Origin: Paragemmobacter ruber
GTDB taxonomy: Bacteria > Pseudomonadota > Alphaproteobacteria > Rhodobacterales > Rhodobacteraceae
Assembly (NCBI RefSeq): GCF_009908315.1
Contig: NZ_JAAATW010000002.1
Span: 186,001-250,000 of the forward strand
Reading direction: 5' to 3'
DNA: 64,000 nt
The position numbers and the translations under genes were made by a program. Positions 1-64,000 of this stretch are shown here, in pieces (positions within the stretch are counted from its first letter, which is position 1; each line of letters begins with the position of its first letter). The notes below the pieces were generated by a model. It saw only the letters and a program-made list of their open reading frames with translations, had not been told where the DNA came from and ran no database searches.

Positions 1-245
1 CCACATCGCTTGCCCGCACGCCGGTAAAGGTCACTGACACATCTCTGATCAAGGGTCGGACAACCGGACATGATGAAAAGCATGGAAGGGGGGGCACGCG
101 TCGCGCCAAAGGTGAAGTGCAGGTCCGGCCTGTGCGCGCGGCGGGCGAAGCGGACGGGCCATGTGACGGGCGTTGTGTTGAATCCCCCTGAATTTGGCGT
201 CATGGCTGGACGCGCGGCGGGCCATGTCAGACGGAGGTGGATAGG
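1..245. other. Left-edge non-coding stretch
   Basis: No convincing gene is visible before the first start codon at 246. The only clear signal is the GGAGG ribosome site at 233-237 serving that gene. I see no tRNA, hairpin terminator or repeat here. Confidence 0.5.
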
Positions 246-872
246 ATGACCCCGGATCAGGTGGAAGCGTTGTTCACGCGTGCGGATGGGCAGTATCTGT
301 TTGCGCGTTGGGGGCGGCCGATCGTGCCGGTGGTGTTTGGGGTGGAGGATGCCACGCTGTCGGTGGTGAAGGGCGCCGTGGAGGCGGTGGTTGCGCTGGC
401 CGGGCATCGCATTGCCGAAACGGACCCGGAACTGGGCGCCAATCTGATGGTCTTCTTCTGCCGGGACTGGGCGGAACTGCCGGAGGTGCCGAACCTTGAC
501 CGGCTGGTGCCGGAGTTGCGCGGCCTGTGCGCGCGGCTGGAGGCGGCGGGGGCAAACCAGTACCGCATCTTCCGTTTCGACGCGGCAGGCGCGATCCGGG
601 CGGTGTTCGTCTTTGTGCGGATGGATGCACATCTGGCCGCCGTGCCGGCGGAGGTGCTGGCGCTGAGCCAGGCGGTGCAGATGATCCTTCTCTGGTCGGA
701 CCGGGCCTTTGGGGACCAGTCCCCGCTGGCGCAGGGCGCGGGCGGCGCGGTGCTGCTGCGGCCCGAGATCGCGGCGCTGATCCGGGCGGGCTATGATCCG
801 GTTCTGCCCGCCGTCGCCACGGATGCAAGCCATGCGCTGCGGCTGGCGGCGCGGATCGGGCGGGCGATCTGA
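246..872 (+). CDS. Conserved hypothetical protein
   Basis: A 208-residue soluble protein that I do not recognise by function. I chose ATG 246 because GGAGG lies eight bases upstream. A GTG at 237 in the same frame falls inside that ribosome site. The sequence has no signal peptide, no membrane segment and no catalytic motif that I can name. The composition is that of an ordinary globular alphaproteobacterial protein, and third-position G/C bias matches the housekeeping genes nearby. It stands alone, followed by a 354-base gap before acs. The large open frame on the opposite strand is a shadow caused by high G+C. Confidence 0.7.
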   Translation: MTPDQVEALFTRADGQYLFARWGRPIVPVVFGVEDATLSVVKGAVEAVVALAGHRIAETDPELGANLMVFFCRDWAELPEVPNLDRLVPELRGLCARLEAAGANQYRIFRFDAAGAIRAVFVFVRMDAHLAAVPAEVLALSQAVQMILLWSDRAFGDQSPLAQGAGGAVLLRPEIAALIRAGYDPVLPAVATDASHALRLAARIGRAI

Positions 873-1226
873 TCCGCAGGGGCGGGGAATCAGCCGCGCG
901 GTGGGGCTGCGCTGTGCGGGGGATCACGGAGTTGTGAGCGCAAACAGGGGCGCAGGGCAGTTTTGCCGCGCGGTGGTTGCACTTTTCCTGCGGGACAGGG
1001 GTGGCGCCCGGGTGCCCGGAAATTTCATGACGGATCGCAGGGTTGCGGATCGCGGTGTTAAGGAATTTTCAAAATTTCTGCCGGCCCGTCAAAAAATTTA
1101 CAAAATTTATGATAGACATCAACGGGTTGTTGGTAATTAACTGGCGGCGAAATTTCGCGGGCGCGTGATGGAGGAGTCTCCGAAGGGGAGGCTGCGCGGG
1201 CTTGCGGCGTAATCGGAGGTGGATCC
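873..1226. promoter_or_regulatory. Intergenic leader region of acs
   Basis: These 354 bases hold no gene. They contain the most A/T-rich patch of the neighbourhood (about 1058-1140), with runs such as AATTTTCAAAATT near 1063 and AAATTTACAAAATTT near 1095. This is the likely promoter and control region of acs. A GGAGGT ribosome site at 1215-1220 precedes the acs ATG. I could not assign a specific operator or sigma-factor site. Confidence 0.45.
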
Positions 1227-3188
1227 ATGGCAGAAACCGTACAGGAAGGGGTCTATGCGGCCTCGGCCGAATTCGTGGCGCGGGCGCATGTCGATGCGGC
1301 GGGCTATGCGCGGATGTATGCGGCATCGGTCGCCGATCCTGTGGCGTTCTGGGCGGCGCAGGGAAAGCGGATCGACTGGATCCGCGACTATACCAAGGTC
1401 AAGGATACGAATTTCGACATCGGCAAAGTTTCGATCAAGTGGTTCGAGGATGGCACGCTGAACGTGAGTGCCAACTGCATCGACCGGCATATGGTGACGC
1501 GGGCGAACCAGACCGCGATCATCTGGGAGCCGGATGATCCTAAGACTCCGGCGCAGCACATCACCTATGCGCAGCTTCTGGAGAACACCTGCCGGATGGC
1601 AAATGTGCTTAAGGCGCATGGGGTGACGAAGGGCGACCGGGTGGTTCTCTACATGCCGATGATCCCGGAGGCGGCCTATGCGATGCTGGCCTGCGCGCGG
1701 ATCGGGGCCATTCATTCGGTGGTCTTCGGGGGCTTTTCGCCGGATGCGCTGGCCAACCGGATCAACGATTCCGCGGCCAAGGTGGTGATCACCGCCGATC
1801 ATGCGCCGCGCGGGGGCAAGAAGACGCCGCTGAAGGCCAATACCGATGCCGCGCTTCTGCACTGTGGTGATCATGTAAAGTGCATGGTGGTCAAGCATAC
1901 GGGCGATCAGACGTCTTGGGTGGATGGGCGCGACGTGGACCTGAAGGCCGAGATGGCGGCGGCGGCCCCCTATTGCGCCTATACGGAAGTGGGGGCGGAG
2001 GATCCGCTGTTCATCCTGTACACCTCCGGCTCCACCGGCAAGCCGAAGGGGGTGGTCCATACCTCGGGCGGCTATCTGGTCTATGCGTCGATGACGCATC
2101 AGATGACCTTTGACTATCACGACGGCGATATCTTCTGGTGCACGGCGGATGTGGGTTGGGTCACAGGGCATAGCTATATCGTCTATGGGCCGTTGGCCAA
2201 TGGCGCGACCACGCTGATGTTCGAGGGCGTGCCGACCTATCCAGATGCCGGGCGGTTCTGGGAGGTCTGCGCCAAGCACAAGGTGACGCAGTTCTACACC
2301 GCGCCGACGGCGATCCGGTCGCTGATGGGGCTGGGGCCGGAATGGGTGGAGAAGCATGACCTGTCCAGCCTGCGCCTGCTTGGATCGGTGGGTGAGCCCA
2401 TCAACCCCGAGGCGTGGAACTGGTACAACACCCATGTCGGCAAGGGCCGCTGCCCGATCGTCGATACCTTCTGGCAGACGGAAACCGGCGGGCATCTGAT
2501 CACGCCGCTGCCCGGCGCGATCCCGCAGAAGCCGGGATCGGCCACCAAGCCCTTCTTCGGGGTGAAGCCCGTGGTTCTGGACCCGGCGACGGCGGCGGTG
2601 CAGGAGGCCACGGCAGCGGATGGGGTGCTGTGCATCGCCGACAGTTGGCCGGGGCAGATGCGCACGCTCTGGGGCGATCATGCGCGGTTCGAGGAGGCCT
2701 ATTTTAGCCAGTATCGCGGCTATTACTTCACCGGTGACGGCTGCCGCCGGGATGCGGATGGCTACTACTGGATCACGGGCCGCGTCGATGACGTGATCAA
2801 CGTGTCGGGCCACCGGATGGGGACGGCCGAGGTGGAAAGTGCCCTTGTCGCCCATCCGAAGGTCGCCGAGGCGGCGGTGGTGGGATACCCGCATGACATC
2901 AAGGGGCAGGGCATCTATGCCTATGTCACGCTGATGAAGGGCGAGGAGCCCACCGACGCGCTGCGCAAGGAGCTGGAGGCCTGGGTGCGGACCGAGATCG
3001 GCCCCATCGCCAAGCCGGACCTGATCCAATGGGCGCCGGGCCTGCCCAAGACGCGGTCGGGCAAGATCATGCGACGCATCCTGCGCAAGATCGCGGAGAA
3101 CGATTTCGGGTCGCTGGGGGATACCTCGACGCTGGCCGATCCTTCCGTCGTCGATGAACTGATCGAAAACCGGATGAACCGGGGATGA
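1227..3188 (+). CDS. acs: Acetyl-CoA synthetase (AMP-forming)
   Basis: Activates acetate with ATP to acetyl-AMP and then acetyl-CoA, releasing AMP and pyrophosphate. At 653 residues it matches the usual family length. The adenylate-forming signature [11 protein letters not shown] lies at residues 265-275. A C-terminal PKTRSGK motif places the catalytic lysine, acetylated in well-studied homologues, at residue 613. ATG 1227 is preceded by GGAGGT. The stop overlaps the start of the downstream adenylate kinase (ATGA), so the two are probably translated together. Reversible lysine acetylation is a known control in this family; nothing in the DNA shows it here. Confidence 0.97.
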
Positions 3189-3865
3189 GCGAGGTTCTGA
3201 CCACACCTGCCGTGCTGATCCTGCTCGGCCCCCCGGGGGCCGGGAAAGGCACGCAGGCGCGGATGCTGGAGGAGGATTTCGGTCTGGTCCAGCTGTCCAC
3301 GGGCGATCTGCTGCGGGCGGCGGTGGCGGCCGGAACAGAGGCCGGGGCGCGCGCCAAGGCGGTGATGGAGGCGGGCGGGCTGGTCAGCGATGACATCGTG
3401 CTGGCGATCCTGAAGGAGCGCATGACCGCGCCGGATGTGGCGCGCGGCATAATCCTCGACGGGTTCCCGCGCACGGCTGCGCAGGCGGAGGCCCTGGATG
3501 GGTTGCTGGCCGAGAGCGGCCAGCACGTCACGGCGGCGATCAGCCTTGAGGTGGACGATGCTGCGATGGTGGGCCGCGTTGCGGGCCGCTTAACCTGTGC
3601 CACCTGTGGCGAGGGATACCATGACGAATTCAAGCGGCCTGCCGTGGCAGGCACATGTGACAGATGCGGCGGCACGGCGTTCAAGCGCCGGGCTGACGAC
3701 AATGCCGAGACGGTGCGTGAGCGGCTGGTGGCCTATCACGCCCAGACGGCGCCGCTGATTTCCCATTACGAGGGTCAGGGCGTGCTGGCGCGGGTCGATG
3801 CGATGGGAACCATCGCGGATATCCGCGCGGCGCTTTCGGCCATCGTGCAGCGGGTGACGGCGTAA
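3185..3865 (+). CDS. adk: Adenylate kinase with zinc-binding LID domain
   Basis: Interconverts ATP plus AMP with two ADP. The P-loop [10 protein letters not shown] is at residues 15-24. The LID region carries a four-cysteine zinc site (Cys138, Cys141, Cys158, Cys161). The 226 residues fit the long-LID form. Its ATG overlaps the acs stop by four bases. In many alphaproteobacteria adk sits in the ribosomal protein operon, so this copy may be an additional paralogue tied to acetate activation, which produces AMP. That role is inferred from position; the enzyme assignment is secure. Confidence 0.95.
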
Positions 3866-4052
3866 GAAGGAGGCCATGCCCGGCCCACCCGGGCGTGGAG
3901 GAAGGGAGGCGGATCGCGCGAGCGTGAAGCTGCACGCCCCTGACCGCGCAGGCGGGCAGAGGGGCCCGGGAGGCCCGCAAGGGAGGAAGGGTCAGTGCGA
4001 CCGATAACTGTGGGAACGGTCCTTGAGGCCGGAAAACAAGGAGGACGCCTAA

Positions 4053-5924
4053 ATGGCATCAACGGAAATGAACGTCAGGGAACGCTCGCGTCCCATGACG
4101 GCAGAGGAGCGGAAGGTCATCATGGCCTCTTCCGCCGGGACCATCTTCGAATGGTACGACTTCTATCTGTACGGTTCGCTCGCCGCGATCATCGGCGCGC
4201 AATTCTTCACCTCGTTCCCTGAAGCGACGCGGAACGTATTCGCACTGCTGGCCTTTGCGGCGGGCTTCATCGTGCGTCCGTTCGGCGCTCTGGTCTTTGG
4301 GATGCTGGGCGACCTGATCGGCCGGAAGTACACCTTCCTCATGACGATCCTGATCATGGGTGTGTCCACCTTCCTCGTCGGGCTGCTGCCCGGCTATGCG
4401 TCTTGGGGTGCCGCCGCTCCGATCATCCTGATCATCCTGCGCATGGCGCAGGGCCTGGCGCTTGGCGGCGAATATGGCGGCGCTGCGGTCTATGTGGCGG
4501 AGCATGCCCCGGCAAATCAGCGCGGTTACTTCACCGCCTACATTCAGACCACGGCGACGCTGGGGCTGCTGCTTTCGCTGATCGTGATCCTTGCGGTGCA
4601 GGGCTATGTGAATGGCAACTGGGAGCCGACGCCCGTTCTCGACGCGGCTGGCGCGGCGGTCATGAACCCGGATGGCACGCCGAAGATGATCAAGCCGTTC
4701 GATCTGTGGGGCTGGCGTATCCCGTTCCTCGGTTCGATCTTCCTGCTGCTGATCTCGCTCTACATCCGTCTGCAGATGAACGAATCGCCCGCCTTCAAGA
4801 AGATGAAGGAAGAGGGTGCAGCCTCGAAGGCACCGCTGCGCGAAGCCTTTGGAACATGGAAGAACGGCAAATTCGCCATCATCGCGTTGTTCGGCCTTGT
4901 CGCCGGTCAGGCCGTGGTGTGGTACTCGGGCCAGTTCTACGCGCTGTTCTTCATGCAGAACGTGATCAAGGTCGACAGCTTCACGGCCAACGTCCTTGTG
5001 GCGTGGTCGCTGATCCTCGGGACCTGGGGCTTCATCTTCTTCGGGTCGCTGTCGGACCGCATCGGCCGCAAGCCGATCATCCTTGCGGGCTGCCTGATCG
5101 CGGCGCTGACCTATAAGTTCGTCTTCCCGCTGCTGACGCAGGTGGCGAACCCGGCGCTGTACGCTGCACACCAGACCCCGGTGACGGTGACGGCGAATGA
5201 AGCCGACTGCTCGTTCCAGTTCAACCCGACGGGGACGGTGAAGTTCACCAATGCCTGCGATGTGGCGAAATCCACGCTGGCGCGCACCTCGGTCAACTAC
5301 ACCACCAACTTCGACCCGGCGGCGACCGTGGCGTCGATCCAGATCGGCGAAACCGTCGTCACGTCTTATGACGCGGCGGCCAACACCGCCAAGGTGGCCG
5401 AACTGACGGCGGCACTGGAAACTGCGAAGGCTGGCACCGATCAGGCGGCCATCGACGCGGCGCAGGCGGCGCTCGATGCCGAGAAGGGCGTTCCGGCGGC
5501 CTTCACCAAACAGGTGAACGAGGCGCTGACGGCTGCGGGCTATCCGCTGTCGGCGGATGCGAACGAAACGGTGGCCAAGGCTGCCCATTTCTTCGACATC
5601 TTCACCGGCCAGAAGCTGGCGATCGTGGCGATCCTGACCTACCTCATCCTTCTTGTGACGATGGTGTATGGCCCGATCGCGGCGATGCTGGTGGAACTGT
5701 TCCCGACGCGCATCCGCTATTCGGGTCTGTCGCTGCCCTATCACATCGGCAACGGCTGGTTCGGCGGTCTGATGCCTGCGACGGCCTTTGCCATCTCGGC
5801 CCAGACCGGGAACGTGTATGGCGGTCTGTGGTATCCGATCATCATCGCAGCTGCGACCGTGGTGATCGGGGCGCTGTTCGTTCCGGGTGGCACCCACAAG
5901 AAGGACATCTTCGCCGACAAGTGA
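4053..5924 (+). CDS. MHS-family MFS transporter with large periplasmic insertion
   Basis: A major facilitator protein of the metabolite:H+ symporter type. Residues 28-41 match its opening helix (FEWYDFYLYGSLA) and an RxGRK-like motif follows helix 2. At 623 residues it is well over 100 longer than usual. The extra length is a hydrophilic block of about 150 residues (roughly 371-525) between predicted helices 9 and 10, on the periplasmic side by standard MFS topology. It has two cysteines (in EADCSF and TNACDV) and an Ala/Lys/Glu-rich coiled-coil-like part. The helix 5-6 loop is also extended. ATG 4053 follows AAGGAGG. A strong terminator follows. The substrate is unknown; an organic acid is plausible given acs upstream. 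Confidence 0.9.
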   Translation: MASTEMNVRERSRPMTAEERKVIMASSAGTIFEWYDFYLYGSLAAIIGAQFFTSFPEATRNVFALLAFAAGFIVRPFGALVFGMLGDLIGRKYTFLMTILIMGVSTFLVGLLPGYASWGAAAPIILIILRMAQGLALGGEYGGAAVYVAEHAPANQRGYFTAYIQTTATLGLLLSLIVILAVQGYVNGNWEPTPVLDAAGAAVMNPDGTPKMIKPFDLWGWRIPFLGSIFLLLISLYIRLQMNESPAFKKMKEEGAASKAPLREAFGTWKNGKFAIIALFGLVAGQAVVWYSGQFYALFFMQNVIKVDSFTANVLVAWSLILGTWGFIFFGSLSDRIGRKPIILAGCLIAALTYKFVFPLLTQVANPALYAAHQTPVTVTANEADCSFQFNPTGTVKFTNACDVAKSTLARTSVNYTTNFDPAATVASIQIGETVVTSYDAAANTAKVAELTAALETAKAGTDQAAIDAAQAALDAEKGVPAAFTKQVNEALTAAGYPLSADANETVAKAAHFFDIFTGQKLAIVAILTYLILLVTMVYGPIAAMLVELFPTRIRYSGLSLPYHIGNGWFGGLMPATAFAISAQTGNVYGGLWYPIIIAAATVVIGALFVPGGTHKKDIFADK

Positions 5925-5938
5925 TCGGCGCAGACCGG

Positions 5939-5973
5939 CAGGCCGGGGGACCCCCCCGGCCTGTTCGCTTTTG
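5939..5973 (+). terminator. Rho-independent terminator after the MFS gene
   Basis: A G/C stem with arms CAGGCCGGGGG and CCCCCGGCCTG and a very short loop, followed by TTCGCTTTT. It begins 15 bases after the transporter stop and separates that gene from the receiver-domain gene. Confidence 0.8.
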
Positions 5974-6025
5974 GACGAAGACCTTAGCGGGAACCGCCGC
6001 CCCGCATTATGAGAGTGGCGAAGGA

Positions 6026-6436
6026 ATGACCGGATTTCAGATGGCTGATGCGCCCGGAACGGTGAAGTCGAAAACGCATCGCGTCCTTGTCGTGGAAGAC
6101 GAGGACAACATCGCCATGGCCTTGCAATATGTGATCGAGCGCGAGGGGCATCGGTATTTCCGCATCGCGGACGGGGCAGAGGCAGAAGCCGCGATCCGCG
6201 AGATACGGCCCGACCTCATCCTTCTGGATGTCATGCTGCCGCAGGTTTCAGGCTATGACATCTGCCAGGCGGTACGGTCTGACGGGGAATTGGCTGCGGT
6301 CAGGATCCTGATCATGACGGCACGGGGATCGTTGGCACAGCGCGACCGTGCCTTGGCGGTGGGAGCGGACGGGTTTCTGGCGAAACCGTTCAGTCTGGAC
6401 GACCTGCGCGAGAAGATGCGCGCGCAGCTTGGGTGA
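6026..6436 (+). CDS. Single-domain response regulator
   Basis: A stand-alone CheY-like receiver of about 136 residues. After a short N-terminal tail it reads VLVVEDEDN (acidic pocket), then ILLDVMLPQVSGYDIC (phosphoacceptor Asp in LDVMLP), a MTARG segment and an FLAKPFSLDDL end with the conserved Lys-Pro. No output domain follows, so it must act by binding a partner. No histidine kinase is adjacent. The start is uncertain: ATG 6026 has AAGGA directly against it and GAGAG further upstream, and ATG 6041 is an alternative. Confidence 0.85.
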   Translation: MTGFQMADAPGTVKSKTHRVLVVEDEDNIAMALQYVIEREGHRYFRIADGAEAEAAIREIRPDLILLDVMLPQVSGYDICQAVRSDGELAAVRILIMTARGSLAQRDRALAVGADGFLAKPFSLDDLREKMRAQLG

Positions 6437-6445
6437 TCGTGGGGC

Positions 6446-6733
6446 CTAGCTGCGGCGGGTGCGTTCCCAGATCGCCCAGCCGAACAGGACGATGCCCAGA
6501 AGGATGGTGTTGGTCACAAGCCCATAGGCCATGGCGGGCAGGACGCCGCCCGCCTGTTCTACCATGCCGCCGCCGGTGGTCAGGGGCAGCATCGCCGCAA
6601 CGAAGATAACCCCGAGGACAAGCGGTGTCCTTAGGCCCATGGTGGCGCGGGTGCGGTGCGCGGTGACGACGAGGAAGAAGATAAGGCCTGCTCGGAAAGG
6701 GTCGAGCAGTTGCTGTGCTATGATCTCCGTCAA
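6446..6733 (-). CDS. Small three-helix membrane protein
   Basis: A hypothetical inner-membrane protein of about 95 residues. I see three hydrophobic segments: one beginning FRAGLIFFLVV, one at PLVLGVIFVAAML, and a C-terminal one at TNTILLGIVLFGWAIW. They are followed by an Arg-rich end. The preferred start is TTG at 6733, with GGGAG about nine bases upstream on the minus strand. A longer frame reaches back to 6862, but its extra residues do not look like protein. The gene converges on the receiver gene. No function is recognised. Confidence 0.7.
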   Translation of the reverse strand: MTEIIAQQLLDPFRAGLIFFLVVTAHRTRATMGLRTPLVLGVIFVAAMLPLTTGGGMVEQAGGVLPAMAYGLVTNTILLGIVLFGWAIWERTRRS

Positions 6734-6843
6734 GGTCGGTGTCTCCCTGCCCCGCTGTCCGAGGAGAAGGTTCCACAAAGCCTGGCGGTGGGCAAGATGG
6801 GCGTGTCGGATCAGGACAATGCCTGATCGTCGATGATGCGGCG

Positions 6844-7214
6844 ATGGAGGGCGACCATGCATGGTTCGTGCTGCTGGCCGTTTGTGTGGCGGACGCGCCG
6901 CCCGTGGGGTTGTTGCGGGGCTTTGCGACGATCCGGTCGGGCGGGCGCAAGAACCAGATCGCCGTGAAGCATCTGGGTGTCGTGCCGGTCACGGAACTGG
7001 CGCGGATCCATGCGATGATCGGGCGGCTGGCCCCGGCCAATACGCGGGCGCGGCTGGAGCATCAGGCGCGGCAGGTGCGGGCGGGGCAGAGGCGACGGCG
7101 GATGCCTTTCTGAAGAGGCTGACCATGCTGCGCGGGCGTGGGATCGGCACCTTTCATGCGGTGCTGACCGAGCTGCGCAAGCATGGCCGCCTGTTGCGGG
7201 ACCTGAACGCCTGA
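6844..7214 (+). pseudogene. Small hypothetical gene, probably frameshifted
   Basis: From ATG 6844 a protein-like frame runs 89 codons (including VPVTELARIHAMIGRL) and then ends in a basic run at 7113. From about 7083 the frame one base back continues in protein-like fashion (DAFLKRLTMLRGRG, then TELRKHGRLLRDLNA) and stops at 7214, immediately before the acuI stop. A single missing base in the GCGGGCGGGG run near 7078-7086 would join them into a protein of about 123 residues. It may be a real frameshift, a sequencing error, or a shorter intact gene. I do not recognise the family. Confidence 0.45.
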
Positions 7215-8207
7215 TCAGGCCGTGGCTTTGCCGACGGGAACGACGATGCGGCCGCGCACCTGCCCTTGCAGGAAGCGGGGCGCGGTGGCGATCACGTCGG
7301 ACAGCGGGATTTCGGTCGTCATGCTGTCGAGGAGCGCGAGGTCAAGCTCCTGCGCCAGCAGCGACCAGGCGGCGAGGCGGTCGGCCTTGGGGCACATCAC
7401 GCTGTCGATGCCCGCAAGGGTGACGCCGCGCAGGATGAAGGGGGCGACGGTGGTGGGCAGGTCCATCCCGGCGGCAAGGCCGCAGGCGGCGACCACGCCG
7501 CGATAGCGCATGGCGGCCAGAACATTGGCCAGCACCACGCCGCCCGCCACATCCACCGCGCCCGCCCAGCGTTCGCGGGCCAGCGGCTTGCCCGGGGCGG
7601 AAAGCTCGGCCCGGTCAACAATGCTGCTGGCGCCGAGGGAGCGGAGATAGTCCGCCTCGGCCGCGCGGCCGGTGACGGCGGCCACGGTGTAGCCGCGCCG
7701 CGCCAGAAGGGCAGTGGCGATGCTGCCCACGCCGCCTGCCGCGCCGGTGACGACGATTTCGCCCGAGGCGGGGGTGATGCCATGGCGATCCAGCGCCATC
7801 ACGCAGAGCATGGCGGTATAGCCTGCGGTGCCGATGGCCATGGCGGCGCGGGGCGAAATCCCCGCAGGCAGCGGGATGAGCCAGTCCCCGCTCAGCCGGG
7901 CCTGCCCGGCAAGGCCGCCCCAGTGCTTTTCGCCGACACCCCAGCCGTTCAGCACCACCTTGTGGCCCGGCGCGAAATCGGCGTGGCTGCTTTCGGTGAC
8001 GGTGCCGGCAAGGTCGATCCCCGGGACCATGGGAAAGCTGCGCACCACGGGCGAGGTGCCGGTGATGGCGAGCGCGTCCTTGTAGTTCAGCGTGGACCAT
8101 TCCACCGCAACGGTGACATCGCCCGGCGGCAGCTGATCCGGCGACAGGCGGGTGAGCTGTGCGCTTTGGCCGGCATCGGATTTGTCGATCAGGATGGCGT
8201 CGAACAT
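7215..8207 (-). CDS. acuI: Acryloyl-CoA reductase / YhdH-type quinone oxidoreductase
   Basis: A 330-residue zinc-independent medium-chain dehydrogenase of the YhdH/AcuI family. AcuI proteins reduce acryloyl-CoA to propionyl-CoA with NADPH, in 3-hydroxypropionate or DMSP metabolism and in detoxification. The substrate-side block contains [14 protein letters not shown]. The nucleotide-binding turn is [14 protein letters not shown] start at ATG 8207, with AAGGGG just upstream, because the residues before it look non-coding. There are no DMSP lyase genes next to it, so the physiological substrate is inferred from the family. It is transcribed towards the frameshifted small gene. Confidence 0.88.
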
Positions 8208-8277
8208 CGGGGGCCCCTTCATATGTGCGGGGCGGAGCAAAGACGGAAAGCCCGTCGCATGCAAGGGGGGGGCCGCG

Positions 8278-9534
8278 CTAGGGCGCGGGTTGCCGGGGCA
8301 GGGTGCGGGTGGCGAGCCAGGCCAGCAGCGCCATGGTGCCCGCCGTGGCAAGGCAGGCGGCCAAGCCGCCCCATTGGTAGCTGAGGCCGGACAGGAGCGT
8401 GCCGATCAGGCGGCCTGCGGCATTGGCCATGTAGTAAAAGCCCACATCGCGCGTGATGCGATCGGCCGATCCGAAGGCAAGGATCAGGTAGGAATGGACC
8501 GAGGAATTCACCGCAAAGACAAAGCCGAAGGCGAGGAGGCCAAGGATCAGGGTGGCGGTCAGCCACGGCGCGGGCTCCCCTGCCCAGAGCGCGAGGGCGG
8601 CCAGCGCGAAGGGGATGGGAACGAGGAGGCCCGACCAGAGCGCGGCCTTGCGCGTGGTGTCGGGCAGGGGTTGGCCCTTGCCCCCGAGGATGCGGGGGGC
8701 CATGGCCTGCACCGCGCCATAGGCGATGATCCAGAGCGCGAGGAAACCGCCGATCAGGAAAAAGGCCGCGCGGCGGCTGTCGGGCGTGCCGTCGGACAGG
8801 ACCGCCTGAAAATAGACCGGGATGCCCACGACGAACCAGACATCCCGCGCCCCGAACAGGAACATCCGCGCCAGCGACAGCCGGTTGATGCGCGCGTCGG
8901 GCGACCGCCAGCCGCCCCAGCTTTCCGCCGATTTCATGCGGCCGGGCAGACCCTTGGGCAGGAACAGAAGGACGGCGATCAGGATCGCCATCAGCACGGC
9001 GGCCATGGTCCAAAGAGCGGGCGCGAAGCCTGCGAGTGCCAGAAGCGCCGCGCCGAGGAAGAAGCCCGCGCCCTTGACCGCGTTCTTCGATCCGGTCAGC
9101 AGGGCGACCCAGCGGAAGAGCCCGCCCTCTTCGCTGGGCGCCAGCAGTTTCACGGCGGATTTCGACGACATCTTCGCCAGATCCTTGGCCACGCCCGACA
9201 GGCCCTGCACCGCCATGACGAAGGCGACCGAGGCGGCGATGGCCCAGCCCGGGTCAAGCTGCGTCAGCGCCGCCAGCGCCATAATCTGCAGGCTGAGCCC
9301 GGCATAGAGCGTGGCGGCAAGCCCGAAACGGGCGGCGAGCCAGCCTGCGGCGAGGTTGGTGACGATGCCGGCCACCTCATAGAGCAGGAACAGCCATGCC
9401 AGTTGGACGGGCGTGAAACCCAGCGCATTGAAGTGCAGAAGCACCAGCATGCGCAGCGCGCCGTCCGACAGCATGAAGGCCCAATAGGCCGCCGTGACGG
9501 CGATATAGGCGCGCAGGGGGTTCACGGCTGTCAC
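8278..9534 (-). CDS. arsJ: Organoarsenical efflux MFS transporter ArsJ
   Basis: A 418-residue major facilitator protein with about twelve hydrophobic segments. The ArsJ call rests on its N-terminal block ([15 protein letters not shown]), its interior [18 protein letters not shown] block and its position directly after a GAPDH gene and an ArsR-type gene. ArsJ exports 1-arseno-3-phosphoglycerate, which then falls apart to arsenate outside the cell. The start is GTG 9534. It overlaps the GAPDH stop as GTGA with no separate ribosome site, so translation is probably coupled. Confidence 0.9.
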
Positions 9535-10538
9535 AGGGAGGCCGCCACCATGCGGGCGATGTCGGCCAGACGGCAGGCATAGCCCCATTCGTTGTCATAC
9601 CAGGCATAGACCTTCACCTGCGTGCCGTTCACCACCATGGTGGATTGCGCGTCGATGATGGACGAGCGGGGATCGTTGGTGAAATCTGACGACACCAGCG
9701 CGCGGGGTTCATAGCCCAGGATGCCACGCAGCGGGCCTTTGGCGGCGGCCTTGAAGAGGGCGTTCACCTCTTCCACCGTGGTGGGGGTTTCCACCTCGAA
9801 TACGCAATCGGTGAGCGATGCGTTCAGAAGCGGCACGCGCACGGCGTGGCCGTTCAGGCGGCCTTTCAGTTCGGGGTAGATCAGCGTGATCGCGGTTGCG
9901 CTGCCAGTGGTGGTGGGGATCAGGTTCAAAAGCGCCGAACGGGCGCGGCGCATGTCCTTGGCCGGGCGGTCGACGATGGTCTGGGTGTTTGTCACATCGT
10001 GGATCGTGGTGATGGAGCCGTGGCGGATGCGAAGCGCCTCGTGGATCACCTTCACCACGGGGGCGAGGCAGTTGGTGGTGCAGGAGGCGGCGGTGATCAG
10101 CGTCTGGCTGCCATCGTAGAGGTGGTGGTTGACGCCGTAGACAAGGTTGAGCGCGCCGCCATCCTTGACCGGGGCCGAGACGACAACCTTCTTGACGCCC
10201 GCCGCGTAGTAGGGGGCGATCTTGGCGGCGGTCTTGAAGACGCCGGTCGCGTCGATCACCACATCGACGCCCAGTTCGGCAAGGGGCAGCGCCTCGATGG
10301 TTTTCTCCTGCGTGAGCCGGATGGGTTGGCCATCCAGCACCAGCGTGCCGGGCGCATGGCTGACCGGGGTGGACCAGCGGCCGTGGACGCTGTCGAATTC
10401 CATCAGGAGCGCGTGCTGTTCTGGATCGCCTGCGGGATCGTTGAGGAGCACCAGATCACCGCCCGTGCCGGCGTCGATCAGGTTGCGCAGCACAAGCTTG
10501 CCGATGCGGCCGAGGCCGTTGAGGGCGATGTGGGGCAT
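9531..10538 (-). CDS. ArsJ-associated glyceraldehyde-3-phosphate dehydrogenase
   Basis: A 335-residue GAPDH. The Rossmann turn GLGRIG is at residues 8-13, the catalytic cysteine is Cys153 within ASCTTNC, and the C-terminal AWYDNEWGY block is present. In arsJ operons this enzyme uses arsenate in place of phosphate to form 1-arseno-3-phosphoglycerate, the substrate of ArsJ. It starts five bases after the arsR-arsC stop and overlaps arsJ, which supports that role over central glycolysis. Biochemically it should still be able to act as an ordinary GAPDH. Confidence 0.92.
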
Positions 10539-10543
10539 GGGGA

Positions 10544-11389
10544 TCAGACTTTCAGTTCGGGGTCAGGGCTGAGGGCGATGCGGTCGATGCTGGCCTGCAG
10601 GGACATACGGTTCAGCGTATCGAAGGGCAGGGCGACGAAGGCCTGCACACGGCGGCGCAGGGCGGCGTAGGTCTGGGCGAAGACAAGCGCCTTTTCGGCA
10701 TCGGTGCCGGTTGCGCTGACGGGGTCGGGCAGGCCCCAATGCCCGGTGATGGGTTGGCCGGGCCATGGGGGACATTCCTCGGCGGCGGCGGTGTCGCAGA
10801 CGGTGAAGACGAAATCCATCACGATGGAGCCCGGCTGCTGGAATTCCGAGATGTGCTTGGAGCGCAGGCTGGTGATGTCATGGCCGTTCCGGCCGAGCAC
10901 CTCGAGCGCGAAGGGGTTGAGTGCGCTGCTGGGCCGGGTGCCGGCAGAGAAGGCCTGAAACTTGCCCTGACCCAGATCGCGTAGCAGCGCCTCGGCGAAG
11001 ATGGAGCGGGCGGAGTTGCCCGAACAGATGAAGAGCACGTCGAAATCGGTGTCGCGCATGGCGGGTTCCTTGGGTGGGGCGAGCAGGGGAGCGAGCAGAT
11101 CAGGCCGGGCGCGGCCGACATCGAGCGCGAGGTAGCCGATCAGCGCCTCGGTCGCATCGAGGTTGACGGCGTAGTAAAGCGACCGGCCGTCACGCGTGAC
11201 GGTGACGAGATTGCAGGCGGTCAGATCGGCAAGATGGTGGGACAGGGTGTTGGGCTTGAGGTTCAGGGCGGCGGCAATCTCGGTGGGCCGGACGCCGCGC
11301 GGGGCGAAACGGTTGAGCAGCCGGAACACGGCGAGCCGGTCAGGATGGCCGAGGGTGGCGAAGGCGTGGGGCGCGTTTATCTTTTCCAT
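10544..11389 (-). CDS. ArsR repressor fused to arsenate reductase ArsC
   Basis: One 281-residue protein with two domains. Residues 1 to about 100 form an ArsR-type winged helix (helix-turn-helix around [20 protein letters not shown]). Residues about 115-281 form a low-molecular-weight phosphatase/ArsC fold with the loop CSGNSARS (Cys122, Arg128), Cys198, Cys206 and an LPDP acid loop. The spacing of the three cysteines resembles thioredoxin-coupled arsenate reductases. The classical ArsR cysteine pair is absent; only Cys59 lies in the DNA-binding half. The gene heads the arsenic operon. No purine-rich ribosome site precedes ATG 11389, so the message may be leaderless. Confidence 0.92.
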
Positions 11390-11410
11390 AATTCGTGAAT
11401 AACGGAATTA
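11389..11410. promoter_or_regulatory. Candidate ArsR operator
   Basis: A perfect inverted repeat TAATTC-N10-GAATTA that overlaps the last base of the arsR-arsC start codon and lies in an A/T-rich patch. Its position suits autorepression by the encoded ArsR domain. The assignment is based on symmetry and location only. Confidence 0.55.
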
Positions 11411-11545
11411 ATTGTGAAAAGCCAGTGAAGTTCTTGTAACAGGCGGGTTCTTTGGCGCTGTTGGGCAACTGGACAATCCGGGTGGGGTCATGCAGCACTG
11501 GTGCGGTGCCGTCGGTTGTGGCGGTTGGGTGGAACGGGGTGCGGA

Positions 11546-12436
11546 ATGATCGTCAGGGACAGGCCGAACCTGTGGGATCTACTGACCGCGTTGCGCGGGT
11601 CGATCGTGCCGCGGATCGCGGTGCCGGTTCTGGTGCTGGCGGCCTGTGCGACGGCGGTGGTGGTGCTGGACCGCATCACGGGCGCGGTGCCGCGTCTGGA
11701 CGGATCGGCCTTTGCGGTGTTCGGGATCGGGCTGTCGCTGTTTTTGGGGTTCCGCAACAACGCGGCCTATGACCGCTGGTGGGAGGCGCGCAAGCTCTGG
11801 GGTGGGCTATTGGCCGATCTGCGGGCGCTGGCGCGCGAGGCGGAGGTGTTTGTTGCAGATACGGGCGCGCGCCGCGCGATGCTGGAGGCGGCGCTGGATT
11901 TCATCCATGCCCATCGCATCAACCTGCGTGGCTTGCCGATGCGCGATGCGCCGCGCGCGGGCGTGGTGGTGTTGGCGGATGCGCCGCATCCGCCCTGTGC
12001 GGCGCTGGATGGTCTGGGGGCGCTGATCGCCGCCGGGCATCGCGCGGGCGCAGTCGACGGGTTCGGCGCGCGCAGCCTGACCGCGCGGATCGGGGGCATC
12101 GCCCAGCAGCAGGCCGGGTGCGAGCGGATCGCCAACAGCCCCCTGCCCTTTGTCTATTCGCTGCTGATCTATCGGACGAGCTACCTTTACTGCCTGCTTC
12201 TGCCCTTTGCGCTGACGGCCACCACCGGTTGGGCCACGCCGTTGTTCGTGGCGGTGGTGGGGTACATGTTCCTTGGGCTGGCGGAGGTGACGGAGGAGTT
12301 GAGCCATCCCTTCGCCACAAGCCCGAACGGAATCGCGATGGATGCCATTTGCCGGGCGGCGGAGATCAGCCTTGCGCCGCATCTGGGGCGGGTGGCGCCG
12401 CCGCCGCTGGCGCCGGTGGATCATTACCTGAGTTGA
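11546..12436 (+). CDS. Bestrophin-like (UPF0187/YneE) membrane protein
   Basis: A 296-residue member of the bacterial bestrophin family, whose characterised relatives are ion channels in the inner membrane. Typical features are the N-terminal hydrophobic segment PRIAVPVLVLAACATAVVVL, the LSLFLGFRNNAAYDRWWEARKLWG block, a C-terminal hydrophobic pair (LLLPFALTATTGW, LFVAVVGYMFLGL) and an EELSHPFATSPN block. I start at ATG 11546. It is divergent from the arsenic operon and unlikely to belong to it. The permeant ion is not predictable from sequence. Confidence 0.88.
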   Translation: MIVRDRPNLWDLLTALRGSIVPRIAVPVLVLAACATAVVVLDRITGAVPRLDGSAFAVFGIGLSLFLGFRNNAAYDRWWEARKLWGGLLADLRALAREAEVFVADTGARRAMLEAALDFIHAHRINLRGLPMRDAPRAGVVVLADAPHPPCAALDGLGALIAAGHRAGAVDGFGARSLTARIGGIAQQQAGCERIANSPLPFVYSLLIYRTSYLYCLLLPFALTATTGWATPLFVAVVGYMFLGLAEVTEELSHPFATSPNGIAMDAICRAAEISLAPHLGRVAPPPLAPVDHYLS

Positions 12437-12438
12437 AA

Positions 12439-12462
12439 GGGGCGGACCTTTCGGCCCGCCCC
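12439..12462. terminator. Hairpin between convergent genes
   Basis: Arms GGGGCGG and CCGCCCC enclose a ten-base loop just after the bestrophin stop and ahead of the end of the convergent NCS1 gene. There is no T-run, so it is a weak or bidirectional terminator candidate. Confidence 0.4.
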
Positions 12463-12487
12463 CCATGCGATGCACATTGGCCGCGGT

Positions 12488-13915
12488 TCAGGCGGCGCCT
12501 TCACCCTTGCAGAGCGCGCGGTAGATCGCCCCGCCCAGCACGGCGCCGATGACCCAGCCATAGCCTTCCAGCTGCCCAAGCACCGGCACCCAGACGGTGG
12601 CGACCGAAAAGACCGCAGCCACGCCAAAGGCGATCAGCGCGTTGCGATGCCAGCCATTGGTGTAGTGGTAGCGCCCGCCATTCGTCTTGTAGAGGTCGGC
12701 GAGGTGGAGCTTTTCCTTGCGGATCAGGTAGTAGTCCACGATCAGGATGCCGTAGAGCGGGGCCAGCATGGCGCCCAGCGTATTGACGAAGCCCGCGATG
12801 CCAATCTGGCTGATGACGGCCGTCCAGAGCCCGCCGATGACCAGCGCGAAGCCCGAGGTGATGAGCCCCGCCTTGCGAAAGCCGATCCGATCGGGGGCGA
12901 GGTTGGCAATGCCGTTCACCGCAGGGATGAAGTTCGCCACAAGGTTGATGCCCACGGTCGCGGCAAAGAAGGTGATGGCGGCGATGATGCCGAGGAGCAC
13001 GCTGTCGGTGCGTTCGACGATCTCGGTCGGGTTGATGATCTGCTCGCCATAGATCGCGGCCGCGCCCGCGGTGGTGAGCAGGGCCAGCGCCGAGAACAGG
13101 ATCATGTTGAAGGGCAGACCGGCGAGGTTGCCTTTCACCATGGCGTCCTTGGTCCGGGCATAGCGGGAGAAGTCGCTGAAGTTGATCATGACGGCGGCGA
13201 AGTAGGCGATCATCGTGCCGATGATGGCGATGAAGCCCGCGATTTCGGTGCCCCATGTGGCATCGGGGCGGGTGAAGATCGTCTGGGCGTGGTGCAGAAG
13301 CTGGCCGTCGGAGCGGACCCAGAGCACGACGACAAGGCCGATCATCACGACGTAGACGAAGGGGCCGGCAAAGTTGAGAAAGCTTTCGACCCAGCCCATC
13401 CCGCGCCAGAAGATGGCGATGTGGAAGGCCCAGACGACCAGGAACGAGACCCAGTCGATCGCCCCGAGGCCGAGGAAGGTGGCCCCGTCCGTCGCGCCGG
13501 TGAGCAGCCGGATCAGTAGCGCCAGCGCGGTGGAGGCGAAGTAGACCTGCACGCCATACCAGAACACGGCCACAACCGCCCTGATGATGGCAGGCAGTTT
13601 CGCGCCGGACGTGCCCATGCTGGCGCGGGCGAAGACCGGGTAGGGGATACCGTAGCGTTCCCCCGCTGCGCCGGAGAGATTGACCATCACCATGACGAAA
13701 AGGCCCGCGGCGATGAGGGCGGCGAAGGCCGTCCACCCGCTGACCCCGTAGGAGATGAAGAGCGAGGCGACGAGCGTGTAGCCAAAGAGCGACTGCACGT
13801 CATTGGCCCAGACGTTGAAGATGGCGAACCAGCCCCAGCATTTTTCTTGGGGCGTGACGGGGCGCAGCGCATCGCTGTCGCTGGTCAGGGCTTCGGTCTG
13901 TGGAATGGATGTCAT
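12488..13915 (-). CDS. NCS1-family nucleobase/hydantoin permease
   Basis: A 475-residue nucleobase:cation symporter-1 protein with about twelve hydrophobic helices. It shows the typical opening WGWFAIFNVWANDVQSL, the RYGIPYPVFARASMG block and a NFSDFSRYARTKDAM loop. Members take up cytosine, uracil, allantoin, hydantoins or purines with Na+ or H+; I cannot choose among these. It is divergent from a GntR-type regulator across a region holding a strong inverted repeat, so it is the probable target of that regulator. No catabolic enzyme for the substrate lies beside it. Confidence 0.9.
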   Translation of the reverse strand: MTSIPQTEALTSDSDALRPVTPQEKCWGWFAIFNVWANDVQSLFGYTLVASLFISYGVSGWTAFAALIAAGLFVMVMVNLSGAAGERYGIPYPVFARASMGTSGAKLPAIIRAVVAVFWYGVQVYFASTALALLIRLLTGATDGATFLGLGAIDWVSFLVVWAFHIAIFWRGMGWVESFLNFAGPFVYVVMIGLVVVLWVRSDGQLLHHAQTIFTRPDATWGTEIAGFIAIIGTMIAYFAAVMINFSDFSRYARTKDAMVKGNLAGLPFNMILFSALALLTTAGAAAIYGEQIINPTEIVERTDSVLLGIIAAITFFAATVGINLVANFIPAVNGIANLAPDRIGFRKAGLITSGFALVIGGLWTAVISQIGIAGFVNTLGAMLAPLYGILIVDYYLIRKEKLHLADLYKTNGGRYHYTNGWHRNALIAFGVAAVFSVATVWVPVLGQLEGYGWVIGAVLGGAIYRALCKGEGAA

Positions 13916-13998
13916 TGTTCCCTCCTGCGCGCGGCGCAGTTTCCTATTGGACGGTAAGGCGCGTGATCGGTCCGGTTTGGGGTGGACTCTGGTTTGGC

Positions 13999-14032
13999 AT
14001 CACGTAATGTCGCACGTAAAATGTTACGTGAT
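13999..14032. promoter_or_regulatory. Candidate operator between NCS1 permease and GntR gene
   Basis: A perfect nine-base inverted repeat ATCACGTAA-N16-TTACGTGAT. A third half-site, GCACGTAA, sits inside the loop at 14012-14019. It lies in the divergent intergenic region, 83 bases upstream of the permease start and 85 bases upstream of the regulator start. It is the best candidate for binding by the GntR/FCD protein. Confidence 0.55.
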
Positions 14033-14117
14033 CTGTCAAGCGATGGATACCGGCAAGAGCCAAGAAACACCTTTAGGCTATCGGCGGAAATCGCGGATGT
14101 GACGGGGAGGGGGAAAC

Positions 14118-14804
14118 ATGGGGGGGATCACCGCTGCGGCGGATGCAAAGCTGACGGACCTGGCGCATGAGGCGCTGCTTGCGCAGTTGCGGGATGGGCG
14201 GCTGCCGGCGGGGATGTTCCTGTCGATGCCGATGCTGGTGGAGCGGCTGGGTTTTCCCATGGCGGCGGTGCGCGAGGCGGTGAAGCGGGCCGAGGGGCCG
14301 GGTCTGGTGACGGTGCTGCCCAAGCGCGGGCTGACGGTGATGACGGTCGGCCCCGAGGTGACGCGCGAATGTCTGGACCTGCGGGCGATCCTTGACGGCG
14401 AAGGGGCGCGGCGGCTGATCCGGGCGGGGGCGGACATGCCGCTGGTGGCCCTGCGCGAGGCGCATCTGCGGCTGCGCGATGCGGCGGCGGGGGCGGTGAC
14501 GCCTGCGATGCAGCGCGCGGCCATCCAAACCGATCTGTCGCTGCATGACCTGTTGGCCACCGGGATCGGGGACGGGATCATGGGGCGGCTTTACGCCGAA
14601 AACCGCGACCGGATCGCGGTGATCCAGAACCAGCGCGCCTTTCTGCCCGACCGCATCGCATCGGCGATGGGGGAGCATCTGGAGATCATCGCCGCGCTGG
14701 AGGCGCGGGATGCCGAACGGGCGCAGGCGGCCATCGCCGCGCATCTGCACCAGACCAAGCGCTGGTGGGGCGTGGCCGAGGCAGACCCTGCGCCGGGGGG
14801 GTGA
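14118..14804 (+). CDS. GntR-family regulator with FCD domain
   Basis: A 228-residue transcription factor. An N-terminal winged helix (about residues 12-75, with LAHEALLAQLRDGRLPAGM and the helix-turn-helix ending REAVKRAEGPGLV) is followed by an all-helical FCD ligand domain. That domain contains the usual Asp/His pattern, such as HDLLATGI and the GEHLEIIAALEARD stretch. ATG 14118 is preceded by GGGGAGGGGG. It is divergent from the NCS1 permease and probably represses it until the transported nucleobase or a product binds. The effector is unknown. Confidence 0.9.
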   Translation: MGGITAAADAKLTDLAHEALLAQLRDGRLPAGMFLSMPMLVERLGFPMAAVREAVKRAEGPGLVTVLPKRGLTVMTVGPEVTRECLDLRAILDGEGARRLIRAGADMPLVALREAHLRLRDAAAGAVTPAMQRAAIQTDLSLHDLLATGIGDGIMGRLYAENRDRIAVIQNQRAFLPDRIASAMGEHLEIIAALEARDAERAQAAIAAHLHQTKRWWGVAEADPAPGG

Positions 14805-14895
14805 GCCCTTCTGCGGGGCGGGGCGGTTTGTTGTCTTTTGATTAATGGCAACGGGCTGTAAGCTTTCTGCCAAACCGCAAGCGGGGAGGCTTTCG

Positions 14896-16014
14896 GTGCT
14901 GGAGTACAGCCATGACTGGCGTTTGGTGCTGGCGGCCTTTGCCATCGCGCTGATGGCGGGGTTCACGGGGCTATCGCTCACACGGGGGGTGTCGCGCCGG
15001 TCGGTGGGCGAGCGGAAGGTGGCCGTGTCGATGGCGGCGGTGGCGCTGGGCGGTGGCATCTGGTCGATGCATTTCGTGGCGATGCTGGGGCTGCAACTGC
15101 CCATCCTGTACACCTACGACGCGCTGACGACGCTGGTTTCGGCGCTGGTGGCGATCCTGATGACGGGGCTGGCGCTGCTGATCCTGCATTTCCGGGCGCG
15201 CACGCGGCGGTCGATCACGCTGGCGGGGGTGATCATCGGGCTTGGCATCGCGCTGATGCATTACATCGGCATGTCGGGGATGGAACTGTGCCGGCCTGTC
15301 TATACGCCCATGGGGATTGCAGGGGCGCTGGTGGCATCAGTGGGCCTTTCGGTGCTGGCGGTGCGGCTGGCCTATTCCGAGCGCGGGCGGCGCAACATCG
15401 TGCTGGGGACGGTGGGGTTCGGCGTGGCGGTGGTGATGGTGCATTTCATTGCGATGGCGGGGACGGGATTCCTGTCCGACGGCGCGACCGGCGCCATCGG
15501 CCCGGCGCTGAGCAACGAGACACTGGCCATCATCGTGACGCTGGCGGCCTTTGTCATTTCGGCCGCCTTCCTGCTGACCGGGATCACCTTTGCGCCGCAG
15601 CCGGAGGAGGCGGCCGCGCCGGGTCTGGCGGGGGCGGCCCCGCCCGAGCCCGCGCCCACTGCTGCGCCACGGGCGGAACCGGCGGCGCTGCGGGTTCCGC
15701 ATGAGCGGGAAGGGCGGACCTATTTTCTGGAACCCGCTGCGATTTCCGCCGTCCGCGCCGAGGGACATTACACCCTGCTGCAGAAGGGGGCGGAGACGCT
15801 GTTCTGCCCGTGGTCCATCTCGGAGGCGGAAGAGCGGCTGGCCCCGCTGGGCTTTTTGCGGGTCCATCGCAGCTACCTGATCAACCCCGCGCATGTGGTG
15901 AAGTTCGAAAGGTTGCGGGATTCCGGCCAGTGCAGCGTGGACGGGGCGGAAAGTCTGCGTATTCCGGTCAGCCGGGCGCGGTTGGCGGACCTGCGCGAGG
16001 CGTTGGGTCTGTAG
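14896..16014 (+). CDS. coxC: MHYT-LytTR membrane regulator, CoxC-like
   Basis: About 372 residues. The N-terminal half is a membrane-embedded MHYT sensor with three tell-tale motifs (WSMHFVAM, LMHYIGM, MVHFIAM) among about seven helices. After a Pro/Ala-rich linker, the C-terminal third is a LytTR DNA-binding domain (from VRAEGHYTLL through FLRVHRSYLINPAHV). CoxC and CoxH of known CO-oxidation clusters have this architecture, and MHYT domains are proposed to bind copper and sense small gases. I prefer GTG 14896, six bases after GGGGAGG, over ATG 14845. It lies immediately upstream of coxM and is the probable CO-responsive activator. Confidence 0.88.
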   Translation: MLEYSHDWRLVLAAFAIALMAGFTGLSLTRGVSRRSVGERKVAVSMAAVALGGGIWSMHFVAMLGLQLPILYTYDALTTLVSALVAILMTGLALLILHFRARTRRSITLAGVIIGLGIALMHYIGMSGMELCRPVYTPMGIAGALVASVGLSVLAVRLAYSERGRRNIVLGTVGFGVAVVMVHFIAMAGTGFLSDGATGAIGPALSNETLAIIVTLAAFVISAAFLLTGITFAPQPEEAAAPGLAGAAPPEPAPTAAPRAEPAALRVPHEREGRTYFLEPAAISAVRAEGHYTLLQKGAETLFCPWSISEAEERLAPLGFLRVHRSYLINPAHVVKFERLRDSGQCSVDGAESLRIPVSRARLADLREALGL

Positions 16015-16151
16015 CGCTGTCGCAGTTCGTGCGGACATTCCGCATCTGGTGCAAAACTGCGCTCCGTTCGCGTCTGGCCCCTCAACCTGCGGGCGGATCG
16101 CCATAGCCTTCCGAAAGCCTGCGCGGGACGGACGCGGATCGGGAGGAGCAC
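16015..16151 (+). promoter_or_regulatory. Upstream region of the coxMSL genes
   Basis: These 137 bases hold loosely similar elements CAGTTCGTG (16023), ACATTCCGC (16035) and CCGTTCGCG (16064), which could be direct-repeat sites for the LytTR protein encoded just upstream. A GGGAGGAG ribosome site lies at 16141-16148, just before the coxM ATG. The site assignment is tentative. Confidence 0.3.
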
Positions 16152-17006
16152 ATGATACCATCGGCCTTTGAGTATCACCGGCCGGGCGACCTTGCGTCGG
16201 CCCTGGGGATTTTGTCGGCATATGGCGATGAGGCGCGCGTCATCGCGGGGGGGCACAGCCTGATCCCCATGATGAAGCTGCGGATGGCGTCGGTCGGCCA
16301 TCTGGTGGATCTGCAATCGGTGGCCGAGTTGCGGGGGATCACCGTGGCCGAGCGGGAGGTCACCATCGGGGCGATGGTGACGCAGGCCGAATTGATCAGC
16401 CATGATGGGCTGGCCAAGGCGGTGCCCATCCTGCGCGAGGCGGCGTTGCAGATCGCCGATCCGCAGGTGCGCTATGTGGGCACGGTGGGCGGCAATGTCG
16501 CCAATGGCGATCCGGGTAATGACATGCCGGGGCTGATGCAATGCCTTGACGCGCGGTTCACGCTGGTGGGGCCGGGGGGGCCGCGCGAGGTGCCGGCGCG
16601 GGCCTTCTATCACGGGCTTTACGCAACGGAGCGGGCGGAGGACGAAATCCTGACGCGGATCGCCATTCCCGTCCATGCGGGCGGCCATGCCTATGAAAAG
16701 CAGAAGCGCAAGATCGGGGATTATGCCACGGCGGCGGCGGCGGTGCTTCTGACGAAGTCTGGTGGCAAGGTGGCCAGTGCGTCGGTTGCGATGACCAACC
16801 TGTCGGATGTGCCGGTCTGGTCAGAGGCGGCGGCGGCGGCGCTGGTGGGGCGCGACTGCGGCGCAGAGGCGGTGGCGGATGCAGTGGCGGCCATGCTCGC
16901 GGATATTGATCCGCAAGCCGACAATCGCGGGCCGATCGCGTTCAAGAAACATGTGGCGGGCGTGATCCTTGGCCGCGCGATTGCGCGCGCCTGGTCGCGG
17001 GCCTGA
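16152..17006 (+). CDS. coxM: CO dehydrogenase medium subunit (FAD)
   Basis: The 284-residue FAD-binding subunit of aerobic carbon monoxide dehydrogenase. It passes electrons from the iron-sulfur subunit to the quinone pool. The two FAD signatures are [13 protein letters not shown] (residues 32-44) and TVGGN (111-115). It is first in the structural trio M-S-L, the normal order, and 13 bases precede coxS. Length and motifs are standard for xanthine-oxidase-family FAD subunits. The assignment to CO rather than another substrate comes from the adjacent CoxL motif. Confidence 0.95.
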
Positions 17007-17019
17007 GGGGGAGAGGGCG

Positions 17020-17511
17020 ATGGGAAAGAAGATGCAGATCAGCCTGACCGTGAACGGTGAGGTGCATTACATTCTAGCTGAGCCGCGCGAATTGCTGATC
17101 CACACGCTGCGGGAACGGCTGGGCCTCACCGGGCCGCATATCGGCTGCGAGACCAGCCATTGCGGGGCCTGCACGGTGGATATGAACGGGCGGTCGGTGA
17201 AGGCCTGCACGGTGTTCGTGGCGCAGGCGGATGGGGCGGAGATCACCACCATCGAAGGCTTGGGCAGCCCCGACGGGCTGCATGTGCTGCAGCGGACCTT
17301 CCGCGAACATCACGGGCTGCAATGCGGCTATTGCACGCCGGGAATGATCACCCGCGCGCATCGGTTGCTGATCGAGAACCCGAACCCGACCGAGGAGGAG
17401 GTGCGGTTCGGCATGGCCGGGAACTTGTGCCGCTGCACCGGATACCAGAACATCGTGAAGGCCATTCTGGCCGCCGCGTCCGAGATGAATGCGAAGGAGG
17501 CCGCGGAATGA
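17020..17511 (+). CDS. coxS: CO dehydrogenase small subunit (two [2Fe-2S])
   Basis: A 163-residue iron-sulfur subunit. Cysteines 43, 48, 51 and 63 bind the plant-ferredoxin-type cluster. Cysteines 102, 105, 137 and 139 bind the second cluster (CGYCTPGM and LCRCTGYQ). I place the start at ATG 17020 with GAGAGGG just upstream. The stop overlaps the coxL ATG (ATGA). Confidence 0.95.
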
Positions 17512-19928
17512 ACGATCTGACGCCAAGCCGCGAAGAGCGGATCGCCAACCTCAAGGGTCTGGGGTCCAGCCGCAAACGGGTGGAGGATGTGCGCTTCACC
17601 CAAGGCAAGGGCAACTATGTCGATGACATCAAGATGGCAGGGATGCTGTTTGGTGATTTCGTCCGCTCGCCCTATGCCCATGCGCGGGTCGTGTCGATAA
17701 ATGCCGATGCAGCCCGCGCGCTGCCCGGTGTGGTGGCCGTGCTGACGGCGGCCGATCTGGCGCCGTTGAACCTGCACTGGATGCCCACGCTGGCGGGCGA
17801 CAAGCAGATGGTGCTGGCCGATGGCAAGGTGCTGTTCCAGGGGCAGGAGGTGGCCTTTGTCGTGGCGACCGACCGCTATATCGCCGCCGATGCCATCGAA
17901 CTGGTGGAGGTGGAGTATGAGGAACTGCCCGTCGTGGTGGACCCCTTCGCCGCCCTGGCGCCCGATGCGCCGGTGCTGCGCGAGGATCTGAACGGCATCC
18001 TGTCGGGCGCGCATGGGCCGCGGCGGCATCACAACCACATCTTCCTGTGGGAGACGGGCGACAAGGCGGCCACGGAAGAGGCGCTTGGCGCGGCGGAGGT
18101 GGTGGCGGAGGAGGTGGTCTATTACCACCGCACCCATCCCTGCCCGCTGGAGACCTGCGGCTGCGTGGCCAGCATGGACAAGGTGAATGGCAAGCTGACC
18201 GTCTGGGGGACGTTTCAGGCGCCGCATGTGGTGCGCACCGTGGCCTCTCTCCTGTCGGGGATCGAGGAGCACAATATCCGGGTGGTATCGCCCGATATCG
18301 GCGGGGGGTTTGGCAACAAGGTGGGGGTCTATCCCGGCTATGTCTGCGCCATCGTCGCCTCAATCGTCACGGGCAAGCCCGTGAAGTGGGTCGAGGATCG
18401 GATGGACAACCTGATGGCCACGGCCTTTGCCCGTGACTACTGGATGAAGGGCCGGATCAGCGCCACGAAAGAGGGCAGGATCACCGCGCTGCATTGCCAT
18501 GTGACCGCCGATCACGGAGCGTTTGACGCCTGCGCGGACCCGACCAAGTTCCCGGCGGGGTTCTTCCATATCTGCACCGGCAGCTATGACATTCCGGTGG
18601 CCTATGTGGGGGTGGACGGGGTCTATACCAACAAGGCCCCGGGCGGCGTGGCCTATCGCTGTTCCTTCCGCGTGACGGAGGCGGCCTATTTCATCGAACG
18701 GATGATCGAGGTGCTCGCGATTGAGCTGGGGATGGATGCGGCAGAGTTGCGGCGCATCAACTTCATCCGCAAGGACCAGTTCCCCTATCAGTCGGCGCTG
18801 GGCTGGGAGTATGACTCGGGCGATTACCACACCGCTTGGGACAAGGCGCTGGCGGCGGTGGATTACAAGGGGCTCAGGGCCGAACAGGCGCAAAGGCTGG
18901 CCGAATTCAGGGCGGGCAGGACGCGCAAGCTGTTGGGCATCGGGCTGACGCATTTCACCGAAATCGTGGGGGCCGGCCCGGTGAAGAATTGCGACATCCT
19001 TGGCATGGGGATGTTCGATAGCTGCGAGATCCGCATCCACCCGACGGGCAGCGCGATCGCGCGGCTGGGCACGATCAGCCAGGGGCAGGGACATGCCACG
19101 ACATTCGCCCAGATCATCGCCAGCGAGATCGGGCTGAGTGCCGACAGCATCACGGTGGAGGAAGGCGATACGGATACGGCGCCCTATGGTCTGGGCACCT
19201 ATGGCAGCCGGTCGACGCCCGTTGCAGGGGCGGCGACCGCGCTGTGCGGGCGCAAGATCCGCGCCAAGGCGCAGATGATCGCGGCCTGGCTCTTGGAGGT
19301 GCATGAGGGCGATCTGGAATGGGATGTGGACCGCTTTCAGGTGAAAGGCGCGCCGGAGCGGTTCAAGACCATGAAGGACATCGCCTATGCGGCCTATAAT
19401 CAGGCCATTCCGGGCATCGAACCGGGGCTGGAGGCGGTGTCCTACTATGATCCGCCCAACATGACCTATCCCTTCGGCGCCTATATCGCGGTGATGGAGA
19501 TCGACGTCGATACCGGCGAGCATGCGGTGCGGCAGTTCTACGCGCTGGATGATTGCGGCACCCGGATCAACCCGATGGTGATCGAGGGGCAGGTCCATGG
19601 CGGGGCGACGGAAGGCTATGCCATCGCGATGGGGCAGGAGATCGCCTATGACGAGATCGGCAATGTCAAGACCGGGACCTTGATGGATTTCTTCCTGCCC
19701 ACCGCCTGGGAGACGCCGCATTACACGACCGACCACACCGAAACCCCGTCGCCCCACCATCCCATCGGGGCCAAGGGGGTGGGCGAAAGCCCGAATGTGG
19801 GATCGGTTCCGGCGTTTTCGAACGCGGTGCATGATGCGTTCCGGCCCTTTGGATTGCGCCAGTCGCATATGCCGCATGACCATTGGCGCATCTGGAAGAT
19901 CGCCCGTGATCTGGGTCTCCATGGCTGA
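17508..19928 (+). CDS. coxL: CO dehydrogenase large subunit, form I
   Basis: The 806-residue molybdopterin-cytosine-dinucleotide subunit that oxidises CO to CO2 at a Mo-S-Cu centre. The form I signature AYRCSFR occupies residues 382-388 with the copper-binding cysteine at 385, and the catalytic glutamate in GVGES is Glu760. This motif separates true CO dehydrogenase from form II and other hydroxylases. ATG 17508 is preceded by GAAGGAGG inside coxS. A longer upstream frame is only a shadow of coxS. The conserved QGQGH block of the molybdenum site is also present. Confidence 0.97.
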
Positions 19929-19934
19929 TGACGG

Positions 19935-19958
19935 CAGGGGGGGCAACGGCCCCCCCTG
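19935..19958 (+). promoter_or_regulatory. Intercistronic hairpin between coxL and coxD
   Basis: Arms CAGGGGGGG and CCCCCCCTG enclose a six-base loop, seven bases after the coxL stop. A C-rich and then T-containing stretch follows, but there is no T-run. It could act as a partial terminator or an RNA-stability element separating the structural genes from the maturation genes. Confidence 0.5.
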
Positions 19959-19995
19959 ACCCCCCCTTTCCCCTTATCCCGGCGGGACACTCTTG

Positions 19996-20874
19996 ATGAC
20001 CACTGCCGCCACCGTGCAATCCGGCCTTGCCGCGCAGGGTTATGTCGCCAGCGACGATCTGGCGATGGCGGTGCATCTGGCGCTTGTTCTGGGGCGGCCC
20101 TTGCTTCTGGAAGGGGCGGCGGGGGTGGGGAAGACGGAAGTCGCGCGCGCCTTGGCGGCGTGGAAGGGCTGCGCGCTGATCAGGCTGCAATGCTATGAGG
20201 GGCTGGACGCGGCGCAGGCGATCTATGAGTGGAATTACCAGCGGCAGCTTCTGGCGATCCGGGCCTTGGCCGAAGGCGGCGAGACGGGAAGCGCGGTGGA
20301 GGCGCGGCTGTTTTCCGAGGCCTATCTGCTCGAACGGCCCTTGCTGGCCGCGATCCGCCAGCCGGTTGCCCCCGTGTTGCTGATCGACGAGATCGACCGC
20401 GCGGATGAGGCGTTCGAGGCCTATCTGCTGGAGGTGTTGTCGGATTTCCAAATCACCATCCCCGAGATGGGAACGATCCGCGCGGTGACGCGGCCCATGG
20501 TGATCCTGACGGCGAATGGCACGCGGGATCTGTCAGACGCGCTGCGGCGGCGCTGTCTTTATGCGCATGTGGATTACCCCGATGCGGCGACGGAACTGGC
20601 GATCCTGCAGGCGCGCCGCCCGGACATGGGTGCGGCGCTGGGGCAGCAGATCGTGGGTTTTGTCCAATCGCTGCGGAAGGAGGCGTTGGAGAAGAAGCCC
20701 GGCGTGGCCGAGATGCTGGATTTCGCGGCTGCCCTCGCGGGCTTGGGGGTGGCGGATCTGACGGCTGATCCGGGCGTGTTGCAGGCGGCGCTTGCGACCT
20801 TGCTGAAAACGCAAGGGGACCGCGCGGCGGTGACCACAGAAGTGGCCCAGCGGCTGGCGGGGCGCGCGGCATGA
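19996..20874 (+). CDS. coxD: MoxR-type AAA+ ATPase CoxD
   Basis: A 292-residue AAA+ ATPase needed in known systems to build the Mo-S-Cu active site of CoxL. Walker A GAAGVGKT is at residues 40-47, Walker B is LLIDEIDRAD, and the sensor region is VILTANGTRDL. ATG 19996 is used; a TTG directly before it also fits the frame. It overlaps coxE by ATGA, consistent with the CoxD-CoxE partnership of a MoxR ATPase with a VWA protein. The sequence before it lacks a strong ribosome site. Confidence 0.93.
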   Translation: MTTAATVQSGLAAQGYVASDDLAMAVHLALVLGRPLLLEGAAGVGKTEVARALAAWKGCALIRLQCYEGLDAAQAIYEWNYQRQLLAIRALAEGGETGSAVEARLFSEAYLLERPLLAAIRQPVAPVLLIDEIDRADEAFEAYLLEVLSDFQITIPEMGTIRAVTRPMVILTANGTRDLSDALRRRCLYAHVDYPDAATELAILQARRPDMGAALGQQIVGFVQSLRKEALEKKPGVAEMLDFAAALAGLGVADLTADPGVLQAALATLLKTQGDRAAVTTEVAQRLAGRAA

Positions 20875-22046
20875 GGGGGGCGGTGACCCGCTTTGCCGCG
20901 CGCGATCCGGGGCCGGTGGCCCGCGTGGCGGGGTTCATGGCGCATTTGCGTGACAACGGGTTCCGGCTGGGCATTGCCGAGGCAGAGGTGGCGATGGCCG
21001 CGCTGGCGGTGACGCCTGCGGATGAGGCGTCGGTGCGCCGCGCGTTGAAGGTGGTGGCCTGTGGCTGCGCCGAGGATTGGGCGCGGTTCGATGCGGTGTT
21101 CGACAGTTACTGGCGCAACGGCGGGCGGGTGCGGCGCAAGGTCGTGCCTGCCGCCCCGCCACCCCATGCCCGCCCCGCGCGCGGGGCCGAGGGCGACAGC
21201 GGCACGGGGCGCGGTCAAGCCGAGGCCCCGGACAGCGGGCGCGCGGGCGAGAGCGAGGCCGGGGGACCCGGGCGGCTGGTGGCGACAGCGGTGCGCAACC
21301 TGCGGCGCACGGATTTGCGCGAGCTTGTGGCGGCCGAGGATATCCGCGCGGCAGAGGTGGTGGCGATCCGGCTGGGGCAGGCGCTGCGCGACCGGCGGTC
21401 GCGGCGGGCTAAGGCGGCGCGGCGGGGCGCCCGGATCGACCTGCGCCGCACCATCCGCGCCTCGCTGGCCACGGGGGGGGAGCCGATGCGTCTGGCACGG
21501 CGACGGCGCCCGGATCGCCCGGTGCGGATTGCGGCGCTGGTTGATGTGTCGGGGTCGATGACCGTCTATGCGCGCCCCTTTCTTGCCTTTCTGGCGGGGC
21601 TGATGCGGGCGGACGGGCGGGCGGATGCCTATCTGTTCCACACCCGCCTTGTCCGGGTGACCGAGGCGCTGCGGGACGAGGACCCGCTTCGCGCGCTTGA
21701 CCGGATCACGCTGCTGGCCGACGGCTTTGGCGGCGGCAGCCGGATCGGGGCAGCGCTGGCGCAGTTCGCGGCTACCCACGCGCGCCGCTTCGTGAACGGG
21801 CGCAGCGTGGTGATGATCCTGTCGGATGGCTATGACACGGCGCCGTCGGACGCGCTTGCACAGGCGATGGCGCGGCTGGCGCGGCGCGGATGCCGCATCC
21901 TGTGGCTGAACCCGCTGAAGGGCTGGCGCGACTATGCGCCGGTGGCCGCCGGGATGGCGGCGGCCCTGCCTTACCTTGATCTGTTCGCCCCTGCGGCCAC
22001 GCTGGACGATCTGGCCGCGCTGGAAAAGGAGCTTGCCCGCCTATGA
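20871..22046 (+). CDS. coxE: VWA-domain protein CoxE
   Basis: A 391-residue partner of CoxD. An N-terminal helical region (1-90) is followed by a low-complexity Gly/Ala/Arg linker (about 91-135), a basic stretch, and a von Willebrand A domain with the metal-binding motif DVSGSM at 225-230 and a later LSDGYDT. It overlaps both neighbours by four bases. In known clusters CoxE works with CoxD in copper insertion. No signal peptide is seen, so it is cytoplasmic. Confidence 0.92.
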   Translation: MRGAVTRFAARDPGPVARVAGFMAHLRDNGFRLGIAEAEVAMAALAVTPADEASVRRALKVVACGCAEDWARFDAVFDSYWRNGGRVRRKVVPAAPPPHARPARGAEGDSGTGRGQAEAPDSGRAGESEAGGPGRLVATAVRNLRRTDLRELVAAEDIRAAEVVAIRLGQALRDRRSRRAKAARRGARIDLRRTIRASLATGGEPMRLARRRRPDRPVRIAALVDVSGSMTVYARPFLAFLAGLMRADGRADAYLFHTRLVRVTEALRDEDPLRALDRITLLADGFGGGSRIGAALAQFAATHARRFVNGRSVVMILSDGYDTAPSDALAQAMARLARRGCRILWLNPLKGWRDYAPVAAGMAAALPYLDLFAPAATLDDLAALEKELARL

Positions 22047-22870
22047 TGCCCGCCCGTTTCGACAGCCGGTTCGAGGCCACGCTTTCCACCCTGCGCGCGC
22101 AAGGGGTGCCGTTCGCGATTGCCACCGTGGTGCGCACGGTGGATGCCACCAGTGCCAAGCCGGGGGCGAAGGCGGTGGTGCTGCCGGACGGGACGATTGC
22201 CGAGGGCTGGATCGGCGGCGGATGCGCGCGGTCTGCGGTGGGCAAGGCGGGCGCGGCGGCGATCCGCGAGGGACGCCCGCAATTCATCTCGCTGCGCCCG
22301 GAAGAGTTGCTGGCGGCGGAAGGGGTGGCTGCGGGCGACGAGCGGCACGGGGTGCGGTTCGCGCGAAACGGCTGCCCGTCGAAGGGCTCCATGGATGTGT
22401 TCGTGGAGCCGGTGCTGCCCCAGCCGCGGCTGGTGGTCTTTGGCGCGGGGCCAGTTGCGATGGCGCTGTGCGATCTGGCGGGGCGGTTTGACCTGCATCG
22501 CACACTGGCCGCGCCGGGGCTGACTGATGGTGCGGCCGAGCATGTGCAGGATGGCTTTGCGCTGGAGGCGGGGGCGCTGGGGCAGCGCTATGTCGTCGTG
22601 GCCACGCAGGGCAAGGGCGATGAGGCGGGCTTGCGTGCGGCGCTGGCATCGGGGGCAGATTACGTGGCGTTCGTGGGGTCGCGCCGGAAGTTCGCGACGC
22701 TGGCCGAACGGCTGGTGGCCTCTGGCGTGCCGCTGGAAGACATCGCGCGGGTGAAGGCCCCGGCCGGGCTGGATATCCACGCGATCACGCCCGAGGAGAT
22801 CGCCCTGTCGATCCTGGCCGAGATCACGCTGTGCCGTCGTGCGGGCGGGCGGGAGGTGGGGCATGATTGA
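22043..22870 (+). CDS. coxF: XdhC-family maturation protein CoxF
   Basis: A 275-residue XdhC/CoxI-type protein that helps load sulfurated molybdenum cofactor into the hydroxylase. The N-terminal XdhC part includes TVVRTVDATSAKPGAKAVV and GWIGGGCARSAV. The C-terminal Rossmann-like part starts LVVFGAGPVAMAL. The start overlaps coxE (ATGA). The cluster ends near here: I see no coxG, coxB, coxH, coxI or coxK next to it. Confidence 0.92.
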   Translation: MMPARFDSRFEATLSTLRAQGVPFAIATVVRTVDATSAKPGAKAVVLPDGTIAEGWIGGGCARSAVGKAGAAAIREGRPQFISLRPEELLAAEGVAAGDERHGVRFARNGCPSKGSMDVFVEPVLPQPRLVVFGAGPVAMALCDLAGRFDLHRTLAAPGLTDGAAEHVQDGFALEAGALGQRYVVVATQGKGDEAGLRAALASGADYVAFVGSRRKFATLAERLVASGVPLEDIARVKAPAGLDIHAITPEEIALSILAEITLCRRAGGREVGHD

Positions 22871-23003
22871 ACAGACCCGAGAAGACGGCCACCATACCTC
22901 GCAACCGAAAGGATTGCTTAAGCGGCTTACGGCCCTGTTCTTTCGGCCTTTGACGCAGGCGCAACTGGAAGTGCTGGCGCAGGTGAAACCGCCTTGCTGC
23001 TGA
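22863..23003 (+). CDS. Small 46-residue ORF at the end of the cox cluster
   Basis: A short frame starting at ATG 22863 that overlaps the coxF stop by eight bases and has GGGAGGTGGGG immediately upstream. The product is a basic, amphipathic peptide with a central KGLLKRLTALFFRPLTQAQL stretch and a C-terminal Pro-Pro-Cys-Cys. Overlap, ribosome site and composition favour a real gene. No family is recognised. The C-terminal cysteine pair could bind metal or be modified, which is speculation. It is the last feature before the accessory region. Confidence 0.5.
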   Translation: MIEQTREDGHHTSQPKGLLKRLTALFFRPLTQAQLEVLAQVKPPCC

Positions 23004-23009
23004 GGCCGG

Positions 23010-23657
23010 TCAATGGCGACGGCTTGCGTCAACCGAGAGCGGGGCGGTGACTGCGAAGTGGAGATCCTGGACCAGCGGCTGATCTTCGATCATCTCGATC
23101 ATCCCGTTGAGATGGATGTGAAAATTAGCGAAAAACACACAGTCACCGTAGAATACAACGGAAGATGCACGCCAGTTTCCGAAATCATCGCGGCCGTGCA
23201 GGGCGGGGGGGCGAAAGAGCGAGCGGAGCACACTGCGATCTGCGGAAGGGGGGAGAAAACCCAGATCGGGCCGGTCAACGATCAGGAATGGACCTTCGGC
23301 CCCGCGCACGAAAAAGCAGAAGAAGGCCAGATATTCCAGCGCGGTGGCCTTGGTGAGGATGGGCGGGTTACTTTCGTTCAGGTCGTGGATCGGCGGTGAG
23401 GTGCCATCAAGGATGCGCAAGACATCGCCATCGTCCAGAAAGCAGCGCCGCGCGCCTTCGGGAAGCCATGCGTCGCTGGTGAATTCAAGCAGGACGGCAT
23501 CATCGTAGAACGAAAGCGGGATGCGGCGGCCCTGACAATGGCGCAGCGGCATTACATCGGGATGCTGGCGCGCAAGGCGCCCCGCGATTTCGGCCACCTC
23601 CTCCGGCGTCAGATCCCGACCATTGTCCTGTTCAAGGCTTTGCAGCTGCCGGGACAT
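23010..23657 (-). CDS. Accessory-locus protein B, paralogue of protein A
   Basis: A 215-residue soluble protein of unknown function. Its core aligns with the protein encoded at 33592-34302. The shared landmarks are a PLSF/PLTF strand, a conserved FFCFFV (residues 112-117) followed ten residues on by GPF (122-124), and a GMIEMIED element (185-192). The alternating hydrophobic pattern suggests a mainly beta fold. No catalytic motif is obvious. It starts two bases after the stop of the STAND gene and is the last gene of that operon. I suggest an adaptor or specificity role, by inference only. Confidence 0.85.
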   Translation of the reverse strand: MSRQLQSLEQDNGRDLTPEEVAEIAGRLARQHPDVMPLRHCQGRRIPLSFYDDAVLLEFTSDAWLPEGARRCFLDDGDVLRILDGTSPPIHDLNESNPPILTKATALEYLAFFCFFVRGAEGPFLIVDRPDLGFLPPSADRSVLRSLFRPPALHGRDDFGNWRASSVVFYGDCVFFANFHIHLNGMIEMIEDQPLVQDLHFAVTAPLSVDASRRH

Positions 23658-23659
23658 CG

Positions 23660-26600
23660 TCAGTTCCTTTTCGTGAAATGGCGCTCTTCAAGTGCACGGA
23701 TCTGTTCGGCGCAGTCTTCGGGGGCAACGCCAGAGGGCGGGCGGCGGCTTTTATCCAGCGGCAAGGGGAAATCGGCTTGTGCGGCAATACGGGCGAACTT
23801 TTCGACTTCGCCTTTGCTGGCCAGACGATGCAGGATCGAGGGTCCGGAGGCGACCTCTCGAATGGTTGTGTCGGGCGGGTCGAAAAAATCCGCCTCCATC
23901 GCGATGAACTGCGCCCGGCTGGCTTCGGGCGCGAAGGCCGAGGGGGGCAGGCCCCAGCCATTTCGCGGCAGTCGGGTCCGGCGCGCTCGCGCGAGGCGCT
24001 CGAAGACGTCCGGCCGGTTCAGCATGGCGAGAGTGTGCAGGATCGTGTGGTGCATGTCGTCGAGGCTTTGGGTGATCCCCGGTCCGGCCTCGACGCAGGC
24101 CAAGGCGACACTTTCATCGCCGGCCGGGAGGGCGGCGGACAGGAGCAGCGACAGCGACAGGCCTTCATCTTCCGCCCTGCGGGCATGATCGAGCAGCGCA
24201 CGGCGCAGGTTGGGCATCCCGCGGGAAATAGCGAGTTTGGCGAGTTTGCGGAAATGTCCGAAAATGGCAGCGGGGGAGATCAGGCCTTCCTGCATCGCCA
24301 GGGCCAACGTTCCGCCGCGCCTCGCTTCGATGATATGTCCAAGCCCGGTCTTATCGTGCAGAACATCGCTCAGGCAATGCGGCGCGTCGCGGATGATGCG
24401 CAAGGCGCGGTGTGGCTGAAAACTGGTAAGTTCATGGATGCGGTAATCATCCGACATGCTAGCGTAGTCGGATGGAGTGCGCGGATCGCCCCGCAGCACT
24501 TCGCGGGCGTCGGGGAAGGCATCGGCGCGTTCGTAGGCGGTCTTTTCGGACGTGTTCTTGCGATTTGGGTCGATCCGGCCATCCTGCAGCAAAACCTCTA
24601 CTGTTCGGCGGGCGCGGCGTTGTTCATCCTCTCCAGGTGCTGAGTTGAGAGGAACTACCGAGCTATGGAGCAGGGTGTTGCCACTATCCGGGTGGGTGTG
24701 GACCGCATGTTCGGGGTTGCAGAGACCACAATCGAGGAGCAGCTGGACCGTTGCCGGGCGCTTGTAATAGGCAGCCTCGGCCAAAGGTGTGTACCCATGC
24801 GTGCTGGGCGTGTTCAGGGCTTCGTTCAGGATCGGTTCCGGGAGAGCGGCGAGAAAGAACGAGATCATTCGGTGATGACCTTTCGAGGCGGCTTCGGCAA
24901 GGGCGAGGCGACCATCACTGTCGCGGGCGAGCGGATCTGACAGGGGGAGCAAAATCTCGAAGCATCGGACGGTTCCCGCAGATGCGGCGAGGTGGAGTGG
25001 TGTATGCTGATAGCCATTCTGCACTTTCGGGTCGGCACTCCGCGCGAGGGCGCGCGTCAGCGTGTGCAGGCAGTCATTCTGGGCCGCGACATGGAGTATG
25101 GTCGTGCTCCCTGGCCCGATCGGCGCATTCACGTCGGGGTAGTATGTCAGGAGTTTGTCCACCACGCCGGTGAGGCGGTTCACAATGGCCGCGGCAATCG
25201 GATGCCATATGCCTTCGTCCTCAAGTGGCGACAGACCGGCCTGAAGCAGTAGGTCGATGGCCGCGCCATCGGTCCAGCAGGCCATACCCAGAAGGGACTC
25301 GTTAGTTTTCGTTCGGATCTGAAGGCACTCGGGATGGATGGAAAGGAAGCGGCGCAGAAGGCTTTCGAGGTGGTAGCTGGCGGCAAGCGCAGCGTAGCGG
25401 CGGTCAATTTTCGTCCCCGGAACGACAAGAAAGGGGTCGTCGGCCTGTTCGAAGACGCGGATTGCAAAGCGGCGCAGGTCCGCATCTTCGGGGCCGATTT
25501 CCGCATCGCTGCGGCTCGGCCAGACGGCACGATATTCCTGCAGGATGCAGGCGGCATCGGCAATCGCTTGGGGCGTGGAAAAAGCGGGAGACAGCGACGT
25601 TTGGGGCTGCTTGCGCAGCCAACGTTTGGCCTCGGTGCGGAAGTTGGCCTCGACCTCCAGATAGTCCTGCTGGCGTTCAAGCCAGTTGCGCGCTGGTTCC
25701 CAGCGGTCGAGCACGGATTGGTGCACGAGGCGCACAAGATCGAGGTGGATTTCGGTTCCGGCAGGGACAAGCAGCCGCGCCTTGCGGAAGCTTTGCAGCA
25801 AGGCGCGATGGGTCCCATAGCCGCCACGTCCGGGAGCGGCGAGAAGGCGGACGCGTCCGTCGAGATCCATGCCCACGAGTGGTGCGAGCAGGTGATGCAA
25901 GTCGAGATCGTGCTGATCCTTGTCTTGCTTGCGCGACACGGCCCCAGCCTGACGCCATGCTTCTTCGGCGATACGTGCGATCATGCCGCCAAAGTCGATG
26001 CGGTTTGGCCCTGTCCCGAGGTGTTCGAGCGTGAGCGTCTCGCTTGGGCGGGCGGCATCATTCATCGAGGCCGAGAAATCGCCGCCACCCGAGCCAGCAG
26101 CCAGATATTCGAACCGATCGAACAGTTGCGCCAGCCAGAGGCCGACCAGGGGCAGAACCGACGAGTCCTGGCCCTGATCGCGAGCGAAGGCGCTTACTTT
26201 TTCACCCAGTTCCTCCAGCAGGTCGCCGTCGAGAATGATGCGGGCGCGGGCAAAGCCGCTTTCGGCTATCTGGCGGATTTCCCGGGCCTGCACGTCGAGA
26301 TCATGGCGGAGGATGGCTGCATTCAGATATTTCTGGATCTCAAGCGTCTTGAAGGTGGCCTTGCGGCGGTTCTCTAGCGTTGCGACGAAGGTGACATCAG
26401 GCGAAGGCAGAAGCGCGGCAAGGAAATGGATCACCGCCCACCATCCATGGCCCGCATCAGTCTGGGGCTTGGTGGTGGCGAGTTCATCCAGAATCTCTTC
26501 GAACTGGTCGAGACCAATGGTCAGGTGTCGCTTCTGGCTGGCAAGTCGGGCGGCAACCTGTTGTGCCAGTTCCGCGATCTGGGCCTGGCGCAGCACCGAT

Positions 26601-27688
26601 TTTGCGCGTGGCCGCCAGTCGGGGGCGATGGTTTCGCAAAGCCTATCGAGGAAATGAGTGAACAAGGCACCAGTCAGGGCAAGATCGGTGGGCCGGATCA
26701 CGAAAACAATCTCGTCGGCCAGTCGAAGCCTGCGCAGGACGCCCCCTTGCAGAAGTGAAGACTTCCCGCAACCACTTGGCCCTTCAAGAAGGTGAATTAC
26801 TGGGTGGCCGGTGCCGCGGTTCGACAGGATGCCGGTCAGGATTTCGCTGAGCAGGCTGTCACGTCCGGGCGGGGCGCTGTCATCATCGAGTTTCCAGTGG
26901 TCGAGCGATTTCTTGAACGGATTGCCCGCGGATTCGAAACCGAAGCGTTGCCGCAGTTTCACGTCAAGCCGTGCCATCACGTCACTGGCCATGGCCTCGG
27001 CCGAGGGGTAGGCGCGCACGGGCTGAATACGGCTGGCAAGGAAGGAAAGCAGGTTGAAAAGGGCCTGGGTCTGCCGGTGATAATCCTTTTTCAAACGTGT
27101 CTCGCGTTCAGCATCGGGCAAGGTCGGGGGGGCGATGTCGTGTTCGACTCGCCGATTGCCGAAGATCACCTGATTGCGGCACAGATCGCGCACCACCTCG
27201 GTGCTGGCGACGCAGCCAAGGACAAGGTTGTCCTTGCCGTCAGGTGTCGTGAGCGCGGAAAAAAGTTCGAAAACTGTTCCGGTCAGGGGGAAGCCGCCGG
27301 TGGCAAGGGCGGCTGCTTCGGCTTCGGCTGTATTTGGCCAAGGATGAACGATTCCCGCCTGCCCCGGCGAGGCGCGGTATTCTATGAATCGGTTCAGCAG
27401 GGCAGGGTCGAGGGTGTCGATTAACGGGACACCGCAACGTTCGGAAAAGAGGCAGACCGTAAGCAGGATTTCGGGTTCGTTCGGATCCAGCAGTTGCTGC
27501 TGGATTGGAGCCCGGTCTGCCAGCGTGCGCCCGTTGTCAGTTGCGGTTTTCCAGTAATAGGGTTCGGCGCGGTTGGTGGCATTGTGCTGGATCAGCCAAT
27601 TGCCGATTCTGGCGTGAAGTGAAGACAATTGAGGGGTGATATCCGAAGAGCCGGAAAGAAAGATCCGTGAGTGTGACAAGAACTGCAC
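23660..27688 (-). CDS. STAND-class ATPase with ankyrin repeats
   Basis: A 1342-residue protein. Residues 1-165 resemble the DUF4062-like N-terminal domain found on many STAND proteins (opening RIFLSGSSD, later GTVFELFSAL). A helical linker leads to an NTPase core with P-loop GPSGCGKSS (303-311), Walker B/DQFEEIL (394-400) of the nSTAND1 type and a sensor strand TFVATLENRR. After a winged-helix-like part come ankyrin repeats from about 765 past 1000 (for example HTPLHLAASAGTVRCFEILL). The start is GTG 27688, with no clear ribosome site. STAND ATPases are switch proteins that oligomerise on sensing a trigger. The repeats probably sense and the N-terminus probably signals. Confidence 0.9.
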   Translation of the reverse strand: MQFLSHSRIFLSGSSDITPQLSSLHARIGNWLIQHNATNRAEPYYWKTATDNGRTLADRAPIQQQLLDPNEPEILLTVCLFSERCGVPLIDTLDPALLNRFIEYRASPGQAGIVHPWPNTAEAEAAALATGGFPLTGTVFELFSALTTPDGKDNLVLGCVASTEVVRDLCRNQVIFGNRRVEHDIAPPTLPDAERETRLKKDYHRQTQALFNLLSFLASRIQPVRAYPSAEAMASDVMARLDVKLRQRFGFESAGNPFKKSLDHWKLDDDSAPPGRDSLLSEILTGILSNRGTGHPVIHLLEGPSGCGKSSLLQGGVLRRLRLADEIVFVIRPTDLALTGALFTHFLDRLCETIAPDWRPRAKSVLRQAQIAELAQQVAARLASQKRHLTIGLDQFEEILDELATTKPQTDAGHGWWAVIHFLAALLPSPDVTFVATLENRRKATFKTLEIQKYLNAAILRHDLDVQAREIRQIAESGFARARIILDGDLLEELGEKVSAFARDQGQDSSVLPLVGLWLAQLFDRFEYLAAGSGGGDFSASMNDAARPSETLTLEHLGTGPNRIDFGGMIARIAEEAWRQAGAVSRKQDKDQHDLDLHHLLAPLVGMDLDGRVRLLAAPGRGGYGTHRALLQSFRKARLLVPAGTEIHLDLVRLVHQSVLDRWEPARNWLERQQDYLEVEANFRTEAKRWLRKQPQTSLSPAFSTPQAIADAACILQEYRAVWPSRSDAEIGPEDADLRRFAIRVFEQADDPFLVVPGTKIDRRYAALAASYHLESLLRRFLSIHPECLQIRTKTNESLLGMACWTDGAAIDLLLQAGLSPLEDEGIWHPIAAAIVNRLTGVVDKLLTYYPDVNAPIGPGSTTILHVAAQNDCLHTLTRALARSADPKVQNGYQHTPLHLAASAGTVRCFEILLPLSDPLARDSDGRLALAEAASKGHHRMISFFLAALPEPILNEALNTPSTHGYTPLAEAAYYKRPATVQLLLDCGLCNPEHAVHTHPDSGNTLLHSSVVPLNSAPGEDEQRRARRTVEVLLQDGRIDPNRKNTSEKTAYERADAFPDAREVLRGDPRTPSDYASMSDDYRIHELTSFQPHRALRIIRDAPHCLSDVLHDKTGLGHIIEARRGGTLALAMQEGLISPAAIFGHFRKLAKLAISRGMPNLRRALLDHARRAEDEGLSLSLLLSAALPAGDESVALACVEAGPGITQSLDDMHHTILHTLAMLNRPDVFERLARARRTRLPRNGWGLPPSAFAPEASRAQFIAMEADFFDPPDTTIREVASGPSILHRLASKGEVEKFARIAAQADFPLPLDKSRRPPSGVAPEDCAEQIRALEERHFTKRN

Positions 27689-27722
27689 CTCGGAATCAAA
27701 AAGATTAAAGCTTGATGGCGTG

Positions 27723-27753
27723 ACGATAGCGCGGGCAGTGCTGGGCGTGTCAA
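27723..27753 (-). promoter_or_regulatory. Possible promoter ahead of the STAND gene
   Basis: On the minus strand a perfect TTGACA (27753-27748) is followed after 19 bases by TATCGT. The gap between the patatin stop and the STAND start is 87 bases, the only real gap in this operon, so a separate promoter is plausible. The spacing is longer than ideal. Confidence 0.3.
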
Positions 27754-27775
27754 CCTTGCAAACACGTCCGACGGT

Positions 27776-28870
27776 TCAGATCAGCCAGTTCTCCAGATCC
27801 ACATGGCGCCGGATGTGTGTTTTGGCGAGTTCGTAGAGCGGACCAATTGCTTCGGGGCGGTCAATGGCGCGCAGGCTGTTTAGGCTGATCCGGGCTGGAT
27901 CATGGCCGAGGCTGCGGAGGTCATCTGTTTCGAGGGAAAGGTCGAGGCGCAGGAATGTGAAAAGCGGATCGCCCGCGAGGTGTTCCTGTGCGAGGGTCCC
28001 GATCTCGCTGTCGATCCGCGACGGGTTGGGGGAAATGCCCATCCATTCCATCATGGTAAGGCTGATCTGATCGCCGTCGGCACTGACTCCGAGAAGTGAC
28101 CGGACCGCATGCATGAAGGCGCTTGTATTGCGCACCCGATGCAGGGGAACCCGGGCGCGGAGGCGACCGGTGCCAAGCGACAGGATGAACAGGTTTTCCG
28201 GTCCGAGCGGCCAGTTCAATCCGAAGGCGCGCAGACGTGCTAAGCGCAGAAGGGCCAAGCTGGGATCGTTATAGACACTGAGGCCGCCATCGACAAAGAC
28301 GCCGGGCGGTTGACCCCGCGCGATTTCCAGTTCCTGATGGCTGAACAGGGTGGGGGCTGCAGAGGCTGCGCGCAGGAGGCGGGCCACTTCGAAGTGGCGG
28401 TTGCCGATCCATTGCCCATCTGGGCCATCATTGAAATAAGGCGATGTGGGGATATTGGACACGATCCAAGGGGCCCCGGTGTCGAGCCGTTTGGTCACGA
28501 TTGCAAGGTGGGTGCGGAAATCCGGATCGCCAAGTCTGAGCGCCCCAACGTCGCGGCGTAATTCGCGTTCGAGTCCTGCGCAATCGAACACGGGCGCCAG
28601 CCCGTACTTCCACCAGCGGCGATCGGAAAAGAAGTTTCTGGCGCGTACAAGATAGAAATCGCGGATTTCAGACAGCGGTTTACCGAGGGCGAGGGCCGTG
28701 GCGATCAGGGCACCGGTGGAGGTGCCTCCGATCAGATCGAACCAGTCACAGATTTGACCGGGGCCGTGGCGACGGCGGTACTCGGCTTCGATTGCTTCAA
28801 GAAAAGCGACCTCGATGATGCCGCGCAATCCGCCTCCGGACAGGGCGAGGATGCGGCGCGGTGCGGTCAT
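27776..28870 (-). CDS. Patatin-like phospholipase
   Basis: A 364-residue patatin-fold lipid hydrolase. The oxyanion loop SGGGLRG is at residues 11-17, the nucleophile elbow GTSTG at 49-53 (Ser51), and the catalytic Asp motif DGG at 194-196. It therefore has the full Ser-Asp dyad and should be active on membrane phospholipids. There is no signal peptide, so it acts from the cytoplasm. Its ATG overlaps the stop of the TrkA/RyR gene (ATGA). Patatins of this kind serve as membrane-degrading effectors in several anti-phage systems, including CBASS. No nucleotide cyclase is present here. Confidence 0.93.
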   Translation of the reverse strand: MTAPRRILALSGGGLRGIIEVAFLEAIEAEYRRRHGPGQICDWFDLIGGTSTGALIATALALGKPLSEIRDFYLVRARNFFSDRRWWKYGLAPVFDCAGLERELRRDVGALRLGDPDFRTHLAIVTKRLDTGAPWIVSNIPTSPYFNDGPDGQWIGNRHFEVARLLRAASAAPTLFSHQELEIARGQPPGVFVDGGLSVYNDPSLALLRLARLRAFGLNWPLGPENLFILSLGTGRLRARVPLHRVRNTSAFMHAVRSLLGVSADGDQISLTMMEWMGISPNPSRIDSEIGTLAQEHLAGDPLFTFLRLDLSLETDDLRSLGHDPARISLNSLRAIDRPEAIGPLYELAKTHIRRHVDLENWLI

Positions 28871-31293
28871 GGAACGGTTGCTGCATCGACGGATACGGGA
28901 TCGGGCGATGGGTCCGGTAAGAGGTGTAGGGAGGGAAGCGGAAGGGGCGGATATCGGCGGGTGACATCAATCACCAGATCCGACGGCAGGTCGGCCAGCG
29001 CAGCGGAGAGCAACCTGATCGCAAGGCTTTCGTGATGGCCACGGCTGCGGTCTGCGGGAAGGACAACGGGGCCGGTGAGGATCAGGTGAAGACGGGTTGC
29101 AGTGCCCCCTTTCTTGCCCGCCCATGCGTGGATGGACCGGGCGCTTGCATCAAGGTGGCTTTCCGCTGGAAGGGTATCGGGGTCGATCAGCAATTCGACC
29201 TGCGTGACGGTGGACAGATCGTGCGGCAGGGGATCATTCAGCCTCTGGCGCAGGACATTGCGAGGGGCTGCACAAGGGTCGCGGCAGCTGGCGCGTGCAA
29301 GGCCGGCGTCCAGCGACACCAGATCGTAGCCTTGCGCCATCGGCGGTAGGTCGGCGAAGGGGCGCAGGTGGATGTGGTGACGATAGATGTTGTTGCGAAT
29401 GCCGGTCGGGCTGGGCATCCAGCCATTGCTGATCCGTTCGACCGACCAGACTGTGTGTTCGACCTCGGCGAGGCAGCGCAGGAGATCGTCCTGCGGGGTA
29501 AAGACGGCGGGGCCGGGCCGGCCCTTCTCTTGCGCATCGCGGGCGGCGCGGGCGCGATCCGTGACGCCCGCGATGCGGGCGCGAAGGTCGCGAACGTGGT
29601 CTTTGGCGAGGGTGGGGTGATATCCCTTGCGAAAGTCGCGCCAATCAAAGCCCAGTTCCCGTATCTTGAAGCCCATGTGCCGTGCCGGGCGACGGTTCGA
29701 GGCGCGCATGTTTTCGGGCAGGGCGAGCCAGTCTTGGCGGTAACGGTCGGTGCTGGGAGTGACGGCGGCAGTCTCTTCCGGGGGGGAGCTCGCGGGTGGG
29801 GCCTTGTCCACCTCCTGATAGGCCCGGTGAATGGCGCGCGCCAGAACTTCATGCGCGTCGCTCAGGAGAGGTGAGTGCTGGACGGTTTCGACAGCGCCGC
29901 CGAAATACTGAATCAGACCAAAAAGGTTGCGGGGGCCCGGCAGGGGCATCTGCAGGCCGGCGCCCCAGAGCCGCACGAAGATGGGTACGGCACGACGGGT
30001 GCGTCGCTGCATCGCGATTTCGAGTTGCAACGCAGCGGCCTGATTTCGGCAATCGTCACCGCAGGAGAAGAGCCAGGCTGTCGGCCCTTCGGCGACTTCA
30101 GGACCGTCGATCGCGAGAAGCAGGTCGTCGCGGGTGAAATCCGTCAGCTCGACGTCTAGCGTGTGAAAGGTGATCGGAACCCAACCTTCGCAAGCCGGGC
30201 TTTCATGGCCTTGGATGGCAGCGACATGGTTTTCCATCAGACGCGGATAGCTGGCGCGAAGACGGGCTTCGACCTGGGCCGCGTTGCGGTCGAGGACTGT
30301 GATCCGGGGAGGTTTCAGGTCATGGGCGTAGGATGTAAGCAGGGTTTCGATGAGGATTGCCTCGCCTTGATGGCCGAGCCCGACGATTACCAGATGCACG
30401 CGCTCTTGCCCGTGGTCGCGGGCGCGTTGGACGAGGTCTGCGCGATAGGCAAAGCTGCACGCGGCCTCTACGCGGAGATTGAAGGGTTGGAAGCTGGCTT
30501 CCTGCCGATTGGCAAGATCGCGTGCCTCGGTGAGATTGGCGAGCAGTGCAGGATCGGTGATATGCGCGGCCAAGGGCCATTCCCCTTGTGCGGTCTGTCC
30601 GGCAGGGCGGCCCTCGGTTCTGTCGGAGGCCTTGAATTCCCTCATCACTATGCCCCGTTCGACATGGGGCGCAATGATCGAAGCGACTTCGATCGTACGG
30701 ATGTCATCGCCGAGGGCCACGATCACGCGGTCGGCGCGGTCTGGCCGGATGCGATCAATCGTGAGGGGGTCGGACAGTTCGGCTTCGATCAGTCGGATGC
30801 CCAAGTCGCGGGCAAGGCGGCGATCTGCGGCGTCAAACTGGCGATCTACCGCGGTGATCGGCAAGGTGCTGCAGCCTTGCTTGAGCGCGAGTGCGACGGC
30901 GCGGTTGATCTGGCCAAAGCCAACCAGAAGGAGGCGGTTCTCAGAGCGGAAGCGGGTTTGCAACCAGAGAAGCAGATCGTTCCAGGTTGATCTGAAGAAA
31001 ACTGAAATGACGGCCCATGCTGCCACCAAAAAGGCGAGGTAGCGCGAAACCTGCAGCCAGGGGTTCAGGGGGCCATTCGGCATGCCATCGGCTGTTGCGC
31101 AGGTGGCAAGGTCGAAGTTCAAGCCAAAGGTCTGGAATGTTCTGTAGAGCGCATCGAGGAAGTCGTTTGGCGCAAGCGGACCGCATTGCCGTTTCACTTG
31201 AGTGAAACCGATGACGCCCGTGACGATCACTGTGAAGGCCAGAAGGAGAAGGCCGTATCTGCGCAACAGGAGAAGGGCTGACATCATGGGCAT
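28867..31293 (-). CDS. Membrane TrkA-N (RCK) and RyR-domain protein
   Basis: An 808-residue protein. Two hydrophobic helices (about 12-31 and 84-102) flank a short loop with an aromatic stretch (LYRTFQTFGLNF), resembling a two-helix channel, but without a TVGYGD filter. Two Rossmann TrkA-N/RCK domains follow (LLVGFGQIN at 122-130; LVIVGLGHQG at 301-310), then a RyR domain (about 605-660, EHTVWSVERISNGWMPSP). A further domain ends the protein. RCK and RyR domains bind nucleotides in known proteins. I propose a nucleotide-gated membrane effector. It is first in the operon and overlaps the patatin gene. Confidence 0.88.
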   Translation of the reverse strand: MPMMSALLLLRRYGLLLLAFTVIVTGVIGFTQVKRQCGPLAPNDFLDALYRTFQTFGLNFDLATCATADGMPNGPLNPWLQVSRYLAFLVAAWAVISVFFRSTWNDLLLWLQTRFRSENRLLLVGFGQINRAVALALKQGCSTLPITAVDRQFDAADRRLARDLGIRLIEAELSDPLTIDRIRPDRADRVIVALGDDIRTIEVASIIAPHVERGIVMREFKASDRTEGRPAGQTAQGEWPLAAHITDPALLANLTEARDLANRQEASFQPFNLRVEAACSFAYRADLVQRARDHGQERVHLVIVGLGHQGEAILIETLLTSYAHDLKPPRITVLDRNAAQVEARLRASYPRLMENHVAAIQGHESPACEGWVPITFHTLDVELTDFTRDDLLLAIDGPEVAEGPTAWLFSCGDDCRNQAAALQLEIAMQRRTRRAVPIFVRLWGAGLQMPLPGPRNLFGLIQYFGGAVETVQHSPLLSDAHEVLARAIHRAYQEVDKAPPASSPPEETAAVTPSTDRYRQDWLALPENMRASNRRPARHMGFKIRELGFDWRDFRKGYHPTLAKDHVRDLRARIAGVTDRARAARDAQEKGRPGPAVFTPQDDLLRCLAEVEHTVWSVERISNGWMPSPTGIRNNIYRHHIHLRPFADLPPMAQGYDLVSLDAGLARASCRDPCAAPRNVLRQRLNDPLPHDLSTVTQVELLIDPDTLPAESHLDASARSIHAWAGKKGGTATRLHLILTGPVVLPADRSRGHHESLAIRLLSAALADLPSDLVIDVTRRYPPLPLPSLHLLPDPSPDPVSVDAATVP

Positions 31294-31412
31294 CCACAGT
31301 CTTGGGAAATGAGCAGGTTGATTCGGATGGCGCGTTGTTGCCGTCGGTATCCGATCCGTGTTTGGATGCCTTCTGCCGCTTCATGCGGGTGCAGTAGGGT
31401 GGGACCAGCGGG

Positions 31413-32036
31413 ATGGGCCAAGACGAGGTCTTGCGCATGGGTGTGACGGGACATCGTTCCAATCTGATGGACCAGGCGACCCTGGCGCGGCTTGCGCCGG
31501 TGGTGCAGCAAGTGCTGCAGGTCTGTGCGCTGTCCGGATCGCAGGATCGTTGGCTGATCAGCGGCATGGCCGATGGGGTCGATCTTTTGGTAACTACAAT
31601 GGGCGCCGAGATGGGATACCGGCTTGAGGCGATCCTTCCTTTTGCGAGAAGCGCCTATGTGATGGCGTTTCCCGAGGCCGTGCGGCGCCAATTCGAGGAC
31701 TTGTTGGCAAGGCCCGGACTCGCACAGGTTGTCGAGATTTATTCCGGCGTCGTGCCCCCGCCGGGCGAGGCGCGCGATGCGGCATTTCTGGCGGCCGGGC
31801 GGCGGATGCTGGATATCAGCAAATGCCTTCTTGCAATCTGGGACGGCGCGCCAGCCCGCGGACCGGGCGGGACCGGACAGATAGTTGCCGAGGCGATCGC
31901 GCGTGGCTTGCCTGTCCTGTGGATCGACTTGGCGGGTCATTTGCGGGTTCACCGGGGACGGGCCGGTTGGGCGGTGGTAGAGCCTGCTGCCGCATGGGAG
32001 GTAGTGTCCGTCGGACAATTCCCCGGGAGCGGCTAG
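31413..32036 (+). CDS. SLOG-superfamily nucleotide-binding protein
   Basis: A protein of about 207 residues with a Rossmann-like SLOG fold. It has an N-terminal GVTGHRSN strand-turn, a central LISGMADGVDLLVTTMGAEMG glycine-rich element, RLEAILPFARSAY, and a late ARGLPVLWIDL strand. SLOG proteins bind or process nucleotides, including NAD-derived signals in conflict systems. ATG 31413 is used; ATG 31437 directly before GVTGHR is equally possible. It is the only plus-strand gene of the locus, 119 bases from the divergent TrkA/RyR gene and convergent with the VirD4-like gene. The overlapping minus-strand frame is a shadow. Confidence 0.8.
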   Translation: MGQDEVLRMGVTGHRSNLMDQATLARLAPVVQQVLQVCALSGSQDRWLISGMADGVDLLVTTMGAEMGYRLEAILPFARSAYVMAFPEAVRRQFEDLLARPGLAQVVEIYSGVVPPPGEARDAAFLAAGRRMLDISKCLLAIWDGAPARGPGGTGQIVAEAIARGLPVLWIDLAGHLRVHRGRAGWAVVEPAAAWEVVSVGQFPGSG

Positions 32037-32056
32037 AACAAGGCTGCGCACCTGGA

Positions 32057-33595
32057 TCATGGCGGGTCGTCCGCCCGCTGTGCAAAAAGGTCGAGCAGGG
32101 CATCCGCGATCATCGCATCGATGGCGTTTGATGGGCCCGGCCCGCGCGCCGCGGCGGAGGGTGGGATTTGCTGTGCCGGGGCTACAACACGCCGTTCGGG
32201 GCGGATGTATTCCCGCAGGATCACACGTTCGGGCACCGGATCTGTGCCCGGTTCGAAAAGCGGGTTCTCGTCGAACTGGCCGGAGAAGACGGGATCGGTT
32301 CGATAGTTGGGCACCTGCGCGACCACGGCCTCGTCTCCCGCGATCTGCAGAAGCATTTCGTTGTTCTCGAGCCCGAGAAAGGTTTCTGCCGACACAAACC
32401 CTACGAGGCGCGATACATCTTGTGCGGCGGAAAGATTGTTCGCGCCGAAGGCCTGAAAGACCTTGCAATTGTTGACCATCGTTGCCCAGTCGATAGGGTA
32501 AAGCGCCTTGAGTTGGCTGGTATCCTGCCAGAAGCTCCAGGTCTGGAGGCCATAACCGCGCAGCAGCGTGATGGCAGTACGCAGTTCATCCAGCGGGCCA
32601 AGCTGGGCCGCCTCGTCGAGCAGAAAGAGTGTCGGTCTAGGCGGACGGGCACGACGACGGGTGATGAGTTTCAGAAGGGTGCTGACCCAGAGCCGCAAAA
32701 GGCGGGCGTGGCTTTCCATCATGTGTGGAGGCAGCACGATGAAGATGGTCAACGGATCGCCGCGCGTCACGCTGTCTAGAGGGAAGCTTGTGGTTCTGGT
32801 GGCCTCATGGATCTGGGGGCCACGAATGAAATCGACGCCCTCCTGAGCAAAGGAGACGATACCACCAAAGGTTTCATGGGCCTGAAGCCCAAGGTCGTTC
32901 GCGCCGAGCCTGACCTCGGGGTGGAGCGATGCCTTGAACCTTTCGATCAGGTCTTCCCGATCCGATGTCAGCGCGCCAATCAGGTTGCGAAGTGTGAAGA
33001 GCGTACGGTCCTGCGGCGGCAAGTCAGTGACCAAATGGAGAATCGTCGAAAGCAGAAGTTGCCGGGCGCGGTTGATCCAGTAACTGTTGCGCCCCTCGCC
33101 CAAGGTGGCAGGCAACAGCGCCGATACCACGGCAACGGCTTCGTCTACTCCACTGGGGCTGTAGGGGTCGATCAGATCCAGCGGGTTGATACTGCCCGAT
33201 GGCAGGCCGGTGATGCCCATGGGATCGACCACGACGACATCCTGCCCGAGTTCGCGCCTTCGTCGCGCGGTGACGAGAGCGTTCTCGCCCTTCGGGTCGA
33301 TCACGATGGCGGGGCCGGTATGGCGCAGAAGCGCTGGGATAATGCAACCGACGCCCTTGCCGGAACCTGTCGGGGCGATCGTGATGAGATGGCCTTCGTT
33401 TTCCAGCAGGATCGGGTCCACATAGCCTGACGCGGCGCGGCCGCCGCCGTTGCCGTAGCTGAAGCCCATCGGTTGGCGAATATGGGACTTTTCCATCGAC
33501 CAGCCCACGAGGATTCCCTCTGGCGGGACGTCCTCGGGCAGGCGGGCGGCAATAGAGGTGGCCGGAAGGGCGAATGAAGACAGGAGCGAGGTCAT
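32057..33595 (-). CDS. VirD4/TraG-like ATPase without membrane anchor
   Basis: A 512-residue ATPase of the type IV coupling-protein family. Walker A APTGSGKG is at 74-81, followed by the family block IVIDPKGENALVTA. Walker B TLFLLDEAAQLG is at 322-333, then a GLQTWSFWQD segment typical of TraG. The N-terminal transmembrane helices of VirD4 are missing, so it is cytosolic. No relaxase, mating-pore or other secretion gene is present. It overlaps the upstream protein A gene (ATGA), so those two products are probably partners. A DNA- or protein-pumping role in defence is possible but unproven. Confidence 0.9.
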   Translation of the reverse strand: MTSLLSSFALPATSIAARLPEDVPPEGILVGWSMEKSHIRQPMGFSYGNGGGRAASGYVDPILLENEGHLITIAPTGSGKGVGCIIPALLRHTGPAIVIDPKGENALVTARRRRELGQDVVVVDPMGITGLPSGSINPLDLIDPYSPSGVDEAVAVVSALLPATLGEGRNSYWINRARQLLLSTILHLVTDLPPQDRTLFTLRNLIGALTSDREDLIERFKASLHPEVRLGANDLGLQAHETFGGIVSFAQEGVDFIRGPQIHEATRTTSFPLDSVTRGDPLTIFIVLPPHMMESHARLLRLWVSTLLKLITRRRARPPRPTLFLLDEAAQLGPLDELRTAITLLRGYGLQTWSFWQDTSQLKALYPIDWATMVNNCKVFQAFGANNLSAAQDVSRLVGFVSAETFLGLENNEMLLQIAGDEAVVAQVPNYRTDPVFSGQFDENPLFEPGTDPVPERVILREYIRPERRVVAPAQQIPPSAAARGPGPSNAIDAMIADALLDLFAQRADDPP

Positions 33596-34302
33596 GTGAC
33601 GGCCTCTTCCTCAAGTCGGAAACGTCCAGTTCCCAAAAAACGAATCCTGGGTCGGCGCTGCACGTCCGAGGCGAGCTCGGTATCATCCAGCATTTCCACA
33701 ACGCCAGATGCGTGCAGCCCGAACCGGCAAGAGAAAAGAGTGTCTGCATAAAGCACGGTGGCCCGAAAACACATCAGATGATCCCCGTCGTGCTCAGGGT
33801 CTGTGGTGAGGGGCGCGATCTTGAAGGCGGTATCGTCCGGCAGGTGCAACAAGGTGCTGTCGGTCAAGATCTCGAACGGTCCCATCTCGCCGTGGACGAA
33901 ATAGCAGAAGAAGCGCAGATAGGCGGATTGCGCCTCGGTATCGAGCAGGGTGATGCCATGCAGCGCGTTGTGCATGTGCAGGGCGTGCGCGTTTCCGTCG
34001 AGTGCGGTGAAGCCATCCGGTCCATACAGAAGGCTGTGCGTGCGCGCTCGTTTGCCCTCTGGCGGGTCAGATTGACGAACGTGAACGTCGCAGAGCAGCC
34101 AGCCGGGAAAGAAAGTCAGGGGCAGGAACCTTATGGCCGACACAGAGGCCGGAAGAATGTCTGGAAAGGCTGCCTCGGCAAGGCGTTGCAGGAAGAGGGC
34201 GATGCGATCTGGTTCCGGCGATTGCCATGGTCCCGGAACAGGTGGCGCGAGGTCAAACTCCCCTTCCAGCGGAGGCGCGATAAGGGGCAAGCTCTGCTGC
34301 AC
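33592..34302 (-). CDS. Accessory-locus protein A, paralogue of protein B
   Basis: A 236-residue protein of unknown function, first in a two-gene operon with the VirD4-like ATPase. It shares with the protein at 23010-23657 the PLTF strand, the FFCYFV (131-136) then GPF (141-143) block with identical ten-residue spacing, and GVVEMLDD (200-207). It differs by a Pro-rich N-terminus. The start is GTG 34302 without a clear ribosome site. Because one paralogue travels with the ATPase and the other with the STAND protein, these may be matched adaptors. No catalytic residues are evident. Confidence 0.85.
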   Translation of the reverse strand: MQQSLPLIAPPLEGEFDLAPPVPGPWQSPEPDRIALFLQRLAEAAFPDILPASVSAIRFLPLTFFPGWLLCDVHVRQSDPPEGKRARTHSLLYGPDGFTALDGNAHALHMHNALHGITLLDTEAQSAYLRFFCYFVHGEMGPFEILTDSTLLHLPDDTAFKIAPLTTDPEHDGDHLMCFRATVLYADTLFSCRFGLHASGVVEMLDDTELASDVQRRPRIRFLGTGRFRLEEEAVT

Positions 34303-34449
34303 AGCATTCTCGTAAACTTGGATGAACGCAGTCTATGGGCGCGACAAGGCCTGTCAAGAACCGAAGTCATCAAGCAAAGAGACTCGACTTCCCCTGAGCG
34401 GCAAGCTTCTTTGAACCGTGGGCGAAGTGGAAACGGGGCGGGACGCGAG

Positions 34450-34851
34450 ATGCAGCAAGAGTTTCAGGTTCGGGTCTATTACGAAGATACCGATCTGGCG
34501 GGGATCGTCTATTACGCCAATTACCTGCGATTCATCGAGCGGGGCCGGACGGAATGGGTGCGCGCGCTGGGGGTGGATCAGGCGGCGCTGAAGCGGGACG
34601 AGGGGATCGTCTTTGCCGTGCGGCGGGTCGAGGCGGATTATCTGAAGCCCGCGCGTTTTGACGATCTGCTGACGGTGACGACGCGGCTTGTGGATCTGGG
34701 CGGCGCGCGGATCGAGCTGGAGCAGGAGGTGCTGCGCGGGGGCGAGCGGCTTTTTGCGGCGCGGGTCGTGCTGGTCTGCCTGTCGGATGCGGGCGGCGCG
34801 GTCCGGTTGCCGGCCGGGGTGCGGGCGAAACTGGCGCCGGTGCATCATTAG
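34450..34851 (+). CDS. ybgC: Tol-Pal-associated acyl-CoA thioesterase
   Basis: A 133-residue hot-dog-fold thioesterase. The family signature YYEDTDLAGIVYYANYLRFIERGRTEW carries the catalytic Asp. It acts on acyl-CoAs at the inner membrane and is normally the first gene of the Tol-Pal cluster, as here. ATG 34450 is used. The frame stays open far upstream, but that part lies opposite the accessory genes. It marks the right-hand edge of the accessory region. Confidence 0.93.
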   Translation: MQQEFQVRVYYEDTDLAGIVYYANYLRFIERGRTEWVRALGVDQAALKRDEGIVFAVRRVEADYLKPARFDDLLTVTTRLVDLGGARIELEQEVLRGGERLFAARVVLVCLSDAGGAVRLPAGVRAKLAPVHH

Positions 34852-35007
34852 GCGGCGGATTGCGCCGCAGTGCAGCGGCGGCTTGTCGCCAAAGGTGGGG
34901 CGAAGGCCCGCCTGTCGCGCAGATGTGTTGGCATTCCCGTTTGAATACGGGTAGAATCGCCGCTAAGGGGCCACGCCAAGGATGGCCCGGCAACACGAGC
35001 AGGCGGA

Positions 35008-35703
35008 ATGGAAACGGAAACCCTTGCGGCGGCGCAGGAGATTGATTTCTCCGTGCTTGCGCTTTTCATGAAAGCGACACTCACCAACAAGCTGGTGCTG
35101 ATCACCCTGCTTTTGATGAGCTTTTGGTCATGGTCGATCATCATCCAGCGGGTGCTCGTGTTCCGGCGCGCCCGCGCCGAGGCCGAGGAGTTTGACCGCG
35201 CCTTCTGGTCGGGTGAGCCGCTGGATGAGCTGTACGAGACGATCGGACCGCAGCCGCAGGGTGCCAGCGAGCGCATCTTCGTGGCGGGCATGACGGAATG
35301 GCGGCGCAGCCACCGGCAGGATGGCAAGCTGATCGCGGGCGCGCAGGCGCGCATCGACCGGGCGATGGATGTGGCCATCGCGCGCGAGAACGAGGCGCTG
35401 AACAAGGGGTTGGGCTTCCTCGCGACGACGGGATCGACGGCGCCTTTCATCGGGCTGTTCGGGACCGTCTGGGGGATCAAGTACAGCTTTGAACAGATCG
35501 CCATCAGCCAGAACACCAACCTTGCCGTCGTGGCACCGGGCATCGCCGAGGCGCTCTTGGCCACGGCCATTGGTCTGGTCGCCGCGATCCCGGCCGTGGT
35601 GGCCTATAACAAGCTGAATTCCGACAGCGAGCGTCTTCTGAACGGATATGAGAGCTTTGCCGACGAATTCTCCACCATCCTGTCGCGCCAGCTGGACGCC
35701 TGA
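35008..35703 (+). CDS. tolQ: Tol-Pal system proton channel subunit TolQ
   Basis: A 231-residue inner-membrane protein homologous to MotA/ExbB. Helix 1 lies in NKLVLITLLLMSFWSWSIII. Helices 2 and 3 are in the conserved C-terminal part (TTGSTAPFIGLFGTVWGIKYSF and ALLATAIGLVAAIPAVVAYN). With TolR it uses the proton gradient to drive outer-membrane constriction at division. It is three bases from tolR. Confidence 0.96.
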   Translation: METETLAAAQEIDFSVLALFMKATLTNKLVLITLLLMSFWSWSIIIQRVLVFRRARAEAEEFDRAFWSGEPLDELYETIGPQPQGASERIFVAGMTEWRRSHRQDGKLIAGAQARIDRAMDVAIARENEALNKGLGFLATTGSTAPFIGLFGTVWGIKYSFEQIAISQNTNLAVVAPGIAEALLATAIGLVAAIPAVVAYNKLNSDSERLLNGYESFADEFSTILSRQLDA

Positions 35704-35706
35704 GCC

Positions 35707-36183
35707 ATGGGGGCCGGGGTTCAGAAAGGTGGCGGGGGCGGTGGCGGTCGGCGGGGCCGCAGACGGCGCGGCGGCGCGCCGATGGCGGATATCAACGTCA
35801 CGCCCTTCATCGACGTGATGCTGGTGCTTCTGATCATCTTCATGGTGGCGGCGCCGATGCTGACGGTGGGGGTGCCCATCCAACTGCCCGAGACGGCGGC
35901 CAATGCCCTGCCGTCGGAACAGGAAGAGCCGCTGGCCATCACCATGACGGCGGATGGCCGCCTGCTGATCCAGACGACCGAGACACCGCAGGCCGAACTC
36001 ATCCCCCGGCTGACGGCGATTGCGGCAGAGCGGACGTCGGACAAGATCTTTTTGCGGGCGGATGGGTCGATCCCCTATTCGCGTGTGGCCGAGGTGATGG
36101 GGGCGCTGAACGCGGGCGGGTTCAACAATATCGGGCTGGTCACGGATTCGGGTGGCCCGACGCTTGACGGTAACGGCGGCTGA
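35707..36183 (+). CDS. tolR: Tol-Pal system subunit TolR
   Basis: A 158-residue ExbD/TolR protein. A glycine/arginine-rich cytoplasmic N-terminus leads to a single helix (NVTPFIDVMLVLLIIFMVAAP) that holds the proton-carrying Asp of the FIDVML motif. The periplasmic domain follows. It is 158 residues with a somewhat long N-terminal tail. It is directly downstream of tolQ and 14 bases before tolA. Confidence 0.95.
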   Translation: MGAGVQKGGGGGGGRRGRRRRGGAPMADINVTPFIDVMLVLLIIFMVAAPMLTVGVPIQLPETAANALPSEQEEPLAITMTADGRLLIQTTETPQAELIPRLTAIAAERTSDKIFLRADGSIPYSRVAEVMGALNAGGFNNIGLVTDSGGPTLDGNGG

Positions 36184-36197
36184 CGGCCGGGCGGGGC

Positions 36198-37385
36198 ATG
36201 GAAAAGGGTCAGATCATCTCGGGCGTCGCGCATGCGGGCGTGATCCTCTGGGTCATCCTGGGGGATTGGCTGTTCCGTGCCGACACGCTGCCCGAGATCG
36301 AGGTGGCCGAGGTGTCGCTGATGTCGGGCGAGGAGTTCGATGCGATGATGGCGGCGGCGCCTGCACCGTCGGAGCCCGCGCCAGAGCCGGAGCCGGAGCC
36401 TGCGCCGGAAGAGCCGGCGATCCAGCCGCCCGAGCCGGTTGAACCGGCCGAGCCCCCGCCGCCTGCGGAAGAGCCGCCGCCAGTGGCCCCGCCCGAGGAG
36501 CCGCTGCCCGAGGATCTGCCGGTCGAGGCGGTGCCCCAGCCCATCGAGACGCCTGATCCCGTGGCCCCCATCGCGGATGTGGAGCAGCCGATCCCCGTTC
36601 CCCTGTCGGATGCGCGCCCCCGCCCGCGCCCCATCGACCGTGTGGCCGCCACCCCGGTGGAAAGCGTGGATGCGCCCGAGATCGCCGAAGAGGTGGTCGA
36701 GGAGACGGCGGAAGAGCCCACCGAAGAAGCCGTGATCGTCGAGGAAGAGCAGGAGGCCGCCGCGCCCGAGGAGGCCACGACACAGATCGTGACCGAGGCC
36801 GTGGAGACCGAGGAAGACGCCCCGCAACTGGAGATGACCGCATCGTTGCGGCCCCGGTCGCGGCCCGAACGCGTGCAGCCCGAGGCCGAGCCTGTGGAAG
36901 AGGCCGCGGCGGCGACCGAAAGCGAAGAGACGCCCGCAGAGACCGTTACGGAAGATACGGCCACCGAGGATGCCGTGGCCGCCGCCTTGGCCGAGGCCTT
37001 GGCCGAGGAAGAGGCCGCCACCGAGGCGCCCGCGCAGGCGCAGACCGATCTGCCCGTCGGGCCGCCGATGACGGCGGGCGAGCAGGATGCGCTGCGTGTG
37101 GCGGTGCAGGCCTGCTGGAACGTGGGCGCCCTGTCGATGGAGGCGCTGCGCACCACGGTGACGGTCGCGGTGTCGGTCGGGCAGGACGGCGTGCCAGATG
37201 CCGGGTCGATTTCGCTGATCGGGTCGAGCGGCGGGTCGGAGGCGGCCACGCAACAGGCCTTTGAGGCGGCGCGGCGCGCGATCATCCGGTGTGGCGCGCG
37301 CGGCTTCCCGCTGCCGCCCGAGAAGTTTGAACAATGGCGGAACATGGAATTGGTGTTCGATCCGAACGGGATGCGGATGCGATGA
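36198..37385 (+). CDS. tolA: TolA-like periplasm-spanning protein
   Basis: A 395-residue protein with one N-terminal helix (HAGVILWVILGDWLF), a long middle region (about 50-285) very rich in Glu, Pro and Ala, and a C-terminal TonB/TolA-like domain (from QDALRVAVQACWNVGALS to the end). It links TolQR to TolB and Pal. The middle region is acidic and Pro-rich rather than the Lys/Ala helix of enterobacterial TolA, so it is probably an extended rod. The call rests on the operon and the C-terminal domain. Confidence 0.9.
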   Translation: MEKGQIISGVAHAGVILWVILGDWLFRADTLPEIEVAEVSLMSGEEFDAMMAAAPAPSEPAPEPEPEPAPEEPAIQPPEPVEPAEPPPPAEEPPPVAPPEEPLPEDLPVEAVPQPIETPDPVAPIADVEQPIPVPLSDARPRPRPIDRVAATPVESVDAPEIAEEVVEETAEEPTEEAVIVEEEQEAAAPEEATTQIVTEAVETEEDAPQLEMTASLRPRSRPERVQPEAEPVEEAAAATESEETPAETVTEDTATEDAVAAALAEALAEEEAATEAPAQAQTDLPVGPPMTAGEQDALRVAVQACWNVGALSMEALRTTVTVAVSVGQDGVPDAGSISLIGSSGGSEAATQQAFEAARRAIIRCGARGFPLPPEKFEQWRNMELVFDPNGMRMR

Positions 37386-37498
37386 CCTGTTCCCCGCAGC
37401 ACAACCGACGGATCGGCGCTGCTCGCGCCATCGTGTCCCCGAAAGTTTGCCGTTCGCGGCATGGTGTAAACGAATGACCCGAGGAGAATGAGGAAACC

Positions 37499-38851
37499 AT
37501 GACCTTGATCAGAGCCCTCTCCCCCGTGCTTGCCCCCGTTCTGGCGGTCGCGCTTGGCCTGATGTCGGGGGTGCTGGCCCCGGCAGTGGCGCAGGAGCGC
37601 GGACCGTTGCGGATCACCATCACCGACGGGGTGATCGAACCCCTGCCTTTTGCCGCGCCTTCCTTTGTGGCCGAAAACGGTGCGGCGGCGGAATATGCCG
37701 CCAACATCACGCGGGTGGTGGCGGCAGACCTTGCCGGGACGGGGCTGTTCCGCGAAATCCCGGCCGAGGCGCATATCGCGCGGGTCACAAGCTTTGATGC
37801 CCCGGTGTCCTTTCCCGACTGGCAGGCGATCAATGCGCAGGCGCTGATCGTGGGCGCGGTCAGTGCGTCGGGCGATCAGATCGTGGTGAAGTTCCGCCTG
37901 TTTGACGTGTTCAGCGGCCAGCAGATGGGCGAGGGGCTGCAATTCGCAGGCACCCCCGGCACATGGCGGCGGATGGCGCATAAGGTGGCGGATGCGGTCT
38001 ACAGCCGGATCACGGGGGAAGGCCCCTATTTCGACAGCCGGGTGGTCTTTGTCTCTGAGAGCGGGCCGAAGAACCAGCGGGTGAAGCGGCTTGCGGTGAT
38101 GGATTACGACGGGGCCAATGTGGCCTATCTGACGGATGGCGCCTCGATCGTGCTGGCGCCGCGGTTTTCGCCCACGGGCAACCAGATCCTGTTCACGAGC
38201 TATGAGTCGGGCTTTCCGCGCATCTATCTGATGGATCTGGGGTCGCTGCAGGTGCAGGCCTTGGCGCAGACCGAAGGCAACATGACCTTTGCCCCGCGCT
38301 TTGCCCCCGATGGCCGGACGGTGGTGTTCAGCCTCGAACGCGGCGGGAATACGGATATCTACGCGCTCGACATCGGCAGCGGCCAGATCCGGCAGCTGAC
38401 CAACGCGCCGTCGATCGAAACCGCGCCCAGCTTTTCGCCCGATGGCAGCCAGATCGTGTTTGAAAGCGATCGGTCGGGGACGCAGCAATTGTATGTCATG
38501 CCGGCCAGCGGCGGCGAGGGGACGCGGATTTCCAGCGGGCCGGGGCGCTATGGCACGCCGGTCTGGTCGCCGCAGGGCGATTACATCGCCTTCACCAAAC
38601 AGAATGCAGGCCGTTTCCACATCGGCGTGATGCGCACGGATGGCGGTGAAGAGCGGCTTCTGACGGCATCGTTCCTGGACGAGGGCCCGACCTGGGCGCC
38701 GAACGGGCGCGTGGTGATGTTCACCCGCGAAAGTGCCGGGGCCGAAGGGCAGGCGGCGCTGTTCAGCGTCGATATCTCGGGCCGGAACCTGCGGCAGATC
38801 CCGACCGAGGGCCCGGCGTCGGACCCGGCATGGTCGCCGTTGCTGCCCTGA
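37499..38851 (+). CDS. tolB: Periplasmic beta-propeller protein TolB
   Basis: 450 residues. A signal peptide ends near APAVA-QE, an N-terminal D1 domain follows, and then six WD40-like propeller blades with repeated SPDG-type motifs (for example [21 protein letters not shown]). It binds Pal and TolA. ATG 37499 follows AGGA. The gene lies in normal order between tolA and pal. Confidence 0.96.
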
Positions 38852-38965
38852 TGGCGGGCGCACCGCCGATGGGCGGGCGCTTTTCACAGGGCCGATTCAC
38901 AGGGCGCGGCAAAGCTGGTATTGTCGCGCCCAATCGAGCCAAGAACCCTAAAAGGAACCCTTTCC

Positions 38966-39496
38966 ATGACGATTCTTCCCAAGGCCCTTCTCGTTGTCGC
39001 CGTGCTTGGTCTGGCGGCCTGTAACAACCCGGACCGCTTTGGCGCAGGCGGCGCCGGTGGTGCCGGGGCGGGTGGCATCGGTGCGGGCGGCATCGGGACG
39101 ACGGGCCTCGGCGATCCGAATGACCCGCGCTCGATCGCCTATTTCAATCAGGCCGTGGGCGACCGCGTGCTGTTCGCGGTGGACCAGTCCACCCTGTCGC
39201 CCGAGGCGCGGATGGTGCTGCAGGGGCAGGCGCAGTGGCTGAACTCCAACCCGGATTACGCCATCATCATCGAAGGCCACGCTGATGAGCAGGGCACGCG
39301 GGAATACAACCTTGCGCTGGGCGCGCGCCGCGCCAGCGCGGTGCAGGATTTCCTGATCTCGCAGGGCGTGTCGGCCACGCGGATGCGGACCGTGTCCTAT
39401 GGCAAGGAGCGCCCGATCGAGGTCTGCTCGACCGAGGCCTGCTACATGAAGAACCGCCGCGCGGTGACCGTGCTCTCGACGGGTGCGGGGGTCTGA
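38966..39496 (+). CDS. pal: Peptidoglycan-associated lipoprotein Pal
   Basis: A 176-residue outer-membrane lipoprotein. The signal peptide ends at lipobox GLAAC with the lipidated cysteine at 19. A Gly/Ala-rich linker precedes the OmpA-like domain that binds peptidoglycan (IIIEGHADEQGTREYNLALG). ATG 38966 follows AAAGGAAC. It anchors the outer membrane to the cell wall as part of Tol-Pal. Confidence 0.96.
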   Translation: MTILPKALLVVAVLGLAACNNPDRFGAGGAGGAGAGGIGAGGIGTTGLGDPNDPRSIAYFNQAVGDRVLFAVDQSTLSPEARMVLQGQAQWLNSNPDYAIIIEGHADEQGTREYNLALGARRASAVQDFLISQGVSATRMRTVSYGKERPIEVCSTEACYMKNRRAVTVLSTGAGV

Positions 39497-39500
39497 TCCC

Positions 39501-40343
39501 ATGCGGAGCCTTTTCCGTCTTGTGCTGGTGGCGTTTCTCCTTCCGCTTCCTGTCTTTGCGCAGGATGCGCAGACGCTGGCCGATATCCGGGCCGAGATCG
39601 CGGCGCTGCAGGCTGAGTTCAACAGCCTGAAATCGGAACTGGTCAGTTCCGGTGCCGCCTCAACCGGGGCGGCGGGCGGGGACGCGCTGCAACGGATGGA
39701 CGCCATCGAAGCCGCGCTGACGCGGCTGACGGCCAAGACGGAAGAGGTGGAGCTGAAGGTCAACCGTGTGGTGACCGACGGGACGAACCGGATCGGCGAT
39801 CTGGAGTTCCGGCTGTGCGAACTGGAAGAGGGCTGCGATATCGCGGCCCTCGGCGATACGGCGCCGCTGGGTGGCGGGGTGACCGGGGGCGCCGCGGTGG
39901 CGCCGGTTGCGCCAGCCACGCCGGATGCGGCGGGGACGGGGACGGATGCGCCAGAACTGGCCATCGGCGAGCAGGCGGATTTCGACCGGGCCAAGGAGGT
40001 GCTCGGTCAAGGTGACTTTCGCGCCGCTGCAGACCTCTTTGCGACCTTTACCCAATCCTACCCGGGCGGCCCCCTGACGCAGGAGGCGCATTACCTGCGG
40101 GGCGAGGCGCTAAGCCAGTTGGGCGACACGGCCGCGGCCGCGCGCAGCTATCTTGAGGCCTTTTCGGGCCAGCCATCGGGGCCGCAGGCGGCGCCGTCCT
40201 TGTTGAAGCTGGGTCAGTCGCTGGGGGCGCTGGGCCAGACGCCCGAGGCCTGCGTGACCTTGCAGGAAGTGGGCACCCGGTTCCCCGGTTCGCCTGAGGC
40301 ATCGAACGCGACCATCGCGATGCAGGGGCTTGGCTGCCTCTGA
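39501..40343 (+). CDS. cpoB: Periplasmic TPR protein CpoB (YbgF)
   Basis: 280 residues with a signal peptide ending near PVFA-QD, an N-terminal coiled coil (about 25-100, LADIRAEIAALQAEFNSLKS), an Ala/Pro/Gly linker, and C-terminal TPR repeats from about residue 160 (DFDRAKEVLGQGDFRAAADLF is the first helix pair). CpoB coordinates cell-wall synthesis with outer-membrane constriction. It starts four bases after the pal stop, and its own stop overlaps a CTG start of the next gene. Confidence 0.93.
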   Translation: MRSLFRLVLVAFLLPLPVFAQDAQTLADIRAEIAALQAEFNSLKSELVSSGAASTGAAGGDALQRMDAIEAALTRLTAKTEEVELKVNRVVTDGTNRIGDLEFRLCELEEGCDIAALGDTAPLGGGVTGGAAVAPVAPATPDAAGTGTDAPELAIGEQADFDRAKEVLGQGDFRAAADLFATFTQSYPGGPLTQEAHYLRGEALSQLGDTAAAARSYLEAFSGQPSGPQAAPSLLKLGQSLGALGQTPEACVTLQEVGTRFPGSPEASNATIAMQGLGCL

Positions 40344-41569
40344 CCCGGGACGTTGCCGATATCTTCCGCCGCGGCCTTGGCCCGGCCGGGAAAGAGGCGC
40401 TGGGTCTGGCGGTATCTGGCGGGGGGGATTCGCTGGCGCTGCTGCATCTGGCGGTAGAGGCGGGTTGCACGGTCGCCGTGGCAACCGTGGATCACGGGCT
40501 GCGGCCCGAGGCGGCGGATGAGGCGGCCGCGGTCGGGGCGGCCTGCGCCGCATTGAGCGTTCCGCATGATATCCTGCACTGGCGCTGGGACGGGCAGGGG
40601 AACCTGCAGGATGCCGCCCGGCGCGGGCGGATCGCGGCTTTGGCGGCATGGGCGCAGGGGCGGGGCCTGCGCGCGGTGGCCTTGGGCCATACGCAGGATG
40701 ACATTGCCGAAACCTTCCTGATGCGTCTGGCGCGGGATGCGGGGGTGGACGGGCTGGCCGCCATGGCCGCCCGGCGCGAGGTGGACGGGATCGCCTTCCT
40801 GCGCCCGCTGCTGGGTGTGGGCCGGGCCGAACTGCGCGGCTGGCTGCTGCAGCGGGGTGTGTCCTGGGCGGATGATCCGTCCAATGACGATCCGCGGTTT
40901 GACCGTGTGCGCGCCCGGCGCGCGCTGGCGGCGATGGCGGATGCCGGGGTGGATGGCGCAGCGATCGCTGCGCTGGCCGGAAAGATGGCCGAAGTGCGCG
41001 CCGCGCTGGAGGCCACGACGGCAGAGGCTGCCGCGCGTCTGGTGCGGATCGACGGGGGCGATGTGATCCTCGATACCCAAGGATTGGCCGCCCTGCCTGC
41101 GGAAATCCGCAGGCGGCTGCTGCTTGCGGCGGTGATGTGGATCGCATCGGCGGAATATGGCCCGCGCGGTGCCGAGATGGAGCGCTTTGTCGCAGCCGCG
41201 CTGGAGGGCCGTGTCGCCACGCTGGCGGGGTGCCGGACCAGCCATGCGCGGGGCCGGATGCGCATCACGCGCGAGGTGCGGGCGGTGGCCGGGCTGTCCT
41301 GTCCGGTGGGCGCGCTGTGGGACCGGCGATGGCGCGTTTCCGGGCCGGACTCCAATGGGTTGACCCTGCGCGCGCTGGGCGAGGCGGGATTGGCGGCCTG
41401 CCCCGACTGGCGCGCGGCCCCCTACCCGCGGACCACGCTTCTGGCCAGCCCCGCGGTATGGGATGCGGGGGTGCTGGTGGCGGCGCCCTTGGCCGGTTTC
41501 GGCGCAGGCTGGGTGGCGCAGTGCCAGCCCCCGCGTGGCCCGCTGGCTGCGGCACCTTTATCGCATTGA
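40340..41569 (+). CDS. tilS: tRNA(Ile)-lysidine synthase, apparently with a CTG start
   Basis: Modifies C34 of the tRNA(Ile) that reads AUA. The N-type ATP pyrophosphatase loop SGGGDS is encoded at 40415-40432, and VDHGLR and GHTQDDIAETFL follow. The first ATG, GTG or TTG in frame is GTG 40478, which would remove the ATP loop. The frame is open from 40298. The best start is CTG 40340, which overlaps the cpoB stop as CTGA and gives 409 residues with a sensible N-terminus (LTRDVADIFRRGLG). No conventional start fits in between. Confidence 0.88.
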   Translation: MTRDVADIFRRGLGPAGKEALGLAVSGGGDSLALLHLAVEAGCTVAVATVDHGLRPEAADEAAAVGAACAALSVPHDILHWRWDGQGNLQDAARRGRIAALAAWAQGRGLRAVALGHTQDDIAETFLMRLARDAGVDGLAAMAARREVDGIAFLRPLLGVGRAELRGWLLQRGVSWADDPSNDDPRFDRVRARRALAAMADAGVDGAAIAALAGKMAEVRAALEATTAEAAARLVRIDGGDVILDTQGLAALPAEIRRRLLLAAVMWIASAEYGPRGAEMERFVAAALEGRVATLAGCRTSHARGRMRITREVRAVAGLSCPVGALWDRRWRVSGPDSNGLTLRALGEAGLAACPDWRAAPYPRTTLLASPAVWDAGVLVAAPLAGFGAGWVAQCQPPRGPLAAAPLSH

Positions 41570-41649
41570 ACCCTGGGGGTTTATCTCTATCTTAGGGGCC
41601 AAGGGTCGCAAGCCGTGCCTGGCCTTGCGGCGGTATGAGGAGACACTTC

Positions 41650-43560
41650 GTGGGTAATGCACGAAATATCGCATTCTGGGTTGTCCTGTTCCTGCTGATC
41701 CTGGCGCTGTTCAACCTGTTCAGCGGGAACCAGACGACCAGCGCGTCGCGGACGCTGTCCTATTCGGAATTCATCAGCCGCGTCGATGCGGGTGAGGTTC
41801 AGAGCGTGACGCTGGACGGCGAGCGGGTTCTGGTGCGGGCGCGGGACGGATCGCAATACGTGACGATCAAGCCCGATGGCGAGGTGCTGACCGACCGGCT
41901 GATCACCAACGGTGTGGAGGTGAAGGCCGAGGCGCAGGAACAGTCGGGCTTCATGTCGGTGCTGGGCATCTGGTTGCCCTTCCTCGTGCTGATCGGGGTC
42001 TGGATCTTCTTCATGAACCGCATGCAGGGCGGGGGCCGGGGCGGCGCGATGGGCTTTGGCAAATCGCGCGCCAAGCTGCTGACCGAAAAGCATGGCCGCG
42101 TGACCTTTGACGACGTGGCCGGCATCGACGAGGCCAAGGAAGAACTGGAAGAGATCGTCGAATTCCTGCGCAATCCGCAGAAGTTCAGCCGTCTGGGCGG
42201 CAAGATCCCGAAGGGTGCGCTGCTGGTGGGCCCGCCCGGCACGGGTAAGACGCTGCTCGCCCGCGCCATCGCGGGCGAGGCGGGCGTGCCGTTCTTCACC
42301 ATCTCGGGTTCCGACTTTGTCGAGATGTTCGTGGGTGTGGGTGCAAGCCGCGTGCGCGACATGTTCGAGCAGGCCAAGAAGAACGCTCCCTGCATCGTGT
42401 TCATCGACGAGATCGACGCCGTGGGTCGTGCGCGGGGCGTGGGCATCGGCGGCGGCAATGACGAACGCGAGCAGACGCTGAACCAGCTGCTGGTCGAGAT
42501 GGACGGGTTCGAGGCGAATGAAGGCGTGATCATCGTTGCCGCGACGAACCGCAAGGATGTGCTCGACCCTGCGCTGCTGCGCCCGGGCCGCTTCGACCGC
42601 ACGATCCATGTGCCGAACCCCGATATCAAGGGGCGGGAAAAGATCCTGAACGTCCATGCGCGCAAGGTGCCGCTGGGGCCGGATGTCGACCTGCGGACCA
42701 TCGCGCGGGGGACGCCCGGTTTCTCGGGTGCCGATCTGATGAACCTTGTGAACGAGGCGGCGCTGATGGCCGCGCGCGTGGGGCGGCGGTTCGTCACGAT
42801 GGAGGATTTCGAGAACGCCAAGGACAAGGTGATGATGGGGGCCGAGCGCCGCAGCATGGTGCTGACGCCCGATCAGAAGGAAAAGACCGCCTATCACGAG
42901 GCAGGACATGCCATCGTCGGCCTGAACATGCCCAAATGTGACCCGGTCTATAAGGCCACGATCATCCCGCGCGGCGGTGCGCTGGGCATGGTGGTCAGCC
43001 TGCCCGAGATGGACCGTCTGAACATGCACAAGGACGAGGGCAAGCAGAAGATCGCCATGACCATGGCCGGCAAGGCGGCCGAGATCATCAAGTATGGCGA
43101 AGAGGGTGTGTCCTCGGGCCCGGCGGGCGATATCCAGCAGGCCTCGGCCCTTGCGCGGGCGATGGTGATGCGCTGGGGGATGTCGGATGCGGTGGGCAAC
43201 ATCGACTATGCCGAGGCGCATGAAGGCTATCAGGGCAACACGGCGGGTTTCTCGGTTTCGGCCCAGACGAAGGAGCTGATCGAGAACGAGGTCAAGAAGC
43301 TGATCGACGAAGGGTATGAAACCGCACGCCGTATCCTTATCGAGAAGGCCGATGATTTCGAACGGCTGGCCAGGGGCCTGCTGGAATACGAGACGCTGAC
43401 CGGGGACGAGATCCGCAAGGTGATCGCCGGCGAGGCGCTGGGTGGCGATGATGATGCCGACAAGCCCGCCTCGGGCGGGGGTGCCACGTCGATCGCCGCC
43501 ATCCCGAAGACCAAGCCCAAGGCCCCCAAGGCCGGGCCGGAACCCGAACCGGTCGTCTGA
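41650..43560 (+). CDS. ftsH: ATP-dependent zinc metalloprotease FtsH
   Basis: A 636-residue membrane AAA+ protease that degrades misfolded membrane proteins and short-lived regulators. Two helices (about 6-24 and 107-122) flank the periplasmic domain. Walker A GPPGTGKT is near 194-201, and the SRH region has RPGRFDR. The zinc motif HEAGH is at 416-420. I prefer GTG 41650, which has AGGAG seven bases upstream, over ATG 41635. It keeps the common tilS-ftsH order. Confidence 0.97.
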
Positions 43561-43562
43561 TC

Positions 43563-44354
43563 TTGGTTGATACGGCAAAAGACTGGAGCCCCGAAACCTA
43601 TGGCAGGTTTCGGGGCTTGCGTTTGCGCCCGGCGCTGGACCTGCTGGCACAGCTGGACGGCCTGCCGGAAGGCGATGTGGTTGATCTTGGCTGCGGGAAC
43701 GGCGCCGTGGCCGCCGATTTGCGGGCGCGTTTCTGTGTGGGGGGCGCGCGGCGGCTGATCGGGGTGGACTCATCCCCCGCCATGGTGGCCGAGGCCGAAG
43801 CGACGGGGCTTTATGACCTGCTGGAGGCGGCGGATGCGGCGGATTGGGCGCCGCGGGCGGCGCCTGCGCTGATCTTTTCCAATGCGGCTTTGCACTGGCT
43901 GCCCGATCACGCGCGGTTGATGCCGCGCTTGGCGCGGCTGGTGGCACCCGGTGGCCTTTTGGCGGTGCAGATGCCACGGCAGTATGGCGCACCGTCGCAC
44001 CGCTTCCTGCGCGATATTGCGGGCGCGATGTTCCCGGACCGCTTCACCACCGCAGACTGGCGGTCGCCGGTGATGGCAGCGGGGGAGTATTGGCGTCTGC
44101 TGTCGCCGCTGGGTCAGGTGGAAGCCTGGGAGACGGAATATGTGCAGCGGCTGGACCCGTCGCCGGACGGTCACCCCGTGCGCCGCTTTACCGAAAGCAC
44201 GGCGATGCGCCCCTTCCTTGCCCGGCTGGATGGAGACGAGGCGAAACGCTTCGTGGCCGCCTATGAAGAGGCCCTTGCTTCGGCCTATCCTGCGCTGGAG
44301 GATGGCGCGGTGCTGTTCCCGTTCAAGCGGGTCTTTTTCACGCTGAGGGTGTGA
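43563..44354 (+). CDS. tam: Trans-aconitate 2-methyltransferase
   Basis: A 263-residue SAM-dependent methyltransferase. Motif I is VVDLGCGNGAVAADL, with IGVDSSPAMVAEA and NAALHWLPDH after it; the last is typical of Tam. It methylates trans-aconitate, a by-product that inhibits aconitase. The start is TTG 43563, two bases after the ftsH stop; no ATG or GTG is available before the conserved WSPETYGRFRGLR. It ends one base into the MOSC gene. Confidence 0.87.
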   Translation: MVDTAKDWSPETYGRFRGLRLRPALDLLAQLDGLPEGDVVDLGCGNGAVAADLRARFCVGGARRLIGVDSSPAMVAEAEATGLYDLLEAADAADWAPRAAPALIFSNAALHWLPDHARLMPRLARLVAPGGLLAVQMPRQYGAPSHRFLRDIAGAMFPDRFTTADWRSPVMAAGEYWRLLSPLGQVEAWETEYVQRLDPSPDGHPVRRFTESTAMRPFLARLDGDEAKRFVAAYEEALASAYPALEDGAVLFPFKRVFFTLRV

Positions 44355-44953
44355 TGCCGGTTCTGAAACCAACCGAATTCTATGGCCGCATCGTATGGAT
44401 GGGCCTTGTGCGCGACCGCGCGGCAGCGCTGGCGGCCGAAGCGGTGGAGCGGATGGACGTGACATTCGCAGGGCCTGTGGGGGAAGATCACGGCGGGCTG
44501 ACGCGGCCCAGTTGCAGCCGGGTGCTGGCGCAATACCCGCGTGGGACGATGATCCGGAACACCCGGCAGTTCACCATCCTGTCGGCCGAAGAACTGGCCC
44601 AGACCGCCGCGCGGATGGGGCTGGATCATCTCGACCCCGCGCTGGTGGGGGCCACGATGGTGGTGGAGGGCATCCCCGATTTCACCCATGTGCCGCCCGG
44701 CAGCCGGTTGCAGGGCGAGGGTGGGGCGACGCTGGTCGTGGATATCGAGAACCGGCCCTGCCAATTGCCTGCCAAACCCATCGAGGCGCGGCATCCGGGG
44801 TTCGGCGCGCGCTACAAATCCGCCGCCGCCGGACGCCGCGGGATCACCGCCTGGGCAGAGCGGGAGGGGGCCTTCGCGCTGGGCGAAAGGCTGCGGCTGC
44901 ATGTTCCCGATCAGCCGGTCTGGGCGCATCTGGACGCGGCACGCCGCGCCTGA
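44354..44953 (+). CDS. MOSC-domain protein
   Basis: A 199-residue protein with a MOSC (molybdenum cofactor sulfurase C-terminal) domain. Typical features are GLTRPSCSRVLAQYPRGTMIRNTRQFTIL, a late DIENRPC with the conserved Cys, and GARYKSAAAGRRGITAWAEREG. MOSC proteins carry sulfur or form subunits of molybdenum enzymes. It shares the TGATG junction with tam, so the two are co-translated, without an obvious functional link. The gene for its partner enzyme is not nearby; the CO dehydrogenase cluster is about 22 kb away. Confidence 0.85.
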   Translation: MPVLKPTEFYGRIVWMGLVRDRAAALAAEAVERMDVTFAGPVGEDHGGLTRPSCSRVLAQYPRGTMIRNTRQFTILSAEELAQTAARMGLDHLDPALVGATMVVEGIPDFTHVPPGSRLQGEGGATLVVDIENRPCQLPAKPIEARHPGFGARYKSAAAGRRGITAWAEREGAFALGERLRLHVPDQPVWAHLDAARRA

Positions 44954-45136
44954 CAACCCTGTCGGGAAACATTCTTTCCTGCAGGCGAATTCCCTCAAAC
45001 AGCTGGCTGGTTTCCGATCGGAAACGCGCGGTGGCGAATTTGGGGGTGAACCTGTCGGAAAAGCCACTCGCATCGCCTGTTTCACCCGGTATCACGTCGT
45101 AAACGGGGGATGAACCCCGCAGAGGGAGCTTGGGAC

Positions 45137-46813
45137 ATGGCCGTTAAGACTGATATCGAGATTGCACGCGAAGCCAAGAAGAAGCCGATCATGGAGATCG
45201 GCGCGAAGCTGGGTATCCCGTCCGATCATCTGCTGCCCTACGGCCATGACAAGGCGAAGGTCAGCCAGGATTTCATCAAGTCGCTGGCAGGCAAGCCGGA
45301 TGGCAAGCTGATCCTTGTGACCGCGATCAACCCCACCCCGGCGGGTGAGGGCAAGACGACCACGACGGTCGGTCTGGGCGACGGGCTGAACCGCATCGGC
45401 AAGAAGGCCGTGATCTGTATCCGCGAGGCCTCTCTCGGCCCCAATTTCGGGATGAAGGGCGGCGCCGCGGGCGGCGGTTATGCGCAGGTCGTGCCGATGG
45501 AGGAGATGAACCTTCATTTCACGGGCGATTTCCACGCGATCACCTCTGCCCATAACCTGCTGTCGGCGATGATCGACAACCACATCTACTGGGGCAACAG
45601 CCTGGATATCGACGAGCGCCGCATCGTCTGGCGCCGGGTGATGGACATGAACGACCGCGCCCTGCGGGATATCGTGGTCAGCCTTGGCGGCGTGTCGAAC
45701 GGCTTCCCGCGCCAGACGGGTTTTGACATCACCGTTGCGTCTGAGGTCATGGCCATCCTGTGCCTGTCCAACGATCTGGATGATCTGCAAAAGCGGCTGG
45801 GCGACATCGTGGTGGCCTATACCCGCGAGAAGAAGCCGGTCTATTGCCGCGATATCAAGGCAGATGGCGCGATGACGGTGCTGCTCAAGGATGCGATGCA
45901 GCCGAACCTCGTGCAGACGCTGGAGAACAACCCGGCTTTCGTGCATGGCGGGCCGTTTGCGAACATCGCGCATGGCTGCAACTCGGTCATCGCCACCAAG
46001 ACGGCGCTGAAGCTGGGTGAATATGTGGTGACGGAAGCCGGGTTCGGGGCCGATCTCGGTGCCGAGAAGTTCTTTGATATCAAGTGCCGCAAGGCCGGGC
46101 TGAAGCCGTCGGCTGCCGTGATCGTGGCCACGGTGCGGGCGATGAAGATGAACGGCGGTGTGGCGAAAGCCGATCTGGGGACCGAGAATGTGGACGCGGT
46201 CAAGAAGGGCTGCCCGAACCTTGGCCGCCACATCGCCAATGTGAAGGGCTTTGGCGTGCCGGTGGTGGTGGCGATCAACCACTTCTACAGCGACACGGAT
46301 GCCGAAATCGCCGCCGTGAAGGCCTATGTGGCCGAGCAGGGCGCTGAGGCGATCCTGTGCAAGCACTGGGCCCAAGGGTCGGCCGGGATCGAGGATCTGG
46401 CGAAAAAGGTGGTGAGCCTTGCCGAGTCCGGCTCGGCGAATTTCGCGCCGCTCTATCCGGACGAGATGCCGCTGTTCCAGAAGGTGGAAACCATCGCCAA
46501 GCGCATCTATCACGCCGATGAGGTGATCGCCGACAAGTCGATCCGCGACCAGCTGAAGGGTTGGGAAGCGGCGGGCTATGGCCATCTGCCGATCTGCATG
46601 GCCAAGACCCAGTATTCCTTCACCACCGATCCGAACCTGCGCGGCGCGCCGACGGGCCATTCGGTGCCGGTGCGCGAGGTGCGGCTTTCGGCGGGGGCCG
46701 GGTTCATCGTGGTGATCTGCGGTGAGATCATGACGATGCCGGGCCTGCCCAAGGTGCCGTCGGCCGAGGTGATCCGCCTGAACGATCAGGGCCATGTCGA
46801 GGGGCTGTTCTAA
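45137..46813 (+). CDS. fhs: Formate-tetrahydrofolate ligase
   Basis: A 558-residue enzyme joining formate to tetrahydrofolate with ATP to give 10-formyl-THF. The nucleotide-binding block [18 protein letters not shown] starts near residue 67. [23 protein letters not shown] and the FTGDFHAI block are conserved. ATG 45137 is used, with GGGAG upstream. With folD 408 bases further on it forms the C1-folate pathway. Confidence 0.97.
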
Positions 46814-46882
46814 AGCGATCTGTCGCGTTGCCCTTTCGGGCTGGCCCCCTTACATGAGGGCCATCCTGAAAGGGGGCGAGGC

Positions 46883-47179
46883 ATGAAGAGGCCGCAAGAC
46901 TGCACCACGATGGCCGATATCCGGGCCGAGATCGACAGGCTGGACGAAGCGCTGGTGGCGCTGTTCGCAGAGCGGACCGCCTATATCGACCGGGCGGCGG
47001 CGATCAAGGAAGAGGTCGGCCTGCCCGCGCGGATCGAGGATCGGGTGGAGCAGGTCGTGGCCAATGTGCGGCGTCATGCGGTGGCCCATGGGCTGCCGCC
47101 GGACAAGCTGGAAAAGCTGTGGCGCAAGCTGATCGACTGGTCGATCGAGCGCGAGGAAGACCATCTGCGGAAGGGGTGA
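46883..47179 (+). CDS. AroQ-type chorismate mutase
   Basis: A 98-residue all-helical chorismate mutase of the PchB/AroQ type, which converts chorismate to prephenate or relatives. The first helix has IRAEIDRLDEALVALFAER, followed by conserved Arg/Lys positions (IDRAAAIKEE, RIEDRVEQVV). ATG 46883 follows GGGGGCGAGG. It sits between fhs and folD on the same strand. The reason for linkage is not evident; chorismate also feeds folate synthesis. Confidence 0.88.
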   Translation: MKRPQDCTTMADIRAEIDRLDEALVALFAERTAYIDRAAAIKEEVGLPARIEDRVEQVVANVRRHAVAHGLPPDKLEKLWRKLIDWSIEREEDHLRKG

Positions 47180-47221
47180 GGCAGCGCCCGCCCGTTCCGC
47201 CGCAAGGACAGGACGGGAAGC

Positions 47222-48112
47222 ATGGTTGCCAAGGTGATCGACGGAAAGGCCTTTGCCGCCGATGTGCGCGCGCGTGTCGCGGCGCATGTGGCGCGGTTGA
47301 AAGAGGAAAAGGGCATCGTGCCGGGGCTGGCGGTGGTGCTGGTGGGCGAGGATCCGGCGAGCCAGGTCTATGTGCGCAACAAGCACGCCTCCACCATCGA
47401 GGTGGGGATGGCCAGTTTCGAGCATCGCCTGCCCGCCGGGACGGGGGAGGCCGAGTTGCTGGCCTTGATCGACCGGTTGAACGGCGATCCGGCGGTGCAT
47501 GGCATCCTTGTGCAATTGCCGCTGCCGGGGCATCTGAATTCCGAGCTTGTCATCAACCGGATTGACCCCGCCAAGGATGTGGACGGGTTCCATATCTCGA
47601 ATGTCGGGCTGCTCGGGACGGGGCAGAAGTCGATGGTGCCCTGCACGCCCTTGGGCTGTCTCATGATGCTGCGGGATCATCACGGCACGCTGGCGGGGCT
47701 GAATGCGGTGGTGGTGGGGCGTTCCAACATCGTGGGCAAGCCGATGGCGCAGCTTCTGCTGGGCGACAGCTGCACGGTGACGATCGCGCATAGCCGGACC
47801 AAGGATCTGGCGGCGGTGTGCCGGGGGGCGGATATCCTTGTGGCGGCAGTGGGGCGGCCCGAGATGATCACGGGTGAGATGGTGAAGCCGGGTGCCACGG
47901 TGATCGACGTGGGCATCAACCGGATCGAACGCGACGGCAAGGCCAAGCTGGTGGGCGACGTGCATTACGAAAGCGCCGCCGCCGTGGCGGGGGCGATCAC
48001 GCCGGTGCCGGGTGGCGTGGGGCCGATGACGATCGCCTGTCTCTTGGCGAATACGTTGACGGCCTGTTGCCGGGCCAATGGGCTGGCGGAGCCGGAAGGG
48101 TTGACGGCGTGA
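47222..48112 (+). CDS. folD: Methylene-THF dehydrogenase/cyclohydrolase FolD
   Basis: A 296-residue bifunctional enzyme that oxidises 5,10-methylene-THF and hydrolyses methenyl-THF. The active-site Lys lies in [17 protein letters not shown] and the NADP turn [12 protein letters not shown] are present, as is the C-terminal [13 protein letters not shown] 47222 follows GGGAAG. A palindromic element follows the stop. Confidence 0.97.
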
Positions 48113-48116
48113 TCGG

Positions 48117-48144
48117 GTAGGATGGGCAGGACTGCCCATCCTAC
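48117..48144. repeat. 28-base palindrome, copy 1
   Basis: Perfect 12-base arms GTAGGATGGGCA and TGCCCATCCTAC around a GGAC loop, between the convergent ends of folD and pdeM. An identical copy lies at 55727. It can form a strong hairpin in RNA from either strand and probably serves as a bidirectional terminator or a REP-like dispersed repeat. Confidence 0.85.
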
Positions 48145-48152
48145 GTGATGGA

Positions 48153-48794
48153 TCACAAGGGCATCGGCAGCGCGCGCGGGCCGGTCAGGATGGCCAAGGC
48201 ACCTTGCCGCAGGAGGCCTTTCAGGGCGGCTGCGTCGGTGGGCAGGCCGCCCGTATAGGTGCCGAAGGCCGGGAGGATCAGACGGTCGCCGTCCAGCAGG
48301 AAGCAGGGGCGGGTTGTGCCCTTGAGGCGGGCCTTGGGGTGGTAGTGGCCCGAAATTTCGCCGGTCTGGGCCGCATCGGCGATATGGCGAAAGGTCAGGG
48401 GGCCCAGCGTCATCTGCGCGCGATGGGTGCCGCCGATCTCGACCGGGCCCGCGTCATGGTTGCCTTCGATCCATGTCCAGTCCCGTCCCGCCATCAGGCG
48501 GGCGAGGCGGAGGCGGGCCTCGTCTTCCAGGCCCCGGACGGCGGCGAGGTCGTCGAAACTGTCGCCAAGGCAGATGACGGTGGCGGGGGCGGTGCGGTCT
48601 ACCTCAGCCTCCAGCCGGTGCAGGGTTTCCCTTGTTTCATAGGGCGGCAGCAGCGCGCCGCCCCGCCGGGCGAGGCGTTCGGATTTGCCAAGATGCAGGT
48701 CCGAGACGCAGAGGAGCCGCCGCGCGGGCCAGTAGAGCGCGCCGGAGGGCAGGGCGTGGAGCGTTTCGCCGGACAGGGTGAAGGCGTGGTGCAT
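48153..48794 (-). CDS. pdeM: Ligase-associated metallophosphoesterase PdeM
   Basis: A 213-residue calcineurin-like phosphoesterase with metal motifs SDLHLGKSE, GDSFDD, GNHDAG and GHYHPK. PdeM proteins are predicted nucleases travelling with an Lhr-type helicase and often an ATP-dependent ligase and exonuclease. Here only the helicase is next to it, 43 bases upstream in the same direction. I start at ATG 48794. It ends close to the palindrome shared with folD. Confidence 0.88.
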   Translation of the reverse strand: MHHAFTLSGETLHALPSGALYWPARRLLCVSDLHLGKSERLARRGGALLPPYETRETLHRLEAEVDRTAPATVICLGDSFDDLAAVRGLEDEARLRLARLMAGRDWTWIEGNHDAGPVEIGGTHRAQMTLGPLTFRHIADAAQTGEISGHYHPKARLKGTTRPCFLLDGDRLILPAFGTYTGGLPTDAAALKGLLRQGALAILTGPRALPMPL

Positions 48795-48837
48795 GGGCCG
48801 AGGTTTGCCCCGTGGCGCAAGGGGTTGCAAGCCCGTG

Positions 48838-51231
48838 TCAGGCGAGGCCTGCCTCTTCCATCAAGCGGCGGGCGGCGTCTTCCACCATCCTCTCGCGGCC
48901 CGTGCCATGCACAGGGATGCGGCCCGGTTCGAGGAAGAGCGGCGCCGCAAGGGGGGTGACGCGGGGCAGGCGGATGAGGTCGATGCGGCCCTCTACCCGG
49001 GCGAGCATGTCTTCGATGCGGGAGAAATCAACGAGGCCGCGTTCGGCCTCTTCCCGTGTCACTTGGAGGAGGAGGTGGTCGGGGTCGTATTTTCGCAGCG
49101 TGTCGTAGAGGATGTCGGAGGAGAAGGTGGCCTGTCGGCCCGTCTTGCGGCGGCCCTGGTGGGAGCGTTCGATGAGGCCTGCGATGATGGCTGTGGCGCG
49201 GAAGGTGCGCTTCATCACGGCATTGCCGGAGAGCCAGGTTTCCAGCCCTTCGCGGAGTTTGGCCAGGTCGAAGAGGGGGGCGGCGTCGGTGACGGGATCG
49301 AGGCCCCAGATCAGCGTGGCGTAATCGGTGGCGACAAAGCCCAAGGGGGCAAGCCCCTGTTCTTCCATCCGTTTTGTCACCAGAAGGGCGAGGGTCTGCA
49401 TCGCGTTGCGCCCTGCAAAGCCGTAGATGCAGAGATGTTCGCGCCCGTCATGGGGGAAGCTTTCGACAAGCAGGCGGTCAGGCTGCGGCAGGCGGCTGAC
49501 CTCGCGTTGCAGGGCGAGCCACTGGGCGGTGTGGGCGGGCAGGTCGGGCCAGCTATCTGCTTGGAAGATTTTGAGAATCCGCTGCGTCAGAAGCGTGGAG
49601 GTGGCGAATTTGGTACCGTTGAAGGTGGCAACCTTCGGGTCGCGGCCGGGCTGGCGGGTCACCTCGACTGTCATTTCGCGCAAGGATTCGTAGCGGACGA
49701 TCTCGCCCCCGATGAGGAAGGTGTCGCCGGGGGTGAGGGTGGAAGCGAAGCCTTCCTCCACCTCGCCCAAGGGGGTGCCGCCGAAGCGATTTTTTAACCG
49801 GACCTTAAGCGTTTCGGTGTCAATGATCGTGCCGAGGTTCTGGCGGATGATGGCGGCGGCGCGCGGGTCGCGGAGTTGCCATTTTCCGTTTCTTTCCAAC
49901 AGCCTCTGCCATTTGTCATAGGCGCGGAGCGCGTAGCCGCCGGTGGCGCAGAAGTCGAGGCAGGCGTCGAATTCGGGTCTGGAGAGCGCGGCATAGGGGC
50001 CGGCGCGTTTTACTTCGGTGAACAGATCGTTGGCGTCGAAAGGCCCGGAGGCGGCGGTCATCAGGATGTGCTGGCAGAGCACGTCGCGGGGGCCGGGGCC
50101 GCGGGGTTCGCCGTCCAGCGTGTGATCGCGGACGGCATCGAGGGCGGCGCGACATTCCACGACTTCGAAGCGGTTTGCGGGCAATATCAGGGCCTTGGAG
50201 GGGGCGTTGTAGCGGTGATTGGCGCGGCCGATCCTTTGCACGAGACGTTTGACATTCTTGGGCGCGCCGACCTGGATGACGAGATCGACATCGCCCCAGT
50301 CGATGCCGAGGTCGAGCGAACCGGTGCAGACCACGGCGCGAAGCTGGCCTGCGGCCATCGCGGCCTCGACCCTTTCCCTTTGTTCGCGGGCGAGCGAGCC
50401 GTGGTGGATGCCGATGGGAAGCGCGTCGTCGTTCTGTAGCCAGAGATCGTGAAAGAAAAGCTCTGCCTGCGCGCGGGTGTTGTGGAAGATAAGGGTGGTG
50501 CGGTGGCGGCGGACCTGATCGAGGATGGCGCGCATGGCGTAGCGGCCGCCGCCCCCGCTCCACGGTGGGGGGGCGTCGGTTTCCAGCATGGCGATGTCGG
50601 GGTCCGGGCCGGGATCGGCTTGCAGGATGTCGCAGCGGTCGGGGGCGAGGGTGCGGGCCAGCGCGGGCGGGTCTTCGACGGTGGCCGAAAGGCCGACGCG
50701 GCGCAGGCCGGGGGCGAGGCTTTCGAGGCGGGAGAGGAGCAGCATCAGCTGATCGCCGCGTTTGGATTCGGCCAGCGCGTGCAACTCGTCGATCACAACC
50801 CGCTGGAGGGATTGGAAAATCTTTGGCGCATCCTCGTAGGACAGCAGGAGGGCGAGGGATTCGGGCGTAGTCAGCAGGATATGCGGCGGGTCGGCGCGCT
50901 GGCGGCGGCGCTGGGTGTAGGAGGTGTCGCCGGTGCGGTCTTCGATGCGGATGGAGAGGCCCGCGCCTTCGACAGGGGTGCGCAGGTTGCGGCGGATGTC
51001 GGCGGTGAGCGCCTTGAGCGGCGAGATGTAGAGGGTGTGGAGGCCGGGGGGCGGGGTTTGCCCGAGTTCGGCGAGGGTGGGCAGGAAGCCCGCCAGCGTC
51101 TTGCCGCCGCCGGTGGGGGCGATGAGGAGGGTGGCGGGGTTCGCGGCACGCTCCAGCATGGCCTGCTGATGGGGGTGGAGGGTCCAGCCACGGGCGGCGA
51201 ACCAGTCGGTGAGGGGGGCGGGAAGGTGCAT
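48838..51231 (-). CDS. Ligase-associated DEXH helicase, Lhr-like
   Basis: A 797-residue superfamily 2 helicase. Near the N-terminus are LLIAPTGGGKTLAGFLP (Walker A), then TTPESLALLL, VVIDELHAL (DELH box) and VGLSATV. The second domain has FHNTRAQAE, CTGSLDLGIDWGDVD and QRIGRANHR. A winged-helix and Lhr-core region completes it. ATG 51231 is used, preceded on the minus strand by a clean upstream region. Lhr-type helicases with PdeM belong to a DNA damage response module. Confidence 0.92.
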   Translation of the reverse strand: MHLPAPLTDWFAARGWTLHPHQQAMLERAANPATLLIAPTGGGKTLAGFLPTLAELGQTPPPGLHTLYISPLKALTADIRRNLRTPVEGAGLSIRIEDRTGDTSYTQRRRQRADPPHILLTTPESLALLLSYEDAPKIFQSLQRVVIDELHALAESKRGDQLMLLLSRLESLAPGLRRVGLSATVEDPPALARTLAPDRCDILQADPGPDPDIAMLETDAPPPWSGGGGRYAMRAILDQVRRHRTTLIFHNTRAQAELFFHDLWLQNDDALPIGIHHGSLAREQRERVEAAMAAGQLRAVVCTGSLDLGIDWGDVDLVIQVGAPKNVKRLVQRIGRANHRYNAPSKALILPANRFEVVECRAALDAVRDHTLDGEPRGPGPRDVLCQHILMTAASGPFDANDLFTEVKRAGPYAALSRPEFDACLDFCATGGYALRAYDKWQRLLERNGKWQLRDPRAAAIIRQNLGTIIDTETLKVRLKNRFGGTPLGEVEEGFASTLTPGDTFLIGGEIVRYESLREMTVEVTRQPGRDPKVATFNGTKFATSTLLTQRILKIFQADSWPDLPAHTAQWLALQREVSRLPQPDRLLVESFPHDGREHLCIYGFAGRNAMQTLALLVTKRMEEQGLAPLGFVATDYATLIWGLDPVTDAAPLFDLAKLREGLETWLSGNAVMKRTFRATAIIAGLIERSHQGRRKTGRQATFSSDILYDTLRKYDPDHLLLQVTREEAERGLVDFSRIEDMLARVEGRIDLIRLPRVTPLAAPLFLEPGRIPVHGTGRERMVEDAARRLMEEAGLA

Positions 51232-51423
51232 ACGCGGAAGGTAGGGCGGGTTCGGGGTGGGGGAAAGGGGGTTTCGTTTCAGGGGGTTGGGCAGGGGAGG
51301 GTGTGCAGGAACCGGTGCAGCAGCGTAGTGCAGACGGGCGTGCATACAAATCTGGAGAGGCTGGTGGGGGGATGTGGGCAGAAGGGTGCGTGGATGCACG
51401 CTGTGCGGTTGCGGGGGTTGGTG

Positions 51424-51543
51424 CAGGTTCCCCCTCCCCCTCCCCCGGCCCCTCCCCCGGAGGCGGGGGAGGGGAGGGCGCCGTCAGGCGACCGGGGGTG
51501 GGGGTGTCGGGTGTGGCTTATGGGTATTTGGGCCAAGATGAAG
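51424..51543. repeat. Direct repeat copy 1
   Basis: First copy of the repeat described for this region. It runs from CAGGTTCC to GATGAAG and differs from copy 2 by small indels in the C-run and a five-base insertion. Confidence 0.8.
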
Positions 51544-51586
51544 CTGGAGGGTGCCCTGTGCAGGCGGAGCGGGTGGGTGTCTGGTT

Positions 51587-51694
51587 CAGGTTCCCCCCTC
51601 CCCCGGCACCTCCCCCGGAGGCGGGGGAGGGGAGGGCGCCGTGAGGCGACCGGGGGTGGGGGTGTGGCTTATGGGTATTTGGGCCAAGATGAAG
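51587..51694. repeat. Direct repeat copy 2
   Basis: Second copy, offset by about 160 bases from the first. The shared 3-prime half (GGGCGCCGT through GATGAAG) is nearly identical. Confidence 0.8.
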
Positions 51695-51805
51695 ACCTGA
51701 CGGGTGCGCGGGTTGGGGGCGCATTTGCCGCGCCATGGCGGGGCAGCGACAGCCGGGGTCGGGAACGGGATTGCCCTCTGCGCCCGCGGGGCGTAGGGCG
51801 GGGGC

Positions 51806-52618
51806 ATGCGGATCCTTTTCCTTGGCGATGTGATGGGGCGGGCGGGGCGTGCGGCGGTGACCGCGCGGCTGCCAGGGTTGCGGGCGGAGTGGGCGCTCGA
51901 TTTCGTGGTGGTCAATGGCGAGAATGCCTCATCCGGGGCGGGGCTGACGGCGGAGCATGCCAAGGCGATCCTGGCGGCGGGGGCGGATTGCATCACGCTG
52001 GGCGATCATGCCTTTGACCAGAAGGACATGGCGAGTTTCATCGAGACCGAGCCGCGGATCATCCGGCCCATCAACTTTTCCAAGGTTGCGCCCGGCAAGG
52101 GGTGGCGGGTCTTCACGGCCACGCAGGGGCGGCGCGTGCTGGTGGCGCAGGTTCTGGGGCAGGTGTTCATGAAGCGGCCCTTCGATGACCCGTTTTCGGC
52201 CATCGAGGCGGTATTGAAGGCCCATGCCCTGGGCGCGGCGGTGCAGGCGGCGATCGTGGATGTGCATGCCGAGGCCACGAGCGAGAAGATGGGCATGGGG
52301 CATTGGTGCGACGGGCAGGCCTCGCTTGTGGTGGGCACGCATACCCATGTGCCGACGGCGGATGCGATGATCCTGAAGGGGGGCACGGCCTATCTGTCGG
52401 ATGCGGGCATGTGCGGGGATTATGACAGCGTGATCGGGATGGAGAAGATGGAGCCCTTGCGCCGTTTCGTCACCGGCATGGCCAAGGGGCGGTTCGAGCC
52501 CGCGATGGGCGAGGCCACGCTGTCGGGCGTCTTTGTGGAGACCGATGACCGGACGGGGCGCGCGCTGCGCGTGGTGCCGGTGCGGGTGGGCGGGCGGTTG
52601 CAGGAGAGCGCGCCGTGA
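51806..52618 (+). CDS. YmdB-family metallophosphoesterase
   Basis: A 270-residue member of the TIGR00282/YmdB family; the Bacillus member is a 2',3'-cyclic-nucleotide phosphodiesterase. Metal-binding motifs are GDVMGRAGR, VNGENAS, LGDHAFDQ and THTHVPTAD. It starts at ATG 51806 and overlaps the next gene at GTGA. The cellular role in alphaproteobacteria is not established; the fold and active site are clear. Confidence 0.9.
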   Translation: MRILFLGDVMGRAGRAAVTARLPGLRAEWALDFVVVNGENASSGAGLTAEHAKAILAAGADCITLGDHAFDQKDMASFIETEPRIIRPINFSKVAPGKGWRVFTATQGRRVLVAQVLGQVFMKRPFDDPFSAIEAVLKAHALGAAVQAAIVDVHAEATSEKMGMGHWCDGQASLVVGTHTHVPTADAMILKGGTAYLSDAGMCGDYDSVIGMEKMEPLRRFVTGMAKGRFEPAMGEATLSGVFVETDDRTGRALRVVPVRVGGRLQESAP

Positions 52619-53544
52619 CCGCCATGGCCGGGATGGCGGAGCGGCGCTGGTTTCTGGTGGCGGTGCTTCTGTGCCTTGGGCTGGGCTGGGGGTTGACGCA
52701 GCCCTTGGGCAAGATCGCGACGAGCGACGGGCATCAGCCTTTCGGGCTGATCTTCTGGCAGTTGGTGATCTGTTCGCTGGTGCTGGGGGCGATCACGCTG
52801 CCGCGCGGGCGGGGCTTGGTGTTCACGCGGGCGGCGCTGCGGTTCTACCTTGTGGTGGCGGCGCTGGGGACGCTGATCCCCAATGCGACCTTCTACCTGT
52901 CGGTGGCGCGGCTGCCGTCAGGGGTGATGTCGATGCTGATTTCCGCCGTGCCGATGATCGCCTTTCCCATCGCGCTGATGCTGGGGATGGAGCGGTTCGG
53001 CTGGGGGCGGCTGGCGGGGCTGGTGCTGGGTCTTGTCGCGGTGGCGCTGCTGGCCGCGCCCGGGGCGGCGCTGCCCGATCCGGCGATGGTGGCGTTTCTG
53101 CCGGTCGCGTTGGTCGGGCCGCTCTGCTATGCGCTGGAGGGGTTGTATGTGGCGCGGTTCGGCACGGCGGGGATGGACCCGGTGCAGGCGATGTTCGGGG
53201 CATCGGTCACGGGGATGGTGCTGTGCCTGCCGATCGCGCTGGGGACGGGGCAGTTCTTCGATCCCTTTGCCGATTTCGGGCGGGCGGAGGTGGCGCTGGC
53301 GGGGTCTTCGGCGCTGCATGCGGTGATCTATGCGGCCTATGTCTGGCTCGCGTTCCGGGCGGGGGCGGTGTTCGCCTCGCAATGTTCCTATATCGTGACG
53401 GGGGCGGGGATTTTCTGGGCGATGCTCATTCTGGGGGAAAGATTTTCTCCCGTGCTCTGGCTTTCGCTTGTTTTGCTTCTGTCCGGTGTGGCATTGGTCA
53501 GCCCGCGCAAGCGGGCGGGGCCGGATGAGGTGCCTGCCCACTGA
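52615..53544 (+). CDS. EamA/DMT-family transporter
   Basis: A 309-residue inner-membrane protein with about ten hydrophobic helices in two EamA halves, the second beginning near PVALVGPLCYALEGLY. It is a drug/metabolite transporter with an unpredictable substrate. GTG 52615 overlaps the upstream stop; ATG 52624 or 52633 are alternatives. It is possibly co-translated with the YmdB-like gene. Confidence 0.87.
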   Translation: MTAMAGMAERRWFLVAVLLCLGLGWGLTQPLGKIATSDGHQPFGLIFWQLVICSLVLGAITLPRGRGLVFTRAALRFYLVVAALGTLIPNATFYLSVARLPSGVMSMLISAVPMIAFPIALMLGMERFGWGRLAGLVLGLVAVALLAAPGAALPDPAMVAFLPVALVGPLCYALEGLYVARFGTAGMDPVQAMFGASVTGMVLCLPIALGTGQFFDPFADFGRAEVALAGSSALHAVIYAAYVWLAFRAGAVFASQCSYIVTGAGIFWAMLILGERFSPVLWLSLVLLLSGVALVSPRKRAGPDEVPAH

Positions 53545-53574
53545 CGCGCTGTGCGGTCTGTGCGAGGGGACGGG

Positions 53575-55353
53575 ATGTTCGGAGTGGAACTGGCGGCTGC
53601 GTGGCAGCCATGGGTGGCGATGGGCATCCTGATCGGCATGTTCGTGCTGTTCGTGCGAGAGACCTATCCGGTGGAAGTGACGGCGCTGGGCGGGGCGGCG
53701 CTGATGCTGATCCTGGGCATCCTGCCGGTGGGGGAGGCGGTGGATGTGCTGTCGAACCCCGCCCCCTGGACCATCCTGATGATGTTTCTGGTGATGGGCG
53801 GGCTGGTTCGGACGGGCGCGGTGGAAAGCGTCGTGCGGATGGCCGAGCGGCATGTGGGCGGGCGGCCCAAGACCACCATCGTGGTGCTGTTCGGGCTGAT
53901 CGCGGTGGCGTCGGCCTTCATGAACAACACGCCGCTTGTGGCGGTGATGATCCCGGTGGTGATGCAGATCGCGGTGAAGATGCGGACGGCGCCGTCGAAG
54001 CTGTTGATCCCCTTGTCCTATATGACGGTGCTGGGGGGGATGATCACGCTGATCGGGACATCCACCAACCTGCTGGTGGATGGGGTGGCGGCCGACAACG
54101 GGCTGGCGCATTTCACGATATTCGAGATCGCGCCCCTGGGCATCGCCTTGGCGGTGGTGGGGGGGCTTTTTCTGGCGCTGACGGCGGACCGGCTGTTGCC
54201 GGTGCGCCAGAGCATGGGCGTGCTGCTGAGCGACCGGCGGAAGATGAAGTATTTCACCGAGGTCGCCATTCCCGAGGACAGCCCGCTGATCGGGCAGGCG
54301 GTGCTGGAGATCGACCTGTTCAAGCGCGATGGCGTGCGGCTGATCGACGTGTTGCGGGGCGATGCGTCGCTGCGCCGCGATCTGGCACCCGTGAAGCTGG
54401 AGGCGGGCGACCGGGTGGTGCTGCGGACGGAGATGACGGAGCTTCTGGGCCTGCAGGGGCGCAAGGACCTGCATCTGGTGGACAAGCTTTCGTCGACCCA
54501 GACCGAGACGGTGGAGGTGCTGATCTCGCCCGGGTGCCGGATGGAGGGGCGGCGTCTGGGCGAGTTGCGGCTGCGGCGGCGCTATGGCGTCTATGTGCTG
54601 GCGGCGCATCGGCGGAACCAGAACATCGGGCGGCAGTTGGATGATCTGATCGTGCGGGTGGGGGATACGCTGCTGCTGGAGGGTGCGGTGGAGGATATCC
54701 AGCGGCTGGCGGCGGATATGGATCTGGTGGATATCAGCCGCCCGTCGATCAAGCCGTTCCGGCGGGCGAAGGCCCCCATCGCGGTGATCGCGCTGGCGGG
54801 GATCGTGATCCTGTCGGCGCTGGAAGTGGCGTCGATCCTGCCCCTGGCGCTGTTGGGGGTGGCGGTGATCCTGATCACGCGCTGCGTGGATGCGGAAGAG
54901 GCGTTTTCCTTCGTGGATGGCCGCCTGCTGGCGATGATCTTTGCCATGCTGGCGGTGGGCGAGGGGTTGGACCAATCGGGCGCGGTGGCGTTGATGGTGG
55001 AGGCGGTGGCGCCGTCGCTGGCGGGGCTGTCGCCCTTCCTGCTGGTGCTGTGCGTCTATTTCCTCGGGCTGGCGCTGACGGAGTTCCTGTCGAACAATGC
55101 AGTGGCGGTGATCTATACACCCATCGTGATCGAGCTGGGCCAGTCGCTGGGGGTGGATCCGCGCCCCCTGGTGGTGGCGGTGATGTTTTCGGCCTCTGTC
55201 GCCTTTGCCACGCCGGTGGGGTATCAGACCAACATGATGGTCTATGGGCCGGGCGGGTATCGGTTTTCAGACTTCATGCGGGTGGGGATCCCGCTGAACA
55301 TCCTGACGGGGTTGGTGGCTTCGGCGCTGATCCCGGTGATCTGGCCGCTGTAA
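53575..55353 (+). CDS. SLC13-type permease with TrkA-C domains
   Basis: A 592-residue membrane permease of the divalent-anion:Na+ symporter group. Helices flank a cytoplasmic insert (about 205-375) carrying two TrkA-C (RCK-C) domains (ending DRVVLRTEM and DTLLLEG). Signature SNNAVAVIYTP lies near the C-terminus, mirrored by MNNTPLVAVMIP in the N-terminal half. The substrate may be sulfate, dicarboxylate or another anion. I prefer ATG 53575 with GAGGGGACGGG upstream over GTG 53551. Confidence 0.9.
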   Translation: MFGVELAAAWQPWVAMGILIGMFVLFVRETYPVEVTALGGAALMLILGILPVGEAVDVLSNPAPWTILMMFLVMGGLVRTGAVESVVRMAERHVGGRPKTTIVVLFGLIAVASAFMNNTPLVAVMIPVVMQIAVKMRTAPSKLLIPLSYMTVLGGMITLIGTSTNLLVDGVAADNGLAHFTIFEIAPLGIALAVVGGLFLALTADRLLPVRQSMGVLLSDRRKMKYFTEVAIPEDSPLIGQAVLEIDLFKRDGVRLIDVLRGDASLRRDLAPVKLEAGDRVVLRTEMTELLGLQGRKDLHLVDKLSSTQTETVEVLISPGCRMEGRRLGELRLRRRYGVYVLAAHRRNQNIGRQLDDLIVRVGDTLLLEGAVEDIQRLAADMDLVDISRPSIKPFRRAKAPIAVIALAGIVILSALEVASILPLALLGVAVILITRCVDAEEAFSFVDGRLLAMIFAMLAVGEGLDQSGAVALMVEAVAPSLAGLSPFLLVLCVYFLGLALTEFLSNNAVAVIYTPIVIELGQSLGVDPRPLVVAVMFSASVAFATPVGYQTNMMVYGPGGYRFSDFMRVGIPLNILTGLVASALIPVIWPL

Positions 55354-55363
55354 GGGGATTGCG

Positions 55364-55720
55364 ATGCGCAGGGCGATGATGGGCGTGGTGCTGGTGGCGG
55401 GATTGGCAGGGTGCGCGGTGCCGGGGCCGGTGGAGCCGCAGGCGGCGCGGCTGTCGCGCGAGGTGCTGACGGTGACGCTGAGCGACGGCACGATCTGCCG
55501 GGCGGATTGGGCGGCTGCGGGTGCGGCGGGGCGGCTGGAGCCCTGCGGGCCGGGCTTTGACTATCGGGTGACGGTCGTGGAGCGGCCGAACCTGCTGCGG
55601 CAGCTGTGGTCGGGGCTGACGGAGGCGCTGGGGGCCGAGGGTCTGGTGCCGCCGCTGGCGCAGGTGGAGATTTCGGCGGGCGGGGAGGTGTGGACCTTCA
55701 CCTCGCCTGCGGAGGAGTGA
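55364..55720 (+). CDS. Small hypothetical lipoprotein
   Basis: 118 residues with an N-terminal signal and lipobox GLAGC (Cys17), so probably membrane-anchored by lipid. Two further cysteines (in GTICRADW and EPCGPGF) could form a disulfide. Function unknown. It starts ten bases after the permease stop and may be in the same operon. Confidence 0.75.
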   Translation: MRRAMMGVVLVAGLAGCAVPGPVEPQAARLSREVLTVTLSDGTICRADWAAAGAAGRLEPCGPGFDYRVTVVERPNLLRQLWSGLTEALGAEGLVPPLAQVEISAGGEVWTFTSPAEE

Positions 55721-55726
55721 CGCAGG

Positions 55727-55754
55727 GTAGGATGGGCAGGACTGCCCATCCTAC
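55727..55754. repeat. 28-base palindrome, copy 2
   Basis: Identical to the element at 48117-48144 (arms GTAGGATGGGCA and TGCCCATCCTAC, loop GGAC), here just after the lipoprotein stop and upstream of yebC on the same strand, where it can act as a terminator. Confidence 0.85.
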
Positions 55755-55850
55755 GCGTCGCGTCGCACGGGGTTGCCGTTCCCGGCGCGGCTTGTGTATA
55801 GGACGCCATCAATCCTAAGGGCACCCCAAGGGGCAAGCGGAGCACGGGTC

Positions 55851-56594
55851 ATGGCAGGCCATTCGAAATGGGCGAACATCCAGCATCGCAAGGGCAAGCA
55901 GGACAAGCTGCGGTCCAAGATGTTTTCCAAGCTGGCGAAGGAGATCACCGTCGCCGCCAAGATGGGCGATCCTGATCCCGACAAGAACCCGCGTCTGCGG
56001 CTGGCGGTGAAGGCGGCGAAGGCTGTTTCGATGCCCAAGGACGTGATCGAGCGGGCGATCAAGAAGAGCCAGGGCGGGGATGCGGAGGATTACACCGAGA
56101 TCCGCTATGAAGGCTATGGGGTGAACGGCATCGCGATCATCGTCGAGGCGATGACCGACAACCTGAACCGCACCGCATCCAACGTGCGGTCCTATTTCAC
56201 CAAATGCGGCGGGAACCTGGGGCAGACCGGATCGGTGAGCCATTCCTTTGACCGGGTGGGCGAGATTTCCTATCCCGTCAGCGCGGGTTCGGCCGATGAC
56301 GTGATGATGGCCGCGCTAGAGGCCGGGGCGGATGACGTGGAATCCGACGAGGAGGGTCACTGGATCTATTGCAGCGTCGAGAACCTGTCCGACGTGTCGG
56401 ACGCGCTGGAAAAGGCGCTGGGGGAATCGCTGGAATCGAAGCTGGTCTGGCGGCCGCAGTCGCGGACCGAGGTTGATCTGGACACCGCGCAAAAGCTGAT
56501 GCGGCTGATCGACATGCTGGAAGAGGATGACGATGTGCAGACCGTGACGCACAATTTCGACATCCCCGAAGACGTGGCGGCGCAGCTGGCCTGA
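55851..56594 (+). CDS. yebC: YebC/PmpR-family regulator
   Basis: A 247-residue YebC protein with the family start [37 protein letters not shown], and the [17 protein letters not shown] block. Members bind DNA or the ribosome and relieve polyproline stalling in recent work, or regulate transcription. ATG 55851 fits the conserved N-terminus; the longer frame to 55773 is spurious. Confidence 0.95.
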
Positions 56595-56632
56595 TCGGCC
56601 AGCGCCCGCGGGATGGGCCAGCCCTCAGGGGA

Positions 56633-57160
56633 TCAGGCGGCGGGCGGGGCGTCGGCGATGGCGGGGTGGTTCCGATCCCGCCGTTCGATCCAGAGATTGT
56701 GGTTTTCCAGCGCGGCGGAAAGCGCCTCGAGCAGGTCGCCGCGCGAGACGGGCATGCGCAGGGTCACGTCGCAGATCGCCATGCGTTCGGTCGAGTAATC
56801 CGAGGCGGTGACGCGGCGCGAGGCCATGATGATGGGCATCCCGGGGCAGAAGCGGCGCAGGCGCATCCCGAAATCAATCATCGCGCCTTCGTCGCCAAGG
56901 TAATCGGCATCGACAAGGGCCACATCGTGACTGTCGGCATGTGTGTCGAACCAGTCCAGCGGCAGGCGGCGCAGCGGGGTGTGGGTGATGCAGGCGCCTT
57001 TCTCTTCCAGCCAGTCAAGCAGGGGATCGAGGGGGCCCGGACGTTCGCCGAAAACCACGATCTGCGCCGAGCGTCTGCTGTGGGCAGGGTCGGACTTCAG
57101 ACCCGCGTTTGGTTGATCGGTCGAGGAAACCATGCGGTAACTTTGCGAAAAACCGGTCAT
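56633..57160 (-). CDS. Degenerate receiver-domain protein
   Basis: About 175 residues with a CheY-like alpha/beta pattern (QIVVFGERPG, DVALVDADYLGDEGAMIDFG, PIIMASRR, then LRMPVSRGDLLEAL). The acidic pocket is missing and the conserved Lys-Pro is replaced by Arg-Met-Pro, so phosphorylation is unlikely. It is probably a pseudo-receiver acting by protein contact. The start is unsure; ATG 57160 and 57133 both lack ribosome sites. It is divergent from a winged-helix gene. Confidence 0.75.
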   Translation of the reverse strand: MTGFSQSYRMVSSTDQPNAGLKSDPAHSRRSAQIVVFGERPGPLDPLLDWLEEKGACITHTPLRRLPLDWFDTHADSHDVALVDADYLGDEGAMIDFGMRLRRFCPGMPIIMASRRVTASDYSTERMAICDVTLRMPVSRGDLLEALSAALENHNLWIERRDRNHPAIADAPPAA

Positions 57161-57278
57161 CTGATGGGGCGCGATCTTTGGTCGGTTTGTTGACGAGACG
57201 GGCACTGGCAACAACAACACGGATCGGTGAGGCGCCCAAAAAGGGTGCCAGACTTTCGAATACATCCCTAAGTTGTTA

Positions 57279-57298
57279 CTTGACGCGACGAAGTCAAG
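57279..57298. promoter_or_regulatory. Inverted repeat in divergent promoter region, site 1
   Basis: CTTGAC-N8-GTCAAG, a perfect six-base inverted repeat between the pseudo-receiver gene and the winged-helix gene. Operator candidate by symmetry and location. Confidence 0.4.
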
Positions 57299-57327
57299 AC
57301 CTAGCCGTCAGAACCTGTTGAAATTCA

Positions 57328-57341
57328 TTAACGCCCGTTAA
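57328..57341. promoter_or_regulatory. Palindromic TTAACG site, site 2
   Basis: The palindrome TTAACGCCCGTTAA resembles a CtrA-type TTAA-spacer-TTAA box, with six rather than seven bases between. It is 94 bases upstream of the winged-helix gene. Either CtrA or the local winged-helix protein could bind it. Confidence 0.4.
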
Positions 57342-57434
57342 GCGCGTTGACAGGTATGCGTGGAATGGCAGATGATGCCGCCCAGATAAAAATCGGCAGT
57401 AAACTGTACCTGCCGGTTCGGGGGTTGCCGGGTT

Positions 57435-57731
57435 GTGAACATAAAGAGCGTCGCGCAATTAAGAGCCCTGCTGTTCGAGATGGAGACCACGCTTGGGCTG
57501 GTCGAGCTTTCTCCGAACGAGCGAGACATCCTTTACGCCATCAACGAGGTCAGCAGCGGCCATCCGAAGGCGGCGCGGTCCGAAGCGATCCGGAATCATC
57601 CGCTTGCGGCGAGCATTCCGCAGGCCACCTACCACCGGGCCTTGAAGAGCCTTGTGCAGCGGGGCCTTGTGGCGCACGCGCCCGAGACGCGGGCGGGTCA
57701 GTATGTGCTGACCGACCAGCGCGCACCCTGA
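57435..57731 (+). CDS. Small winged-helix DNA-binding protein
   Basis: A 98-residue protein consisting essentially of one winged helix. LVELSPNERDILYAINEVSS leads into a recognition helix (IPQATYHRALKSLVQRGLV) followed by a beta wing (APETRAGQYVLTD). It resembles small MarR-like regulators but without dimerisation helices. The start is GTG 57435. Palindromic sites upstream suggest autoregulation or control of the divergent pseudo-receiver gene. Confidence 0.8.
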   Translation: MNIKSVAQLRALLFEMETTLGLVELSPNERDILYAINEVSSGHPKAARSEAIRNHPLAASIPQATYHRALKSLVQRGLVAHAPETRAGQYVLTDQRAP

Positions 57732-57764
57732 CCAAGGGGCAGTTTGCAGGCGAAGGGGGGGGAG

Positions 57765-58334
57765 ATGACACGTAGCCTGCGCTTTGCCGCGGGGCATTTC
57801 ATGGCGGTATCGGTCGTCCTGATCGGCGCCTTCGTGCTGTGCGATGTGATGCGCGACCTTCAGACGCTGATCGTGCCGGATGCCGCGACGCGGCTGCATG
57901 CCGTGTTCCTGCCCTTTGGTGCCATGGTGTTGTTGACGTGGATCTATGGCTGGCTGGCGGTGCCGTTGATGCTGCCTTCCACGGGGGTCGGGCTGATGAT
58001 TCTGGTGGGGGTCGATTCGATCACCTGGAACATGATCCTTGTGTCGGTGCTGAAGGTGGTGGCGGTGCCTTTGGGGTTCGATCTGATGCGCCGTCTGGGG
58101 ATGGATGCGCGGGGCGAGGGGCGCGCGGCAAATTGGCGGGTTCTGGTGGGGGTGGGGCTGGTGGCGGCGCTGATCGGGAATGTGCCGCGGGTGCTGGCCG
58201 GGCCGTGCTGCACCGGGTTTTCGCCCGAGGCGCGGATCAACGCCTTTGTCACGGTGACGGCGGCGGATGTGGCGGGGGTGATCCTTGTGCTTCTGGCCGC
58301 GATGGCGCTGTTCCGGGTGTTGCGTCACGCCTGA
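57765..58334 (+). CDS. Hypothetical five- to six-helix membrane protein
   Basis: A 189-residue inner-membrane protein with hydrophobic segments near GHFMAVSVVLIGAFVL, FLPFGAMVLLTWIYGWLAV, GVGLMILVGV, WRVLVGVGLVAALIG and DVAGVILVLLAAMALF. ATG 57765 follows a GGGGGGGAG ribosome site. The family is not recognised. Its last ten bases overlap the end of the convergent argP gene. Confidence 0.78.
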   Translation: MTRSLRFAAGHFMAVSVVLIGAFVLCDVMRDLQTLIVPDAATRLHAVFLPFGAMVLLTWIYGWLAVPLMLPSTGVGLMILVGVDSITWNMILVSVLKVVAVPLGFDLMRRLGMDARGEGRAANWRVLVGVGLVAALIGNVPRVLAGPCCTGFSPEARINAFVTVTAADVAGVILVLLAAMALFRVLRHA

Positions 58335-59212
58335 CGCAGGGTGCGGCGGGCGGCCTGTCCTATGGCGCGGGTCAGGGGGGCGAGCGCGGGCGCGGTCAGG
58401 CGGGCGAATTGCCAATGAAGCGCGGTGTCGAGCGGCTGGTCGGGGGCGAGGTCGATCAGGCGGCCCGTGGCGAGGTGATCGGCGACGAGCGGTTCGGGGT
58501 TCAGACCCCAGCCCAAGCCCGCGAGGCAGGCATCGACGAAGCCCTGTGACGAGGTGAGGCGATGGCCGGGAAAGCCCGCGCGGCTGGCCTGTCCGCCGGT
58601 GAGGCGGTCCACCCAGATGTGCTGAAGGCGGTCCTTGTCGGAGAAGGTCAAGGCCGGGGCGTGTGACAGGGCCTGCGGGGTGGGGCCGTCGGGCATCCAG
58701 CGTTGGATATAGGCAAGCGAGGCGGTGGCGCGGTAGCGCAGCGCGCCCAGCGGGATTGTGTCGCAGCCTTGCAGCGGCCCCGGGTGGGAGGTGACGGCGG
58801 CCGCCACTTCGCCCCGGCGCAGCCATTCCTGCGAGACGTCTTGATCATCAATGACGATGTCGTAGAGAAAGCCATCGGTCGCGGCGAGGGCCGGGATGAC
58901 CCATGTGGCGAGGCTGTCGGCATTCACCGCGATGCGCAGGGTGGCGGGGCCGGGCGATATGCCGGGCAGTTCGGTGGCCAGCGCCTGTTCGAGCAGCGCC
59001 ACCTCGTCATGGTGGCGGATCAGGCGCAGGCCTGCGGCCGTGGCGGTGCAGGGCGTGCCGCGCCGAATGAGAAGGGTGCCGATGCGTTCTTCCAGCGCCT
59101 TGAGGCGTTGGGAGATGGCAGAAGGTGTGACATGCAGTTCCGCCGCCGCGAGTTCAAAGGAGCCGCGCCGGTGGACGGCGGCGAGGGCCATGAGTTGCGC
59201 CGGGTCTAGCAT
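58325..59212 (-). CDS. argP: LysR-type regulator ArgP
   Basis: A 295-residue LysR protein. The N-terminal winged helix (residues 1-60, MLDPAQLMALAAVHRRGSFE and ELHVTPSAISQRLKALEER) and the periplasmic-binding-like effector domain are typical. It is divergent from an ArgO/LysE exporter, the classical arrangement, and should activate it in response to Arg or Lys. Related names are IciA and LysG. Confidence 0.92.
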   Translation of the reverse strand: MLDPAQLMALAAVHRRGSFELAAAELHVTPSAISQRLKALEERIGTLLIRRGTPCTATAAGLRLIRHHDEVALLEQALATELPGISPGPATLRIAVNADSLATWVIPALAATDGFLYDIVIDDQDVSQEWLRRGEVAAAVTSHPGPLQGCDTIPLGALRYRATASLAYIQRWMPDGPTPQALSHAPALTFSDKDRLQHIWVDRLTGGQASRAGFPGHRLTSSQGFVDACLAGLGWGLNPEPLVADHLATGRLIDLAPDQPLDTALHWQFARLTAPALAPLTRAIGQAARRTLRQA

Positions 59213-59288
59213 TAGTTTCGCTTAATCCTGTTCAGGAAGTTTATCTGGATTGATGCTGATCCGCCCGGTTACGTCAACCGCGCCGTGC

Positions 59289-59324
59289 AGGACGTAGGGT
59301 AGGACGCACGGCAGGACGCGGGTT
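59289..59324. repeat. Three 12-base tandem units upstream of argO
   Basis: AGGACG recurs exactly every 12 bases at 59289, 59301 and 59313 (units AGGACGTAGGGT, AGGACGCACGGC, AGGACGCGGGTT). They lie between argP and argO, 25 bases before the argO ATG. Confidence 0.6.
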
Positions 59325-59348
59325 GGCAAGCGGGGCAGGAGGCGGGGC

Positions 59349-59960
59349 ATGACGGCGGGATTTGCGGCTTGGGGCGGGTTCCTGATGGCGATCAGTCTTA
59401 TCGCGGCCATCGGGGCGCAGAATGCCTTTGTGCTGCGGCAGGGCATCCGGCGCGAGCATGTGCTGGCGGTGGTGCTGACCTGCGCGCTGTCGGATGCGGT
59501 GCTGATCGCGGCCGGGGTGGGGGGCTTTGGCCTTGTGTCGGCGGCGGTACCGTGGCTTGGGGATGTGATGCTGTGGGGGGGCGTGGCGTTTCTGGTGGTC
59601 TATGGGGCGTTGCGCTTTCGTGCGGCCTGGGCCGGGGGAGAGGCGCTGATGCCCGCGCCCGGGGGGAGCGCGCCCCTGGGCAAGGTTCTGGCGACCTGTC
59701 TGGTGCTGACCTGGGCCAATCCGCATGTCTATCTGGATACGGTGGTGCTGCTGGGCGCGATCAGCGCGCAATATGCGCCGCATGGTGTGGCGTTTGGCGT
59801 CGGGGCGGCGACGGGGTCGCTGGTATTCTTCAGCGCGCTGGGCTTTGGGGCGCGGCTTCTGGCGCCGGTCTTTGCGCGGCCCCGGGCCTGGGTGGTGCTG
59901 GAGGTGGTGGTGGGCTGCACGATGTGGGCCATCGCGGCGAAGCTGGCCTTTCTGGCGTGA
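59349..59960 (+). CDS. argO: Amino-acid exporter ArgO/LysE
   Basis: A 203-residue LysE-type exporter of basic amino acids with six hydrophobic segments. The conserved IAAIGAQNAFVLRQGI start and LTWANPHVYLDTVVLLG block identify the ArgO branch. ATG 59349 follows GGAGGCGGGGC. It is divergent from argP, its probable activator. Confidence 0.93.
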   Translation: MTAGFAAWGGFLMAISLIAAIGAQNAFVLRQGIRREHVLAVVLTCALSDAVLIAAGVGGFGLVSAAVPWLGDVMLWGGVAFLVVYGALRFRAAWAGGEALMPAPGGSAPLGKVLATCLVLTWANPHVYLDTVVLLGAISAQYAPHGVAFGVGAATGSLVFFSALGFGARLLAPVFARPRAWVVLEVVVGCTMWAIAAKLAFLA

Positions 59961-60024
59961 GGCGGGCAGGCCGGTCATTCGGGTGGACTTGCGGGCGGCG
60001 CGGGGATCGGGTCTTGTGCCGGGC

Positions 60025-60969
60025 ATGAGTGCCGAGACCGACCGCCGCGCGCCCCCGCCTGAACTACCGCTTCCCGATCTGGGCCGCCCGGTCGAGGGGG
60101 CGCTGTGGATGCTGCTGACGGGGCTGTGCTTTGTCGCGGTCACGGGGATCGTGCGCTATCTGGGCACCGATCTGCCGGCGGCGCAATCGGCCTTTGTCCG
60201 CTTTGCCTGGGGCGTGGTGTTCCTGCTGCCGACGCTGGGGCCGCTGCTGCGGGCGGGCTTTCCGCCCGGGGCGCTGCGGCTGTTCGGCTGGCGGGGGGTG
60301 GCGCATACGGCGGCGGTGGTTCTGTGGTTTCACGCGATGGCGCGCATCCCCGTGGCCGAGGTGACGGCGATCGGCTATCTGAACCCGGTGCTGGTGACGC
60401 TGGGGGCGGCGCTGTTCTTCGGCGAGGTGCTGGCGATGCGGCGGATCGTGGCGGTGGGGGTGGCGCTGGTGGGGGCGCTGATCGTGATCCGGCCCGGCCT
60501 GCGCGAGGTGAGCGATGGGCATCTGGCGCAGCTGGGTGCGGCCTTTTTCTTTGCCATCTCTTACCTGTTTGCCAAGCGGTTGAGCCAGCAGGTGCCTGCG
60601 GGGGCCGTGGTGGGGTTTCTGTCGGTGACGGTGACGCTTGGCCTGCTGCCGCTGGCGATCTGGGTCTGGGTGCCGATGAGCCTGTCGCAGCTGTTCTGGC
60701 TGGGGCTGGTGGCGGCCTTTGCGACGGCTGCGCATTACGCGATGACGCGCGCCTTCCGCGCGGCGCCGCTGGCGGTGACGCAACCAGTGACGTTTTTACA
60801 GCTGATCTGGGCGACCGCGCTGGGGGCCTTGGTATTTGGCGAGGGCGTCGATGCCTTTGTGCTGTTGGGGGGCGCGGTGATCATCGGGGCGATCAGCTAC
60901 ATCACCTGGCGCGAGGCGATGATCAAGCGCCGCCCGGTCACCCCGTCGGACGCGGAAACCACGCGCTGA
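60025..60969 (+). CDS. EamA/DMT-family transporter
   Basis: A 314-residue ten-helix drug/metabolite transporter. The first EamA half begins PVEGALWMLLTGLCFVAVTG; the second begins HLAQLGAAFFFAISYLFAKRL. A Pro-rich 20-residue cytoplasmic tail precedes helix 1. I start at ATG 60025; a GTG at 60016 is an alternative. It is unrelated in detail to the other EamA protein of the window. The substrate is unknown. Confidence 0.88.
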   Translation: MSAETDRRAPPPELPLPDLGRPVEGALWMLLTGLCFVAVTGIVRYLGTDLPAAQSAFVRFAWGVVFLLPTLGPLLRAGFPPGALRLFGWRGVAHTAAVVLWFHAMARIPVAEVTAIGYLNPVLVTLGAALFFGEVLAMRRIVAVGVALVGALIVIRPGLREVSDGHLAQLGAAFFFAISYLFAKRLSQQVPAGAVVGFLSVTVTLGLLPLAIWVWVPMSLSQLFWLGLVAAFATAAHYAMTRAFRAAPLAVTQPVTFLQLIWATALGALVFGEGVDAFVLLGGAVIIGAISYITWREAMIKRRPVTPSDAETTR

Positions 60970-61070
60970 GGCGTGGCCGGAGGGATGGCTAAAATCCGGG
61001 GGGAAGGCCTTGGATTCGCCGGAGTTTCCTAAGCAATTCCTAACTGTGGCGGCGGCAGGCTGACCCTGTG

Positions 61071-61114
61071 CTTTCGGGTCTTGGGCTTTCGGGCCTTGGG
61101 TCTTCGGGCTGGGG
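61071..61114. repeat. 15-base tandem repeat before the RTX gene
   Basis: Units CTTTCGGGTCTTGGG and CTTTCGGGCCTTGGG, followed by a degenerate TCTTCGGGCTGGGG, end nine bases before the RTX start codon. The array occupies the leader of that gene. Confidence 0.7.
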
Positions 61115-61123
61115 TGGTGTGTC

Positions 61124-64000
61124 ATGTTTGAATTTCTGAGGGTCGGGGTGGCCCTTGGTGCGCGTTTCGCGCACCCAATGCCGCATGGCGAATTGATCGC
61201 GGTTCCGGGCGGGGTGCCGGGCTTTCGTCTGTTCAACCCCGTGCTGAACGAGACGGTTCTGTTGCGGCCCGGTGTGGCGGGGCCGGTTGTAGACGGCTTT
61301 GCCGTGCAGGGGGCGGAGCGGGTGGGTGTGACCGTGGGCGGCGTGGCGGGCAGTCTGCCCGCCGACATGATCGCTGCCGCGCGGCTGGCGGGCGTGGGCG
61401 GGATGACGGCCTATCTGGAGCCCGGCGCGCCGCAGCAGGCCATGGCGGTGGAGATGATCGCGGTGGAGGTGGGGGGGCAGGCCTACCTTCTGGCGGCGCG
61501 GCAGGCCGGCAGCGGGGTAGAGAGTTTTCGCATCGAGGCGGATGGCGGGCTTGTCCGCGTGGCCGAGGCGCGGGATGCGGCGGGCTTTGCGCTGGCGCGC
61601 GTGGCCGCGCTGGCGCGGGCCGAGATGGCCGATGGCACCTATGTCTTTGCCGGGTCGGCGCTGGAGCATGGGATCACCACGCTGGTGGTGGGGCCGGGCG
61701 GCACGCTGGCGCGCGGCCCGGTGGCGGGGCGTGAGCAGGGCGTCTGGGTGCAGGGGATTTCGGCGCTGGAGGTGGTGGACGCCTTTGGCGCGACATGGCT
61801 GGTGGCGGCGGCGGCCGGATCGTCGAGCCTGACGGTGTTTCAGGTCGGCGCGGGGGGCGCGCTGGTGCAGGCCGATCATGTCTTTGACCAGTTGGGGACG
61901 CGCTTTGCCGGGGTGACCGCGCTGGATGTGGTGCAGCATGGCGAATGGGTCTTTGTGCTGGCGGCCGGGGCGGATGCGGGGCTGTCGCTGTTTGCGATGC
62001 TGCCGGGGGGGCGGCTGGTGCATCTGACAAGTCTGGCGGATCGCGCCGATCTGGGGCTGGAGGGCATCCGCGCCGTGGCGGCGGCCGTGCAGGGCGAGAC
62101 GCTGGCGGTGATGATCCTGTCGGGGACGGAGGCGGGGGTGACGCAGCTTTCGCTGCCGCTGGCGGGGCTGGGGGCCGTGCTGGCCGGACCGGGGGACCTG
62201 ACAGGCACGGCGGGGCGGGACATTCTTGTGGACGGTGCGGGCAGCGAGGTGCTGACCGGCGGGGTGGGTGCGGATCTGTTCGTTCTGCGGGGCGACGGGC
62301 AAGGCGATGTGATCGCCGATTTCGAGCCGGGGCTGGACCGGATCGACCTGAGCTTTTGGCCGATGCTGCGGGATCCGGCCCAGCTTGCGGTGACGCTGAC
62401 CGCGCAGGGGGCGGTGCTGCGCTTTGGCGCGGAGGTGCTGGAGATCCGCACCGCGACGGGGCGCCCCCTGACGCTGGCCGAGGTGCTGGCGATGGATCTT
62501 GCGGCGAACGGGCGGCTGCCGGTGGCGGGTGCGCCGGATTTCGGGGGACCGGGCGGGGGATCGGCGGGGCCGGATCGGATGTCGGGCGGGGCGGGGAATG
62601 ACACGCTGTCGGGCGCGGGCGGGGATGACGTGCTGGCGGGCGGGGGCGGGGCGGATGCGCTGGAGGGCGGTGAGGGGGCCGATACGCTGGATGGCGGCGT
62701 GGGTGATGACGTCCTGTCAGGGGGCGCGGGCAATGACCGGCTGATCGGCGGGGAGGGGAACGACCGGCTGGAGGGCGGCGACGGGGATGACCGGTTTCTG
62801 GATGGCGCGGGGGATGACACGTTCTTGGGCGGCGCCGGGAATGACAGGATCGAGGCGACGCTGGGTCGTGACTGGCTGTCGGGTGAGGCGGGCAATGACA
62901 CGCTGGAGGGGGGCGACGGGGCGGATCGCCTGATCGGCGGGCTGGATGACGACCTGCTGGCCGGGGATGAGGGGGATGATCTGCTGGCGGGAGAGGCCGG
63001 GAATGACCGGCTGTTCGGGGGCGCGGGGCGGGATCGGCTGTTCGGCGGCGCGGGAAATGATGGTCTGCAGGCAGCAGAGGGGCGCGACCGCCTGCTGGGG
63101 CAGGTGGGGGATGATCTGCTGGAGGGTGGGGCCGGGGCCGACAGTCTCTATGGGGGGGCGGGGCAGGACCAGCTGGCCGGGGGAGAGGATGATGACCGCC
63201 TGGACGGGGGCGCCGGGGATGATGTGATGTCTGACATCGCGGGCGCGGATTGGCTGTATGGCGGGGCCGGGCGGGATACCCTGCTGGCCGGTCTCGGGGA
63301 TGACACGCTGTGGGGCGGGGCGGGGCAGGACCGCATGGAGGGCGGCGCCGGGGCGGACCGCCTGTTTGGCGGCAGTGGCATGGACCGGATGGACGGGGAA
63401 GCGGGCAATGACACGCTTTTCGGGGGCGGCGGGAAGGACCGGCTGATCGGTGGGGATGGCGATGACCTGCTGGAGGGCGAGGCGGGGCGTGATGCGCTGT
63501 CGGATGGGGCGGGGAATGACCGCCTGATCGGGGGGGCCGGGGCGGACCGTCTTGTGGGCGGAGAGGGCGATGATCGGTTGAATGGCGGTGGCGGGGCGGA
63601 TCGCGCGGATGGGGGGGGCGGGGCGGACCGGCTGCTGGGTGGTGTGGGGGCGGACAGCCTGATCGGGGGTGAGGGGGATGACAGCCTGTCGGGCGGCGCG
63701 GATGCGGATCGCCTGTCGGGGCAGGGTGGCGCGGATCGCCTGTCGGGGGGGCAGGGGGAGGATTGGCTGGAGGGCGGCAGCGAGGCGGATTGGCTGACCG
63801 GGGATGGCGGGGGGGACTGGCTGTTCGGTGGTGACGGGGCTGATCGGTTGGAGGGGGGCGCGGGGGCCGACTGGCTGACGGGCGGCGAGGGGCTTGATGT
63901 GTTCGTCTTTGATGTGACCGCGGGTGGTGCCACGGCGGGGGGAGAGATCGACGTGATCACCGATTTCCTGCCGGGGCAGGACCGGCTGGAGTTGCGGGGG
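61124..64000 (+). CDS. RTX (haemolysin-type calcium-binding) protein, 3-prime end missing
   Basis: An open frame of 959 codons that runs off the window. Residues 1 to about 350 form a repeated beta-strand region resembling a propeller (for example TWLVAAAAGSSSLTVFQV). A short RTX-like block with VIADFEPGLDRIDLSFWPML is next. Then roughly 49 nonapeptide units of type GGxGxDxL run from about 62566 to 63905. The last residues (DVITDFLPGQDRLELRG) match the serralysin-type end domain. No signal peptide is seen, which suits type I secretion. Probably a secreted or surface protein; no enzyme motif is visible in the part shown. Confidence 0.9.
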   Translation, partial: MFEFLRVGVALGARFAHPMPHGELIAVPGGVPGFRLFNPVLNETVLLRPGVAGPVVDGFAVQGAERVGVTVGGVAGSLPADMIAAARLAGVGGMTAYLEPGAPQQAMAVEMIAVEVGGQAYLLAARQAGSGVESFRIEADGGLVRVAEARDAAGFALARVAALARAEMADGTYVFAGSALEHGITTLVVGPGGTLARGPVAGREQGVWVQGISALEVVDAFGATWLVAAAAGSSSLTVFQVGAGGALVQADHVFDQLGTRFAGVTALDVVQHGEWVFVLAAGADAGLSLFAMLPGGRLVHLTSLADRADLGLEGIRAVAAAVQGETLAVMILSGTEAGVTQLSLPLAGLGAVLAGPGDLTGTAGRDILVDGAGSEVLTGGVGADLFVLRGDGQGDVIADFEPGLDRIDLSFWPMLRDPAQLAVTLTAQGAVLRFGAEVLEIRTATGRPLTLAEVLAMDLAANGRLPVAGAPDFGGPGGGSAGPDRMSGGAGNDTLSGAGGDDVLAGGGGADALEGGEGADTLDGGVGDDVLSGGAGNDRLIGGEGNDRLEGGDGDDRFLDGAGDDTFLGGAGNDRIEATLGRDWLSGEAGNDTLEGGDGADRLIGGLDDDLLAGDEGDDLLAGEAGNDRLFGGAGRDRLFGGAGNDGLQAAEGRDRLLGQVGDDLLEGGAGADSLYGGAGQDQLAGGEDDDRLDGGAGDDVMSDIAGADWLYGGAGRDTLLAGLGDDTLWGGAGQDRMEGGAGADRLFGGSGMDRMDGEAGNDTLFGGGGKDRLIGGDGDDLLEGEAGRDALSDGAGNDRLIGGAGADRLVGGEGDDRLNGGGGADRADGGGGADRLLGGVGADSLIGGEGDDSLSGGADADRLSGQGGADRLSGGQGEDWLEGGSEADWLTGDGGGDWLFGGDGADRLEGGAGADWLTGGEGLDVFVFDVTAGGATAGGEIDVITDFLPGQDRLELRG

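What the first reader, a model, noticed from the sequence alone, without database searches (positions are those of the whole stretch)
23010..34302. Candidate undescribed composite conflict (anti-phage) system: STAND-ankyrin, patatin, TrkA/RyR, SLOG, VirD4-like ATPase and two paralogous small proteins
Seven genes with no metabolic theme form a contiguous block between the cox cluster and the Tol-Pal genes. Seen in sequence: the domains, the four-base overlaps (A/VirD4-like and TrkA-RyR/patatin), a two-base gap (STAND/B), and three transcription units. Known: STAND ATPases, patatins, and RyR and SLOG domains each recur in nucleotide-centred prokaryotic immune systems. Inferred: a STAND sensor (perhaps making or releasing a signal) and SLOG/RyR nucleotide readers trigger membrane damage through the patatin and the channel-like protein. 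I do not know this combination as a named system. There is no CD-NTase, TIR or cyclase, so the signal is unexplained.
Basis: partly seen in the sequence, partly recalled or inferred. Interest (0 to 1): 0.92.

Follow-up and report, generated by a model that had tools for sequence, protein, structure and literature searches.

The report
Bacterial immune locus with RyR-type channel
A transferred seven-gene bacterial block, found again on plasmids of nitrogen-fixing soil bacteria, looks like an untested immune system in which a sensor may make a signal from NAD that opens an ion channel carrying the same pocket as animal ryanodine receptors.

Summary
The seven genes are real and form one horizontally acquired block (GC3 0.679-0.725 against 0.841-0.852 in four flanking genes). 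Homologues of all seven lie together on three Sinorhizobium plasmids, B being fused to the STAND protein in two. On 72,556 plasmid records the channel and close VirD4-like relatives occur only there. The "TrkA/RyR" protein is, by sequence, a two-helix RCK channel (GsuK/MthK-like, no potassium filter) with a RyR domain that keeps all four residues with which phage RyDEP binds cyclic ADP-ribose signals. Twelve of 13 independent channel loci have STAND, TIR, SLOG, patatin, STING or caspase neighbours; an HMM scan for four of these found none in 30 control loci. My model: NAD-derived signal, RyR/SLOG-gated channel plus patatin, membrane damage. No defence assay exists; the ligand, its maker, and the roles of VirD4, A and B are inferred.

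The parts
33592..34302 (-). A: 236 aa, paralogue of B, unknown function
   Evidence: ORF; homologue 39-41% identical next to VirD4 on Sinorhizobium plasmids; family in 25 of 385 genomes of the class
32057..33595 (-). VirD4/TraG-like ATPase, 512 aa, no predicted membrane helix
   Evidence: Pfam T4SS-DNA_transf 1.8e-52; 62% identical to the Sinorhizobium copies, the most conserved part; no hydropathy peak >= 1.6
31413..32036 (+). SLOG-type protein, 207 aa
   Evidence: no Pfam model rings; profile of five stand-alone copies matches the SLOG-like C-termini fused to the channel in L006, L010, L011, L012 with E 5.7e-10 (HHalign); convergent with VirD4 here and in Sinorhizobium. The name SLOG itself rests on recalled motifs and on association with SLATT_3 in L109 (sub-threshold)
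28867..31293 (-). TrkA-RyR channel, 808 aa: TM1-pore-TM2-RCK-RCK-RyR
31192..31284 (-). channel TM1 (residues 4-34)
   Evidence: hydropathy; helix in low-confidence model
31114..31164 (-). channel pore region (residues 44-60), no TVGYG-type filter; N59 kept in 10 of 16 relatives
30982..31056 (-). channel TM2 (residues 80-104)
   Evidence: hydropathy
30673..30930 (-). first RCK/TrkA_N domain (residues 122-207)
   Evidence: Pfam 9.8e-8
29299..29496 (-). RyR domain (residues 600-665) with pocket residues H613, W616, H640, D657
27776..28870 (-). patatin-like phospholipase, 364 aa, GTSTG at 49-53 and DGG at 194
   Evidence: Pfam 1.3e-24; PADLOC phospholipase effector 9.5e-40; CapV 1.5e-17; motifs
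23660..27688 (-). STAND-ankyrin sensor, 1342 aa
26903..27688 (-). STAND N-terminal domain (residues 1-262), distantly DUF4062-like; conserved E141
   Evidence: structure model of no use (pLDDT 40)
25604..26905 (-). nSTAND1 NTPase (residues 262-695), GPSGCGKS at 303
24725..25096 (-). best-scoring ankyrin repeats (residues 865-988)
23010..23657 (-). B: 215 aa, paralogue of A, fused to the C-terminus of the STAND-ankyrin protein in two S. meliloti plasmids

Best explanation
A horizontally acquired, composite nucleotide-signalling immune module, most likely anti-phage or anti-plasmid. Proposed working: the STAND-ankyrin protein (with B, and perhaps A and the VirD4-like ATPase as sensing adaptors) detects invasion and oligomerises; its N-terminal, distantly DUF4062/TIR-like domain consumes NAD and yields an ADP-ribose-type product; that product is read by the RyR domain of an RCK-type channel and by the SLOG protein; the channel opens and the CapV-like patatin attacks lipids, so the infected cell loses membrane integrity. 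Shown by computation: the gene set, its co-inheritance, the channel architecture by sequence, the conserved RyR pocket, the patatin catalytic motifs. Inferred: the NADase activity, the ligand, gating, the roles of VirD4, A and B, and defence itself.
For: Homologues of all seven together on three Sinorhizobium plasmids; B fused to STAND in two. Channel profile hits RyR1 5.6e-18, TrkA 1e-10 and MthK 1.2e-5 over the pore and RCK region. RyR pocket: H613 and H640 in 16 of 16 sequences, W616 in 15, D657 in 11, aligned with the same residues of RyR1, whose spacing 3/25/42 equals that of RyDEP H75/W78/H100/D117 (passages of PMC13232231; window spacing 3/27/44). Conflict-type neighbours in 12 of 13 independent loci; channel and SLOG fused in four records. 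Four-HMM scan: 14 of 16 channel-locus records against 0 of 16 and 0 of 14 control loci. TIR_2 near 5 of 13 loci where about 0.04 is expected from 43 matches per 270 Mb. STAND N-terminus to bridge sequences L118+L012 E 2.9e-6, bridge to DUF4062 E 4.3e-5; DUF4062 reported as TIR-like NADases (PMC13174449). Patatin nearest CapV.
Against: No experiment. The direct comparison of the STAND N-terminus with DUF4062 is weak (E 0.0022, probability 13%; window alone 0.088), Pfam does not call it, G000 has no DUF4062 match at E<=0.001 and no TIR_2 match at 1e-5, and the structure model failed (pLDDT 40). The channel model is poor (pLDDT 53; Foldseek TM-scores 0.14/0.27 for GsuK). D657 is lost in 5 of 16 relatives, among them the three Sinorhizobium copies. 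The locus L009 has no conflict-type neighbour. By eye one control locus (L048) holds a patatin-like ORF that my HMM did not ring on. The HMMs were built partly from the loci they were compared with. Phage and IMG/VR records gave no channel relative, and no known defence island surrounds the block.
Confidence: 0.5

Rival explanations
1. An anti-conjugation (anti-plasmid) guard system: the soluble VirD4-like ATPase with A is a decoy coupling protein or DNA sensor; STAND-B guards it and triggers the channel and patatin when a conjugative element arrives or a rival element interferes with VirD4.
For: VirD4 is the most conserved part (62% against 23-42% for the others), has no predicted membrane helix, and lies with its paralogue pair A/B; the Sinorhizobium copies sit on plasmids typed conjugative; L011 lies beside genes I read as T4SS genes (by eye).
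Against: VirD4 is absent from the other channel loci except for a 31% match in L010 and a weak one in L011; nothing shows what VirD4 senses.
Confidence: 0.2
2. Two or more independent conflict modules side by side (channel+SLOG+patatin; STAND-B; A-VirD4) that travel together but work separately.
For: Channel with SLOG and patatin but without a detected STAND, VirD4 or A in L007/L013 and L109; SLOG in the window is on the opposite strand; the patatin gene lies next to different partners in the window and in Sinorhizobium.
Against: All seven are re-found together in a distant genus with A-VirD4 next to SLOG in the same relative order; B (STAND side) and A (VirD4 side) are paralogues.
Confidence: 0.2
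3. A stress or ion-homeostasis regulon unrelated to invaders: an RCK channel with NAD/ADP sensing that protects or kills cells under metabolic stress.
For: Foldseek best match is GsuK, whose entries include NAD- and ADP-bound states; L009 has the channel gene beside genes I read as formate dehydrogenase (by eye).
Against: Patchy distribution (1 of 295 genomes of the family; 5 of 385 of the class), foreign composition, plasmid carriage, and immune-type neighbours in 12 of 13 loci.
Confidence: 0.1

Closest known systems
Thoeris (TIR ThsB; SLOG- or macro-type ThsA)
   Same: NAD-derived signal read by a SLOG domain, abortive outcome (abstract of PMC11204291 in search listing); TIR genes next to 5 of 13 channel loci
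   Different: no TIR_2 match in the window's genome; no SIR2 or macro domain among the seven; the presumed effector is an RCK channel with a RyR domain
Swarozyc (DUF4062 TIR-like NADase)
   Same: possible DUF4062-like domain (STAND N-terminus; 747-aa protein in Sinorhizobium, 6e-5)
   Different: here on a STAND-ankyrin receptor, not with the HTH-type auxiliary domain described for KpSwz (PMC13174449, results part 1); extra effectors
CBASS with CapV phospholipase
   Same: patatin closest to CapV and the NCBIfam CBASS lipase (107.7 bits, cut-off 200)
   Different: no CD-NTase among the seven proteins
RCK channels GsuK and MthK
   Same: TM-pore-TM then RCK domains
   Different: no TVGYG-type filter; RyR domain, and SLOG in four relatives, appended
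RyDEP and animal RyR R12 repeats
   Same: all four ligand residues present in the window protein
   Different: RyDEP is a phage enzyme that destroys the signal; animal RyR is a far larger calcium channel with another pore

Membership tests
Thoeris | TIR (ThsB) gene in the locus | tested here: not met
   no TIR model on the seven proteins; no TIR_2 match in G000 at 1e-5
Thoeris | ThsA effector with SLOG plus SIR2, or macro plus TM | tested here: not met
   SLOG-type protein alone; no SIR2 or Macro among Pfam matches
CBASS | CD-NTase | tested here: not met
   no such match in Pfam, PADLOC or NCBIfam for the seven proteins
CBASS | CapV-type phospholipase effector | tested here: inconclusive
   NF041079 107.7 bits, below its cut-off 200; CapV best PDB match 1.5e-17
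Swarozyc / DUF4062 NADase | DUF4062 domain with catalytic Glu | tested here: inconclusive
   no Pfam hit; direct HHalign E 0.0022, through bridge sequences 2.9e-6 and 4.3e-5; conserved E141 is a candidate only
STAND NTPase receptors | STAND NTPase with Walker A plus repeat sensor | tested here: met
   nSTAND1 90.3 bits (cut-off 27.1), ankyrin repeats, GPSGCGKS
AVAST/Avs and other PADLOC systems | match to a PADLOC system model | tested here: not met
   STAND: only ankyrin-region matches PDC-M72A 7.1e-9 and Ankyrin 4e-4; channel, SLOG, A, B none
RCK-gated channels | two TM helices with a pore, then RCK domains | tested here: met
   by sequence: MthK 1.2e-5 over 19-206, TrkA 1e-10, hydropathy; the fold model is low-confidence
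RCK-gated potassium channels | potassium selectivity filter | tested here: not met
   no TVGYG-type motif in the pore region of the 16 sequences shown; the motif is recalled
RyR R12 domain (PF02026) | domain match and the four ligand residues | tested here: met
   profile 5.6e-18 to RyR1; residues; the single protein alone is below Pfam's cut-off (21.8 of 27.4 bits)
VirD4/TraG coupling proteins | T4SS coupling ATPase core with membrane anchor | tested here: not met
   core met (1.8e-52); no membrane helix by hydropathy
Anti-phage defence system | protection against phage | not testable with these tools

The most novel reading that the evidence does not exclude
A bacterial ADP-ribose-signal-gated ion channel used as an immune effector: TM-pore-TM-RCK-RCK with a RyR domain that retains the cADPR pocket, alone with a SLOG partner or fused to it, and paired with different NAD-consuming or STAND sensors and a CapV-like patatin. 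It would be the bacterial counterpart of the disputed cADPR control of animal ryanodine receptors, and in the window and Sinorhizobium it would be wired to a VirD4-like ATPase through the paralogous A/B domains.
Probability: 0.35. Interest if true: 0.92.

Novelty: new variant of a known kind. Interest (0 to 1): 0.76.

Why it matters
If true, TIR/NAD immune signalling in bacteria has a channel effector built on the same R12 pocket as animal ryanodine receptors, which would make the old question whether cADPR-type signals act on RyR domains in channels directly testable in a small bacterial protein. It would also suggest that phage RyDEP proteins, which carry this domain, took or copied it from such host receptors. 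My searches of the held paper library listed no paper describing a channel of this kind in an anti-phage system; Burroughs et al. 2015 (10.1093/nar/gkv1267), which as I recall predicted nucleotide sensing by SLOG and RyR domains and may list TrkA-RyR proteins, is not held, so priority is uncertain.

Tried and rejected
Ordinary metabolic or T4SS locus: rejected, no other T4SS gene among the seven, foreign composition, immune-type neighbours in relatives. Artefact of ORF calling: rejected, all seven have homologues elsewhere. A/B as system-specific markers: rejected, 25 of 385 genomes, mostly lone genes in the 16 contexts viewed. Classical attachment site: a repeat scan of 22600-34700 showed two direct-repeat families, both inside the block and none flanking it; no tRNA in the window. 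Second structure job (STAND N-terminus) gave pLDDT 40 and was not searched further. Profile searches of the STAND N-terminus and SLOG against PDB sequences gave no credible match. STAND N-terminus by tblastn on plasmids found nothing at 0.01, not even the Sinorhizobium copies, and its profile rang only in G000 among 190 genomes, so the domain evolves fast. HHalign values (E 1.9e-4, smaller set) and the DUF4062/TIR values (E 1.3e-4 and 2.5e-7; several domains were cut from the wrong strand) were replaced; only the SLOG comparison, whose inputs were not affected, is kept. My greedy longest-ORF picker missed the patatin genes of L013, L016 and L109, found later by HMM or annotation.
Full report
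What is there. The seven ORFs of the finding are present as described. Six face one way (minus strand) and SLOG the other. A and the VirD4-like gene overlap by 4 bases, as do the TrkA-RyR and patatin genes; STAND and B are 2 bases apart. The block has GC 0.619 against at least 0.656 in 120 same-length windows elsewhere in the 64 kb, and GC3 of 0.679-0.725 in all seven genes against 0.841-0.852 in four flanking genes. In the genus, the channel profile rings only in the window's genome (1 of 19); with the single protein, in 1 of 295 genomes of the family and 5 of 385 of the class; with the profile, in 7 of 398 of the phylum at 1e-15 (samples overlap). One same-genus genome (G687, L088) has the same cox genes upstream of ybgC with about 7.8 kb of other genes between and no sign of the system; the other 13 fetched loci did not show the cox genes there.

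The set recurs. tblastn of the channel protein against 72,556 plasmid records finds three, all Sinorhizobium, and none of 50,697 phage records. Those three records also hold the only VirD4 relatives at 1e-60, three of five A relatives and three of four B relatives. Their neighbourhoods hold STAND-ankyrin (23%), patatin (42%), A (39-41%), VirD4 (62%), SLOG (25%) and channel (33-34%), plus a 747-aa protein with DUF4062 (6e-5, just below cut-off), NB-ARC/AAA and TPR matches whose gene overlaps the channel gene by 4 bases. A-VirD4 followed by a convergent SLOG gene and then the channel gene is the same relative order as in the window. B is the C-terminus of the STAND protein in L015 and L016; in S. 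medicae it is a separate frame next to it. Two of the three copies look damaged: patatin in S. medicae appears interrupted by genes I recognise from memory as IS66-like, and VirD4 in CP050559 is annotated as two pieces.

The channel. A profile of nine relatives (A4) matches PDB sequences of RyR1 repeats (5.6e-18), TrkA (1e-10) and MthK (1.2e-5; profile 19-206 on MthK 23-200, which spans the pore and the RCK start). Hydropathy gives membrane segments at 4-34 and 80-104 and none in the other six proteins. The AlphaFold model is poor (pLDDT 53) but its best Foldseek matches are GsuK (4e-8), TrkA and MthK, with low TM-scores (0.14 by query, 0.27 by target for GsuK). None of 16 relatives shows a TVGYG-type filter; an Asn at position 59 is kept in 10 of 16. 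Four records (L006, L010, L011, L012) carry a SLOG-like C-terminus on the channel itself; a profile of stand-alone SLOG copies, the window's included, matches these with HHalign E 5.7e-10.

The RyR pocket. [quoted passage not shown] The profile alignment puts channel residues H613, W616, H640 and D657 on the corresponding H, W, H, D of the RyR1 repeat, which has the RyDEP spacing 3/25/42; the window has 3/27/44. Over 16 channel sequences H613 and H640 are kept in 16, W616 in 15, D657 in 11 (the three Sinorhizobium copies have Tyr; L109 and L112 also differ). I read this as a binding site rather than necessarily an enzyme; that is inference.

Company. Merging near-identical records leaves 13 independent channel loci: window; Sinorhizobium; L006; L007/L013; L008; L009; L010; L011; L012; L109; L110; L111; L112. 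Twelve have at least one of nSTAND1 or DUF4062-STAND, TIR_2, SLOG, patatin, prok_STING or caspase nearby; L009 has none (and only about 1.2 kb of sequence on one side). TIR_2 is near 5 of 13 (L006, L008, L010, L011, L110). From 43 TIR_2 matches in 96 genomes (270 Mb; one of them is the L006 gene itself) about 0.003 is expected per 20 kb, or 0.04 in 13 loci; this is rough, since conflict genes cluster and some loci are from other classes or longer. A patatin gene accompanies channel and SLOG in four of 13 (window, Sinorhizobium, L007/L013, L109), and SLOG is present, separate or fused, in eight. With one four-HMM scan (nSTAND, TIR, SLOG, patatin) 14 of 16 channel records rang (misses L009 and L112) against 0 of 16 A/B-domain loci and 0 of 14 tolQ-upstream loci; the HMMs were partly built from the former, the control stretches were shorter in total (371 against 362 kb for 30 against 16 loci), and one control locus, L048, has a patatin-like ORF by eye.

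The signal source. The STAND N-terminus (residues 1-262) has no Pfam match. With its Sinorhizobium relatives it matches a two-sequence bridge (L118, a sub-threshold DUF4062 match, and the N-terminus of the L012 STAND protein) at HHalign E 2.9e-6 (60 column shuffles: minimum 0.057), and the bridge matches other DUF4062 domains at 4.3e-5; the direct comparison gives only 0.0022 (50 shuffles: minimum 0.079) and the window sequence alone 0.088. A conserved TGT-x-F-E motif (E141) falls on TGTEWE of L118. DUF4062 is reported as a family of TIR-like NADases acting in the Swarozyc anti-phage system (PMC13174449: abstract, passages, first part of Results). So a NAD-based signal is plausible but unproven, and the product reported for Swarozyc is plain ADP-ribose with NAD depletion, not a cyclic signal.

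VirD4, A and B. The VirD4-like ATPase is the most conserved part, lacks a predicted membrane anchor and a T4SS, and is not seen in most other channel loci; A and B belong to a family found in 25 of 385 genomes of the class, up to three copies each. I suggest an adaptor or sensing role, A with VirD4 and B with STAND, but nothing here tests it. A decoy or anti-conjugation role for VirD4 is the most interesting rival.

Verdict. It fits no named system that I could test (PADLOC, NCBIfam, Pfam): it resembles Thoeris and CBASS in parts but fails their defining features. The new element is a predicted RyR-domain RCK channel as the effector. Since SLOG/RyR nucleotide sensing had, as I recall, been predicted before and that paper was not available to me, I file it as a new variant of a known kind.

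Noticed in passing
L011 8558-9700 and L012 8672-9775: Channel loci of Thioclava and a Rhodobacter MAG carry a prok_STING-domain gene (5.4e-16; 2.6e-5, the latter below cut-off) just upstream of the channel-SLOG gene, hinting that STING-type signalling may share this channel.
   Followed up: partly
window 23010-23657, 33592-34302; L046-L061: The A/B domain is an undescribed family (no Pfam model) in 25 of 385 alphaproteobacterial-class genomes, up to three copies; several lie by eye beside thioredoxin or rnpA/yidC-type genes; fused to a TPR protein on a Thiodictyon plasmid near a BREX gene (L019).
   Followed up: partly
L088 (G687): A same-genus genome has the same cox genes upstream of ybgC but about 7.8 kb of other genes (by eye sugar ABC transporter) where the block sits, so the site may be a variable spot.
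   Followed up: partly
L020 about 8006-11630: Patatin of the S. medicae T10 plasmid copy appears interrupted by IS66-like genes (recognised from memory).
   Followed up: no
L015 9351-10725: VirD4-like gene of CP050559 is annotated as two overlapping pieces, unlike the other two plasmids.
   Followed up: no
L110 6409-13048: A channel gene between two caspase-domain (Peptidase_C14) genes, one with an FGE-sulfatase domain, next to a TIR-nSTAND1 gene.
   Followed up: partly
L109 7446-9260: SLOG protein with a sub-threshold SLATT_3/DUF4231 membrane-effector match, beside channel and patatin genes.
   Followed up: partly
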